In this document: in pieces, positions 1-64,000 of the stretch
Numbering within the stretch: position 1 is the first letter of the stretch
How the letters are laid out: each line of letters begins with the position of its first letter
DNA from: Buxus sempervirens
Taxonomy: Eukaryota > Streptophyta > Magnoliopsida > Buxales > Buxaceae
NCBI GenBank assembly: GCA_947561395.2
Contig: OX387182.1
Span: forward strand, 34,775,949 to 34,839,948
Length of the DNA: 64,000 nucleotides
Direction: 5' to 3'
The notes under the pieces: model-generated
Told to the model about the DNA's origin: nothing
Database searches by the model: none
Seen by the model: only the letters and a program-made list of their open reading frames with translations
Made by a program: the position numbers and the translations under genes

Positions 1-367
1 TTAGTAGAAAGTCAACTTTCGGCTCCCCTCAAGTTTGATTGGCCCGCAGAACCTTCATCCGGACTTCGATTCCTGCAAACTCAATCGCGTTGGAACCGTG
101 TAGGGATTCTCTATTCATTGAGATAAAGCGAGGTGGCCAATTATCACTTGATCAAAAGTCAACTTTTTGTCCCCTTAGGGTTTTGACTTTTCTGCTGTCT
201 TTTAGCACATTTTTTGTTTTCTTCTTTTCTTCTCTTTTTTTCTTTTTGGTTTGATCAAAATTTGGGTGCTTATAGCCCCCATAGGGTTTGAATTTTCAGC
301 TAGGGTTTTGAGCTGTTTTGCTGTCTTTTAGCAGATTTTTGGTTTGACCAAAATTTGGGTGCTTACA
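1..367 (-). mobile_element. LTR terminal piece (Tat/Ogre type), minus orientation
   Basis: This piece matches, in the same orientation, the right-hand end of element C's LTR (about 48960-49329) and, inverted, the starts of the LTRs at 14645 and 42744. Shared landmarks are the repeated phrases about a title-like 'caactcagtt / ggaaccgt' block, 'ttgatcaaaaagtcaactt' and the terminal 'gtgcttaca', which is the minus-strand LTR start TGTAAGCAC. The last 190 bases hold an imperfect tandem duplication of the LTR terminus (about 176-273 and 294-367). The left edge of the window cuts the piece. It is a fossil fragment with no coding content. Confidence 0.75.
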
Positions 368-1607
368 GGAGGCACGCAAATCCATGCTCCCCACGGTGCG
401 GTGTTTTCCGATGCGCGCAAAACATTGTTGTTTGGTGTGTGGCTTGAGCCTTCATGGGTCTCCTTTCCTCATCCCTTATAAGGAAAGGAGGTAGATCATC
501 ATCGGTGCCAGGTGGGAGTCTCTATACTCCCCATTTCGAAACCCAAATGGTTGATTAAAGGCAATGATCCCTTCTATTTTGAAAGCCCCATGAAAGAGCC
601 ATTTTAGCCAAAATCGAGCATCTGAACCACTGTGAGCTCGCTCTGGAGCTCACAGCAAATCACGAACCCTCCAGGGAAGCCGGCGAATGTGACCCCATCA
701 ATATTTTGGCCGTTATTAGGATTCGGGTCGGATTTGCACACTCAGTGCGGATTAGACCCAACCGCACTCCATGTGCGGATCAGCCCCAACCGCACTCCAT
801 GTGCGGTTAGGCCTGATCTGCATAGGGTATGCGGTCAGGCCCACTCAACCCTTTAAACCCATTTTATTTGACATGGATCACCCGGTTTGACCCTATTTTA
901 ACCAATTTGAACCATTTGGGCTTTCGGGTTAACCCAAGCCCCAATTTTGAGACTTGGGCCCATTTGAGCCCACCAAGGCATTGTGGGTCTTCCAACGGGG
1001 CCCACACCTAGTCTGGCCCATACTGGGTCCATTTAATAATGGACCCCAGGCCACTTGGTTAATTGTCCATGGCCCGTGTCCAAGCCCATTGAGTCCTAAA
1101 AACCTTAACCCACTTAATTTGTATATTTAATTAACCCAAAACCAAATAACCTAATCCGAAATAGGGTTACCCAATAACCCTATTGAGCCATGGGCTTACT
1201 TAAGCCCAACTTGGTAACCGATGGGCCTTCTAACGAGGCCCACATCTGACCCACTTCACCAAAGAATGAGCAAGATAAAATCAATTAAAATGGGCCTGCA
1301 CCTTCAATGGTGCCCACTCAGACTGAATAATTGTACATGATGGATTAGGAATAGGGTGAGACTAAGTTGACTCAAACAAGGGAGACCTGAGGGACCCACT
1401 AGACCAACGAGGCGGGCCGGGGTGTCTTCGAACTTCCTCAGACGTAACCGAGAACTTACCCAGAAACTCTAAAAAGCTATAGACCAGTCAAATTAGACTT
1501 GTTTAGGCACCACTGAGTCTACCTACACCTCTCAGGTAGTGGCGACTCTGATTATCCCGAGGCACACGTCATGCATGCGCCTCGTCGTGCGAGATCACGT
1601 GCGCACA
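368..1607 (+). mobile_element. Downstream part of a Tat/Ogre-type LTR, plus orientation
   Basis: This is homologous, inverted, to 40805-41995 and 37720-38500. It is rich in 'gggcccatt' phrases and ends with the same 'gtggcgactc ... gtgcgcaca' terminus seen in the other LTRs. A cluster of inverted repeats (CCGCACTCCATGTGCGG type) lies at 727-835, in the U5-like half. The LTR start and TATA half are missing, so it is a partial copy. It lies between two LTR pieces of opposite orientation, which shows rearrangement by nested insertion. Confidence 0.7.
727..835. repeat. Cluster of imperfect palindromes (CCGCA...TGCGG) in an LTR
   Basis: Three to four short inverted repeats with arms of the CCGCA/TGCGG type (for example CCGCACTCCATGTGCGG) lie in a row. 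The same word recurs in the LTRs at 37720-40598 and 40805-41995, which are the closest relatives of this LTR. Function is not known; see the finding on LTR palindrome cassettes. Confidence 0.7.
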
Positions 1608-1827
1608 CCCGAGATTTGTTCTGCCTATAAATCCTTCATTTAGACCCTGATCCTGGAAAACTCAGTTGCATTGGAATAGTATTGAAAATTCCTATCCCTC
1701 GGGATAGGGCAGAGCGGCGATCTTGAATTTGATCAGAAAGTCACTTTTTGCCCCTTAGGGTTTTGAGTTGGCTGTTAGGATTTTCCCTTCCGGCACTTCT
1801 AGGAGGTGCAAAAATGAAGTGCTTACA
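1608..1827 (-). mobile_element. Start of the 3' LTR of element A
   Basis: The LTR start on the minus strand is TGTAAGCACTTCATTTTTGC at 1827 going left. About 220 bp matches the other LTR starts of this family before the sequence switches to an LTR piece in the opposite orientation. The immediate right flank is a polypurine tract, which identifies this as the 3' LTR. Confidence 0.7.
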
Positions 1828-1845
1828 ACAGTCCCTCTTTGCCGG
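1828..1845 (-). promoter_or_regulatory. Polypurine tract of element A
   Basis: Read on the minus strand it is CCGGCAAAGAGGGACTGT, directly before the LTR start. Element C has the near-identical CCGGCAAAGAGGGGCAGC before its LTR at 49329. In this family the tract primes plus-strand DNA synthesis. Confidence 0.65.
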
Positions 1846-4560
1846 AGTCACCTTGCAGATGAACGGTAAAGAATAAAAGAACCTCGTTTTTGCGCCACGC
1901 ATTTCTATCGACACGGTTGACGAGCTAAGTCCTTTCGATGTTTCTAATGAAAGGGAAGTGCCAAATGACATGGCTTTCACTTCCTGGCTTCGGAGTTTGC
2001 TTACCCTTAGTTTCTCGAGTTTTTCAGAGCAACTCCTAGTCCTTTGGTTTAAATTAAAAAGAAGGGGTTGGACCTGAGCTTGCCAACCTGTTTCGGCGTT
2101 GATGCAAGACACTCGACAATGTTCTTCTCTCTTGTTTGTTCCATTAAAGCTTTTAGGTGATTTCAGATTTGACTTCTTTTACCCTTTTCTTTGGACTTAG
2201 GACAATTCTTTTTTAGTGGCTAGGGGTTGGCAGAGAGGGTACGGAAGGAAGGAGAGAGGAGGAAGGAAGGAGGAGGTGCTCTTGCTGCTGTTTGGTACCT
2301 CAAGGGGGCTCTCACACCTGTCCTATTCTACTTACAAAAGTGGAAAATCCAAAATTACAAAAAGGGGCAGACTCCCCCAACAGTTCTCTATTCTGCCTTC
2401 TGCTGCAATTCTTACCATTTCTTTCTTCTGGAGGGGATTGTCTCTTGACGGGGTTCTGGATCTTCTTTGGCACAGCTTCCTTCATTGGAGAAAGCAGGAC
2501 TTGGTCTTTTGCTCTTGCCCTCCTACGAGAAAGTCTTCTTTCCCTCGGGGAAGAGTTCTCTCGCTGGTTCCCTTTTTAGGGTGAGGTAGGGGCCTCCTGG
2601 TTCGGAATAACTCCACTGGGGATTGGCGAGAGAATAGCCTATTTCCTTTGTGAGCTCTTCTGCTTGCCCAGTGTCTTTTGTAGCACCTTGTGGGCAGATT
2701 CCCTGTCATCCTCTATTTTGAGATACCACTCTTCGTTGTTGGAGGCACTCTTCTGGGGATTGAGGAGAGGGTATCTGTTTTCTTTGGAAGGGCCTGTCTT
2801 TTCATCCGTCTTCGACGGTCTCTTTCCTTTCCTTGATTGTACCTGCGAAGAAGGAAAGGGAATAAAATGTCAGTTGAAGCCTTGCTGGGGAAGTGTATGT
2901 AAAAGCATTTTCTTTCTTTTTCTTTTTCGAGCCTTGTTTTCTTTGTTTTTGGCTATCAAGGTGCTTCTTGACATCCTCCGGTTTTTCTGCCTTGTACAGG
3001 CCTGCAAAATTCTCACAAAGTAGTGAGGTATCTGAAATTCAAGCCATAAGCAATTATGGCGTACTGGGTTCTTTTGTGTGTGCGAGGGCACATAACTGAA
3101 ATAAAATATTTTTCAGAAATTTTGTACAAGTGATTTAAAAGAAATGGCAGGACCCGTGACCATGGTAAATTGCCTTGTCAACTCGAAGTGTTTTGGGATG
3201 GTGTGCTCTACACGCATTCCCATGAGATTCCTGACTTGTGTCATAAAGATTTTGCAATTTAGGGTTTTTCCTTGGGGTTAGGGCCTGCCCCAATTTACAT
3301 GTTCTTGGCCGACTTTTGTGCATCATGTCCCATAGATCCGAGAGGTTTTGAAAGTAGGACGAAACATTGGCTTGGTTTTAAGTTTGAGAAATGATGGGTT
3401 ATAAGGCTCAAGTTCTTATCTTTTCATTCTCAGGTTAACTTTGTGTCTGGTCGATATTCATTCTTTTTAGATTCCTTCATCACTAATCTGCATGAATCCA
3501 ATTGTCACATTCTCTGCAATTAGAAAGGACTTTCTTGTGGGATGAAACAAAGGCTGAGGTTTTTGGTTTGTGAAAGAAATGGAATATGGCTCAAAGTCTT
3601 TTGTAATTGGGTCAAGTCATGTTCTACCACTTTGGGCTTTGCCAATGCCTTTACACTTTCCTTTTTGCTTTTAAGGCCTTTTATGACCTTTGCTTTTTCC
3701 TCTAGCATTTTTTCTTTTCCTTTCCTTTGCTTTGGGGTTATTTTGGCTTTTTGCTTTGATTAGCATGCCCCAATGTGCTTTCTGCTTTCTTTTTCTTTTT
3801 CTTTGTTTTTGCTCATTCTTGTCTTCTCTTCTTTACCAAGCATCGTATTTAGGGTTCATGACTCAGTGGGTTAGAAGGAAAAAGATTAGGCTCAAGTTGT
3901 TTCACTAGAGATATGATTTTGAGGGTAAGCAAAATAAAGCAAGGATGGCCTTTCTTCCTTTTGCAGAAGTTGTGATAACTTGGTTGAAATGTTTCATGCA
4001 AGTTCATTTAGGAATCCGTTCATCCTTCTTATTTTCTTTTTCAACTTTGCCCAAGTGTAGGGTGGCTAGACACAACACAGGTATTTGAATAACACGATCA
4101 AGCCCAAAATGTTTTGACTAGCGATTCATAAGATCCAGAATGCATGAAGGATGGCCTCTCATCCTTTCTTAAAGACATGTTAGAAGTCGGCCTTGGCCCT
4201 TAACTGGTTTAGGCACTTTCTCTTTTCGTTGTTTTCCTCTCTTTTCCCTCAAGGATCGCTTTGCCCCAGTGTAGAGGTAATCAAGGCCTGGATCAGGAAG
4301 GGATTGCCTTTGGCTCAGTCAAGGTTCTCATAGGACAGTGTACTGCACCCAGTTGATGACACCTTTGAGCAACTAGTCATCTTTCCATGATTGTCGTCAT
4401 GCCAAAAAAGGATGTGGTCTCAGAGCGATGTCATCATCAACCCGAGCACTTGCCATTTTTTTTAAGAGAAAAATATGTAAATAAGAAAATTGTTCAAATG
4501 TTCATTAAGAAGTTCATTAATAGCTATAACAAAAAGCATCAGGAGTAAAGAAAACCGCCT
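1846..4560 (-). other. Conserved non-coding 3' region of element A
   Basis: About 2.7 kb without a convincing ORF; the short open frames here are low-complexity or shadows. It is homologous to the 3' non-coding region of element C (49348-51059 and 53446-53860), to 29340-29740 in element F, and, inverted, to 13900-14644 in element B. Shared landmarks are a block around 1885-2150, phrases near 3390-3600 ('aggacgaaac ... ggctcaa') and a block at 4370-4450 ('gagcgatgtcatcatc'). Retention of a long non-coding stretch by several copies suggests a role in the element's life cycle, but none is known to me. Confidence 0.55.
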
Positions 4561-4561
4561 T

Positions 4562-5251
4562 TTAAAAGTCGGCTTTGTGGGTTGCAAAGGGCACATAGCT
4601 CCAGCTCCTCAGTGGCGATTTGTCTTCTTTGTTGACTTCAGCTTTCTTCTCTGGTTCAATTCTGTGAGTCATGACCATGTTGATGAATTCTTCTGGGTCA
4701 CTTTCATCTAATGATGTGTATTCCGGTTCCTCAACCGCACGGGCCAACTCATCCTAGCCTTCCTCTGAGTCAGATATGTCGATGAAGGTGGGACTGGATG
4801 GTGGCACTCCTTCGACTGTGACATCAGGAACACCGGGCCACAGGGGCATCCCATGTGAGGGGGAGGTGAGGAGATCGGACTCTGGCGATGGTATGTCAGC
4901 AAGGAATGGCAGATGTAGTTTCAACTCCGACGTTGCAGACAAGCAATCAGGAGGCCCTTTAGCAGACCTTTGTGGAGGGACTTCCAGAATATCAACTGAC
5001 GAATTTGAAATATGTGGCCTACCTCGGAACATGAATCCTTCAGAACTGCCCACTCCTTTCCTGGCCGGAGGTGACGGGGACTCACTGATCCATCCACATT
5101 CAATTGGGCGCCATGGCTCGGTGACTTCTTCGTTGCTTTGAGGGTCATCCTGGATCACGCAGATGTAAGTATCTGGGTTTTCTTCAGCTTTGGATTCTTT
5201 AGTGGGAGCTGGTGGAGTGTCTTCTTCATCCCCTTTTCCGATGATAATCAC
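4562..5251 (-). pseudogene. Element A: remnant of the protease-to-RT linker region
   Basis: Two minus-strand frames (4754-5251 and 4562-4747) resemble a stretch of element C at 57561-58379. Both share a 'Y-C-V/M-I' segment after a proline-rich acidic stretch, and a short block 'NKEDKSPLRSW ... PFAT' (NKEDKAPLKNW ... PFAT in C). In element C this lies between protease and reverse transcriptase. In A it is followed by non-coding DNA, so the pol part was lost or never present. The function of the linker in the family is not known to me. It is broken. Confidence 0.55.
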
Positions 5252-5299
5252 TGCCGGAAGATTGGTCTCCTCCTGGAGGTATACCCTTACTATTTGACC

Positions 5300-6960
5300 T
5301 GGCCATCCAATTAGTACTGATGGGTCAAACTACTCATTGTTGCCTTCGCTACTATTCACCTAGTTTATTGGCTTGTTGGTGGATGCCTTAGAATGATCCG
5401 AGAGAGGGTTGGTGGAAATACCTGTGGTAGGAATCAGTTCTGGAGGATTGACCGAGATACACTTATTGTAAATCAAGTCTTGTACATCATGTCTTAAATC
5501 CCAACAACGGTTGGTATGGTGTCCAGGAGCTCTCATGTGGTACTCACAGTACTCATTGGTGTTGTAAGAGCGACTATTGGTTGGCTGCTTCTTCTGTAGA
5601 TACCCTTTCTTCATCAGGGTTGGAAGCAGTTCTGCCAATGAGTAAGGGAGTAGCATGAACACCCTACTCCACCTTGCTTGGATTTCTTCTCTGGACCGTC
5701 TTGGCTATCCTGCAAACTATACCCCTCAGCCAATGTTCTGATTTTCCTTTCTATCTGGTGCTGAGAAGTGGAAAGGCCCGTTTGGCTGGACATAGTTAAC
5801 AATTTCATCTTCTTGCTTTCTCTCCATACCTCTTCAACCATTGGGGTTCCTTCTTAGCATTGCCGGCTCTGTCGCAAAGCCTACCACTCTTCCAGATTTT
5901 ACTCCATCCTCTATTCTATCTGCCACCACAACAAGGTCCACAAAGCTTGCAGCACACTGCCCCAGTAAAAGTGTATAGTAGGGCTGTACCAGTGTCGAGA
6001 TGAATAGCATTACCATTTCTTTTTCCAGCATGGGAGGTTGGACCACTGCTACTACTTCCCGCCATCTCTTTGCGTACTCACGAATGGACTCGGTGTTTTT
6101 CTTGAACATGTTCTGAAGTTCCATCCAAGTAGGAAGGACCTCAGTATTGAACTTAAAGTGCTTGAGGAATGTTCTTGCAAGATCGTCCCATGTTCTAATT
6201 TGGTTCCTATCCAGACTAGTAAACCATTTTTGTGCCGACCCTGTCAACGAGCGTTGGAAGAATTGAACCATGATTCTTTCATCATGTGCATACTGGAACA
6301 TGTCCCCATGGTATGCTCGGGGTGTAACAATGGACACCTGCTTCCATCAAACTTTACAAAATCAGGGCATTTGAACTTTGGTGGGAGTTGCAGATTTGGG
6401 AAGAATCCCAGCCTATCCAATGAGGCTTCTCTTGGCATAGGGCCTCTGTTCATGCTCAGCATTTGCTCCTTCAGATTTTGTATCTCAGCTTGCATCTGTG
6501 CCATGACACCTGTCACTTCTTGCGCTCAGTACCACTCTTCTTCTTCATGCTCCATTCCTGGTGGCACTATTTGTTGTGGGATGGTAAGAGGTGCCGGAAT
6601 TTGTAGATGCTGCTTTGGTTGGACTGGCAAAGGTTGTGGGATCGGTTGTTATAGCAGTTGTAGGTTCAGCTGCGGAAGAGCTGGTGGTGGCTGTTCTGGT
6701 GGGATTTGCAGTGGTTGAGGGGCCGGTTGCTGTAGTTGTGGTGCCGGTGGTTGTAGCCGAGGTACTGGCTGTTGTGGCGGAGGTATTGGCAGCTGTTGTT
6801 GCGGTGCTTGGGGTCTCTTTATTTGTTGCACCATGGCGATCATCATGGTCGACATGCTGGCCATCTGTTGGCTGAGGCCGGTGATTACTGGATGGTTCTC
6901 CAGTCTCTCCTACTCCTAAGGTGGTGGTGGAGGCAGTGTTTGCTCCTCGACAGGATCCAT
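5300..6960 (-). pseudogene. gag: Element A gag
   Basis: The minus-strand gag starts MDP at 6960, as in element C (61690). A proline/glutamine-rich N-terminal part (6649-6864) follows, then the retrotransposon gag core (5834-6516) with motifs such as MVQFFQRSLTGSAQKWF and REYAKRWRE. A C-terminal part (5360-5662) has the plant Tat-type Cys/His cluster CEYHMRAPGHHTNRC followed by WDLRHDVQDLI. Gag forms the particle that packages element RNA. The best match inside the window is to the gags of B and C, with A the more divergent of the three. The reading is interrupted a few times, so the copy looks broken. No reverse transcriptase follows. Confidence 0.75.
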
Positions 6961-7929
6961 CTGAAGCCCCCTTTCGGAACGCAAAAGGTACAGGCTACGA
7001 TTCGCAATCTTCAAACCTTGGAAAATGAAAAAGTAGACAGGTTAGTGTAAAGAACTCTTATTGTATGAAGACATGTTGCATGTTAATGTAGACTATTATG
7101 ATTTTCTGATTTCAAGTTAGACGTCATTCGACAACCAAGGGAGATTCGATTACTGATCTCTTTTTAGTTGCCATTCGGAGACAAGGGGAGAGTCCCTGGA
7201 TTGATCTCTTTTTAGTCGCCATTCGGAGACAAGGGAAGAATCCCTAGATTTGATATCTTTTTAGTCGACATTCAGAAACAAGGGGAGAGTCCCTAGATTT
7301 GATCTCTTTTTAGTTGCCGTTCGGAGACAAGGGGAGAGTCCTTGGATTTGATCTCTTTTTAGTCGTCATTCGGAAACAAGGGGAGAGTCAGTCCCCGGAT
7401 TTGATCTCTTTTTAGTCGCCATTTCGAGACAAGGGGAGAGTCCCTGGATTTAGTTTAAGACCAAAGATTGGTTTGAGATCAAAACTTAATTTACAAGAAT
7501 TGATTTTTGAAGGTTAGGTTGAAACCATTTGATCTTTGACTTATTTGATCGGGTTGACCCTTCTTCTGATTTGAAATCAATTTTTTTTTTGAGAACTTTG
7601 TTTGAGCTTTATTTAGTTTAACTGATGGCCATCAACAAGGAATAGACACTCCTTCATTTTCCCGATTTATTATTTTGACTAAGTCGCAACCATTTGATCT
7701 TGATTAGGCTAAAGCTGTCTTTTCTTGATTAAGCTGAAGCTGGTTAAGGCATGTAGAGCTAAAACCATTTATTGTCTTAAGGCAATTTTGATGTATGCCC
7801 AGAGGCGATTTGATGTATGCCCACAGGCGATTTGATTTTGGAAATTTTTTGTGCATTTTTAAAAACAAGTTTGACCTAGAATGTCTGTGTAAATGATCTC
7901 GAAGGGCGTGCACATAATGCATGAACAGG
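6961..7929 (-). other. 5' leader of element A
   Basis: This is the untranslated leader between gag and the lost 5' LTR. It holds the tandem repeats at 7105-7455. The remaining part (7456-7929) has no ORF worth calling. Element B's LTR begins at 7930 and ends the visible leader, so A's primer-binding site and 5' LTR are not seen. Confidence 0.55.
7105..7455 (-). repeat. Tandem repeat, about seven units of 48-53 bp, in the leader of element A
   Basis: The units start with GATCTCTTTTTAGTCGCC on the plus strand and recur at about 7155, 7203, 7252, 7301, 7350 and 7403. Each unit can fold two small hairpins: GTCGCC/GGAGAC around ATTC, and GGGGA/TCCCT around GAG. The leader of element C carries ten related units at 61861-62392. 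This is not a CRISPR: the units vary throughout and have no constant-repeat and unique-spacer pattern. Confidence 0.85.
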
Positions 7930-8175
7930 TGTCAGCACCCCATTTTTGCACAAGAAAATTGCCCAAGAATCATATCTTAAACCGGCATATATGTGGGCAC
8001 ATAAATATAGGTTTTTATAGTGGACCCGCCTTTTTGAACTAACAAGCCCATAATAAAGAGAATTCTGAGCCGATTCCCACCAAACCGTGCTCAAATCGGA
8101 TCTCAAACGGCTAAGTTATGAATAAAAGAAATAAAGGGCAATTTGGGGATTTGTATAAAACCGAAATTAGATGCC

Positions 8176-8213
8176 ACATGGCAGCCACGTATATGCCATG
8201 GTGGCTGCCATGT
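8176..8213. promoter_or_regulatory. Inverted repeat upstream of the TATA box in element B LTR
   Basis: The perfect 13-bp arms are ACATGGCAGCCAC (8176-8188) and GTGGCTGCCATGT (8201-8213) with a 12-nt spacer. One arm returns at 9959-9971 in the downstream half of the same LTR. It lies about 410 bp upstream of the TATA box. Confidence 0.8.
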
Positions 8214-8625
8214 AGCCAATGATAAATTAAAAATTTTGGGGTTCTTTTAGTAAATAAGTAAGTTTCCTAATGGGGTTTGTTATGCAAACAAATAAAAAAT
8301 TTAATAACAAAGTTAATAAAAGTTTTAAGATTAAAAGAAATTAAAAAAAAAACAAAGAGAAATGAGTTGGACAAATTGGTCCAACTCATATTCTCTTGAG
8401 ATATTGAAACTAAGCGTAAAAAATATAAGGCTAATAAAAATATGGGACAAAATAGACTTTGACCAAACCTAAATGAATGAAGGGTTTAAGAGAGGAATAG
8501 GAGGAGTTAGGGGTTTAGTTGCTTAAGAGAGGAAGAGGAGAAGTTAAGGAAATGAGAGGTTTAGGAGAGGAAGAGGAAAGGTTAGGGGTTAAAAAGTTGA
8601 AGGGGTGGGAATTCTCTATAAAAAG

Positions 8626-8635
8626 GCTAAAAGTT
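8626..8635 (+). promoter_or_regulatory. TATA box of element B LTR
   Basis: CTATAAAAAG lies in the plus-oriented LTR, preceded by AT-rich sequence and followed by a purine-rich leader. This is a standard TATA arrangement for an LTR promoter; the start site is inferred to be about 30 bp downstream. Confidence 0.55.
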
Positions 8636-10470
8636 GAGAGCAAAAAGGGGAAGGTGATCAAAGGAAGAGAGTTCTTTAAAAGAGAGAGAGAGAGAAAAAA
8701 AAAAGCAAAGAGGGAAGTGAGAAAAAGGAGGAAGAAGGTTGTGCAAAGAAAAAAAGAGGGAACATCAGGAGTTGAACTCACTAGCTTCCGGGAAATCAAT
8801 TCCGTACCAGTTTTTTTTTTCCTATTTTGTTTGTTGATTCTTTAATCAAGTTTTTTTTAAGTGTTGTTGAATTGTAAATGAAAAAATGATAATCCATCTG
8901 TTATGGCTGAACCTATAACTTTTTTACCTGTAAGATGATAATCCAAAGCATGGTCGATTTGATTGTTTGACAGGTATTGATTGTGTAGGTATATTTCTCT
9001 CATGCTATTCTTTTGCTGATTTGATTTGCCTTACGAAAATGGAAAAGAGTTCATAAAATCATTCCGAGAGAGTTCAGTCATTTGGTTACCCTGTTTCAGC
9101 ATCACTATGGTTTACATTTTACAATTTTGTTTTTTTTCTTTGCAAGAGCATGCATGTTGAAGTAATGTTTGGTTATAGTTTTTGCTGATTTTGTTTGTTT
9201 CTTCTTTTGGTTCTCAAGTTCAATGACTAGAGAGTTGTAAAACTCAAACAAAACAAGGAAGACAACAAAAAAAATGTAGATGGATTAGTTTAAATTACTA
9301 AATCGTGTTCTGTTCTTGCTCATGGAAAATCATGCATATTGAAAGAAAATCAAAGTTCTCCCGATTCATTCGAAATCACTCAAACCCATTTTCAGCAATT
9401 TAAATTATCATCTTCATGTCTTAGATGAGCCAAAAATGAGAACAAATCATCAACAATTGAGCAAGGAAATGGAAGTTGAGCAACTACTGTCCCAATTCGT
9501 TTTTTATAGGTGACAGCAGATTGTTCGATTGGTGTTGCTTCAAAACTCAATGAAATTGCATACTTTTTCCCACACCCAATTTTAGGGATCAAAGCCACCT
9601 TGTCAAGATGTTAAACTAGAAAATACAAAAGAAAATGGGTGCCATTAAAGAGAGCAAATACCAGCTGAATCAATGCTGTTTTCCCTATGACTTTTGCAAA
9701 TAAAAGGAATCATAGCTTTAATTAGTCTCTCCATATCATTCTAAAATCCTTTTTCCATTTTCTAAAGTTTTTGGATGTGTCTTTAAGTCATTTTCAAGGT
9801 TTTTTTTCTGATGCTTAATTGATAGGATTTCATTTCCAAAATTCAATACAGTGGATCAAGGGATGGGGTATTTGTTTTGTAAATTTAATAAAAAGTTGTG
9901 CTGCTTTTGATATTTTGAAAAATCACGGTTTCTATTTTCTTTCTTGTTCATAATGGACACATGGCAGCCACATGCATGATGCAAAAGTTAATAGAAAATG
10001 AAAAGGCAACATAAAAAAAAGTTCTCATTCTTTCGTTTTTTTTTTTACTTAGGTTTAACTCTTTTCTTATTTAGGCCTCTTCATTGTGGGACTTTTGTAA
10101 TATATTTTATGTGTGCTAACTTATTTAAAATTTTCAGTTCACTTAGTTTCCTTTCACAAAATTTAGCATAGTGATTTCCCAACCACTTTAAAACCCATGC
10201 ACACGTGATAAAAAAAATACAAAAAAAAAAAATACAAATAAAATAAAAATAAGAAAGCCCATTAAATATCCAACTAATTTAAGGGAACCCATTTCAATGG
10301 GGCAACCAGGGTGTTCAAGGACTTCCCTGAGTTGTAATTGGGTCACTTATTTGGAATCATTGGTGCAAACCGAAAATCAACAAGGTGTCTACCTGCACCA
10401 TTTAAGGTAGTGGCGACTCCATAATACATATAATACGCTTTTACCGTGCGCCCGAGGTGCACACAGCTTG

Positions 10471-10488
10471 GCGACTCCACTAGGGATT
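10471..10488 (+). promoter_or_regulatory. Primer-binding-like site of element B
   Basis: TGGCGACTCCACTAGGGA lies three bases after the LTR end. Its position and TGG start fit a site pairing with the CCA-end of a tRNA, used to prime minus-strand DNA synthesis. I have not identified the tRNA with certainty. Confidence 0.65.
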
Positions 10489-12354
10489 GAACCCAGAATC
10501 TCTGGTTTGATCGAATTCGGAATTGCCGGGGGCTAACCCAACTCGGTTTGATTAGTTGGATTATAATGGGCTTATTCTTTACACATGTGCACACACTTGC
10601 ACATGCACGCACACTCTTTTTGTACATATGCACACACTTGCACAAATTGGACAAGGAAGATTTGCCGTCTTACTTAGTAAGTGTTGAATATACGCAAAAA
10701 CATATTCTGAGGAGTTCTGTCATAAAGGACGAGATAATTGCTTAAGGAAATTGGGTTTTAAGCGGGACCACTGTGACCCCTCCAATTACCTGGGAACTCT
10801 TCCGGAACATTGTTTTGTGTACTAATTCATCACTTTACTATATGAGGTAGTGAAGATTCCTTCCCATACACACATGTGCACTCACGCACACTATGGTTTG
10901 TTTACATACTTCGATATAAATTGTGTGGGGTGACACGCACAAGGGAGCTCGCGTGGGTGATCCGATTGAATGATTACCAAAACCTAGATCTCTCTAGTAG
11001 CCACCCTTCTTTATCGTATAAACAAATTTTGGGATGGTATTAGCCTCACGCACCCGTGGCTTGCCAGGGAAAGCAAGGTAAAACATCCCCCCAGGTTTCT
11101 GGATTCCTATAGCACCAAAGGTTTCTTGCTGTGGTATGCGAGGGTCTAGTACTTGGCTCAGACCCTCATAGGCATTTGTCTCGGGCTGGGTACCCTTTTC
11201 CCACCTAATGTCTGATACACCCTATTATGTGAATGTGAATGATGAATGAAGAGGAGTTGAAATAAGTCTAAAACCCAAGAGTCCATCAGGAGTAGCAACC
11301 TTTGCCTCCTTTTGCATCAAATTGAGTGGACCCTAGATTTCGGGCTACCTCAACCCTAAATTAAGGAGCTTACCTGAACTTTGATCAGGGGAACCACCCC
11401 AGATCCATACATTGAGTCCGTAGGAAGTATCTTGAGTTCGGACAGTCTTTAAGCAGATGAAAGCAGGCCATATCAGAACATAGAAATTTGAACCCTAGAA
11501 TTAGGCCTTTTCAACCAATCCTTTTTGAATCAAATGTATCCTTTCTTAGAGTTCTTAACAACCCTAAGATTGCATTCTCTTTTAGTTTTTTGAACATCAT
11601 GTAATTTTCACCATAGCTGGCGAGTTGTAAGTTTTACATTAGCAGATGAAAAAGCAGATGAAAGGATAAGGCTGGTTAGGACTTGGGTGTGCTTCCTTAC
11701 ACAAGTATGTCTAGGAGTCATGCCTTGACAGGCACCAACCCTTAGGATCACACACTTTTTTTTCAATTTAATGCTTTAATTCTAATTTAATTTTGAATGG
11801 ATAGAACAAAAACATAAAAAAAGCAATAAATCAATTTGCAAATGCTTGTTGAAAAAACCCCAATTTCCAGTTATACAAAACTGCGATATCTGGTCACATT
11901 AGACCATTCCTTCTAATCCTACTCCTTAATTATTCTAATATTAATACCTATGGGCGTTTCTTAAAACGCTCATGGATTGAACTCAAATCACACCCCAATG
12001 CATCTTATTCACAAGATCACTCAATTTTTGCCCTGGATCCAACGATCCAAATTGGTGGCGTTTGAAGATGGCCCCATCAAGACCAACCCTTCAGATGAGC
12101 CCGGAGGCGGCTATTTTTAGCCCTTCCCCTGCGGAGACATATGTCCAAAAATTGTGGTGCCTGGTGACTGATTCTTAAATCAGAGACCAACTGGGTGAAC
12201 CCGGGTATTTGCTTTTTAGCTTACCCCCTACTGAGACATAAATCAAAAAATTGTGGTGCCTGGTGACCGATTCTTAAATCAGAGACCAACTGGGTGAACC
12301 TGGAGGTGGCTATTTTTCGCCCTTCCCCTGCGGAGACTCGACTTAACCGAAAAC
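10489..12354 (+). other. 5' leader of element B
   Basis: About 1.9 kb lies between the primer site and gag with no convincing ORF. It has short CACA/GCAC-rich stretches (10585-10640 and 10865-10900) and, just before gag, the 99-bp repeats at 12095-12340. A leader this long matches the Ogre/Tat habit of long untranslated leaders. Confidence 0.6.
12095..12340 (+). repeat. Tandem repeat of 99 bp (about 2.5 units) before gag of element B
   Basis: 'attgtggtgcctggtgac' recurs at 12151 and 12250, and 'ggctatttt' with 'cttcccctgcggagac' recurs at about 12108 and 12306, two periods apart. Each unit contains GATTCTTAAATC, a short inverted repeat. The placement, directly upstream of gag, is the same as the leader repeats in A and C, though the sequence differs. 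Confidence 0.75.
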
Positions 12355-13833
12355 ATGACTATGGTTATTCAGTCCCTAATGGCAGAGATCAGGGATCTAA
12401 AACAATTTCAACCAACGGTTCCGATCACTCAACAGCACCAACCACCACTCCCACCACGGGCAGAAATGCTAGCAGTACCGCTTCCGCCACAAATAGCACA
12501 ACCTCCACCTATGGCACCACCACATCCGCCACTGCAAGCTGTTCCATTCCCACCTCCTGTGGTAGATCTTGTCCACCCGATATAGCAGCAAGAACAATTC
12601 TCGCCTATCCAACTGGGGCAGGATGAAGAAGACTGGTATAGAACGCAAGAAGCTCAATTCGAGGCCCGTCTGGCAGCCATGAAGGAAGATCTTCTGAAGC
12701 AGCTATAGCCAAACACGGTTCAGAGTGAAGCTACTCTAGAAAACCTCTACTATTTCTCAGACATACAACTCCTTGCCAAGTTCAAATCTCCTGAGTTGCA
12801 CCAGTTTAATGGCACTGGTTGTCCGCTAAACCACTTAAGGTTGTATTCTGGCGACATATGCCAATACACAAAAAATGAGAAAATCATGGTACAGTTCTTT
12901 CAGCGGTCTTTAATCGGGGCTGCTTATTCTTGGTTTTTGAACTTAGACAAAGCCAAGATAAAGACTTGGAATGACCTCACTGCGGTGTTCATTCAGCAAT
13001 ATCGTTTGAACAGCTAGATGGTTCAAACAAGTGTAGAGCTGCAAAGGTTAGCAAATAAGAGTCATGAATCAGTTCGGGACTATGTTAAGAGGTGGAAAGA
13101 GCTGGCAACACTGGTCCAGCCTCCACTGCTAGAACAAGAGATGGCGTCTTTCTTTATAGCATCACTTGGTCAACCTTTCTTCACTCTATTACTGGGGCAG
13201 AGTTCTGTAAGTTTCAATGACTTGATTCTGACAGTTGACAGAATTGAAGATGCAGTAAGGTCAGGAAAGATAGATAGCAGTGGGTAGAATGCCACTCAGA
13301 GGAGGCCAATGGCGAATCAAGGCAATAGAAGCCAGGGGCAAGAGCAACCATGGAGAATTGAGGGGCAGGCAGTGAACTATGTACAGCCTACTCAACCTTA
13401 TCACATCTCCCAAAGGTCCCTGACAACAGCTCTGCAGAATCAGGGACAAATGGCCATACCATATCAGGGTCCGCCAAGAAGGACAAGAGAAGAAATGGAG
13501 GCAATGCTGAGAAGAGTATTCACTCTACTTCCATACACACCAGCGGAGTTACTACCCACATTACTGAAAGGAGGGTATTTGCAAATCAAGCCGCCAAATT
13601 CTAGAACATTCATCGGCAAGAACTACAATCCTAATGAGAGATGTGAATACCACTCAGGAGCACCGGGACATGACACCAACAGATGTTGGGATTTGAGGCA
13701 TGATATCCAAAACTTGATTGATCAGAAACGCCTCACCGTGGACCCTCCTACTCCAACCAACACACCAGCCACTGCTGTGACTCAAAACCCTCTTCCAGAT
13801 CACAAGGGGGCATCTTCAAGCGGGACAAGTTGA
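12355..13833 (+). pseudogene. gag: Element B gag
   Basis: The plus-strand gag has a proline-rich N-terminal part (12355-12585), then the retrotransposon gag core (12796-13287) with VQFFQRSLIGAAYSWF, RDYVKRWKELATLVQP and a conserved GQPFFTLLLGQ segment. The C-terminal part (13309-13833) has RTREEMEAMLRRVFTLLPY and the Cys/His cluster CEYHSGAPGHDTNRC followed by WDLRHDIQNLI. It is very similar to gag of element C (60204-61690) and less similar to that of A. The reading is interrupted two or three times. It ends in a Gly/Ser-rich tail, after which there is no protease frame. Its expected role is RNA packaging. Confidence 0.8.
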
Positions 13834-14644
13834 AGAAATCAAGCAAGGTTGCAAGGCGCAACCAACTCCTGGACATGGTTCTTCTCCGAGTCCACCATTT
13901 TGAGGCTAAGTTAAATTTTATTTTTTTGCACTGATCATCCCAAGCGGGATCAGTCATTTTGTAAGTGTTTTTGCATACTTTTACTTTCATGCAAACTGAA
14001 AAAAAAAACTTTTGAAAAATAAATAAATAAAAGAAAAAAAATTGGCAAGTGCTTGGTCGATGATGACATCGCTCTGAGACCACCACCCTTTTGGCACGAC
14101 CATGATCATGGAAGGTGCCAAGTTGCTCAAAGGTGTCTTCAGCTAGGTACAAGATACTACTCCCATGAGAACCTTGATTGAGCCACTGGCAATCCTCTCC
14201 TGATCCAGACCCTAATTTTCCTTCCACACCTATCTTTACATTGGGGCAGAATGATCCTTGAGAGCAAAGAGAGGAAAAGAAAAGGAAAGAAAAAATGCCT
14301 AAACCAGCTAAGGGTCAAGGTTGGCTTTAGCATCATGTCTTTGAGAAAGGATGAGAGGCCATTCTTCATGCATCTTGAATCAAGAATTGCTAGTCAAACA
14401 CTTTGGGCTTGTTCGTGTTATTCAAATACCCATGTTTTGTCTAGCCACCCCACATTGGGGCAGAGCCTAAAAGAATAAGAACAAAAGGAAGAAAACAATT
14501 CCCGAACTAAATTTCATTGAATATCTAAACCAAGTTGTCACAACTTCTGCAAAATGATGAAAGGCCATCCTTGCTTTAATCTGTCAAATCTTTGAAACAA
14601 AAACCCTAGTTAAATCATTTGAGCCTAATTTCTTTCTTCTAACC
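13834..14644 (+). other. Non-coding 3' region of element B
   Basis: Inverted homology to 3870-4460 in element A is clear, including the 'gatgatgacatcgctctgag' phrase at about 14060 and 'cctaaaccagctaagggtcaaggt' near 14300. No ORF is supported. The homology ends where the LTR at 14645 begins, so the rest of the 3' region and the 3' LTR of B are missing here. Confidence 0.65.
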
Positions 14645-15066
14645 TGTAAGCACCTCATTTTTGCGCTCGCAGAAGAGCCGGAAATGCAAAACCCAGCTAA
14701 AAAGTCAAACCCTAAGGGGTGAAAATTTGACTTTTTGATCAAGTGAAAATTGGCTACCTTACTTTATCTCAATGGATAGAGAATCTCAACACGAGTCCAA
14801 TGCAACTGAGTTTGTTGGAATCGGAGTCCGGATGAAGGTTCTGCAGGCCGTTCAAACTTAAAGGGGAGCCGAAAGTTGACTTTTTGCCGAACCTCGTGCC
14901 AGGTGCTTAGCCCTATGTCATTGGATAGAAGGCTCTGATACGGTTCTAACGCAACTGAGTTTGCTCAAATAGGAGTCTGGATGAAGGAGATATGAGCTGT
15001 CGAAGTTTCCGAGTAGCAAAACCGGAAACTGCACAAGTGGCAAAGAAATTGCACACATGGTGACAA
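14645..15066 (+). mobile_element. Truncated LTR start (Tat/Ogre type), plus orientation
   Basis: It starts TGTAAGCACCTCATTTTTGC, nearly identical to the start of the solo LTR at 42744, and runs about 420 bp before similarity stops at a chromovirus gag piece. No polypurine tract precedes it, so it is an insertion into element B rather than B's own LTR. The 5 bp on the left are TAACC; no right-hand partner is left. Confidence 0.7.
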
Positions 15067-15650
15067 ACGACTGATAGCTCGGAGAGAAACGACAATCAGT
15101 GATCTTATGACCCGCCTTTCCACATCTGTAACAAGTGCCTGGTGCTGCGACACACGGACCAGGTACATGATACTTGCCACAACTGGCACATCCCCTCTAA
15201 GCTGGTCTATACTGACCTCCTGAAGGCTCCGCCCTAGTCTAGTCTCTGGGCCTCTTGTTTCCACTAAGGAAACCTCTTTGGTCTGCCGGCCTCATAGGTG
15301 GTCTAACCCTGCTCTGGCTCACTCTAGCCTCTATGTCACTCTTAGCCCTGGTGGCTCTACTTACCACGTCCTTCAGTTCTGTGCATAAGAGTACCGTCAA
15401 CATACTCTAAATCTCAGGCTTCAGACCCCGCTCAAAATGTGAAGTTAGCCTCCTCTCATCCTGTGTCGTATGGGGTGCAAAATGAGATAAGGCTGCAAAT
15501 CTAGCCTCATACTGGGCCACTGTCTGGCTCCCCTGGGTAATCTCCATGAATTCTCACTCCTTCTTGAGCCGGACCTCCTCAAAAAAGTACTAGTCGTAGA
15601 AGACCTCTCGGAATCTATCTGTGAGACATGGGAAAGAATCAATTCAATGA
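15067..15650 (-). pseudogene. gag: Chromovirus (Tekay/Del type) gag fragment
   Basis: On the minus strand the fragment encodes part of the gag core (segments like EFMEITQGSQTVAQYEARF and LSHFAPH) followed by two Cys-rich clusters, CASCGKYHVPGPC and CYRCGKAGHKITDC. The second is a classical CCHC zinc knuckle, which binds element RNA. It is an isolated piece between an LTR fragment and the LTR of element F, with several interruptions. It may belong to the same family as the chromovirus at 25584-28551, but there is no overlap to prove it. Confidence 0.7.
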
Positions 15651-17011
15651 ATGACTTCCTCAATCATCACGCGGGATTGGTTAAAAAACACAGAGTCGCC
15701 ACCATTCTGTTTAGGTGTGAATGGACACAAAAATATCAAATAAGCACAAAAGGCAAATTTAGGGTAAAAATAACCCTCTAAAAAAAACCAGAGATGGGTA
15801 AGGGGATTAAGTTATGAACAAGGGAAGTTGTTAGGCACCCATATTCATCCACATAAGGTGGTTGCCAGGCATTGTTCATGTTTTTCAAAGGAAAAAAGGC
15901 TTGCTATAAAAATCATGAAAAATCACAAAAAAAACAAAATTGTATGGTTTTTTCATACGAATAGCCTGATTGATCCAGAACTTTCAAATATGATCATACC
16001 ATTCCTAGGGTTTCATGATTAAAATAAAATTGAGATAAAATCAAATAAAACCAATTTAAAGTGAAAACTTCAAAAATCTGGTTTCAAGTTAAATTCTAGA
16101 AATCTAGAAAAATATGATTTTTATAAAATATAGCATAATTGAACTTGAATAGTCCAGGACACAGATATAACCCACATTTCACATTAAATCAAAAAATCAA
16201 AACCAAAAATACCCACGTTGATGAAGAACATCAAAAGGAGAGAACTTAGACCGTAGGGTCTTCTTTCAATAATGAAAAAGGACTCAAAAACCACATCATG
16301 AAACCCTAGAATTTATTTTCAGGCTTCTAGATCCAGATCTATCACACTGATCATGATAAATCCAGGATCCTAGCCTAATATCACAAAAATCACGAAAACA
16401 GTGCTGTAGGTGCAAAAGTGGCGAAAATCCAAATTTTAGCAAAAAGTGGGGATCTCATGCTATAAACATCATAGACATCATGGATTCATTCAGATTCATC
16501 ATAAAAACAATTAAAACATGATCAAGATATTTAAAGCAGCCATATCTCACAGATTAGAGCACATGGGGGTCTACCCTACGGATCCACCTGTTCCTTTTTC
16601 CCTAGCTCTCTCTTCACGTTTTACGGCTAGAGAGGATTCTTGAGGTACTTGAAGATAGGTTTGGTGATACAAACACAATCAAAGGCCTTATTCTAGAAAA
16701 AAAGGAGAAAAACAGATATGGGTTCTATTCTAGGGATCCACCTGTTCTCTTTTCCCCTAGCTCTTTCTTCACGTTTTATGGCTAGAGAGACTCTTGAGGT
16801 ACTTAGAGACAAGTTTAGGAATACAAGTACAAAAGATGGCCTTATTCTACAGCAATGGAGAAAATCCTATTACTTCTAGAATTGAAGACATAAAGTAAAA
16901 GGGAAAAGGGACTTACCTGGATTAATCAAGCAGAGCAGCAGGGATTCCTCTCTTCTCTTGGAGCTCCTTAGACTTCAAATTTTCGTGGCCTTTTGCTTGA
17001 GGAAAGACCCT

Positions 17012-17020
17012 CTATTTATA
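17012..17020 (-). promoter_or_regulatory. TATA box of element F LTR
   Basis: On the minus strand it reads CCTATAAATAG, the same core as the TATA boxes of the LTRs at 42744 and 37720. The inverted-repeat cassette at 17225-17335 lies upstream of it. Confidence 0.55.
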
Positions 17021-17224
17021 GGCAAACCCAGGGGCATGGTTGGTCCAAGGTTTGGCAAGATAGAGTTTCAGTTTGAGTTAAACACAAGATCATGCCAATC
17101 CTTTATCCACAAAGATATTTTGAACGAATAAAAGATATAATTCGCTCATTTAAAGGGATATTGGACTAAAGATAAGGCTCAGAAATCGAGAGAAGAATAA
17201 AACTCGCATGAGTCTGATGCGCCC

Positions 17225-17335
17225 ATAAATGATTTACAGTCCAAAGGTGTCCGTATATGTATTACGGGCGCTACGTGCCCATATATAAAATTCAGGCGCG
17301 CTTAGCCGTAGATACAATACGGTCAAGGCTCCAAT
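17225..17335. promoter_or_regulatory. Inverted-repeat cassette (ACGGGCGC / GTGCCC / CCGTA word) in element F LTR
   Basis: It contains ACGGGCGCTACGTGCCCATA and related short inverted phrases built from CCGTA/TACGG and GGGC/GCCC, lying upstream of the LTR TATA box. The same word returns at 17757-17960 and 23850-23990, in front of the two antisense genes. Confidence 0.65.
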
Positions 17336-17426
17336 TATTGATTTCCATGCATTTTTGGCCTGTTTTAAATTCCAATTAATGTTTTCGTTATTTTCTCATT
17401 TTGTAGTGCAATTTGGGGTGTCTACA

Positions 17427-17443
17427 ACTGCCCCCTCTTTGCT
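17427..17443 (-). promoter_or_regulatory. Polypurine tract of element F
   Basis: The minus strand reads AGCAAAGAGGGGGCAGT directly before the LTR start at 17426. It is close to the tracts of elements A and C. Confidence 0.65.
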
Positions 17444-18902
17444 AGTAATTGGAACCAATTACAAGTAGAGAGCAAAAAGACCCACCAATTGCACTTTTTG
17501 AGATCTTTGTCTAACTAATTGCATTTTGCAAGGATTAAATGGATGATTTTGGAAAAAGAATTCATTGTGGAAGATTTGCTAAAAGTCCCTCAACTTAAGG
17601 GGCAAATCCTCCTCTCTCCTCTCACTAAGCGCTCGTGGCTATGAAGTGAGATTTGAGACAAAATTTTTTAAACAAAAGTGGGTAAGGTGGTAATCTTTGC
17701 AACTTACAACTAATATAGACATTGATCTCCTAAAAAGTGTGGAGAAAATAATAAAATATGCAACTTTCTGCTTCGCCCGTATTTTCATTACGGACAGATG
17801 TTGCCTGTAATTTGAACACGGGCGAATTGGACTGTGTTACCTTTACGGCCGCCTCTGACCGTATTACTTTTACGGATTTTGGCTTCCTTCTTAACCGCGG
17901 CCGCGACTTCTTCTTCATTTCTGCTCGTATTTTGCCCTAAATCTCTTGCGACCGTAACCTTTTCTCCAGTCCTTACTTCTTCTTCTTCTAATCTCTGATG
18001 ACCACTGTTTTCCTCTGGAAACTACTCCCATTTTCCGGCGATTCTCACATTCTCCGGTGACAACTTGCTTCTTCGGTGACCTTCATCTCCTACTGCCGAG
18101 ACTGGTACCCGTTCCCATTTCTTGGGATTTCGTTCAAGGCTTCCACACACATCAGATACCATCTGTGAGTGTGCTCAAAGCTTCCACTTTTCTTTGCTCG
18201 TTCCTTATTTCAACAACAACAGGTATGCCGAAAATCAATTCCTTTTTCTTGAGCAATTCCTCCCAATTGTATGCTTTGCAATTTCCGTTTTTGAATGAGC
18301 ATTAACTGATTATTATTATTTTTTGCTGCAAATGCTATGCTGCGATCCAGAATTGTTGTACAATCGGCCATGATTTTTGTTATGCAATTTCTTTGTTCTT
18401 GCATGTGTTAACCTTTGCTATGCCATTCCTCCAGCTTGCAATTTCTGTTCTCATGTTTACTATTGTTAAACATGCATATCTATTCCAAAATTTTGAATTG
18501 TAGTTTTGATAAACTCAAGCTTTGGCTACTGATTTTCTGCATTTTCCTGTTCTTGCTTGATGGCTGTGAGTGCTATATGCTTCCTCCAGAACATTTCTGT
18601 TTTCATGTTCACTATGTCCAAGCATGCTTATCTGCTTTCCAAGTCTTTGATTTGTATCTTGATAAACTCATGCTTTGACCAATGGCTGATTTCCTTTGAT
18701 ATCTGATTTTTCTGCAAATATGAGAGCTTAGAATCCTTGCCTTTGAGTGGCTAGCTTCCAATTGAAGTTAATTGTCCTTTCTTTGAGGCAATTAGATTTC
18801 CGACTTTGCATTTCTTCTATTGCCTCAGTATCAACAAAAGTAGGCTTGAGCTTCTATCCTGGAACCAAATAAACTCAAATGATCAAGTATCTTTAGAAAA
18901 TA
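17444..18902 (+). promoter_or_regulatory. Non-coding region with likely promoter and 5' leader of the antisense PMD gene
   Basis: The stretch 17757-17960 has several ACGGGCG/CCGTA inverted phrases like those of the LTR promoter. The pyrimidine-rich stretch with 'ccggcgattctcacattctccggtgac' (about 18035-18060) and the following 150 bases look like a plant 5' leader. A GT-type donor after 'caacaacaacag' (about 18222) could open a leader intron ending just before the ATG at 20759. This is inference from sequence style. No ORF here is convincing. Confidence 0.35.
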
Positions 18903-20434
18903 TGATAAGTCATGAAAATACCACATTATAGCACATTAATTCCATGACTTATCTGGTTTTATTTCATATTTAATTCCCAATTTTACTTAGAAATTGTCAA
19001 AATCTTTCATCTCTACATTTTATTTTCATTGTCTAAATTATGCCTAATTTGTTGATGTAGAGATACTCTTGGTGATTATAGAAGTCACGGTTCAAACGGC
19101 GTAACAATCGGAGTCAAATTGTAGAAGATATCACCAACGTGAGCTGGCCGTTCGCCTGCCGTTCGAACGTTAGTGATCCACAGAGAAACCCGAGAGCAGC
19201 GTGCGCTGAACGTTCGATTGTCGTTCGAACGTTGGTGAAAAATAGAGAAATTATGAGCGGCGTTCGCTGACCGTTCGATGAACGTTCGAACAAGAGATGA
19301 AGAAACAGCTTTTTAACTTGAGCGTTCGACCCGCGTTCGATGACCGTTCGAACGATCAAGTAGTAAATCCTGTTATAAAATTCCAAACTTTGTGGATTTG
19401 TTTCCTTTTTCTTGGGGATCTTCTTCTAGTCTTTAGGAGGATTTTTAGGGGTTTCTATTAAAGAAGATTAGGTCGTTTTTGGACTTGAAAATCGTGGATA
19501 TACAAGGAAAGGAAGTTCTCTCTTCCTTAGGAGTCTTGGAAGGCAAGTTTCTATTTTCTCTTCAAGGGATTTCTGGGCAAGTTTGGAGATATAAAAAGGA
19601 GGAGCTTGAACGTGAATGAGGGGGATTGATGCTGGGAACGTGAGGAAGAACTAGGAACGTGGGAGATCAAAGCTTGGACTCCATTAGTTTACTTCTTCTC
19701 TTTTCTTCTCACTTTTCTAATATACTCTGTTTTTAATGGTTATTCTTAGTTCAGTCATGAACTAATTTCTCTTTCTAAGGCTTTGATGTAATCTAAACAT
19801 GATGTTTTATTTCTGAATATTATTGCTAATGGATTTGTGATTCACTATTTGAGTATTTTATTATTGTGCTTAACCCAATTGAGTATTTGATCACCATTCA
19901 ATTGTATTGAGACCGAGTGGAGATATACAATTTTAGTTCCTATGATAAAATACCATACTCTACATGTTGATAGAGATATTGGCATGGTTTATGTAGCTTT
20001 GTGTTTTTGACATGAAAATCTACAGATCTTAATGTGCCTTGTTGCTTTTAAATTCACATAGAGATATAGTGAGTTATTGTGGGAAGGTAAGTTCGTTGGT
20101 GCTCGAGAGAGACCATTGGATAGGATAGGGATTTTCGCTTTCAAATTGGATTATAAAATTCATTAGCATGTGTATTCAAGAATTAATTCAGATTTGTTTA
20201 TGATGAAATCAAATGCCTTAGTATTTTAAATCTCTTGTTAAATCTAAATCTTATACTTTCTTAGGTGATAATTTCAATTGTTAGTTAAATACTCATCTCA
20301 ATCTTTGATTATTCAAATAGAATTTAGGATAGTAATTTCAGTATTTAGTAGCTACCATTCCCTGTGGGTTCGACACTCTATTTCATCACTTTATTACTTG
20401 TTACGAATTCGTGCACTTGCGAAAAAGTACATCA
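18903..20434 (+). mobile_element. Solo LTR (1,532 bp) with 5-bp target duplication AAATA
   Basis: It begins TGATAAGTCATG and ends GTACATCA, flanked by perfect AAATA repeats (18898-18902 and 20435-20439). Near the end, 'ccctgtgggttcgac' and 'gtgcacttgcg' are typical of a plant LTR 3' terminus, which fixes the plus orientation. A TATA box (TATAAAA, 19374-19380) follows a cassette of CGTTCGAACG palindromes (19100-19350). No internal region is present, so it is a solo LTR left by LTR-LTR recombination. The family is not certain; an Athila-like Gypsy is possible. Confidence 0.82.
19100..19350. repeat. Cluster of CGTTCGAACG palindromes upstream of a TATA box
   Basis: Four to five groups of GCCGTTCG / CGTTCGAACG recur every 60-70 bp, each group combining a direct and an inverted CGTTCG. 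The cluster ends about 20 bp before the TATA box of the solo LTR. It is very CpG-rich compared with the AT-rich flanks. Confidence 0.85.
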
Positions 20435-20439
20435 AAATA

Positions 20440-20758
20440 CAAAGGAAAAATTAAAACCAATATTTAGCACACATTTTTTCTTTCTTTTTTTTTCATATAA
20501 AGAGAATATACAAGAAGCCTGTGCTTCTTATAAATTTTATATACTTTCTTGGTTAAAGCAAAGGCAAATAAAATATCTCAAGACAGAAAAGTTTTTTTCC
20601 TTCAGTTATCTTCTGATTTGGTCGGGAGCTTCTGAAGCCCTTTCTTCCATTCTCCATTTTCTTATTCCTGAAAATCAATTAAACTTGGTTAAAATGGAAA
20701 TCAAGCAAATAAAAAATTTTAAATGAATAATTAACCATCTCCCTGATTTGAACCGTAG
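20440..20758 (+). other. Non-coding DNA before the antisense PMD gene
   Basis: AT-rich sequence between the solo LTR and the ATG at 20759. It is likely intron or leader of the PMD gene. I see no other feature; the open frame at 20364-20726 is AT-rich and has no recognisable domain. Confidence 0.4.
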
Positions 20759-23641
20759 ATGGCCCGCCTTCGATCAGCTTCCAGGGATCCTGCAGATGAG
20801 CCTTCCTCTTCGAGGGTTAGGTGGGGTCATGCTGATGTGGCCTCGTCTTCGAGGGCCGAGAGGGATTCCGATTCAGATGTCCCAGATCTCCCTTCTGGGG
20901 ATTCGCGTGAGGCAACCCCAGAGGTATACTCTAACCTTTCTGAAATTTCACATTCCTTCACGAAGTGCATCACCCTGATTCTTTCTTCTCTCCAATTGTT
21001 TCTTTAGCCGGCAGTTGAGGCTTTAGGCCGAGATAGGAGCCGTAGAGGGCGCCGCAGCAGAGGCAGAGATGGAGGCTATGATGAGGGCCGTAGGGGAGGC
21101 CGCAGAGGAGGCCGTGGCAGAGTTGAGGTCCCTAAGGCGGTTACTGCCCAGATTAGGGATACCGATCTTTTGCATGGCTTGAGGACTCATCCCTCAGTGT
21201 GTATTAGGGCGGATATCCCTTTGGAGTATCATATGTCTCATTACAGAGGGAGCTGGGCTAGCTTTATTAGATTCATTGGAGATTGTAGTTCGGCCTACCG
21301 TCGGGAGCTAGGCTTGTATGGCTTTCGCCTCTTCATCACCATTCCGGATGTACGCTTGGATCGGGCCCTTATTGCAGCGCTACTCGAGAGATTCTTCCCT
21401 GAGACATTGAGCTTCCATTTTCCAGATATCGAGATTGGGATCCGGCCGTCTGACTTTACGCTTATCACTGGGATTAGGATGATCGATGATGTTATTCCCG
21501 AGATGGTGATGCCGGATGCCGATGAGATTGCTGCTTATCTTGGCTACATTGTGCTACCTCCGGAGGCATGGGATAGAGGGAGAATGAGATTGTCTTTGAC
21601 TTGATTGAGAGAGACTTTCCGGGTGAGGCAGTTTGGCCAGCTTGCCGCCGGTGATCCAGCTTTTCCTTATGCCTTCCGGTTCATTTTTCTATACATGATG
21701 GGCTCCTGCTTCTTCCCAGAGGACACGACTTCAGTTAGTCCTCATTTTTTGAGCTTACTGGGAGATCTTCAGTGGGCGAGGAGGTATGCATGGGGTCCGC
21801 TCATTTTTGGTACTATTCTGGCTGGCCTGCGCCGATCAGTGAGCGGCCTCTCTACTTCCAGAGGAGCTGGAGTTGGGTGCAGATTCTTCTGGCCCTTCCT
21901 GCAGGTGAAACACTTATTTCTCCTCTCTTTCTTTCTCTTTTCTCCTTTTCTATTCCTTTTGACCCTTTTTCTTCCTTTTTGCAGTTCTTTGCTAGGGTTT
22001 ATATCCCATATTTTCGCCCTACCTCTACGATGCCAGAGGAGACATATCCCATGGCTCGTAGATGGTGTCATGTGGAGCATGACTCTGAAAAGAGTCGTCC
22101 TAGGTCTGCCCGGGCCCACCTGGACAGGCTATATCGATCTGAGGTAAGCTGCTTTTTTAATTCCTGTCTCTCTTTTTTCTTTCCTGAATCACATGTCTAA
22201 TATTCTTCTTTCTATTTTTCAGTTGTTCGTCCCCAGGATGGAGGACATTCATGAGGTGCTGGCCCTGCATGCGGCCAGAGATGATGCTTTTGCCTTGACC
22301 AGAGACGTCAAAGATATCAGTTCTTCATTGGTCAAATGGGCAGCATCTGGTATTGCGGCGAGCGCTTCTTCTATCAGCATGTTGGAGAGCCTAGGATTCC
22401 TGCCATTCCTCCAGATACTACCCCCTCCTTTCCTCTTATGCCTGTTGATCCTGCCCAGTTCCTAGATTGGACTGAGGCAGAGACTTTATTGGAGGAGGGT
22501 GACTATGATGCCTGGTTCAGGCGAGCTTCAGTTGGGTGCCTCATGCCACCCATGCCTATCCGTGGCGGAGTCACGGAGATTGGAGGGATAGTGATTAGGG
22601 CATATGATACAACGATATGCTTTCTCCCTTTTCATCTTCCATTCTTATACTTTATTTGAACTTGGCATTTTCTGACACCTTCTTTTCGATTTCAAGAGGC
22701 TCAGTTGGTAGAGATCTGATCTCGGTATGCTGATATAGTGCGCCAATGAGATGCTGCTATCGCCGAGCGGGACGCCCTCTACATTACTATCTCAGACCTC
22801 CGGGGACAGCTTGCCAGGGCCCAGGGCCAGGCGGGCCCTTCTGATGCACAGGACCGTGCGGGTCCATCTCATACCCAGGTTAATTCTTTCACCTCTTCCC
22901 ATTTCTGCTTTTATCTCTGTTTATCCTATTCTGATTAAAATTTCCTTTCTTATTTTCAGGATGACACAGCTGGCCCTTCTTCACTTGCTTCACCTGTGCC
23001 TATGCATCTTCGTGGGGAGGTATTCTCTGTGGCACAGGTGGAGTTCGTGACTTCTCCCAGATTGGTAGAGGCTCCTGCAGCAGAGCCTGAGGTCGAGGCT
23101 GAGGTTGCACCTGCTGTTGTAGATGTGCCAGATTCTGCTCCAGCACCTGAGACCGCTCCTGATGCGTCTACAGATATGGATATGGAGCCGGCCAGGGATG
23201 CCTTTGTGGTGGAGCCTACCGAGGAGGCTGTGGTTATAGAGGAGGCTTCGGTTGATCCTGTGGAGCCTGAGGTAGACACTGATGTTCCTGGGGCTGTGAT
23301 AGAACCTTCACCTGTGATCAATGTTCCAGAGGTGCCGACTCCAGCTTTTGAGCCTGCTATTAGTGCTGATCCTGCGGTTGAGCCCGTTCCTGCAGATCCT
23401 AATCTTGAGTCTGCTAGAGACGTAGATCTCCTGGGGTCTGCCCCTGCTTCTTCAGTTGACTCCAGGTATGTTTCTTATATGCACTTGACTTCTATTCTTA
23501 TACTTGTATGACATTCAACCTATTTTGGGCTGCAGGAGGTAGGGTATTTCCGCTCATGATAAAGTGCCGATAGTCTTCGGGCGTCGACGATCTCGAGGCA
23601 GAGGACGTGGTAGAGGAGATGGACCTGCAGAGGCACAGTAG
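20759..23641 (+). pseudogene. Plant-mobile-domain (PMD) gene carried antisense in element F
   Basis: It is encoded opposite to pol. Block 1 (20759-20923) is Ser/Arg-rich and ends at a GT donor. Block 2 (21008-21904), between AG and GT, starts with an Arg/Gly-rich stretch and carries the plant mobile domain: THPSVCIRADIPLEY, ALLERFFPETLSFHFPDIEI, IFLYMMGSCFFPED and ARRYAWGPLIFGTILAGL. Further AG/GT-bounded blocks follow at 21985-22143, from 22223, at about 22697 and 22961, and from about 23537. Late blocks are rich in Pro, Glu, Val and Ala and the end is Arg/Gly-rich. PMD proteins include host MAIN-like silencing factors and many TE-carried forms. I infer capture by the retrotransposon. The reading is interrupted, so this copy looks broken. 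Confidence 0.7.
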
Positions 23642-24060
23642 ATTAGGATTTTTCATGTACATGTATTTTGACAAACTGATGTATCCCTTTTTATATATAT
23701 ATAAAAGAAATTTGATTCATTTTTATTCATTTGTTCTCTTTTTTCTTTTATTTCTAGCTTTTCTTGCATGATATATGTTAAAGCAGGGACAGGTGAAGCC
23801 TAGGAAACCAATGAAATTAAAATTTCCCATTTTTTGGCATTTTCCCGAAGGAACCGTAATTAGCTTACGAGCAAGCCCTGCCAGTAATATTAATACGGGC
23901 GCACTCTGCCCGTAAATTTTTCACGGTCACAGTGTGTCCGTATTCTCTATACGGGCACACCATGCTCGTATTATAATTACGGATTTTACTGCCTTTTCGA
24001 ATTTTCTATATAAACTCAAGGGGGACGTCATTATGACACTTTTAAAAGTTTGAAAACTCC
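23642..24060 (+). promoter_or_regulatory. Promoter region between the two antisense genes
   Basis: It holds the PMD gene's 3' end (polyA-like AT-rich stretch 23690-23760), then an inverted-repeat cassette at 23850-23990 with ACGGGCGC, GCCCGTA, ACGGGCAC and TACGG phrases, then a TATA box CTATATAAACTC at about 24009-24020. The cassette word is the same as in the LTR promoter of element F, which suggests that the antisense gene uses an LTR-type promoter. Confidence 0.5.
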
Positions 24061-24804
24061 TTGAGCCTTCCGTTTTCTGCTTTCCTTGTCTTCTTTGGTG
24101 CTTTCATTGCTTCCCTCGCCCCTTTCTCTTCTATCGATGGATCTTCTCCTGTAAGACAACTTGTTAGATTAAAACCTCCTAATCTCACCAGGTACAATGT
24201 TGTGGATTCCTTCTATGATAGGTGGGTTAACTCCATTACCCTAGATGAGGAAATTCGCTGGGATTCCATCCACTTAGGCCATATCCTACACATCCCTAAA
24301 ATTCCTTTTAAGTGGGAAATCATTGAAGCTTTGATTGGACACTGGGTTCCTGAATTGAATCTCTTCCGTTTTGATGACAAAGAGATGACTCCTACCATAG
24401 AAGAAATTGAAACCATCCTTGGCCTAAGATTTTCTGAAAAAGTTGTGAATCCACCCCTAAAGCCTAGCTACAAAAAGGAGGCCTCCACATTCTTAGGTAT
24501 AGGGAAGAAGGACTTAGGAAATTCTGATACCCTATTGACCTTGTCCAAGTCCTTTTTGACTGAAAAACTTCTAAGGAGTGGGGACAAGGATGCCAGGTTT
24601 AATGCTTTGACTCTGATAGTGGTCAAGCAGTTGCTTTTTCCACGGGGTGACGACCAGGTTGACTTGGCTCTCATCTCAGTTATCTGCCAGGTTAGGGAAC
24701 GTGAGAGATTGGCTCCTATGATCTTAGCAGAGATATACCAGGCCTTGACTGACTGCTATTTCAGAAAGAAGAAACGCTTTCTTGCCTGCACCCCTATCCT
24801 ACAG

Positions 24805-24989
24805 GTAAAAAGGAAAAAAAAAAATTTTTTCTTTTTTTTCCTTTTTTTCTTTCTCTTTTTTTTTTCTTCTTCTTTTTCTTTTCCTTCTTTTTTTTTTTCT
24901 TTTCTTCTTTTTTTTTCTTTTCTTTTTTTTTCTTTCTTTTTTCTTTTTTTTTCTTTTGAAATAAATTGAAATTCTCCCCTTTTCTGCAG
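24805..24989 (+). repeat. T/C-rich low-complexity tract in an intron
   Basis: About 150 bp almost purely of T with interspersed C, between a GT donor (24805) and an AG acceptor (24988-24989). It is a polypyrimidine microsatellite inside the intron of the DUF7745-like gene. The Lys-rich and Phe-rich open frames across it are artefacts. Confidence 0.85.
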
Positions 24990-26119
24990 CTTTGGTTGCT
25001 TGACCACCTGAGTCAAGTTGAAGAGATAACTCGCCGCTTCTTTCCAAGATTGAAAGTTCCTGTTCTGATGAGCCACAGGGGTTGTCCTAACATCCAAGGC
25101 GGCAAGCAAGGATGGTTCACTTTCTTGGGTACTCTCCAGGATGATCAAGTGAGATGGCCTAGCACTTATCAGCCCAATCCAGAGACAGTGATCAGCTTCA
25201 GAGATAGGAACTTTCTGGTCCTGGTAAGCTTGAAATCTGCTGTTCTCTATCTTCCTTTAATCTTCGATAGTTTGGAGCGACACAGGGAATCATGATCCCA
25301 ACTGGCTATGAGAGCCTTGTAGGGCCACTTACATCAGCCACCATGGGGCTAAATGCTCAATTAATGAATGAGTGGTCCTATGTTCGCTTTCTGCGGGGTC
25401 CAGTCTTTTCTGAGTCCCATGTGAAAGACTATCATTTTTGGATCAAAGAGCAGGTGTAGAGTCATGCCCCAGTACCAGAGGATCCTCCTACAGTTCTTCC
25501 CCCTACTTATGAGGACATTCTGGAGTCTGAAAGGGCAACCCACAAGCGGCTTCAACAAATTTGGGTAAGAGAAGCCCAAGAGCTGTAACGCCCCGGATTC
25601 GTGTTTTTCATTAAAGATATAACACGTCTCACAGAGGGTTAGGTAAGGATCTCAATAACGGTGATCGCTGGATAATCACACACAATTTATATCACATCAG
25701 AGTGCACAAATAAAATTCTCATCCAAGCAATCTACAAAATCTTCAAATACATCAAATGGTTCCAATTTACTACCTTATTACAATTCCCACAATTTCAATT
25801 GAACAGAGTTTAAGACTAAATAACCTACGAGTCTAAGGATTGTAGTAATAATCCTCCTCCCTATAGGTGTCAGTCGGATCTACCCCAGTAGGCGCCTCAC
25901 CACGAAGATCTGAAAAACAAAACAACAACAAAGGATGAGATACGAATATCTCAGCGAGTGACACATGCATGCAGAAATAGTTAACACAGTTATAATACAT
26001 GCTTCGATAAATAACCAAACATTTAAACAACATATTTCCGATAACAACACAAAAAGGGTCAATGTCATGCATATTGTTACATTGATTAATTTACATGCCA
26101 AGTAGACACTCCACACCTC

Positions 26120-26255
26120 CATGTACACAGCTCCGGCCTACTCAGGGTATCGGACACTCTGAAATGACGGCCTACTCAGGGTATCATCATCCAATGCCGG
26201 CCTACTCCGGGTATCGGCACTGACAACCAGGCCTACTCAGGGTATCTGGCTGCTC
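26120..26255 (-). repeat. Tandem repeat around GGCCTACTCAGGGTATC (4 units)
   Basis: GGCCTACTCAGGGTATC recurs four times (one with CCGGG) at 30-35 bp spacing in the LTR of element E. A similar, more diverged region exists in the related LTR near 52440-52520. Confidence 0.85.
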
Positions 26256-26403
26256 TACACTGGTCGTGGCAACACACAAGGCCATGCAATTACACCAATA
26301 AACACATACCATCACATTACTAAGCTTAACAAGGATCCATGGGAAGCTAAACCCAAAACCGATAAATAACCAAATAAAACTCCGCATTCGGTACACACAC
26401 ATC

Positions 26404-26502
26404 ACAAGTTGTTCCAACCAGAACAGTAAATCCTCACAAGTGTTCCAACCAGAACAGTAATTCCTCACAAGTGTTCCAACCAGAACATCAACTCACACAA
26501 GT
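26404..26502 (-). repeat. 31-bp tandem repeat (3 units) in element E LTR
   Basis: GTTCCAACCAGAACA with flanking 'tcctcacaag' recurs three times at about 31-bp spacing. GTTCCAACCAGAAC is itself an imperfect inverted repeat (GTTC...GAAC). Confidence 0.85.
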
Positions 26503-26817
26503 AAATAATCTTTACAACACATTTCAAAAATTGCCATTAAGAAAAACAGGATTTAATAAAATCTCAACCAAGTACAGTGTTTAACCAAAGAGAACTAAAA
26601 TAGAATCTCCTAGTGTTGGTATCTAGAACATCACCTACAATTAGCTCTACATTTGCCTTGGAAGCTCCTAAGGATTTCCAGAATTTAGCTTTAATATTCT
26701 CATAGGTAATATTGTCTCTAGAGTCCTAAACAAGAAATTTGTTAAGTGCTTGAAACCTCCTATCATCAAAATCCAACTTGGTTTACTCAAACATGTAATT
26801 CGGCAAAGAATTGGACC

Positions 26818-27055
26818 ATGCGCTCACCTCCTGCGCTAGGCGCGAGGTGGGGGGATAGTCAATGGTCTAAAGTTTGGGGTATGCGCCTACTCGATATTAA
26901 GTGAGTGTGAAGTGGGCGCGAAATGGGCGCATTGGGTTTTAGTGCGTGTGAGCTGAGCGCCAAGTGGGCGGGAGCTCGGCGGGTAGTGTAATTTAACCTT
27001 GCGCCTACTACCCGAAGTGGGCGCAAGTGAGCGCCAAGTGGGCGGATACCCCCTG
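26818..27055 (-). repeat. GC-rich cassette of GCGCC/GGGCG phrases in element E LTR
   Basis: Repeated, partly inverted phrases (GCGCCTACT, GTGGGCGC, GAGCGCCAAGTGGGCGG) lie in an otherwise AT-rich LTR. The related LTR at 51060-53445 has a cassette of a different word (GGCGATC / GCGCTCTTAGGCGC) at a similar relative position (51695-51850). Confidence 0.7.
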
Positions 27056-27778
27056 TATTTTTCAAGTCTCTGTTAAATCCAGATCTCCAACTCTGGCTGA
27101 ACGTTTTCGGTTTGTAACCATTCCTTTAGTCTCCTAATATCCCCAGAACACATTCAAACTAGTTTTGGAATTAATCTAACACACTTTTTATTTATCCCCA
27201 TTCAGTTCTAAAGAAACAATCCCTCGGACTATCTCCGTCCAGAAAACCAATGAAGCTCATTCCACAACCATATGCATTCGAAATAAAACTACTAATAATA
27301 CAAAACCCAGGTTTTAAAACAGTGCCACTCACCTTATACGCTTCCAAGTCTTGGCAACAGCAACCCCCGAAGAGCAATCCCCAACCAACAGTCCAGTCGG
27401 TTCGTTTGGTTGCTACGCCCAGATGTTCCTTTAAAGGAAAAGCCCTTCTGCACTTCTCGATCACAACCACCAACCAGCAGGAACTTCCCCAACTCTTCTC
27501 TCCCAAAGAAACCTAAGAAGTCGCCGCAGCCGCAATTGCCAATCGCCAATCGCCAATCCTCAGTATGTGTGTATTAAGAGCAAAACCCAAAACCTAATTT
27601 CCTTAAAGTATAAATACCTTCCGTAAATAAAGTTGCCGCTCGACGAACTTTGAAATCTTTGATCTGGTGTGTGCTCGACCACCGAAACTCCTACATCCAC
27701 ACACCTTATTAGTTTAATTTGTTATGATTATTATTTATTTTTCCCCATAAAATCATGAAAAATTATCGGGGTTTTACA

Positions 27779-27797
27779 TTCTCCCCCCCCCCCCCCT
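27779..27797 (-). promoter_or_regulatory. Polypurine tract of element E with a run of 14 G
   Basis: On the minus strand a run of 14 G (27783-27796 as C on the plus strand) followed by AGAA directly precedes the LTR start at 27778. Chromoviruses of this type have G-rich tracts; this homopolymer is at the long end and may vary in length between reads. Confidence 0.75.
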
Positions 27798-27824
27798 ACA
27801 AAAATTTCGTCCCCGAAATTTACC

Positions 27825-28502
27825 TCAAGAGGAAATGAATAACTCTGGATACATCTTTCTCATCTCTTCCTCGCCTTCCCAGGTGCATTCTTCAATGGAA
27901 TGGTTTTGCCACAACACTTTTACCAAGGGTATCACTTTGGTGCGAAGGATCTGCTCACGTCGATCCAAAATCTGTACTGGCTTCTCTTCATACGTCAAAT
28001 CCTCCCGAATCACCAAGGGTTCGGAATCTATCACATGACTGGGATCAGAGATATACTTACGTAGCATAGAAATGTGAAATACGTCATGCAACCCTTCCAA
28101 GTGACCCGGTAAAGCCAAACGATACGCTGTTGGGTTAATCTCCTTCACTATCTCATATGGACCAATGAACCGAGGTGATAATTTCCCTTTCTTCCCAAAT
28201 CTCCTAATGCCTTTGGATGGGGAAATCTGTAAAAATACCATATCCCCCACTTCAAACCTCAGCTCTCGCCGTCTAGTATCTGCATAACTCTTTTGGCGAC
28301 TCTGTGTAGTTAATATCCGCTGCTTGATAAGTTTTACTTTTTCCATACTGTCTTGGATAATTTCTGGCCCAAAATACTGTTTCTCCGCAATCTCAACCCA
28401 ACATACTGGTGATCTGCACACCCTACCATACAAAGTCTTATACGGTGCCATCTGGATGCTAGCTTGGTAGCTATTATTGTAGGCAAAATCCACTAGATGC
28501 AA
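27825..28502 (-). pseudogene. int: Chromovirus integrase C-terminal part with chromodomain
   Basis: A 225-residue minus-strand frame starts in the middle of integrase (HLVDFAYNNSYQASIQMAPY, then ALYGR-like TLYGRVCRSPVCW). The GPY/F region (GPYEIVKEINPTAYRLALP) follows, then VFHISMLRKY and a chromodomain-like end, ECTWEGEEEMRKMYPELF. In chromoviruses this tail steers integration to heterochromatin. The N-terminal zinc finger and catalytic core are absent, consistent with the large internal loss. The upstream boundary joins the LTR remnant at about 28527. Confidence 0.85.
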
Positions 28503-28852
28503 ATACTTGCTCCAGCTGCCAACCCAGATGAAAAATTATCAGGGTTTTACAAGAGCTCAGGATAAAGGGTATTGATCTGGAGAGGCAACTTGAAGAGCAG
28601 AGGTCTTGCCGCATTGCCATGGAGAATAAACTTGAAGAACAAAGGCAGGCTCGTCGCTTTGAAGTCCGAGCGATGCGGAAGAAATATCAGGATTCCTTGG
28701 CTAGCCTTAGGGCGTTGAAGATCAAGCATTCTTTTCCAGATGAGATCATCTCCTTTTTGAGCGATCCTGATGCAGAGGGAGCTTCTGGAATTATTGCAAC
28801 TCAGGCTGCTAGGATTAGGGAGCTTGAGGAGCAGTTAGGGAATAGGGATTAG

Positions 28853-29743
28853 ATTCTATCTCTTTTTTTTTCTTTCTTTTTTCATACTTTTATACAATAG
28901 CAAACTCCATTAGTGGAAAGACAATAGATTTAATTCAAAAATAGGTTTTATATTATTGGCCTCAGAATTCTCAGATGCTTGTAAAAACAGAAGTTTTATG
29001 AAAAGTATTTCATTTCTCATCACTGGCCAAAAGTATAGTTTTTTTTTTTTGAAAACTGATCCAAAACACTTAATCTCATATAATCAAAGGAATTAAAATC
29101 AGGTTGAATAATGAAAAGGGTAATCCAAGCAATATGGAGGGACCAAATCTGTCTAGCCCTTGGCCTTTAGGATCATCCCCTAATGACTGACCCTTCTAAT
29201 CTGCTCAGTTTCCAGTACTTATGTTGACTTCAAACTTGGAACACATGATCAACTCAACCTTTGATTCTTCCTTTTTTTTTTTTTTTTTTGCTTTTGCCCC
29301 TAGCGCCAATTACGGTTTTCACTAGGGCCGGCTACTGCATTTCGTCATCACTAATCTTACTCTGGAAGTTGAATGAATATACTAGAATCACCGAGGGCTT
29401 AATAATAGGACGAAACAAAGGCTAAGCTCGGTTTATGAAAGAAAAGGCATTAAAGGCTCAAAATTTTCTAAGTGTGAAAATGGGTCAACCAAACTTACAG
29501 TCATGATGAATTCAATCCCATTCCCCTTCTTTTGTATTTGGTTTTCATTTGCCCCTATTTTTTCTCTTCTTCTTTTTTTCTTTCTTCCTGCTTTTGCCCC
29601 TATTGGCTTTGCCCCAGTATAAGACTGTAAGTCTAGTTTAGGTTTATCAAAGAAGACGAACAGGTTCAAATTGGCTTGACTAGGGATGAAAATTTTGGGA
29701 AATAAGGAAATATGGCCCCAGATCATTTCCTAGTAATATTCAT
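28853..29743 (-). other. Non-coding region between the antisense gene and pol of element F
   Basis: It holds the AT-rich 3' flank of the DUF7745-like gene, a T-run at about 29275-29289, and from about 29340 a stretch homologous to the 3' non-coding region of elements A (about 3390-3900) and C (about 53450-53860), including 'aggacgaaac' and 'ggctcaaa'. That shared stretch directly abuts the end of integrase, as in element C, and ties this region to the element. Confidence 0.55.
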
Positions 29744-30784
29744 TCAAGGAAAATATCTCTTTACTGCATCAGAGTTAATTGGCTCAGGAAAATCTTTCCC
29801 ATCCATTTCTATTAAGATGAGAGCACCCCCTGACAGAACCTTTTTGACAACATAAGGCCCTTCCCAATTTGGTTTGAATTTTCCACGAGGGTCTTCCAAA
29901 ATGGGTAAAATTTTCTTCAATACTAAATTTCTTTCTTGGAAAGTTCTGGGCTTTACCTTCTTATTGTAAGCCCTGGCCATTCTCTTCTGATACAATTGGC
30001 CATGACAAAGCGCCTTCAAACGCTTTTCCTCTATTAAATTGAGTTGATCATGTCTTGACTGTATCCATTCAGCTTCTTCTAATTTAGCTTCCATTAGCAC
30101 TCTTAGTGAAGGTATTTCCACTTCCACTGGTAAAACTGCTTCCATTCCATATACTAAGGAATACGGGGTTGCCCTTGTAGAAGTCCGAATCGAGGTTCTG
30201 TAAGCATGTAGAGCAAGTGGCAGCATTTCATGCCAATCTTTGAAACTCACTACCATCTTTTGGATGATCTTCTGTATATTCTTATTCACTGCTTCCACTG
30301 CCCCATTCATCTTTGGTCTGTACGGAGCTAACTTGTGGTGGGTGATCTGAAACTGTTCACACATCTTCCTCATGTCCTTGCTCTTAAGGTTTGAAGCATT
30401 TTCTGATACTATGGCACTTGGCAAACCATAGCAACAAATAATGTTGTGCTTTAAAAACTTAAGAACGTGGCTACTTGTGATGTTTGCATATGAAGCCGCC
30501 TCTACCCACTTGGTGAAGTAATCAATTGCTACAAGTATAAACCTGTGTCCATTTGATGCTTTTGGAGAGATCATTTCAATGACGTCTATACCCCACATGG
30601 AGAAGGGCCATGGAGATGTCATGTTGTGCAATTCACTTGGGGGTGCATTCTTGTTATTAGCATACACTTGGCATAAATGACACCTTTTGACATGTATATA
30701 GCAATCATGCTCCATTGTCGACCAGTAATATCCCAATCGCAGAATCTTCTTGGCAAGCATATGCCCGTTCATATGGGTCCACAA
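29744..30784 (-). CDS. int: Element F integrase
   Basis: A 346-residue open frame. The N-terminal part has the zinc-binding pattern with GHMLAKKILRLGYYW and CHLCQ. The DDE core follows with WGIDVI and the late MNGAVEAVNKNIQK segment. Then come AYRTSIRTSTRATPYSLVYG and a C-terminal GPY-type end, WEGPYVVKKVLSGGALIL. Integrase inserts the DNA copy of the element. No chromodomain is present, as expected of the Tat lineage. Element C has a homologue (53861-54900). One of the usual core positions looks altered, so activity is doubtful. Confidence 0.85.
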   Translation of the reverse strand: MWTHMNGHMLAKKILRLGYYWSTMEHDCYIHVKRCHLCQVYANNKNAPPSELHNMTSPWPFSMWGIDVIEMISPKASNGHRFILVAIDYFTKWVEAASYANITSSHVLKFLKHNIICCYGLPSAIVSENASNLKSKDMRKMCEQFQITHHKLAPYRPKMNGAVEAVNKNIQKIIQKMVVSFKDWHEMLPLALHAYRTSIRTSTRATPYSLVYGMEAVLPVEVEIPSLRVLMEAKLEEAEWIQSRHDQLNLIEEKRLKALCHGQLYQKRMARAYNKKVKPRTFQERNLVLKKILPILEDPRGKFKPNWEGPYVVKKVLSGGALILIEMDGKDFPEPINSDAVKRYFP

Positions 30785-31791
30785 ACTCCTCCATGTACAA
30801 TTTCAACTAACCTTTCTGACTCGGTCTTGGCAACACATCTAAGTAGGATATCATTGTGTGATATTTTGTACAACTTCCTACCACTTAATAAAAACTGACC
30901 TGCCAACCTTTGTATTGTTCTTTTCTCTGTAGAAGTGACATTTTCTGGTAGACTCCGATCATTTAGGAAGTTCTTAATATCTTGAAACCATGGTACTTCT
31001 TCTTCTGGGGTTTCTTTTAGAACAAGGCAATAAGTTGGTTCATCTCTGACTTCAATTTCCAGTGGTCTAATATCAACACCTTCTGGCATACTGACCATTG
31101 AAGCCAATGTTGCTAGAGCATCTGCAAACTGGTTTTTGGCCCTTGGCATATAATTGAAAGAAATTCGAATGAACTTGGTGCTTATCTCTTCCAAATACTG
31201 GTGATAGGGGATCAGTTTGTGATCCTTGGTTTTCCATTCACCAGTTGTTTGGAAGATGATAAGACTCGAATCCCCATATACGTCAAGTTCCTCTACTTCA
31301 TTGTCTAAGGCTGCTTGTAACCCAATTATGCATGCTTCATACTCTGCAATATTGTTTGTGCATTGGAACCTTAACTTCACTGCGATTGGGATGTGTGCCC
31401 CATCTGGCTTGATCAAAATAGCCCCTATTCCATTTCCGTTCATATTGGCGGCCCCATCAAAGAACATTTGCCAAGAGCTTTCACCTTCTTCTTCTTCAGT
31501 AAATAGGATTGCCTCATCAGGGAAATTAGTTTTCAAAGGTTGGTATTCTAGTAAAGGGTGTGCAGCTAAGTGATCAGCAATGGCTTGCCCCTTAATGGCT
31601 TTCTGTGTGATATAGGTGAGGTCAAATTCAGAGAGTAACAACTGCCACTTTGCTGTTCTGCCAATTAAAGCTAGTTTCTCAAATAGATACTTCAAAGGGT
31701 CCATTCGGGATATCAATAAGGTGGAATGACTAAGGAAATAATGCCTCAGTCTTTGAGTTGCCCACACTAAAGCACAAAAAGTCTTTTCCAA
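30769..31791 (-). CDS. rnh: Element F dual RNase H region
   Basis: The first part is the end of the ordinary retroviral-type RNase H and connection (TFCALVWATQRLRHYF, KWQLLLSEFDL). A second, archaeal-type RNase H follows with the four acidic motifs FFDGAANMNG, AEYEACIIGL, YGDSSLI and NQFADAL. A second RNase H is the hallmark of Tat-lineage plant Gypsy elements and supports the family call for F and C. It degrades RNA in RNA-DNA hybrids during reverse transcription. The frame is long and open and overlaps the integrase frame slightly. Confidence 0.85.
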   Translation of the reverse strand: MEKTFCALVWATQRLRHYFLSHSTLLISRMDPLKYLFEKLALIGRTAKWQLLLSEFDLTYITQKAIKGQAIADHLAAHPLLEYQPLKTNFPDEAILFTEEEEGESSWQMFFDGAANMNGNGIGAILIKPDGAHIPIAVKLRFQCTNNIAEYEACIIGLQAALDNEVEELDVYGDSSLIIFQTTGEWKTKDHKLIPYHQYLEEISTKFIRISFNYMPRAKNQFADALATLASMVSMPEGVDIRPLEIEVRDEPTYCLVLKETPEEEVPWFQDIKNFLNDRSLPENVTSTEKRTIQRLAGQFLLSGRKLYKISHNDILLRCVAKTESERLVEIVHGGVCGPI

Positions 31792-31807
31792 AGGAGAGTA
31801 CTTTTCT

Positions 31808-32932
31808 TCATATTCTGTAAATTTCTTGCTTAGGTAGTAAATCGCCCTTTTCCTTTCTGCCTATATCGTCATGCTGCCCCAAGACACACCCCATTGACGT
31901 CTCCAAAACTGACAAGTATAAAATTAATGGTCTTCCTGGAGTTGGTGGCACTAGCACAGGTGGGTTCAATAAATATTCCTTTATTGTGTCAAAGGCTTCT
32001 TGGCAATCGTCATTCCAGACCGTCGGATTATTCTTTCTTAGAAGCTTGAAAATTGGTTCACAGATAGCGGTGAGCTGTGCTATGAACCGGCTTATATACT
32101 GAATCCTTCCAAGAAAACCACGAACTTCCTTCTCCGTTCTAGGTGATGGCATTTCAATGATTGCTTTAGCTTTAGCTGGGTCAATCTCAATTCCATTCCT
32201 ACTTACTATAAAGCCCAATAATTTTCCTAATGTAGCCCCAAAGACACATTTTGCAGGGTTAAGCCTTAGATTGTATTTCCGGAGCCGGTCAAACACCTTC
32301 TTCAAGTTGATCAGGTGGTCTTCTTCTTCACATGATTTGGCTATCATATCATCCACATAGACCTCCATCTCCTTATGGATCATATCATGGAATAAGGCTG
32401 TCATGGCTCGTTGGTAGGTTGCCCCGGCGTTTTGAAGCCCAAATGGCATGACAGTATAGTGGAAGGTACCCCAAGGTGTAATGAAGGCTGTTTTTTCTTG
32501 GTCCTCCTTAGCCATCTTAATTTGATTGTACCTAGAAAACCCGTCCATGAATGAGAACAGGCTATGTACAGCAGTGTTGTCCACCAAGATGTCAATATGT
32601 GGAAGTGGAAAATCGTCCTTTGGGCTTGCCTTATTCAAGTCTCTGTAGTCTACGCACATTCTGACCTTTCCATCCTTCTTTGGCACTGGCACTATATTTG
32701 CAAGCCATTCAGGGTACATGGAGACTACCAAAAACCCAGCTTGGAATTGCTTAACCACTTCATCTTTGACCTTCAATGTCCATTCAGGTTTCAACCTTCT
32801 CAATTTCTGCTTAACTGGCTTGACATCTGGTAGAATGGGTAGCCTATGCACAACCATGTCTGTGTCTAACCCTGGCATATCCCGATACGACCATGCAAAC
32901 ACATCTTCATAATCAGCCAAGAATCGTATCAT
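31808..32932 (-). CDS. rt: Element F reverse transcriptase
   Basis: A 374-residue open frame with standard blocks in order: PEWLANIVPVPKKDGKVRMC, DYRDLNKASPKDDFPLPHID, MPFGLQNAGATYQRAM, the catalytic YVDDM box, and KEVRGFLGRIQYISRFI. Reverse transcriptase copies element RNA to DNA. The region upstream (MIRFLADYEDVFAWSYRDMPGLD) is the usual lead-in from the linker. The frame's N-terminal end continues directly from the linker at 32933-33889. Element C carries a close homologue at 55800-56910. Confidence 0.9.
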   Translation of the reverse strand: MIRFLADYEDVFAWSYRDMPGLDTDMVVHRLPILPDVKPVKQKLRRLKPEWTLKVKDEVVKQFQAGFLVVSMYPEWLANIVPVPKKDGKVRMCVDYRDLNKASPKDDFPLPHIDILVDNTAVHSLFSFMDGFSRYNQIKMAKEDQEKTAFITPWGTFHYTVMPFGLQNAGATYQRAMTALFHDMIHKEMEVYVDDMIAKSCEEEDHLINLKKVFDRLRKYNLRLNPAKCVFGATLGKLLGFIVSRNGIEIDPAKAKAIIEMPSPRTEKEVRGFLGRIQYISRFIAQLTAICEPIFKLLRKNNPTVWNDDCQEAFDTIKEYLLNPPVLVPPTPGRPLILYLSVLETSMGCVLGQHDDIGRKEKGDLLPKQEIYRI

Positions 32933-33889
32933 TTAATCACGTTGTACCTCAGATAGACATACCCCAATCTTCACTATTTTCGGGTCATCTTCGGTCCCTA
33001 GGTTTATTGATATGGTCTCTTCAATATTGGGTTGGACCCCCTTTTCATGACGCTCCAATTGATATGTGATTTCTTTTGGAGGGTCGTTTTCTTCGTCCTC
33101 GGTCTCTTCTTCTACCCCCATTAGGTCAAAGTCGAGCTTGAGGTCGAAGTCATACTCAACCTGATCCAATTCAGTTTGCTTATATGGTTCATAAGTGGTT
33201 TTGACCTTTTTGAAAATTTTATCTTTTCTATAAAAAATTGAAAAATCTTTTTGTGTTTCTTGAGAGCCTTCTACAAAATCTTTTCCTGAAGACGAAGGCT
33301 CATTAAAACCTTCAGAAAAAGGGCATTCCACTAATGGAGTTTTTTTTTTGGAAACCATGTCTGTTTGCCAAACAAACGCGGCTTCAAAAGTAAGGGGAGT
33401 TTCCTCCCAATTGTTCAGAATAAAAGAATCTGGGGTAGGGATACAAGCTTGCTCCTCAAGCTCAGGGTCCGCATCCAAAATCACCAATACTGGATGAGTT
33501 GCATTGCCTGCTTCTTCTGTAGGGCTTGTCCCAGATGGAACTTCTACTGCAGCCCAATCAATGAAAGGTTGCTCCTCTGCTCCTTCTTCTTGGTTGCCTT
33601 CAGTCATGGCAAAAAAGGCTCCAATGTCCTCAGAAAAATCATGCTCCTGTTCTGCCTGTGGCCCAGGCCCACCCAATGCTTGTGGAGGTAGAGGTGGAAC
33701 ATATGGTTGCAAGGTTGAGGACTTGGGTTTCTGGAATGGGTTGATGTTATAATATGGGGGTTTGGACTGATCCTGGGGAGGAGACTGCTGAATCATATGA
33801 GAAAGCTTTGGAAAAGTTTCCCTGATGTGCGGGAATTTTATGTCTTCCATCTCCTTCTGTCTTCTCCAATTCATTGGCTTGGACCCCAA
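32933..33889 (-). CDS. Element F linker between protease and reverse transcriptase
   Basis: A 318-residue frame rich in acidic residues and proline. The C-terminal part (ERHEKGVQPNIEETISINLG) matches element C's linker (ERHEKGPQGNIEETEPIDIG, about 57080-57180). The rest is poorly conserved. In Ogre-like elements an intron between protease and reverse transcriptase is known; I cannot place its borders here. It has no recognised catalytic domain. Confidence 0.6.
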   Translation of the reverse strand: MGSKPMNWRRQKEMEDIKFPHIRETFPKLSHMIQQSPPQDQSKPPYYNINPFQKPKSSTLQPYVPPLPPQALGGPGPQAEQEHDFSEDIGAFFAMTEGNQEEGAEEQPFIDWAAVEVPSGTSPTEEAGNATHPVLVILDADPELEEQACIPTPDSFILNNWEETPLTFEAAFVWQTDMVSKKKTPLVECPFSEGFNEPSSSGKDFVEGSQETQKDFSIFYRKDKIFKKVKTTYEPYKQTELDQVEYDFDLKLDFDLMGVEEETEDEENDPPKEITYQLERHEKGVQPNIEETISINLGTEDDPKIVKIGVCLSEVQRD

Positions 33890-34648
33890 TCATGCTCTAT
33901 GGACCATCTTCTTAACCTTTACCGGTTCTATCCTTCCTTTCAGGTTAACCCCCAAACCTTTTCCAGGGTGAAAGTTGTACTTTTCCAGCACATTCTTGAT
34001 CATTTTCTTAGCACAGGTCAACTTTCCTTCTTTTTCGTGATACCCCCCAGGTATAAAATTCACAGTTTCAAATTGGAAAGAGTGAAATGCCATCTTGTCA
34101 GCAGTCATTTCCATATTTATGCAGGGTACATCACGGGACCACATGGGAGGAACCAAGTTTTCAGCTAGGACAGTAATCAACTTTTGCCCTCTAATATATT
34201 TAACACTTTGGTGGAGGGTAGATGGTATAGCCCTAGCTGTGTGAATCCACGGCCATCCTAGGAGTAGGTTGAAGGCTGCAGGTATATCCATCACTTCAAA
34301 TGTGATGTTAAAAATATACGGTCCAATAGTGACCGGCAGTTCAACCTCCCATAGGGAGTGTGTTTTAGAGCTGTCAAATGCTCTTATGATTCTTCCATTT
34401 TGTTTTATTTTGTTTTGCTCCAGACCGAGCTTAACAAATGTTATTAATGGGCAGACATTCAGAGCCGACCCATTATCAATTAAAACCCGGGCTATCATGC
34501 AACCCTTACTGAGCACAGCTATGTGCAAAGGGTCAACATGATGGTACCCTGCGGGGCTGATCTCTGTTTCAGAAAAAGTTATGACATTATGAGATAAAAT
34601 TTGCCCAACCATCTTGCCTAGTTGGTCTGGTTCAATATTTTTAGGCAC
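33890..34648 (-). CDS. pr: Element F aspartic protease
   Basis: The active-site motif VLIDNGSALNVCP (an Asp-Asn-Gly-Ser variant that is common in the Tat lineage) is followed by FNLLLGWPWIH, the second conserved block of retropepsins. The G-patch-like end (LEKYNFHPGKGLGVNLKGR) is also seen in relatives. The protease cleaves the gag-pol polyprotein. Element C has MIDNGSALNICP at about 59230. Confidence 0.8.
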   Translation of the reverse strand: MPKNIEPDQLGKMVGQILSHNVITFSETEISPAGYHHVDPLHIAVLSKGCMIARVLIDNGSALNVCPLITFVKLGLEQNKIKQNGRIIRAFDSSKTHSLWEVELPVTIGPYIFNITFEVMDIPAAFNLLLGWPWIHTARAIPSTLHQSVKYIRGQKLITVLAENLVPPMWSRDVPCINMEMTADKMAFHSFQFETVNFIPGGYHEKEGKLTCAKKMIKNVLEKYNFHPGKGLGVNLKGRIEPVKVKKMVHRA

Positions 34649-34813
34649 ATGGGCCCCCTAAAGTATCCTTAACAAGGAGTCCCTATGTTTTTCAGAATTT
34701 AACAATAAGCCCAGTATTGAGATCTGGGCAGGGACTTTGTTTAACTGCTCGACAACATTGAACTCACTCTTTTTTATGATTTTAATGAGGTCAGCAGCTT
34801 CACTGTCAATTAC

Positions 34814-35937
34814 CTAAGGGGCATCTTCCCCTACCTTAGTCTTTCCTTTGTATTTCTCTTCTTCCTTTTCCTTTTCTGTCTCCTTTTGTTTTTCTTCCAC
34901 CCCTACACATTTTCCTGACCTCATCATGAGGTTCACTTCTTTCTTGCTTTCTGCCTCAGCTACAGGGAATGTAGTGGTATAGCCTTCACTGTAGTTCCAT
35001 GGTACAGCCGATTCAGAGTAGGAAGGCTTAGGGACAGTTATCACCAATGGAGGAAGTTTGAACTTGGATGTGAAAGTCTGAGTAGGAGGAACATTTACAG
35101 CCAATGGTGGACACTGTTTTGGTTGAGGGGTTGCAGAAGTGACTGATGCATTGAGATGGTCACAGTTTATGACCAACGGTGGTTTTGGTTGAATGGGTGA
35201 AGTAAAGGTGGATGGATTGCAATTGATTACCAAAAGTGGCCTTGCAATATTCATTTGGGCCATGAGAGAGGAGGCCCGGTCCAAAGCAGAGCTAATATTC
35301 TCAGCAGCACTCTCATTCCCTTTTGAAATTACATTTACCTCTTTATTGCAATTTCTTTTGTCAAAATAAACTTTTACCGTTGTCCCTATTGGAGCAATTA
35401 ACTGGGATGGGTCAAAGGTTATTTCATCAGAAGAGATGACCCCTATGACATTAGATGGGCCTGCCTCATGATGTTGAGGCAGAGGGTTTTGTCCAATATC
35501 TGTTCTGGGAGGATTAGGAGCCCCCGTATTAAAAGACAGGGTATTCTGGTCAAGCATATCCTGAATGGCATGTTTCAACGGCCAACACTTGTCAGTAGAG
35601 TGCCTAGGTGCACCCATGTGGAAATCACAAGTGGTGGAGGGGTCATAATTTCTCCCCTTTGATGCATTCGGATTGGGTTCTCTTAAAGTAATATACCCTG
35701 CTTTCAATAAAGTGGGCAGCAACTGAGAAGGAGTCATTGGAATAGAGGTGAAAACCCTATTTCTCCTTGCTGCGAAATAGGCATCCTTTTATTCTTTAGT
35801 AAAAACCCTCTTTTGGTCTGAGGGTGCTGCTGGAACATTAACCCTCATGGGGACCTGGGTAGATGGAGCAGATGGAGTAGGAAAATGAGCAGGTATATTG
35901 ATGTGTTGAGATGGATCAGCATGATCATAGTCCTAGC
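34814..35937 (-). pseudogene. gag: Element F gag, C-terminal part only
   Basis: The frame 34814-35737 has the Tat-type Cys/His cluster CDFHMGAPRHSTDKC, preceded by MTPSQLLPTLLKAGYI (compare PAELLPTLLKGGYL in element B). A Pro/Lys/Glu-rich tail follows, ending near the protease frame. About 200 bp upstream (to 35937) continues gag-like sequence and then stops. The gag core domain is missing, so the element is cut off at its 5' side by unrelated DNA. It is broken. Confidence 0.75.
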
Positions 35938-36895
35938 CCAGTCATGTCACAGGCTGCAGCAGAGTTGGGCATCGATGTAGACGCAGCTATGGAGGAGGAG
36001 AGGGGGGAGGTTCACGGAGACTCATTGGATAACCTCATCATAGTTGTTCCTTCCTCCGCTACTGCGATGACACCAGCCCCAGTCCCAGCCTGTAGGCATG
36101 TTTCATTGTCAGAGGAGGAGGAGGAGGAGGAGGAGGAGACAGATGATGAAGATGAGTCCGGATCTTCAAATGATGATGATGGAGATGGTGGTGCTAGTGG
36201 TCCGGGGTTGAGCCCATTTACTAGAGAGGCGGCTTTCCATCATACCACACAAGATACTGACCACGGAGATAGAGATCGTGATGAGAGTGGGGGATATTCC
36301 TTTCAGAGGAGGAAAGGCAAGGAGAGACAGCATACAAGGATGCACGATGACTCGTCCTCCGTGGCATAGAGTTTCGGATCTTTAGATGTTGGAGGATCAT
36401 CGAGCTCTTATGTAGAGCAGTATCCTCACTATCCACCATAGCTGAACCAGGGACACTATCCAGCCTACTATCCTCAGCAACTTGGGCCAGTAGATTCATC
36501 AGATAGTAGTTGTTACAATACATCATACGGATATCCTGGAGCACACATGCAGACATTTGATCCATTTGGGATCTTTCCAGTGAATCCATATCCGTACAGC
36601 TATTATCCTATGCCTGTTGTACCTATTGGTATTGGAGCTGCAGCAGTAGCCCCTCCATATGAGCATCCTGGTTATCCTACGCCGTCTCCTCCGTCACCAC
36701 CAGAGCAAGAGACGTGCTACTATTATGATGATTTCCCTCCAGTTGGTATCATGGTTCACATGACACAAGAGGAGTATGAGCAACATGTCCGTGCATATCA
36801 GAGAGAATATAGATTTCAGATGGGATGGAAGCGCTACTATCATTTTATTGGAGAGAGATCAGGGTTTGAGCCACGTTGTTCATTTCATGTCTGAT
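35938..36895 (+). pseudogene. Unidentified plus-strand ORF remains with acidic and Pro/Tyr-rich parts
   Basis: One frame (35911-36369) holds a long Glu run and an Asp/Glu/Ser stretch (DDEDESGSSNDDDGDG), then RRKGKER. A second frame (36547-36894) is rich in Tyr and Pro (NPYPYSYYPMPVVPIG) and ends EEYEQHVRAYQREYRFQMGW. The composition resembles the C-terminal tails of plant DNA-transposon proteins (hAT or CACTA), but I recognise no catalytic domain. It begins exactly where element F stops. The reading is interrupted between the parts. Confidence 0.35.
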
Positions 36896-37319
36896 TTGAC
36901 GGTATGATTATATGTTTTTTACTTTATATATTGTTGTTTTAGTTTAATTTAAAATTTGGATCCTCTTTGTTATTTTTTATTTAAAGTTTAAACACAACGC
37001 ACACAGCATCACCCCGATAGGCCCAATCATTACATTTACATGCCACATTGTGTTTTCATGGTTTTTGAGATATATTATTGATGCTTGTGGTAATTTAAGT
37101 GCAATTTTGAAGTATATAACTTATGCTTGTTGAGTTGTTGTAAATTTAGCATTTTTTTTGAAAAAAAAAGCACACAGAAATGTTTCTGTCGAAATTTCAT
37201 TTGATTCGCCGAGAACCACAGGAAAATCGGTTTTCCGGTGAATCCACAGCATTTCGCCGGTGTGCCGACGAAATGCCGTTCGGTGCCTTGGGCGGCACGC
37301 CCAGGTGCACCAAAATTCA
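36896..37319. other. AT-rich DNA with CG-rich end, possibly the terminus of a DNA transposon
   Basis: It contains the AT-rich 3' flank of the preceding ORF and then a stretch at about 37185-37310 rich in CGCCG/CGAAAT phrases, partly inverted (for example TCGCCG, CGCCGG, CCGACGAAAT). Such subterminal repeats occur in CACTA elements. I do not see a clear CACTA terminus, so the assignment is weak. Confidence 0.25.
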
Positions 37320-37719
37320 AAACCTTGACCATGACAATAACATGGATAATCCAAATAATCCAACAATAACCCAGCAATCAATATAAGATAAACCTGAGTA
37401 ATCCAGCATGTAAATCAAATCTGTAGTATCAACTCAAAAATCAATAAGTTATAGTAGGACTCATGAAATAAGACTGTCTTTAACTAGGGTAATATCAATG
37501 TCCACTATGCCACCTCTCGGCTTCTATGCAAAGCCGAGTACATGATCATCATATGTGCGAGAGAACCCAACCAGTACAGTATTGGGTTGGCATGTAATAT
37601 CTAGTCATAGTCCAAGTACACCATAAAATGAGGGAGAGCCGCAGCCCACCAGTATAGAGAAGGCCTCATCGAGTACATGATGGAACGCGTGCGTGGATAA
37701 AGAATTACTACTAGCAAAG
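37320..37719 (-). mobile_element. Chromovirus LTR debris, left part
   Basis: Inverted similarity to 52360-52520 in the solo LTR at 51060 (for example 'ttggcatgta', 'ggccttctc' phrases). It continues after the solo LTR insertion at 40604-40804. The boundaries are approximate and the copy is diverged. Confidence 0.5.
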
Positions 37720-38446
37720 TGTGCGCATGTCGGCCCTCAGGCGCACGCAATGCAAGGGGGGATGGGGACTAGGAGTCGCCACTGCCTGATGGGGTGCAAA
37801 CATACAACTGGATGCCTAAAGGATGTCTATTAGGTGGTTTACGCATTAAGATTCTGGGAAAGGGATCGGTTATGGTTCGGGGAAGTCCATAGACACCCTG
37901 GTCTGCCCCGTCAAAAGACGGGTCACACGGGTTGTCCTGGTTAGCCTTTAGCGAGTAAACTCATTTTTTATCTCACCCATCCTAAGCCAGCATGCTTACT
38001 TGTTTTGGTCTTTGGTGGGGACCACGTGCATGGTGTAGGTCCCCTTTTGATGTTCATTTTTATCTTCTTAGACCATGTGACCTAAGTCTGAATGGCGGGC
38101 CTCGTTGGAAGGCCCACAGAATGCCAAGTTTGGCTTAGCGTAAGCCCAAAGTCCCAATTCGGGTTACATTGGATAACCCTCTTTTGGATTTGGCTTACTT
38201 GATTTGGGATGTGATTTAAATATGTAAAATTATTAAGTTAATTTAGACTTTTTAAAGTGAGCTTACTGGGCTTGAAGGAAGCCCAATAGAATGGTCAGGT
38301 TGCCTTAAAGTCCACCATTTGGATGGGCTTGATTCCTAAGGAAAGGTCCTGGACTAATCAGAGACCAAGTTGTCTCTAATTGAGCTGGTTTAGATTGATT
38401 TTAATTTTATTATTCTCAAAAATCAGATTTCTATGGTTTCTGTGAC

Positions 38447-38520
38447 TTGCCTGCACACTATGTGCGGATTGGCCTTGTCCGCATGACATATGCGGATAGG
38501 GCCAATCCACCCTATGTATA
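38447..38520. repeat. Inverted-repeat cassette in the downstream half of the solo LTR 37720-40598
   Basis: It holds CCGCATGACATATGCGG and GCACACTATGTGCGG type palindromes. The upstream cassette of the same LTR (39880-40140) uses the same CCGCATA/TATGCGG/GCACA word. Confidence 0.75.
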
Positions 38521-39879
38521 CGAGCAGGACCTGAGAAACTTAAAAACCCAAATTTTCAAAGGGGAGCAAACGCCCCATCCACCTATGAGTCTAATGCAAA
38601 GTGGGGGGTCATCCGACCAACCAACCCACAAAGGCTCTCAAATTCAATTTTAAATGCCTAAATCCTAATTTTCCAAGCTTTTTCAAAAGAGAAAAAGAGG
38701 GAGAAGGCTTGGGGCCTCTCCCTCTCTTCTTTTGAGTTTGAACTCAAGGGATTGAAGACAGGGACCTGGAGTGTCCCTATCATTGTGTCAAGGCATCCCT
38801 CCTCCCCCCATACCAAGGAGGAAAGAGAGCAGTCCAAATGACCAAAGATTGTGTCTCGTCGGCCAAACCATAATCATACCCATGCAACAAACAAGGCACA
38901 AAATGGAACGTCAAAACCATGCTAAACGTGGTGGAGTGTGTGCTCCGAACCAGTGAACATTAAGAGTGAAAAATCAGACTTTAAACAGGTATCATTCAGT
39001 TAACATATAACAGCACATGAACTCATGTTGACACGAACTCATGTTAACATATAACAACACACGAATGCAGAATCACCCAAGATTTAGACTTGGATTCAAA
39101 ATATGTTAAGAAGACAATATCAAAGCATGCAGATGATAGTCAAATACAGCACACGAACTCATGCTTTTACCTGCCTATTCTTGCTAACAGGAACATGTAA
39201 TCAAGAATGTATGCATCTAAGGAACTAACACATGCATAAAGAGAACAAAATGAGCTAATTTACAGAAAGGAAGTGGGGTTAATTAGGATACATGAGACGT
39301 AAAGAGGAGAACATGCTCTCCTTGAATTTAATGGAATAGAGAAACAATCTCAAGGAAGAAAGAGACCTTAAAGGTCACTTTAACATAGATCCTCTCTCCC
39401 TCTTTTGAACTTGGATACCTCCCCTTACCATGGGAGTTCACTTTATGTGAAGGAAGTGAAATAACGTAAAGGGGAGAGAAGGGAGGCAAGCCAAAGTGCA
39501 TAAAAAGAACAGTAAAGAGAAAAAACATGCTTGTATTTAGCCCATACTCATATATGTTAAACACGATGTACCAAGATGCTCACCTTGGAGAGAGGGAGAC
39601 CTCTTTGGTGTTGTGTGGAATCCTCTTCAGGCTGGAACAGCACTTTGGGTTTCCTCCTTCCACTTCACAAGACTTTCCCCAACTTCCCTTTTGCTTGGGT
39701 TGAAGAAACAAAGGTTAGAAGAGTGTTTGAGGAGGTGAAAAGGGATTTGAGGGCTTGAGAATGGAAGAAAATGGTGATTCGGAAGTTCAGGTAGCTGAGG
39801 AGATGGAGAAGGAATAGTCAGTAACGACCAACCCCTGTCCCATGCTCGGGTTTGCTATTTATAGAGAACAGATAAAAAT

Positions 39880-40140
39880 TCACATATATTGTGAAAACTG
39901 CATAGTATGTGTGGTTTTAACGTGTCCACACATGCTATGCGGACGCGCGATGTCATTTCAGCATTAATCAGGGGACAAACTCACCTACGCGTAGTCTGAC
40001 GGTCAGGTCGTGAAAAATGTCTGCACATACAGTGCGGACACTTTTCGTCCACCACACACATCGATTGGTTGCGCAAACGGCGTGACACAAAAATCGACCG
40101 CATAGTAATATGCGATCGCGAATTCTCTCCCTTTTTGGTT
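39880..40140. promoter_or_regulatory. Inverted-repeat cassette upstream of the TATA box of the solo LTR 37720-40598
   Basis: Short, imperfect palindromes built from GCATAGTATGTG, GTCCACACATGC, GTCTGCACATACAGTGCGGAC and CCGCATAGTAATATGCG lie just upstream (minus strand) of the TATA box at about 39855-39864. Confidence 0.7.
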
Positions 40141-40603
40141 CGCGTTGACGGCTGAGGTGACTCAATTGCCCACTCGAAATGAATCAAATCCCTCCAATTT
40201 TTCTCTTTTTGCATTTATCTTAATTATTTTAATTAAGACATTTTAAATTTTGACTGATATGCCCTTTGTTTTGTTTTTGCCCTATTTCTGCCTTTTATCC
40301 CTTAAATTTGTCATTTATCAGGTGAGGCCCGCACACTTGTCAAGTGACCGGTCCTTCTGTGCTTAATTACCATTTTGCCCTTGGGGTTGTTTTCCTCATA
40401 TCTTCTCCATCCGAACTCCGATTCATGCAAACTTAATTGTGTTGGAATTGTGTCGGGATTCTCTATCCATTTGGATAGGTTATGGCAATCAATTTGGGCT
40501 CAGGCAAAAATTCACCTTCTGCTTCTTAGGGTTTTGACCAGTTTTTTAGGGTTTTACTTTCTGGCTTTTTCGAGGGGTGCAAAAATGAGGTGTTTACACA
40601 AAG

Positions 40604-40804
40604 AACGACTCTTCTCACTATCTAGCTCCTAAATGGATTCATATTGAGCTATGCCCACTAGACTCTAAAAACAAAACCAAGTACGATGTCTACAAGCACA
40701 ACTCATCTCAATCACAACTATCTCATCTCATCTCATCCCGAGTACACAGGGCATCTCTGAGTACACAGAGGTATCATCTTCCCAAATACATGGGGCATCC
40801 CAAA
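40604..40804 (-). mobile_element. Chromovirus LTR debris, right part
   Basis: It continues the debris of 37320-37719 after the solo LTR. Inverted similarity to about 52230-52300 is clear ('gggcatagct', 'atggatcca', 'ctagatag'). It includes a short TCTCA/CATCTCAT repeat (about 40710-40740). It ends where the next LTR begins at 40805. Confidence 0.6.
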
Positions 40805-41995
40805 TGTGCGCATGTGATTTTTGCACGATGAGACGCATGCAGGAATGTGTGCCTCGGGACAATCCGAGTCGCCACTGCCTGATGGGGTGCAGGCAAACAC
40901 CAAGGTACCTATCCAGTTCTAATTTGATTAGTCTGCGGCTTTCTAGAGACTCTGGTTAAGTTATAGGTTACATCCAGGGAAGTCCGAAGACACCTTGGCT
41001 CGCCCCATCAATCTGACGGGTCCCTCGGGTCTCCCTGGTTCAAGTCAACTTGGTCTCACCCTTTCCTAGTCCAGCATGCTTGTTTATTTGGTTTGAGTGC
41101 GGACCATTGAAGGTATTGATCCCCTTTATTTTAATTGATTTTTATCTTTTTTATCTTTTTTTTTTGTTGAGGTGGGTCGGATATGGGCCCCGTTAGAAGG
41201 CCCATTGGATACCAAGTTGGGCTTTAATCAAGCCCAAGGCCCATTTGGGTTATTGGGTAACCCTTTTTGGATTTGGCTTTTTGATTTTGGATTTAATTAT
41301 ATTTACAAAAATTAGTGAGTTAAAGCTTTTAAGGCCCATTGGGCTTGGATTTGGCCCAAGGGCGAATAACCAAGTGGCCTTGGACCCCTTATCAAAATGG
41401 GCCTTGGTTTAGGCTGGACTGGGTGTGGGCCCAGTTGGAAGGCCCACGATGCCTTTTTGGGACCCCGGTGGGCCCAGGTCTCAAAAATGGGTTTGGGTTG
41501 ACCCAGAAGCCCAATTGGTTCAATCTAGTCAAAATCGGGTTGGGTCGGATGGATCTGGGTCAAGAAAATTGATCTTAAAGCTTACTGGGCCTAACCGCAT
41601 ATCATATGCGAATCAGGCCTGACCGCACATATAGTGCGGTAGGGGCTGATCTCAAAAAACACTAGAATCTCACTGGGTTTCAGCTCGCCGGCTTCCCTGG
41701 GATGCTCGCGACCTATTTTGAGTTCCAGAATTGACTCACAATGGTGCAGATTCTCATTCTTGGCTCAAAAGTCTATCTTCATGGGGGTTTCGTAACAAGG
41801 AATAAGAGAGGAAGCTTAGGAGCTTCTCCTATCTTCTGGAGTTGATTCTTGAGGACTATAGTGGGGACTCTAGAAGTCCCCACTTCTAGTATTATTGAGG
41901 ATCTACTTCTTCTCGCTCATAAAGAGAAACTGAACATGGCTCGAAAGGACATTCCCACACCCCATTCGACCATCCTGTGCACGGGGTCGCACGGT
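40805..41995 (-). mobile_element. Downstream part of a Tat/Ogre-type LTR, minus orientation
   Basis: It begins on the plus strand with TGTGCGCATGTG, the inverted LTR end shared with the solo LTR at 37720, and runs about 1.2 kb through the 'gagtcgccac' signature and the inverted repeats at 41586-41635. Element C then begins. The 5 bp to its left are CCAAA; no partner is visible. The closest match is the plus-oriented piece at 368-1607, inverted. Confidence 0.7.
41586..41635. repeat. Palindromes of the CCGCATAT...ATATGCG word in an LTR
   Basis: ACCGCATATCATATGCG and ACCGCACATATAGTGCGGT lie in tandem. This is the same word as in the related LTR pieces at 727-835 and 38447-38520. Confidence 0.75.
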
Positions 41996-43320
41996 TGTGC
42001 GCACGAATTTCATACGTGCCTCTAGATGGGTAAAACGGGAAGGTTAGAATTGCCACCACCTGATGGGGTGTAAGCGGATACCTGGGTGCCTAAGTTTGTC
42101 TATTTGGGTTGGTCTGCGGCTTGAGATTCTAAGTAAGGTTTCAATTACGGTCCGGAGAAGTCCGTAGACACCCCGGTCCGCCCCGTCAGGTGACAGGTCC
42201 CATAGGTTTCTCCTGGTTTGAGTCAACTCACTGGTTTCTCACCCGATTCCTAATCCAGCATGTAATTTGGTTAAGTCTGGCGAGACTGCCTAAATGGTGT
42301 GGGTCCCTTTAATTGATTTTTATCTTGCTTAATTTAAGGTGGACTGGGTCTGATTGGGTGGGCCCCATTGGAAGGCCCACGGATGCCTTGGTGGGCTTGA
42401 TTAAGCCCACATGCCCCTGGTGGGTCTTGGTCTAAGCCTACGAGGCCCTTTGGGTTTTGACTTAGTTTGGTTGTTTTTAACTTAGGGTTTAGATTTGGGG
42501 ATTTAAGTTAAGTTTTATGTCCGGTGGGCCGGATGGGTTTGTGGACCCATTGGGTGGGCCACACAAGTGTTGCCAAATATTTTAATTTATCTTGCTTAGA
42601 TTCACCAAAATGGGCTGGACATTGGGCTTGGGGCCCGTGGTCCAGATTTGGGTTTGAAAAGCCCAAGTTCTGTGAAGTTAGGGTTTGAACCCTTACTTGC
42701 TTGGTTAATGGGCTTGGCGGGCTCGGTAGGGCCCTGCCCTTGGTGTAAGCACCTCATTTTTGCGCTCTCGGAAGAGCCGGAAATGCAAACCCTAGCCGAA
42801 AAGTCAAACCCTGAAGGGGGAAAAAGTTGACTTTTTGATCAAGTGAAATTGGCCACCATGATTTATCTCAATGGATAGAGAATCCCGACACGAGTCCAAC
42901 GCAACTGAGTTTGCTGGAATCGGAGTCCAGATGAAGGTTCTACAGGCCGGTCAAACTTAGAGGGGAGCCGAAAGTTGACTTTTTGCTGAACCCTGTGCCA
43001 GGTGCTTAGCCCTATGTCATTGGATAGAGAGCTCCAATACGGTTCTAACGCAACTGAGTTTGCTCAAATCGGAGTCCGGGTGAAGGAGATATGTGCTGTT
43101 GAAGTGTCCGGGCAGCAATGTCGGAAACTGCACACATGGCAGCAAACGTAGCAAATATCTCAGGGGGCAATCTTTAAATTTCAAAAATCTGCCAAATATC
43201 TCAGGGATTAAACCCAAATTGCGCAGGGGGCTATCTGCAAATATCTCAGTGTCAAATCGGTCAAATCCATGGGGTAATCCACAAATATCAAAAATATTGG
43301 CAGAATGACTAAAAATAAAT

Positions 43321-43550
43321 TTCGGTTATACACAAACTGTGTATAACAGAAATATATTTTCGGTTCATAAAGTGAAATCGAATATCGCCCAACAAATTGT
43401 CTGAATCCGTACCTGACAGAAATTAACTGCCAATCGAGTGCGAAAGTAACCGAAATAACATTTCGGTTACAAGCAAATCCCGTATAACCAAAATTAATTT
43501 TCGGTTATACTGGAAAATCTGTGTAACCGAAAATTAATTTTGGTTATCCT
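43321..43550. promoter_or_regulatory. CGGTTA/TAACCG inverted-repeat cassette just upstream of a TATA box
   Basis: At least four inverted pairs of TTTCGGTTAT / GTAACCGAAA type lie in about 230 bp, ending about 10 bp before TATAAATA. One pair is CGGTTATACACA / TGTGTATAAC. The spacer AT-content is high. Confidence 0.82.
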
Positions 43551-43559
43551 TTTTCTAGC

Positions 43560-43567
43560 TATAAATA
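43560..43567 (+). promoter_or_regulatory. TATA box of the solo LTR 42744-45893
   Basis: TATAAATA followed by GGGAGTCC and a pyrimidine-rich leader with 'ccctctctaccc'. The context (C/T-rich leader, GT site near 43836) is that of an LTR transcription start. Confidence 0.6.
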
Positions 43568-44775
43568 GGGAGTCCAGCCATTTGGCTGGGGGTTGGCTGC
43601 TTGCCGAATTTCTGCCCTCCCCCACCCTGCTCGTCCCTCTCCTCTCTACCCTCTCTACCCCTCCAAAACACCTAAAACTCTACCCTAACCATTCCAAACT
43701 CATTCCCACCCCCTCCTTCATTTCTAACACTTGGAAGGAGAGCTTTGGAGGACTTGCTGAGTTGAGAGGAAGCTCAAGCTGTTGTGGAGCCTTCAAGTGG
43801 GTTCAAAAACCATCCAAGGAGGGTTTCAACTGTAAGGTATGGTTCCCCAACGAACTTTATTTAACATATATAAATTCGAGGTCATTTGAAGCATGTCAAT
43901 CTTTAAGTAGGCTGTGAGGTCATGTTTTCTCACCATGCATATGTTCTTTTACCGTTTTATCGTCTTCCCACGTGTATTCGACGGATTGTCACCCTTCTAA
44001 GGTAAGAGAAGGGGCACCGGCAGTTTCAAGAGTGTATGGAAGGTGGTTTGGTGGGTTTGAAGGGGTCATGCAACCCCCATTAAGCCACTGGTTTGCTGGC
44101 TTCCATGGTGCTTGTTTGTCATAAAAAGTGGAGCATGTTCCACTCGTAGGTATTATCCAAGTGTAACCTCGGCATAAGCCCCCTCTCCTCCCCTTCTTTA
44201 AATGCTAGTTCGTTAGGTTTTGGAGATGGTCTTGACATGGTTAAATGCTTGAGATGTGTGGCTAGTTGATACCAATATGCATGCATGAGGTCTTCTTGTT
44301 AGTTATTAGGACTTAAAGCATATGTGGCATGATGTTAGGGTTACGCAACCACCTCATTTTGCAACTGTCTTCGTGTGTTGTCAATAAGGTTTGTATCATG
44401 TTTAGGGTTGCCGTTTTGAGACCATGAGATGCATGAGAAGCATGCCTAGATAAGTCTTAGCTTGTTTTTTTTCTCCCTTTTTTTTTCTTGGTGTAAGCAT
44501 GTTAATTTGCTCTGGAGAAAAAGGAACCAAACTAGGGATACCTAGATCCTTGGTTAGTCTTCATGTGGATTGGAAGGAGGGAGGGGGAACCCCCACTCAT
44601 TCCCTACTATTTGGCCTTGAAAGAACCCCAAAAAGTGAGCCTAATAGATCCATTAGAACCACTGTGGGCCCACACAGGGGCCCACAGAGATACCATACAT
44701 GCTCACAAACCCCTTGGATTGGTTTGGTGCCAAAAAAGTGAAAAAAGGCATTTCTATTGCTTACCCAAGATCTCA

Positions 44776-44870
44776 GGTCGGTTAAGGGCTTCTGGTGGCT
44801 TAACCGAAATCCAATTTCGGTTATGCTAGTATTCATGCTTAACCAAGATAAAATTTCGGTTACCTTAAGT
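44776..44870. repeat. Second CGGTTA/TTAACC cassette in the same LTR, downstream
   Basis: GGTCGGTTAAG ... CTTAACCGAAAT, TTTCGGTTATGC ... GCTTAACCAAGAT and TTTCGGTTACC occur in about 95 bp, 1.2 kb downstream of the TATA box. The word is the one used upstream of the TATA box. Confidence 0.8.
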
Positions 44871-46206
44871 GTTTTGCTAAAAATAATTTTCTTGCATGTT
44901 CGTCATTTGCCATGCCATGTGTACTGAACCCGATGAACCAGCAGGGTTTCCGGGTCAACCAGAACCCCAAAATGGTACACGGGCCTTCAAGCCCAACTTG
45001 ATTCCTTTGTGGGTCTTCCAACAGGGCCCACCCCGTCCAAGGTCACTTTACACTAAACAAGATGATTAAAATGAACTAATTGGGCCAAACCCTTTGAGGC
45101 CCACCAAAGCCCAATAAAAAGAAAGCATGCTGGCTAATGTAGGAATGGTTTGGCCGTGACTGCGGGCACGGGCTTATCGGGCTCAATAAGCCCATTGACC
45201 CAACCAGGTAGGGTCCAGTACCCTACCCACTGAACCACGGACCATCCGGTCCAAGTCTAGATCAACGGGCCCCAAGCCCAAGGTCTAGCCCACTCTTGAG
45301 AACTTAAAGAAGAAAAATTCAAATAAATTATTTTGGCAACCATGCGTGGCCCACCCAAGGGCCCGCAAACCATTGCAGACCCACTTGTTGGATGAAAATC
45401 ACTTAAACCCCAACTTAAACAGATAACTAAAATCAATTCATTTAAACCTAATCCCAAAGGGCCTCTTAGGACCAGACCAAGGCCCACCAAGGGTATCTGG
45501 GCTTGACTAAGCCCACCAAGGACACCGTGGGTCTTCCGACGAGGCCCACCCCATTAGACTCAAAGCACTTGATTAAAGAAAGATAAAAAAAATTAAAGGG
45601 ACCCACACCACTCAGGTGGTCTGCCAGACTTAACCAAAATTGCATGCTGGATTAGGAATCGGGTGAGAAACCAGAGTTGACTCAAACCAGGGAACCCACG
45701 GGACCCGTCATCTGACGGGGTGGTCTGGGGTGTCCACGGACTTCCCCAAACCGCAACCGAGACCTTACTTAGAATCTCAAGCCGCAGACCAAAGCCCAAA
45801 GAAGACAAGGTTAGGCACCTAGGTGTCCGCCTGCACCCCATCTGACGGTGGTGACTCCGAACTTTCCCGTGCAGCGTTTCCGACGTGCACACACTTGGTC
45901 TCAGCCGAACCATGCTACTTATTACATCATGCTACAAGGTGGGCTTTGGATGGGCCACATTGGGTTTAGCCCACCCGGCCCGGTTAGTTAACTTACTTAT
46001 CTTGCTTATTTACATGCTCAGGAGTTCATTGGGTTTGGTGTGCCCTGTTGGAAGGCCCACTGTGTATCCAGTTGGACTGGTGGTCCATGTCCCATGTTGG
46101 GTTTCCGGGTAACCCAGAAGCCCTATTGGTTCACTTGGTTTGATTGCAAGAATCACTTGAATGCAACAAAAATTTGGAGAACACACCAAAGTGGCATTTC
46201 TACCAC

Positions 46207-46231
46207 GTAGCCGACCTTCCTGGTCAGCTAC
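46207..46231. repeat. Palindrome GTAGCCGACC/GGTCAGCTAC in the downstream half of element C LTR
   Basis: The 10-bp arms have one mismatch and a 5-nt spacer. It differs from the upstream palindromes GTATCCGACC/GGTCGGATAC of the same LTR by two or three bases. Confidence 0.75.
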
Positions 46232-46579
46232 ACACAAGTTTTAGGGGCTCCCTAGGAATTTTATACAAGTTGTGTGGGCCCCTAAGAGGGCCCACATTGG
46301 TTCAGATAATGGGGGAGCATCCCCTTTGATCTCTTTTGGGATTTCTCAACAAAGACAAGGGGTAGGGAAGAAGGCATGGGGCTGCTGCCCCCTCATTTCC
46401 TTTCAACAACTCCAGCAGCAGCCTAGGGGTCTTGGCACCCCTATCTTGGGCATTCCACTTCACCAACCAATAGGTAATCCAAGACTAACAACAAGGCACA
46501 TCAAACCATGCAAGTTAATCACAAAACAATGCATGCTGTGGACATTTGAGACAGCAGCCTCTAAAGACAATTCGGACCA

Positions 46580-47700
46580 GCTTTAGTCATGCTAAAGGGG
46601 TGGGAAGTGCTTAGGGACTGTGGGGAAGGGGTTACATTCGTGCAGGGTGCTAAGGGCTGGGTTGGGAGTGCAAACAAGTGGGTAAACCTGTTGGGTACAG
46701 CAGCCGAACAACAAGGGGAGGGAGAGCATGGTAATGGTGGATGCATACATACATGCCCGCATTCATAGTGATCACACAAGGTAGTCATGCCATACATGCA
46801 CACAGCAAAGAGATAAAAGAAAACACATAATATGGAGGGGCAAATATAGCTACTGTTAAGGGAATTTAGACATGCTAAGGGGTGCCAAATAACAGACAAG
46901 GATGGGAAGAGACTACTGTTATCTCCAGTAGCAACCCTAGGGATCATACCAAGGGGTCATGGGGGTAAGGGGAGCATGGTCGCATTCATACATGACACAT
47001 GGAGGGGAGGGACTGCCCTGGAGGTGCGGGTGTCTAATGGGCTGGTTTAGGGGTGTACACAGGTGGGTAAGCCTGCTGGGTACAGCAGTTGTCCAGGGGG
47101 TCTGCACATACTAAAAAGGGGTTGGATTGGGGGTAAGGGGATCATGCACACATAGGTTAAGGGGCTAGTCTTGGGGGGGAGGATAGGAACCTTGATAGAC
47201 CTGCTGGAGAGTGTGGGACAGCAATAGATAGTGCGGGTTTGCTGCTGTCTCCAGCAGCAAACTGCATGGGTCATAACAGGGGATCATTGGGGTGGAGGAG
47301 CATATTTATTAACCACAAAACATCAAACAAAAGAGAGGTGAACAAAGGGGCACATTAATTCTTCAAAACAGCAACATGCTATCAGCAAAACAGTGGACTA
47401 AAGCAAGAGGAGGGGAGCATGGCCGTGGGGTAGAGTTGCATTCATGCAAGATGCTTGGGGCTCGGAATAGGTGTGCCAAGCGGATGGACAACCTACTGGA
47501 GCAGCTATTGTCCAGGGGGTTTTAGGTATGCTAAAGTCAGCAAATATAAAGAGGGAGGGGATCATGCTTATATGCACAAAAATAGCAAGTGATAAGGGGT
47601 TGGGGGAACATGTTGGTGTGCCCTATCATAGCATGTTAGCTGGTAGGGGGGAGGTTGTGGCTATCATCCACAGCAGCTCCAGAATCCATGCCAAAGGTGG
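46580..47700 (-). repeat. About three tandem units of about 400 bp in element C LTR
   Basis: The phrases 'gggtacagcag', 'tgtccagggggt', 'ctccagcagcaa' and 'gagcatgg' recur with 385-415 bp spacing (for example near 46690, 47075 and 47490). The units differ by about 20-30 percent by eye. The related LTRs at 37720 and 42744 lack the amplification, which explains much of the greater length of this LTR. Confidence 0.65.
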
Positions 47701-48481
47701 GTAAAAGGGAGACATGCATCTCAAACATAAACAGAAAAGAAATCTCACCACAGCACATTCATGCCTTGTCATACACCAAATAAGTAAATCTGCACATCCA
47801 AACGTGCATTCACCATGGCACACAAAGGGAAGAGGATACGACCAGCAAAAGAACACTCAGAAAAATTACAAAAAAGGTGAGAGAAGAGGAAATCAAGAAG
47901 GGTGATGGGGGGTTATATGGGGGGGGTACATTAGATTTGCTCATGAGGGAACACACTCCCTCAAAAAAATAGTAAAATAAAACCCAAAACAACAACTTGG
48001 AAGACATTAAAGTACATGGACGATCTCTCATCCTCTCCCTAGAGTTACACGTACTCTACTTCTTACCTTGGAGACCTCCATATGGCAAGGTGGGAGCAAA
48101 CATACAAAGGTAATGCAAAAATAACAGCTCCAGGTGAGGGTTAGATCAAACATCATGTTAATGGCTCATTTTCACTTATGTAATGTAAAATACCACAAGA
48201 AACGATACCTGAGGGGTGAAGAGGTTCTGGAGCAATGTATGGAGCCCCTTGGAAGCAGAACCAAGTGCTGGAAGTCTCCTCTCCAGCAGCAACAGCAGTA
48301 ACTCCTCCTCTTGTTGGGGTGAAAGTGAAGAGGAAGAAGGAAAGGAAAGGTTTGGACAACCTTAAGGTGGTGTAGGGAGGTGGTGGAGGCAAGGGAGGAT
48401 AAGGAGGAGAGGGTTCGAACCAACCAAGGTGGGGGGAAAAGGGTTAAGGCCAGCAACCCTCGGCCAGGGGGGTTGCTGGCC

Positions 48482-48490
48482 TATTTATAA
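48482..48490 (-). promoter_or_regulatory. TATA box of element C LTR
   Basis: On the minus strand it reads TTATAAATAGG. The perfect palindromes at 48501-48564 lie within 15-80 bp upstream of it. Confidence 0.6.
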
Positions 48491-48500
48491 CCTTCAATTT

Positions 48501-48743
48501 GTATCCGACCTGATAGGTCGGATACACTAGCAATTGCTTGTATCCGACCTATCTGGTCGGATACATTAACATTTCTTTGTATCCGACACAAAAGCTCGGA
48601 TACAAACAGCATGATTGAAAAAATTTAATGCTGCCAGAAAATCTGTCGGAAAATTCAACAAGATTTCAACTGAGATTTTCTGTATCAGACATATTGTGTC
48701 GGATATGAACAAATTTATTTGTATCCGACATATTTCGTCGGAT
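48501..48743. promoter_or_regulatory. Five GTATCCGA.../...TCGGATAC palindromes next to the TATA box of element C LTR
   Basis: Two perfect 10-bp-arm palindromes GTATCCGACC/GGTCGGATAC with 5-nt loops lie at 48501-48525 and 48540-48564. A third with 8-bp arms lies at 48579-48604, and two weaker copies at about 48682-48706 and 48720-48743. Spacing of the first three is 39 bp. They sit upstream (minus strand) of the TATA box. Confidence 0.9.
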
Positions 48744-49329
48744 CAAAAAGGTGAGTTTTTGATATTTACATATTGCCCCTCGAATTTGATTGATTTGACA
48801 CCTAAGATAATCGCAGATTGCCCCCATGCAAAATTTTAGTTCAATCCTTGAGATATTTTGCACATTTTGGATATTCACGGATTACCCCCTGAGATATTTA
48901 TCTATGTTTCCCACCACGTGTGCAGTTCTTTTGCCACATGTGTAGTTTCCGGCATTGCTGCTCGGAAACTTTAATTGGTCATATCTTTTCTTCATCCAGA
49001 CTCCGATTTGAGCAAACTCAGTTGTGTTAGAACCGTATCGAAGTCCTATATTCATTGGAGCAAGGTTAAGCAACTGATCTGGGGTTTAGCAGAAAGTCCA
49101 TTTCTACTCCCCCTCAAGTTTAACCAGCCTGCAGATCCTTCATTCGGACTCCGATTCCAGCAAACTCAATTGTGTTGGAACCGTGTTGGGATCCTCTATC
49201 CATTGAGATAAAGTAAGGTGACATATTATCACTTGATCAAAAAGTCAACTTTCGCCTCCTTGGGGTTTGACTTTCCAGCTAGGTTTGCATTTCCGGCACT
49301 TCCGAGAGCGCAAAAATGAGGTGCTTACA

Positions 49330-49347
49330 GCTGCCCCTCTTTGCCGG
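49330..49347 (-). promoter_or_regulatory. Polypurine tract of element C
   Basis: The minus strand reads CCGGCAAAGAGGGGCAGC directly before the LTR start at 49329. Confidence 0.7.
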
Positions 49348-51059
49348 AGTCACCTTGCGGATGAACGGAAAAGAGAAAAAAGAATCTCATTTTTGTGCCT
49401 GGAATTTCTGTCGACATGGTCGACGAGCTTAGTCCTTTGAAGTTTTCATTAAAAGGGAAACATCCAAATGATATGGCGTCACTTCCTGGCTTCAGAGTTT
49501 CCTTACCCTTTGCTTTTTAGGTCTTTGTAGGGTAACTCTTCAGCATTTAATTTGTATTTGAAAGAGATTAGATTGGACTTGAGCTCGCCAACCTGTTTTG
49601 GCGTTGATGTCAAGCACTTGACAATATTATTTTCTTCTTGTTTGTTCCATTAAAGCTTTTAGGTGACTTCAGACTTCTGATTCTTTTTGTCTTTTCCTTG
49701 AGGCTTAGTTAGTTTTTTTTTGTGACCAAGAGTTGGTTAGAGGGCGGAAGGTATGAGGAAAGGAGGAGGAAAGAGCGAAGGAGGAGATGCTGTTGGTGAA
49801 GAGGTGCTTCCAGTGTTGTCTGGTGCCTCAAGGGAGCTCACACACCTGCCCTATTCTATGTACAAAAGTGTAAAACCAAAAATTATAAAAGGGCCATTTT
49901 GCCCGATGAGATCTTCATTTCTGCTCGTTCTTCTTCATGTCTCGCCATTCCTTTCTCCTGCAGCGCGCCTTTTGGTTGGCTCTCCTTTTCTGGGTGAGGT
50001 AGAGGCCTCCTAGTTTGGAGTGACTACTGCTGGGGATTAGTCGGGAATTCCTTCCTCATTGCCTTTTCTCTTGGGTCATGCCTTGTTTTTGACAAGCGTG
50101 GGAGTTTCCTTGGGAAGGGTGCTCCGCTGGGGATAAATGGGGTTCCTCACGCTGTCATTTTTCTTCGTAAGGCCTCCTTCTGCTTGGGCGCGAGTTCCTC
50201 ATGTCTGTCCGAGCTCTTGTTGAGTGTGAGAAAACTCCACCAGGGGTTGGTGGGAGCTTGCTTCATTTCCTCATTGCTCTCCTTCGCGAAGCCGACGTCT
50301 TCAAACTGGACGAGGCTTGGAAAGGTTACATCGTCAGGTATCACTCTTTTATTGTTGGAAAGGACTCCACTGAGGATTAGAGAATCTCGTCCTCCGTTTG
50401 TTGAAGGAACTCCACTAGGAATTTGGGAGAGGATGTCCGTCATCTTACTTTAGCTGTAACTGTGAAGGCAGCCAAGGAACAGCATGTTAGTTGTGGACTA
50501 GCTGGGGAATGCAAAACATTCTTCTTATTTCCTTCTTGCTCTGAGCCTCTTGCCCATTGCAGCTAGAAGCGGCCTTTGACAAGGTGAAGAGATTATCAAC
50601 TCAGGTTAGTAGCACAATGTGGAGCTTACAATAGTTAAGCAAAATAATTACAGAGAAAACAGGTGTGTCAGTGTGTGCTTGTGTCTGCAATATCAAAGAA
50701 ATTTCCAAGGTCAGACGGGACTTGGAGTGCTTGGTATTTTTAGTAGCATGGTCATCACAGGCCGCTGTGAAATTTTCGGCTTGGGCACAACCTGCCGGTC
50801 TGGACCCCTCGGATATGTTCATTTTTCTCATTTTACTGTCTGCCACTGTCACTGCTCTTTTCTATAGCTCGTTCTGCCCAATCCAGGTGCGACCAGTTTT
50901 TTTTGTGACTGACCACACAACGCCCTTTTTTCAGGTTTTCGCCGCGTCCAGCCCTTTTGAGGAAATTCTGAATTCCGTCATTGCTGATGAACGCAGGCTT
51001 AACTGTTTGCCCTGGTCATTCCTTTCGGGATCTGAGAGGTCTTAGAGATAGGACGAAAC
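49348..51059 (-). other. Non-coding 3' region of element C, left part
   Basis: Clear same-strand homology to element A (1846-3400): 'gagtcaccttgc.gatgaacgg', 'cgacgagct.agtcctttga', 'ttgttccattaaagcttttaggtga' and others. No ORF is supported. It continues after the solo LTR at 53446. Confidence 0.65.
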
Positions 51060-53445
51060 TGTAAAACCCCGAATTTTCCTTAAATAATATAATAAATTAA
51101 TAAATAATATCCTTGAGAGTTATAACTGATGGAAATATTTTATTAATGTAGGGGATGATATAAATAGTGTAGATCCAGAATTGGACGCAGATCCGACCGT
51201 CCGATCATGAGTTATCAAGGTATGTTTCATATTTTAAGTTGTTGTGTTCTGATTGGGTAGTGTGTATAGGAAAATTTGTAAGTGAGCTACATGGGATCAG
51301 AGGGATAAAAATACTTGTTTATTACCCTAACCTTATACATTTTGGAATACTCGTTCGTATTCGACAGCCGCAAGAGACAAAACCGAGAGTTGTGCCACTG
51401 AGGAAGAAGAAGGAAGGAAGGAGAGAAGGGCCGAATCTTTCACTGATTCAAGGTTTTCTGCAACCAAAGAGGGAGTATGATAGTGTTGTTTTGAAAGAGA
51501 AGAAGAGGGGACAACCGTAAGCGGTAGGTGACACCGTTTTCTGTTTGTTTTTGGATTTACAATTGATTAATTTCCAAAGCATGTTTTTGTATGATATATT
51601 CATGTATTTAGTTTGATAACAATATTATATGTATGTTAGAATGATCTTGGACGTGAAAAATCACATTTTTACACTGTTTCTAAACGTTTTCGAGTGACTG
51701 CCGACCTTGACTGTGCTCGGCGATCCTCAGCGCTCTTAGGCGCTAGTATAAATTTTGAGACTGCCCGAGACTGCGAGACGACTTATCGTCGGCGATCTAA
51801 AATGAACTACCGCTCACCTTAGACCGCTGGGGCGATCCTAGGCGCTCTGTGCAGAAAATGCAAAATTTCGTAATTTCAAACCTGATTCAATTCCAAACTA
51901 TTTTTAGTCAATTTTAATCATTAATTAAGATGTTTTAAGACCAAAATAATTTATCAAATTCCTTGTTTTACAGAAAAATAAATTAGGGAGATATTTAGGA
52001 CACTAGTTGCCAAACTTTGTATGAAACTGTGAAATCTAGTATTTGGAAGATTTGACCTATTATTTGATTACCATAACATCTCTAAATTACCCTATAAACT
52101 AGATAATTACATAAAGAGAATTTAGATCATAAGTTCAACTCAGTTAACCCAAATATTGAAGTAAATGTCAGATTTAACCTTTATATGTCGCTAGGCACCA
52201 ATCCTTATAGAATTATTAGATTTTAGGGATATTTGGAGTCTAGTGGGCATAGCTAGTTATGGATCCATAGTTGTGGCTAGATAGCTAAGGGATATGTCAT
52301 TTGGGTTGAGTTTTTCCCTTGTGCGAGCGTGCTTCCTTTGCAAGTTGGTTTGTTTGAGAAGGTCCTATGTCTGGAGGGACACCCCAGTGAGCCGCTGGTG
52401 ATTCCCTGTACATGTGGATAAGCGACCATCTCCATGTATTGATTCTGGTGCTACATGCTAGTGGTACATGCCAACTCTGATGGGTACGTGTGCAATAAGT
52501 CAGTGACTACGGCTCTTGTCTAAGCTGTGCTGCATGGGACTTGAGTATCATTAGTAGCATTGCTCCTAAGCCACACGGTGGTATAGCGATTGGTCGAGAG
52601 TCATCTCAAAAGGTTTATCTATCTTTGTGAGTCCTACAATGACACTAAAATCACAAACACTTGTTATTATTGTTGTATACATGCGGAGGGATGTAATTGG
52701 TATATTGGTTGGATGTGACTGTTTAGTGCATCCCAGTAACGTATGGATTATGCTATTGATTTATGATATTGGATTCCTATAATAGAACATGCTGAAATTC
52801 ATAATTAGAACTGTTTATTATACTACTTTGTATTCATGATCGATATGGATGGTTATACGAGCCTGATTAGTCGAGATTGCTTAATCGTGCATGAACTGTC
52901 ATTTTATTTATATGAACTATTTAAACATGCCTGTGTTACCTACTGGGATATTCGTATCTCACCCTACCTTGATTTCATTTTTCTGCTGATACGCAATAGG
53001 GGGATCATAGTATTGATTTCCAGGGAGAGATAGCTGATTATTCACCAGAGGATTACTATTACCCGGATTTTGTCTGAGGTTGTGGATTGTCATGGACTTA
53101 GTTATTTTGATTAGATTATTATTCATTTTGGTTTGATGTATTAGAGAGATGAGAGAGTAGTGACCCTTTTATTTTACCAAACTTAAATATTGATTTTGAT
53201 GGTTAACTATATTAGTTTCTTGAGGATCTTAGACTATACTTCCGCACATACATGTTCTGCACTCTGATAGTTAATTAATTGAATGGATCATTTATTTCTT
53301 TAGTCTGGTATATTTCTTGATGTTTATTTGATATGGGCCAGTAACACCTCGGATTTGGTTGATGAACTGAATTCGGGTTGTTACAGTAGCGAACCGGGTT
53401 CGGGTCGGGTGCCGGTTTACACTGATCCAGGTTCGGGGCGTTACA
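51060..53445 (+). mobile_element. Solo LTR of a chromovirus (2,386 bp)
   Basis: It begins TGTAAAACCCCGAATTTTCC and ends TTCGGGGCGTTACA; the ends are inverted repeats of each other and match those of the LTR of element E. TATAAATA lies at 51159-51166. A GC-rich cassette (GGCGATC, GCGCTCTTAGGCGC phrases) lies at 51695-51850. No clear target duplication is present: GAAAC on the left, AAAAA on the right. The flanks rejoin into continuous homology with element A near 3390, which confirms the insertion. No ORF inside is convincing. Confidence 0.82.
51695..51850. repeat. GC-rich cassette of GGCGATC/GCGCTCTTAGGCGC phrases
   Basis: Repeated and partly inverted short phrases (CGGCGATC, TCAGCGCTCTTAGGCGC, GGGGCGATCCTAGGCGCTC) lie in an otherwise AT-rich LTR. 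The LTR of element E has a different word at the matching place. Confidence 0.65.
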
Positions 53446-53860
53446 AAAAAGTAGGCTTGGTCTTGGTTACGAAAGAAATGATAAATGGCTCAAAAAGCTT
53501 AGCTATCTGGGTTTGCAAAGTGTGCTACTTTTATTGTTGATGGGACTTACATCCTGGCTCATTTGCATCTCTGTATTTTTGGCGGGGTAAACATTTCCCC
53601 ATTTTCTCTGTCCTTTCTTTTTTCTTACTTTTTCTATTGTATTTTCTTTTCTTTTTGAGTTTTTTCTGGGCAAGGATGCTCTGTTTCTTTTTTGCTTTTC
53701 CAGGAATGCCCTATTTGGTGTGTAGAACACTTGCAATGGGTTGAAAGAATTTTAAGGCTCAAAATTGTCTAACTAGGGGAGAATTTAAGGTGCTTCGAAG
53801 GATTTATGGTCTAAAGGAGAGTCAAGGACGGCCTCTCTTCATTTCCCAAACAGAATGATC
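53446..53860 (-). other. Non-coding 3' region of element C, right part
   Basis: It continues 49348-51059 after the solo LTR and abuts the end of integrase. It is homologous to 29400-29743 in element F and about 3390-3900 in A. It is T-rich near 53600-53700. No ORF is supported. Confidence 0.6.
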
Positions 53861-54900
53861 TTAGGCGTAGTACAATTTGACTGCATCTGCATTTATCGGC
53901 TCAGGAAAAATTGCCGCGTCTATCTGTTGCAGGATAAGTGCTCCTCTAGACAGAACTTTGTGGACTACGAATGGCCCTTCGTAGTTTGGCTTGAATTTCC
54001 CTCTGTTGTATTCTTGATGGGGAAAGATTCTCTTCAATACCAGATCTCCTGCCTTGAAATGCCGTGGCTTCACTTTCTTGTTGTAGGTTCACGCCACTCT
54101 CTGCTGATAGAGTTGGCCATGACACAGAGCCTTGATTCTCTTCTCATCCAACAATTGTAATTGGTCGAATCTGGATTCTTCCCATTCCACGTCACTGATC
54201 TTGGCTTCCTTCAGAATTCTTATTGACAGAATCTGTACTTCTACGGGAGGACTGCTTCCATTCCATATACCAAGGAGAAAGGGGTTGCCCCGGTGGATGT
54301 TCTAATCGACGTCTGGTAGGCGTGCAGTGCGTAAGGCAACTTCTCGTGCTAGTCTCTGTAGGTGACTACCATTTTCTCAAGTATCCTCTTCAGATTCTCT
54401 TTGGCAGCCTCTACTACTCCGTTCATCTTGGGTCGGTATGCTGTAGAGTTTAGATGTCTGATCTTCATACATCTTTTCCATGTCCTTATTATTCAAATTC
54501 TTTTCATTATCTGTGATGATTGCTTCTGGCACTCCGTAGTGACAAACTATATTGGTTCTGATAAACTTGAGCACGTGGGATTTCTTCACATCTACGAAGG
54601 ACATGGCCTCTACCCACCTGGTAAAATAATCAATTGCCACCAAAATGAATCGATGTCTGTTCAACGCCTTTGGATGGACCTGGCCTATCATGTCGATCCC
54701 CCAGATGGCGAATGGCCAAGGTGATGTCATGGAGTACAGTGTATTCGGCGGTGCATGGATGTTGTCGGCATAAATCTGGCACAGTTGGCATTTCTTGACA
54801 TGGGCGTAGAAGTCTGCTTCCATTGACATCCAGCAATAGCCCATTCTTAGGATCTTCCTTGCTAGCATGTGCCCATTCATGTGTACGCCGCACAACCCTC
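53861..54900 (-). pseudogene. int: Element C integrase
   Basis: The C-terminal frame (53861-54073) has YEGPFVVHKVLSRGALIL and PEPINADAVKLYY, matching element F's integrase end. The upstream part, in the frame that also carries RNase H, has GHMLARKILRMGYCW, CQLCQ, WGIDMI, VEAMSFVDVKKSHVLKF and AIITDNEKN, that is the zinc-binding region and catalytic core. There is no chromodomain. The reading is interrupted a few times; the copy is broken. Confidence 0.8.
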
Positions 54901-55760
54901 CATGGACTTCTTCAATCAACTTCTGCGCCTCATCTTCTTTAACACATAGCAGTAGAGAGTCATTGTATGACTTCTTGTACAGTCTACCCCCGCTGTAGAA
55001 GTATTGTCCTGCCAACCTTAGAATAGTTCGCTTCTCTGTAGCTGAGGCACCTTCTGGCAGGATCCTGTCCTTTAGATATCTCTCAATGTCTGCGTACCAA
55101 GGCTCTTCCTCAGGCGCGCTCTTCTCAATGCTGAAGCAGTAGACAAGGTAGCGTCGAATTTCTATCTCCAAAGGTTGCACCCAAGCGTCATCGGTGATGG
55201 TGACCATAGATGCTAGCATTACTAGTGCATCCACAAACTGATTTCTGTCCCGTGGCATGTAGTCGAATGTCACGCTCTCAAATTGCTCTTCTAATTCCTT
55301 GACCAGTTCTTGGTATGGTACCAACTTCACATCTCTGGTCTTCCAGTCTCCCATCACCTGATAGATGATAAGACTTGAGTCACCGAACACCTTCAACTCT
55401 TGTATATGCATCTCAATTGCTACTTGCAAGCCTAACACACATGTTTCATATTCGGCCATGTTGCTAGTGTAGTCAAACAGGAGTTTCACTGCTATCGGGT
55501 GATGAACACCATCTGGGGAGATTAACACTGCTCCGATCCCCTTTCCATTTACATTGACTGCCTCGTCAAAGAACATCTGCCACTTGGTTTCCTCCTTCTC
55601 TTCTGTAAATTCTGTGCACATCACATCTTCATCTGGGAAGTGAGTCAATAATGGTTGGTAGTCTAGCAGGGGATGCTCTGCTAGGTGATCTGCTACAGCT
55701 TGCCCTTTTTATCGCCTTCCTAGTTGTGTAGACAATGTCATATTCGGATAGAATCACCTA
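54900..55760 (-). pseudogene. rnh: Element C RNase H region
   Basis: The archaeal-type RNase H motifs are visible: MFFDEAVNVNGKGIGAVL, NMAEYETCVLGL, FGDSSLIIYQ and NQFVDALV. They match those of element F closely. The preceding ordinary RNase H region (about 55650-55870) is present in part. A broken copy with few interruptions. Confidence 0.8.
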
Positions 55761-55799
55761 CCATCTAGCAACCCTGCCAGTGGAGATTGGCTTCTCAAA

Positions 55800-56921
55800 A
55801 ATGTACTTCAATGGATCGAGGTTCGAGATCAGCAAGACGGTGTGACTGAGCAAGTAATGTCGGAGTTTCTAGGCTGCCCAGACCAAGGCGCAACACGTCT
55901 TTTCAAGCACTGTGTATTTGACTTCAAAATAGGTAAATTTCTTGCTCAGGTAGTAGTTTGCTTGTTCTTTCCTTCCTTTCTCATCGTGTTGCCCTAACAC
56001 ACATCCAACAGCCGTCTCTGAGATTGTCAAATACATAATCAAGGGTCGTCCCGGGACTTGCGGGACCAACGTTAGCAGACTCATCAGATAGGCCTCAATC
56101 TTATCAAATGCTACTTGACAATCTTCATTCCAAACCACAGGGTTATCTTTCTTTAGCAGCTTGAATATGGGCTCGCACACAGGAGTCATTTGTGCGATGA
56201 ACCGACTAATGTACTGTAATCGGCCTAGGAAGCCTCTCACTTCCTTCTCTGTCAAAGGAGGAGGCATCTCCAAATTTGCCTTTGCTTTGATGGGGTCAAC
56301 CTCAATCCCTTGCTTGCCCACTGTGAATCCGAGCAGCTTTCCTGAAGTAACTCCAAACACGCACTTGTTTGGATTGAGCCAGAGCTTGTGCTCTTTGAGT
56401 CTGTCGAACATCTTTCCAAGGTTCACCAAATGGTCTTATTCTTCCTTTGACTTTTCTATCATGTCGTCCACATACACTTCCATCTCTTTGTGCATCATGT
56501 CGTGGAACAACAGGGTCATCGCACGCTGGTATGTAGCACCCGCATTTTTCAATCCAAACGGCAACACGCAATAATAGTAAGTGCCCCAGTGCATGATAAA
56601 GGATGTCTTCTCCATATCTTCAGGCGCCATCCTTATCTGGTTGTAACTAGAGAAACCGTCCATGAAAGAGAACATCGAATGCGTTGCAGTATTGTCCACC
56701 AGTACATCAATGTGTGGCAATGGGAAGTCGTCTTTCGGACTTGCTCTATTCAAATCTATGTAGTCGACACACATCCTGACTTTCCCGTCTTTCTTGGGAA
56801 CTGGCACAATGTTGGCTAACCACTCTGGATAGTGAGTTACTTGCAAGAATCCAGCATCCAATTGTTTGGTGACCTTTTCTTCGATCTTCAGGGCCCATTC
56901 CAGCTTCATGCGCCTGAGCTT
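55800..56921 (-). pseudogene. rt: Element C reverse transcriptase
   Basis: Two adjoining frames (56436-56909 and 55869-56429) carry the reverse transcriptase blocks YPEWLANIVPVPKKDGKVRM, LNRASPKDDFPLPHID, LPFGLKNAGATYQRAM, YVDDM and EKEVRGFLGRLQYISRFI. They are close to element F in sequence and order, which places both in one lineage. The copy is broken. Confidence 0.88.
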
Positions 56922-57560
56922 CTATTTCACAGCTATGGCCTCAGACTTTGTTGGTAACCGATGCACAACCAAGTCTGCGTCTAACCTGGGCAAATCCTCG
57001 TACGACCATGCAAACACGTCAGAATAAGATTTAAGAAAATCAATCATCTGTTTTCTCAATAATTGTGACAGCTTTTTATCAATTTGGAGTATCATTGGTT
57101 GTGCTATTTCACCTATGTCAATTGGCTCAGTTTCCTCAATGTTGCCCTGGGGACCCTTTTCATGCCTTTCCAATGCGAGTTGGATTTCAAGCGGGGTCTC
57201 CCATGATTCATCATTGTCCTCAAGCTCAAAAGGCTCACAGGGGACGATGTCTGAATCTTCTTGTTGCGATGGGCAAGTGCCCCAATCCGACTTATCGAGT
57301 TCTTGCTCGTTTTCAGGATTGGACACCAGCTCATGCATTTCATTTATTATTGCCACCTGCATTGGCTTTTCAATTTCTCTTTGTTCTTTTTGTTCAATTA
57401 TGGCAACCTTATTATCTATCCCGTGCCCTAGCTCTTCCAGGTGTGCGTCGGGATTGACACTAAGATTGCAATGCTCAAGTTGCTTATTTTTGTTTTTTTG
57501 TTTTAGACAAATGCAAGTAGTGGGAAGCATTCATATATTCATTGAAAATCTTAGCAGTAG
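56922..57560 (-). pseudogene. Element C linker upstream of reverse transcriptase
   Basis: A 202-residue frame with an acidic, low-conservation N-terminal part, then ERHEKGPQGNIEETEPIDIG and LLRKQMIDFLKSYSDVFAWS leading into reverse transcriptase. In Ogre-like elements an intron lies in this neighbourhood; a splice acceptor here is possible but I cannot fix it. Just upstream is an A-rich stretch (minus strand, about 57490-57520). Confidence 0.6.
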
Positions 57561-59300
57561 CTACAACAAAAATTTCAGAGGTGGCGGAAACCCCTTTGAA
57601 ACATTAGCTTTGCTGGTAGCAAAAGGCATGGTGCTCCAGTTCTTCAGCGGTGCCTTGTCTTCCTTGTTGATGACAGCCGTCACCTCCAGTTCTCCAGCCA
57701 GCACCATGTTGGCGCTATTGTTAGATGAGATGCAGATGGGATCATTTGCCGCGCTTGCCGCCGGCTTGTTCTGGCTCCTCTCTGATCGGGGAGCACTCTC
57801 TGATGACACCCTCACCCATGATCCACTGAGAAGAATTCCCATTGGTATTTCAGCGTCAGGTGGTATTTAGGCGATGGTGACTTCATTGGCCAGGTCAACT
57901 CTGGGCGGTGCAATAGCTATGGGTATTCCGGTCGGTATCCCAGGCACAGTAAAGGAGTAAGCTGGTGGTGCCCATTTACCATACGTTGCATGATACATCT
58001 CTTCGGGCACTGGCCCTAGCACTTGAGGCATGCTTCGAAACATTCGGTTCAGTCCATCACGAGTTCCTGGGTGCGGCATATAGGGAGGTGGAGGAAGAGA
58101 CCTCGGCCTGCGGCTTGGCGTTCCCGAGCTGTCTCGACCTTCGATCATGCAGACATACATGATTGGACCTTCTTCTTTGGATTCTTCAACAGGAGCGGGT
58201 GGTGGTACTTCCATCACGACCACAAAATGGATCGGTATACCTTCGAGGATAACCAGTTTGTCTGGTGGAGCAAAAGCCATGGTGACCTCGCCAACAGCTT
58301 CCAGGGCGACTAGTGCTAGTAAGTCGTCTGATGACCCTTCAGGAGCCAGCGGGTCTATTTCTACTGTGTTCCCAATCATCTCTAGAGATGGTGGCTCCTA
58401 CCAAAGCATCTGAGCTAGGCCTTGCAGGTAGTCTTCCACCAAGTCAGGGGTGTCCAGAAACTCATCTCCTCACCCGTGGGGGACTATGTTCTTGATACCT
58501 TGAGCTGCTTCACGCTCCATGTTAGTGAAGCGATGGTACAAGCTCCCATGCACGCATATGGGCCAGTGGGGGTCTCTTCCTTCAACTCTGGCTCTTTTCC
58601 TCTCGGCACGGTTCCCAAAGAGTCAGGAGTAGTCTTCTAGTTGTGGCTTGAACCCCAGTCCGAATCCAGTAATATGCTAATGAGGTTGGACTGCTGCCTT
58701 GATTCCTTGCTTGTATTTGCCCAGTCCTTCACCGGCTCTGAGGCCCTAGTCTGCGCATTCAGCAGCGCCAAACATGTTTCTTCTTTTCCTCTTCAGGAGT
58801 TGTTGCCCCCTTTCAGATTCTGGGACGTCGTTTACCTACACCATCTCCACGGCTTGGAAGTTGAGTGTGGTGGGCAATTCATAGTCCACATAGGGTACTC
58901 CGACCCTTTCAAACTCCCGATGGTCTTCCGCATGTACCGTTATCAGCTCATTGCTCGATATGAATCGAACCATCCTGTGCAGTGAGAAAGACACCGCTCC
59001 TACCTAATGCATCCAAGGTCTCCCAATCAGCAAATTAAAGGAGGCGTTGATGTCCATGAGCTCAAATTCCATGGTGAAGGGCCTATCTGCAATTATGATC
59101 ACCAAGGTGACCTCGCCCAGCGAATCTCTCTTGGCATTGTCAAAACCTCTGACGTTATGGGCGCTCGGCTTGATCATCGAGGGACTTAATTGCAAGCTGT
59201 GGAATGTCCTTATTGGACATATGTTCAGGGCCGACCCGTTGTCAATCATGGCCCACTTCACAATGAGATCGACGCACTTCACCATTATGTAAAGTGGCTC
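57561..59300 (-). pseudogene. pr: Element C protease region and downstream proline-rich part
   Basis: The protease signature AMIDNGSALNICP and the second block FNLLIGRPWMH lie at 59004-59285. Downstream (minus strand) a proline-rich part (57867-58379) has YVCMIEG and PHPGTRDGLNRMFRSMPQVL. The end (57561-57842) has NKEDKAPLKNW and MPFATSKANVSKG, the block shared with element A. Several interruptions; broken. Confidence 0.7.
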
Positions 59301-61690
59301 AGTGTGGTTGCAACCCTCGGGTGGCAGATTTGTTGCAGAGAAAGAGATGGCCTATGGCGCCATGATTACTGACATAACTGCTTCTAGCTGTTCTTGGTCG
59401 ATATCGGCTAGCACATGTGCGTCACCCAAAACTTTCATCAATGTTGCCTTGTGTTTCTCTGAGTCAATTAGGAGTCGCATTATGGAAATCTGGGCAGGCG
59501 CCTTGTTCAACTGCTGGAGGAGGTCATATTCTGGTGTGTAAACACTGTGGTGCAAATCCGTGACTTCCTCCTCTGTGGCCTTCCCCTTTTTTTTGAGGGT
59601 CTATGGCAGTTCTGTAGTCACTTCCTTCTCTTTTTCCTTTCTTTTTGCTTCTACTTCTGCTCTCTCCTCTGGTGCGGGTGGGGGGGGTCTGTGTTTACGT
59701 ATCTTCTGGATCAGGTGATTCGATCAATTTCTGCTTCTGTGGTGGCAGTAGTGGCTTGATGGTAGAAGGGTTGGGTTGCATAAGGCAGGGGTACCACATT
59801 GTAGGAAGGTGGTTCAAGGTGGAGTCTAGAAAGGTTGAAGGTAGGTGGTTCAAATGAGAGAAAAAAGGGTCTTGTGGGGGAAAGTCCATGATATCGTAGA
59901 TGTTGAGGATGGAAGGGCTGGGGTCAAAGATGGGAGTGGGGTAGAAGAATTCCTGGTCTTCAAATGGGTGGAAGTGCACCAGAGGGAAACTAGTAGGGGA
60001 GGCTTCATTGTCTTCTCTGATGACATTCACTACTTGTTGTTCATCTCCTTCCTGGGGGTGCAACCTCACTACTTGCCCTGGTTGCCCGATCAATACTAAC
60101 GGATCAAATTTCCCAGTGCCATGATCACAGCTCACCTGATTTGCTGACTTGCTGGTAGAGGCCTTAGAGTGATCTGGGAGAGGGTTTGTGGTCACACCGG
60201 CGGCTAGAGTTTGAGCGGGTGGCACCGGAGGGTTGTCGTGATGCGCTTGCTATCGATCAAGTCTTGGATGCCGTGCCTTAGGTCCCAGCACCAATTAGTG
60301 TGATGCCCTGGAGCACCTGAGTGGTACTCATATCGCTCTGCTGCATTGTAACTCCTTGCATTGACCAATCGGGGATTAGGGGGCTTGATCTGCACGTATC
60401 CCTTCTTTAGCAAGGTTTGCAGCAACTCTGCTGGCGCATATGGTAGTGGGGTGAACACCCGCTTCATTCTGGCTTCCATCTCCTCTTTCGTCCTTCTCAC
60501 TCCTTGATACGCTGCTTCCCCAGTCCCCTGAGGTGCCACTGCTGCCCCTAAGAGAAATGATATGGTTGCGCCGGGTGCACATAATTCATTGCTTGTGGCT
60601 CCTGCCTCCTGGGCTCTTGCCCCTGGTTTCTGCTGGCCTGCCCAGCCACTGGTCTTCTTGGCGTGGCATTCTACCCACTACCATCTATCTTGCCTGCTCT
60701 TACTGCATCTTCAATCCAATCTACTATCAAGATTAAGTCGTTGAAGTTGGATGTGCTTTGCCCCAGTAGCAAAGTGAAGAAAGGTTGTCCCAATGAGGTG
60801 ATGAACAACGACGTCATCTCTTGTTCTAACAGTGGCGGTTGTACCAGCTTTGCCAACTCCTTCCAGCGTTTGGCATAATCCCTCACTGACTCTTGGCTCT
60901 TCTTAGCCAACCTCTGCAATTCTGCCCTGGTCTACACAATCTGACTGTTCAACCTATACTGCTGAATGAAGATAGCTGCCAAGTCATTCCATGTCTTGAT
61001 CTTGGTTTTATCCAGACTCAAAAACCAAGAGTAGGCCGCGCCAGTCAACGACTTCTGGAAAAACTACACCATGATCCGTTCCTCGTTGGCATACTGGCAC
61101 ATGTCGCTAGAATACGATCTCAAGTGGTTCAGTGGGCAACCCGTGTCGTCGAACTGGTGCAACTCCGAGGATTTGAACTTAGCGGGGAGTTGAATGTCAA
61201 AAAAGAAGCATAGGCTTTCCAGGGTAGCTTCTCTCTGTACTATGCTAGGCTAGAGCTGTTTGAGTAGCTCTCTCATGGTGGCCATCTCTACTTTGTTCTC
61301 TTCACGCACTGCCGTCAGTTTCTCTTCGAACTAGGCCTCCTGGGTTCTATACCAATCTTCGTCATCCTGCCCTAGTTGAGCCGGTACAAATTGATCCTGT
61401 TGTGGGATGTGGAAAGGTGCCGCTGGTGGTGGCGGTGGTGGTGCAACGGAAGGAGGATGCACTGGATACGGTGGTGGTGCCATATCTGCTTGTGGCGAGA
61501 ACTGCGGCTACGGCTGGTGTGCGGCCGGCACTACTGGGGGAACTTGTTTCAATTCCCTTAATTCTGCCATTAACTCCTAGATGATGGACCCCATGCTGTC
61601 AATTTTTTGTTGCATCTCATTGACCATTTGCGCATGGCTGGATTCTGCCAAATGTTGCCCTAGCGGCGTCTGGTCTCCTTGTGGATCCAT
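59301..61690 (-). pseudogene. gag: Element C gag
   Basis: The start is MDP at 61690. The N-terminal region is proline-rich (about 61380-61600). The gag core (about 60671-61100) has SVRDYAKRWKELAKLVQP and GQPFFTLLLGQ. The C-terminal part (60204-60539) has TKEEMEARMKRVFTPLPY and the Cys/His-type cluster ending HHTNWCWDLRHGIQDLI, and a tail (59352-60225) reaches the protease. It is very similar to gag of element B. It is interrupted repeatedly, so it is broken. Confidence 0.78.
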
Positions 61691-61860
61691 ATCGAGCCTT
61701 TTCCTTGATTTTAACAGGTACGGGCATCTGGAAGCAATTTGGATACTTGTTAGACAATTGACAGGCATTAATGCAATTTTATACAAATTGATTATGCAAC
61801 TTCATCTAATTGAACTTGTTTATTTTCTTATTATTTTTTCTGATATGATTTGACTAACTG

Positions 61861-62392
61861 ATTTATTTTAGCTGCCAAGAGGCAACAAGGGAAGAGAACC
61901 TGATTTCTAAAAACTGATCTATTTTAGCTACCCGCAGGCAACTGGGGAAGAGAACCCTAATGAAATTTGAAGACTGATCTATTTTGGCTGTCTTAAGACA
62001 ACCGGAGAAGAGAACCCTAATGACCGAATCTATTGTAGCTACCCGCAGGTAACTAGGAGAGAGAACCCTATTTTTTTTCTGAAAGCAGATCTCTTTTAGA
62101 TACCCGCAGGTAGCTGGGAAAGAGAACCCTATTTTTGGTGAGAGCTGATCTATTTTAGCCACTTGGAAATGACTGGGACAGAGAACCCTACTGAACTGAT
62201 CTATTTCAGCCACATGGAAGTGACTGAGAAAGAGAACCCGATTTAACTGGTCTATTTTAGTCGCCCTCAAGCAACTAGGGAAGAGAACCCTAAAACACTG
62301 ATCTATTTTAGCCATTCGACTGGGAAAGAGAACCCGGGGTTAAACTGATCTATTTTAGCCGTCTTGGCAAGGGAAGAGAACCTTCAATTCAG
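61861..62392 (-). repeat. Tandem repeat, ten units of about 50-60 bp, in the leader of element C
   Basis: Units open with CTGATCTATTTTAGC and continue with a small inverted repeat such as GCTACC-CGCA-GGTAGC, then GGGGAAGAGAACCCT. Starts lie near 61861, 61919, 61979, 62031, 62091, 62151, 62201, 62252, 62302 and 62350. They are related in order and motif to the leader repeat of element A (7105-7455). Confidence 0.88.
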
Positions 62393-62489
62393 GGAGATTT
62401 ATCTGAGCTCAGTATCACAGGGTTGGACCACACATGGTCACAAAAGGGGGGCTGAAAAACAGCACTCAGGGTTGCCTTAACCAATTTTC

Positions 62490-62820
62490 TGACTCATCCA
62501 TCGGTGGTCTTGGCAATACAAAGATTCAGCTAGTAGTACCCGGACGTTCCGCAGCCAATATCCGATTCAACCATCGGCAGCTTTGGTGTCGCTATTTGGG
62601 GTAGGCTATGCTAGGACGCTCCTCCACCAATATCCGACTTATCCATCGGCAGTTTCGGTGCCCTAAGATTTCAGCTAGTAGTACTCGGACATTCCGTAGC
62701 CAATATCTGATTCATCCATCGACTGCTTTGGTGTCACTACCTGGGGTAGGCTATACCAGGACGCTCCTCCACCAATATCTGACTCATCCGTCGGTGGTTT
62801 CGGTGCCCTACAGGTTTGAC
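62490..62820 (-). repeat. Tandem dimer of about 165 bp with internal half-units
   Basis: 'cagctagtagtacycggac' recurs at about 62527 and 62673, and 'ggggtaggctat.c.aggacgctcctccaccaatatc' at about 62598 and 62742. Each unit divides into two half-units sharing CCAATATC and CATC...GGT phrases, so an older ~75-bp repeat underlies it. Confidence 0.8.
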
Positions 62821-63154
62821 CGAATGATCTTGAAAAGATGCAGACGAGTGTGATCTGAGCTCAAAGTCTTGGGTGATTTAAACACTTGCTGGGTTTCACG
62901 ATCTCAATGAAAGAGATGCAATTAAAAGAGTTGGATGGTTGCAGTGACCAAGAATATTGCAATTAATGAAGAGAGATGGTCTGTCGGAGACCGAATTGCC
63001 CTATTTTGGAGGGAATTGATTCTTTTATTTCAGATTCTTGTTTTGTTAAGTCCAAAAAACATATCATAATGAAAGAAAATTCATGCTTAATCAAAAAGTG
63101 CAACCATGGCACATAATATATCATCATGCTTATCAAATAAAACAAAGCCAAAGT

Positions 63155-64000
63155 CTAGCTAGGTTGGTCGTCATCATAGTGGGAGGACACGACTTGCCTC
63201 CTCAAGGCACGTAGAAGCTTGTTCCGCAGACGTCGATCCTCCTCTGCGCACTTGCGCACTAATTCCATTTTGTGTTGCAAGGCCATATTGGCCTGCCAAC
63301 TCTCCCGTTCCGAATCCACATAAGTTGAATGGACACGAGAGTGGGCTTCTTGCAGTTCGGCCACCCTGTCCCTGTATGTGTTAGGGGGCGGAACTGGAAT
63401 GTCACTAGAAGTGACGAGCTGAAGAGGCGGGGGGGCCGTCGTGGCTGAATTCCTGAGCTATCCACTGCTCGTAATCCTGAAAGTGGGATTGGGTGAAGAT
63501 GTCCTCCCGGTACACACACACCGTCTTCCATTCTATCAGCAGCTGCTTCCTCACTTCCTTGGTGAGCGACCCAATTAAATCGCTAGCATCGTCCTTGACC
63601 GGGATTCCTTGCAGCTTCCCAAACTGTCTCAGAACCCGAATCGGATAGTACGGCACAGCATGGGTAAGGCCTATCAGGGCAAGGCATTCTCTATTCTTGA
63701 AAGCCAGGATGGGGGTGTAGGTGAAGTTGAATGTACCCCACTATCTGATATTCGTTCCTCCATTCAGATGGAGAAAGTAGTCTAGCCAAGCCTCACGAGT
63801 GGGAAAGTCAGGGCGAATCTCTCTTCGGGCCATCCATGTGACGTTGTCACGAACTAGCCCGTAATGTGCACTGACAGGTTCTGAAACCATCAGGAGGTCT
63901 TGCGGCCAAATGTGGAGAAGAGGAGCGCACCCTTGAAACCTCTGGGTTCCATTCTTAGACAAGGTGAGGGAATGAAACAATTGAGCTAGGATCAGTGGCA
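63155..64000 (-). pseudogene. Extra ORF upstream of gag in element C, DUF7745-like (continues beyond window)
   Basis: Minus-strand frames 63741-63980, 63405-63656 and 63155-63364 lie in order. The first has LTLSKNGTQRFQGCAPLLHIW and VRDNVTWMA, the second VLRQFGKLQGIP and YREDIFTQSHFQDYEQWI, the third a Glu/Arg-rich coiled-coil-like tail ending HYDDDQPS. The order GCAPLLHIW - RQFG - short coiled coil is the pattern of plant DUF7745 proteins. It is in the same sense as gag, between the leader repeats and the unseen 5' LTR, the place of ORF1 in Ogre elements. The function is unknown. A few interruptions; it looks broken. Confidence 0.55.

Follow-up and report, generated by a model that had tools for sequence, protein, structure and literature searches.

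Inverted-repeat words of the type CGGTTA/TAACCG lie on both sides of the promoter of a solo LTR at 42744-45893 in a 64,000-nucleotide stretch of Buxus sempervirens DNA (contig OX387182.1, positions 34,775,949 to 34,839,948; hereafter the window). A preliminary description held that the same two-sided pattern occurs in five LTRs, with words that differ between LTRs and are constant within each, and read the words as co-varying site pairs bound by a factor specific to each family. This raises the question of what these words are, whether the two zones of an LTR really share one word, and what might bind them.

Boxes on both sides of the LTR promoter

In the LTRs of the window, words of this type are the half-sites of a palindrome, CCG-N11-CGG. 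The solo LTR (LTR A; plus strand, 3150 bp) lies within an LTR of element C, is flanked on both sides by the target site duplication CTTGG and has the ends TGTAAGC...CACACA, both of which resemble those of other LTRs of the window. Each of its boxes is a single 23-bp near-palindrome, comprising CCG-N11-CGG and 3 flanking bases. The upstream array (43306-43546, word TAACCGAAAT) has boxes beginning at 43447, 43485 and 43524 and a weaker one at 43344, followed by the TATA box (TATAAATAG, 43560-43568, plus strand, LTR offset 816). Relative to the TATA box the slots start at -254, -216, -113, -75 and -36, the -254 slot being degenerate in the window copy. A 5' splice donor (AG/GTATGG, 43835-43842, plus strand) is predicted 275 bp past the TATA box. 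Beyond it is a pair of boxes with the same word as upstream, 39 bp apart (44801-44823 and 44840-44862), so the two-sided arrangement first described for this LTR is borne out. At least one upstream box was found in 21/21 A copies, and downstream boxes in all 17 of the 21 copies with a locatable downstream zone, the remaining 4/21 being left out of the downstream count. These copies, whole or partial, come from 20 of 39 listed loci together with the window's own copies (L001-L008 were not counted a second time). By eye, some copies whose downstream zone was not located also show downstream boxes (for example, L030).

The LTR of element C, on the minus strand, has the same architecture with another word. 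Its upstream array (48502-48744, word TATCCGAC) has called boxes at 48502, 48541, 48683 and 48722, in slots at -255, -216, -113, -74 and -35 from the TATA box, and its downstream box (46208-46230, word TAGCCGAC) is one base off the upstream word, as had already been noted. Upstream boxes were present in 40/40 C copies (whole or partial, from 39 of 39 listed loci and the window's own copies). The downstream zone could be located in 19 of the 40 and the other 21/40 were not counted; boxes were present in 17/19 and two were boxless. The five upstream slots are thus common to A and C within 1 bp, and the word is different in all five. Between the window copies of A and C, identity is 52% in columns outside the boxes and 56% in box columns. 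A box period of 38-39 bp accounts for 46/69 steps upstream and 16/19 downstream in A, and for 76/118 and 20/26 in C. The predicted splice signal also recurs: AG/GTR was found 262 to 294 bp past the TATA box in 17/18 A copies (12/108 control windows) and in 22/34 C copies (19/204 control windows).

The pattern is present, although weaker than in A and C, in the solo LTR at 37720-40598 (LTR D, minus strand). Its upstream boxes (39923-40040), with the word (A/T)CCGCA, imperfect in the window copy, start at 39923 and 40018. Downstream (38447-38498), one box (38476-38498) was called at threshold and the other at a looser threshold. The D sample consisted of 10 of 39 listed loci, whole or partial, and the window's own copies; it was picked for search matches in both zones, 10 being taken of 12 such copies. 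The U5-like parts singled out in the preliminary description belong to a further type (E), with downstream boxes 28 bp apart at 759 and 787 (759-809, plus strand, word AACCGCAC) and, in a fragment, at 41592 and 41620 (41592-41642, minus strand). Their upstream halves are outside the window; the expected upstream boxes were found in 3/3 relatives (L108-L110, 3 of 39 listed). Slots at -92, -64 and -36 from the TATA box are occupied in most D copies and in 2/3 E copies. The -36 slot is absent in the window copy of D and in L070, and the sole called box of the E copy L108 is at -28. In families A, C, D and E alike, boxes lie at set offsets 5' of the TATA box and recur 1.1-2.5 kb downstream, past the predicted splice donor.

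The fifth example, element B, did not hold. Its upstream inverted repeat is genuine (365 exact palindromes genome-wide, control 0), but it has no CCG core and its geometry is unlike that of the boxes; downstream it is matched by one non-palindromic 13-mer. Among the 50 genome sites listed, pairs are approximately 8-11 kb apart, as for two LTRs, and none were found approximately 1.8 kb apart. Element B was set aside as a different class, leaving 4/5 of the proposed examples.

Chance short words, which the preliminary description had named as the explanation to be feared for its downstream matches, are excluded for the boxes of A, C, D and E by shuffle counts and a spacing scan. The window contains 18 boxes, against a mean of 0.6 and a maximum of 2 in 20 Markov shuffles. 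When CCG-CGG distances of 3-25 bp were scanned, with no spacing favoured beforehand, 23 pairs were found at 11 bp in the window and no more than 7 at each of the other spacings. The corresponding numbers were 96 and at most 24 in A copies, 154 and at most 40 in C copies, and 23 and at most 6 in D pieces. Genome-wide, a pattern with a free spacer matched the E word at 1736 sites (reversed control, 1) and the C word at 6523 sites (control, 13), and for each word all 50 listed sites, the first along one contig, had the spacer that gives N11. The A-word pattern (4091 sites, control 206) was swamped by other repeats and is uninformative, with other spacings in the 50 listed sites, all in the first 8.7 Mb of C1. 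A bound protein would fit both the rigid N11 between CCG and CGG and the constant distance to the TATA box.

One word per LTR family

Downstream boxes were classified by upstream profiles trained without the copy under test, and 91/95 were assigned to the right family (A 36/36, C 43/43, D 8/12, E 4/4), all four misses being D boxes taken for E. The D boxes were called at a stricter threshold for this purpose, and the boxes available for E numbered only 8 upstream and 4 downstream. The analysis supports the view that a single word belongs to each LTR family and occurs upstream and downstream of its promoter; the words differ between LTRs and are constant within them by family, as had been proposed. 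The idea of co-varying site pairs survives between families and fails copy by copy within them, where the larger set of LTRs gave no upstream-downstream correlation, the outcome that the preliminary description had named as refuting: rho was -0.24 in C (17 copies) and 0.32 in D (one-sided permutation P 0.17, 11 copies). In three C copies, L053, L061 and L065, the upstream word has drifted toward CCGGC and the downstream word stays CCGAC. As there is no covariation among copies within families, the number of independent events behind the correlation is small: four families, which fall into about two related groups.

The shared word does not appear to reflect block duplication of the upstream zone. 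Between the two zones of one copy, box likeness is 0.85 in A and 0.65 in C (11 and 36 unit pairs), and that of the linkers in the same unit pairs 0.44 and 0.41. As the boxes are alike and the linkers less so, the downstream zone is unlikely to be a copied block. The possibility that the downstream site has a TATA promoter of its own was rejected, there being no TATA within 120 bp of the downstream boxes (0/31 in A, 0/34 in C). Conservation among copies is scarcely higher in boxes than in other columns (0.93 and 0.89 in A; 0.80 and 0.78 in C) and thus gives no sign of purifying selection.

Box arrays before an antisense accessory gene

Boxes of the same geometry also precede a gene. An ORF at 24061-24969 (plus strand) encodes a plant mobile domain (PMD; Pfam PF10536, E 3.6e-12) and DUF7745 (E 3.5e-21) and is antisense to the adjacent gag-pol. 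Upstream of its TATA box is an array (23851-23985) in a 28-bp register with the word CCCGTAA/TCCGTAT and three called boxes (23879, 23907 and 23935); by eye, two degenerate boxes lie at its ends. The promoter slots are at -128, -100, -72 and -44 from the TATA box. A first look gave 5,887 candidate PMD genes genome-wide, of which 150 were scored, and all 150 had at least 90% identity. Promoters were examined in 20 copies chosen down the ranked list of 150, and 18/20 had one or more boxes in the 200 bp preceding the TATA box (19/20 at a looser threshold). Conservation among copies, counted without L092 and L093, was 0.867 in boxes and 0.865 in other columns. A second CCGTA array, also in a 28-bp register (17774-17878), lies upstream of another PMD-like gene, represented by domain fragments at 21170-22147. 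From its position it may be the promoter of this gene, and no TATA was found near it. A scan of 6 of the 18 listed ORFs of element C gave no PMD in its 3' region, and no adjacent PMD-LTR pair was seen when the coordinates of the 150 PMD copies were compared by eye with the LTR lists.

The elements have features of the Tat (Ogre/Retand) lineage of Ty3/gypsy. According to the parts of PMC6317226 consulted, Tat elements carry an additional RNase H between RNase H and integrase. This order was found in two pol regions, the first with RT_RNaseH then RVT_3 in the ORF at 30769-31791 and then rve in 29744-30784, and the second with RVT_3, H2C2 and rve in 54377-55648. A PMD in an extra ORF, reported for 57% of Ogre elements, is also present, here on the opposite strand to pol. 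LTR similarity suggests that solo LTRs A and D belong to Tat as well. The likeness to Tat elements, as described in passages of PMC6317226 and PMC11963269, extends to the extra RNase H before integrase, the extra ORFs and the PMD; the LTR palindrome boxes are a difference, seen here and absent from those descriptions. The string 'palindrom' is absent from the main text of PMC6317226 and occurs twice in PMC11963269, where the place shown is a reference title.

Candidate regulators and related systems

The boxes are probably bound by a regulator of Ty3/gypsy Tat-type elements that recognises specific DNA sequences as a dimer, and they are arranged in two zones. Each half-site would be NCCGNN, with two inverted halves exactly 11 bp apart between CCG and CGG and boxes stacked every 28 or 39 bp. 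The array beside the TATA box would make a stereospecific promoter, and the same protein would bind the smaller second array, which lies in transcribed LTR sequence and probably within a first intron. With arrays also before the antisense PMD gene, the LTR and the accessory gene may share control. Specificity would be set by the bases beside CCG (-1, +1 and +2), and the family-specific bases in all slots of both zones could have arisen by a change in protein specificity or by adoption of another paralogue.

Such a regulator could well be a host protein, although this falls somewhat short of probable. Each LTR family would have adopted a different member of one CCG-core host factor family, the downstream boxes would be intronic enhancers and there would be no element-encoded factor. 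The geometry common to all families favours this, as do the uniformity of the PMD while LTR words differ and the lack of a PMD among the ORFs scanned in element C. Against it, a literature search for CCG-N11-CGG sites listed one yeast paper and no plant factor, and same-geometry arrays precede the element's own accessory gene. The latter observation suits the rather less likely case, drawn by analogy with VANC proteins of VANDAL transposons, that the boxes are bound by the antisense PMD protein or a partner, which would increase transcription from the LTR or relieve silencing. The D copies L076, L078 and L080 carry CCGTA, the PMD word, and VANC motifs, in the portion of PMC5735166 consulted, are likewise family-variable and found in upstream regions and introns; the apparent lack of a PMD in element C weighs against it. 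In its most specific form, which is unlikely, Tat elements would have a transcriptional circuit of their own: a PMD-type antisense protein would act as a dimer on boxes at three places, namely the promoter of its own gene, that of the LTR and the first intron, and families would stay separate by a joint switch of box flanks and protein.

Readings without a bound protein fare worse. It is quite improbable that the palindromes form transcript hairpins that are functional or that the host recognises, a reading for which LTR palindromes and small RNAs of Sireviruses offer a precedent (in parts of PMC5311732 and PMC10760457). The arms of one box outmatch pooled arms at some positions (-3 and -1 in C downstream, +3 in C upstream, -3 to +1 in D upstream) and not in A, as is also expected from hairpins or from copying among boxes. 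However, hairpins require no CCG core, N11 or set TATA distance, all three of which persist across words, and no Rfam match was found in 42600-49400, the part searched. More doubtful still is that the boxes have no function and owe their spread to recombination, gene conversion or slippage within LTRs, a process that would itself preserve one word per LTR. Their weak conservation among copies, the drift of one zone only within C and the divergence of A and C box columns, as great as that of the rest, are in its favour; the unlike linkers of the two zones, and slots that hold to the TATA box within 1 bp despite linker divergence, are not.

Of two near counterparts, one is the RM (repeated-motif) boxes of Sireviruses (Ty1/copia), described in the parts of Bousios 2010 (PMC2829016) consulted as element-specific palindromes with a CGG/CCG core, clustered 5' of the LTR TATA box, with further copies before the extra gene ENV. 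CGG/CCG-core palindromes are likewise clustered upstream of the TATA box here, and more boxes precede an extra gene, albeit an antisense PMD gene rather than ENV. By pol order and the additional RNase H, however, the present elements are Ty3/gypsy Tat and not Ty1/copia. CCG..CGG with N11 occurs in all families studied here, whereas the Sirevirus spacing, in the same parts of that account, varies between elements, and here a single LTR also holds the second site, 3' of its promoter. The targets of VANC in VANDAL DNA transposons of Arabidopsis are family-specific repeated motifs in upstream regions and introns, for which coevolution with an element-encoded binding protein has been proposed (in parts of PMC5735166 and PMC10398659). 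The boxes are likewise short family-specific motifs, arrayed here at promoters and, if the predicted splice donor is used, in an intron. VANC21 motifs, in those same parts, have one orientation and lie in DNA transposons, whereas the boxes are palindromes of set geometry in LTRs.

These boxes provide a countable, rigid site with family-specific lettering in both promoter and leader of the LTR, and the same geometry recurs before an accessory gene. In the portions of the literature consulted, no role is yet assigned to the plant mobile domain or to the extra antisense ORFs that plant retrotransposons carry. The boxes turn the role of the PMD and of the extra ORF into a question of binding, namely, which protein binds and whether its specificity tracks the lettering. 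If true, PMD autoregulation would be a retrotransposon counterpart of VANC, and the plant mobile domain encoded by transposons would have a function.

Geometry and lettering of the boxes

The domain order RNase H, extra RNase H, integrase, which the part of PMC6317226 on this point gives as the rule for Tat elements, is found in two Ty3/gypsy pol regions of the window. Element C runs on the minus strand from 49329 down to about 42000. Solo LTR A (42744-45893), flanked on both sides by CTTGG, is nested within its LTR.

Repeated words noted in the preliminary description proved to be the arms of near-palindromes (boxes) that, aligned on CCG, have one geometry: CCG, 11 bases, CGG and symmetric flanks. 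When every CCG-CGG spacing from 3 to 25 was scanned with none preferred, spacing 11 gave 23 pairs in the window and no other spacing more than 7; when at least four of five flank pairs had to match, it gave 10 and no other more than 1. The same spacing dominated copies of LTR families A (96 pairs, at most 24 at others) and C, the element C LTR (154, at most 40), and pieces of family D, that of solo LTR 37720-40598 (23, at most 6). Symmetry is lost at the box centre, where the fraction of boxes paired at +5 ranges from 0.02 to 0.60; the loss is less clear at +4.

Lettering of the arms differs between families: TAACCGAAAT in A, TATCCGAC in C (downstream TAGCCGAC and GATCCGAC), (A/T)CCGCAT or (A/T)CCGTAT in D, and (A/T)CCGCAC in E, whose downstream boxes lie at 759-809 and 41592-41642 in U5-like parts of the window. 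Across the 676.5 Mb genome, whose elements mark it as that of a plant, ACCGCAC-N1..9-GTGCGGT (E) had 1736 sites and its reversed control 1; for ATCCGAC-N0..20-GTCGGAT (C) the counts were 6523 and 13. The first 50 sites of each, from one contig, had a single spacer throughout, giving N11. The A-word pattern was uninformative (4091 sites, control 206), its 50 listed sites being spaced otherwise; these, from the first 8.7 Mb of one contig, were filled by other repeats with AACCGAAC...GTTCGGTT arms at a different spacing. The inverted repeat of element B, ACATGGCAGCCAC/GTGGCTGCCATGT (8176-8213), is a palindrome found widely in the genome, with 365 exact sites (control 0); it has no CCG core and is 38 bp long at nearly all sites among the matches listed.

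Boxes on both sides of the LTR promoter

Upstream boxes occupy slots at fixed distances from the TATA box, some copies lacking some slots: starts lie at -254, -216, -113, -75 and -36 in A (18 copies with TATA there) and at -255, -216, -113, -74 and -35 in C (34 copies). At a loose threshold, boxes occupied the -36 slot in 8 of the 10 D copies that have a TATA, and each of the -64 and -92 slots in 7. Two of three E copies had -92, -64 and -36; the sole called box of L108 was at -28. A GC-rich 36-bp inverted repeat (48447-48482, minus strand), a few bases 3' of the C LTR TATA, was matched in 27/34 C and 0/18 A copies and is probably at the transcription start.

Downstream, 1.1 to 2.5 kb 3' of the expected TATA, boxes were present in 17/17 A and 17/19 C copies with the zone located. 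The upstream period recurs among them: 38-39 bp in A (16/19 steps) and C (20/26), 28 bp in E and some D pieces. No TATA was found within 120 bp of these boxes (0/31 in A, 0/34 in C). A splice-donor-like AG|GTR lies near TATA+277, between promoter and downstream boxes, in 17/18 A and 22/34 C copies, against 12/108 and 19/204 control windows; the downstream boxes are thus probably within a predicted first intron. Another palindrome type, GGGTTTCCGGG..CCGGAAACCC, occurs about 150 bp past them in many A and several C copies (for example, L017 2553-2578). Two LTR copies carry insertions built of repeated TTTTAGCGGCGGTAA..TTACCGCCGCTAAAA units (L014 1855-2535, L063 1467-1860).

Each LTR had been proposed to keep one word on both sides of its promoter, as co-varying site pairs bound by a family-specific factor. 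Between the few families the sharing of a word holds: upstream profiles, with the tested copy left out of training, placed downstream boxes in the right family in 36/36 cases for A, 43/43 for C, 8/12 for D and 4/4 for E, all four misassigned D boxes going to E. Positions -1, +1 and +2 alone sufficed for 78/79 A and C boxes; D (7/12) and E (2/4) were poorly separable. The comparison of A with C is the most informative. These families have the same five slots, and their two window copies are 52% identical outside boxes and 56% in box columns. Upstream, -1 and +2 differ in all slots across copies (A and A in family A, T and C in family C); downstream, +2 differs likewise and -1 in C becomes G or T. 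Between the two zones of one copy, box similarity is 0.85 (A) and 0.65 (C), with linkers unlike (0.44 and 0.41). The CCGCA boxes expected upstream in E from the window's downstream E boxes were present in all three fetched copies, L108 having a single called upstream box. Among copies within families, covariation of the two zones was not seen in C (share of CCGG, rho -0.24, 17 copies) or in D (share of CCGT, rho 0.32, one-sided P 0.17, 11 copies).

Arrays before plant mobile domain genes

An antisense ORF encoding a plant mobile domain (PMD) and DUF7745 (24061-24969) has a box array with CCG-N11-CGG geometry (23851-23985; word CCCGTAA/TCCGTAT) directly before its TATA. A similar array (17774-17878) lies upstream of a second PMD-like gene. 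The PMD family has very many members, with 5,887 candidates at first look; all 150 copies scored had at least 90% identity and many frames are open, which suggests that its spread was recent. Among 20 further copies, chosen down the ranking of those scored, 18 had at least one box within 200 bp before the TATA (19 at a looser threshold), with starts clustering at -44, -72, -100 and -128; the remaining copy, L093, has other sequence there, resembling an LTR of this group. More CCGTA arrays (L050, about 4450-4560; L057, about 3660-3770; L058, about 4115-4230) have a setting unlike the sampled PMD promoter and possibly represent another promoter or LTR. PMD clades A1 and A2 are, in the relevant part of PMC5418596, known from Gypsy elements only, and an anti-silencing use is suggested there for PMDs captured by MULE transposons.

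Known systems and a possible binding protein

Sirevirus RM boxes are nearest in kind: as part of PMC2829016 describes them, they are palindromic with a CGG-CCG core upstream of the TATA, vary in lettering per element, and have further copies in front of an extra gene. VANC target motifs, as presented in part of PMC5735166, are nearest in logic. The boxes described here differ in superfamily, in their constant CCG-N11-CGG spacing, in slots fixed to the TATA and in a second array in the same LTR. No description of such boxes in Tat elements was found in the part of the open-licence literature followed up.

Two observations count against any function: conservation of the boxes among copies is scarcely above that of neighbouring columns, and the two arms of a box in C and D match each other beyond what half-site recognition requires. 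As to the most likely mechanism, the fixed half-site spacing, the fixed TATA distance and the loss of symmetry at the centre fit a dimeric DNA-binding protein. Such a protein would act on the LTR promoter through the boxes and would also dock at a second site, in the leader. On the evidence so far, the binder is somewhat more probably a host factor than an element-encoded protein, since the scanned ORFs of element C yielded no PMD and the PMD family is uniform while LTR words differ.
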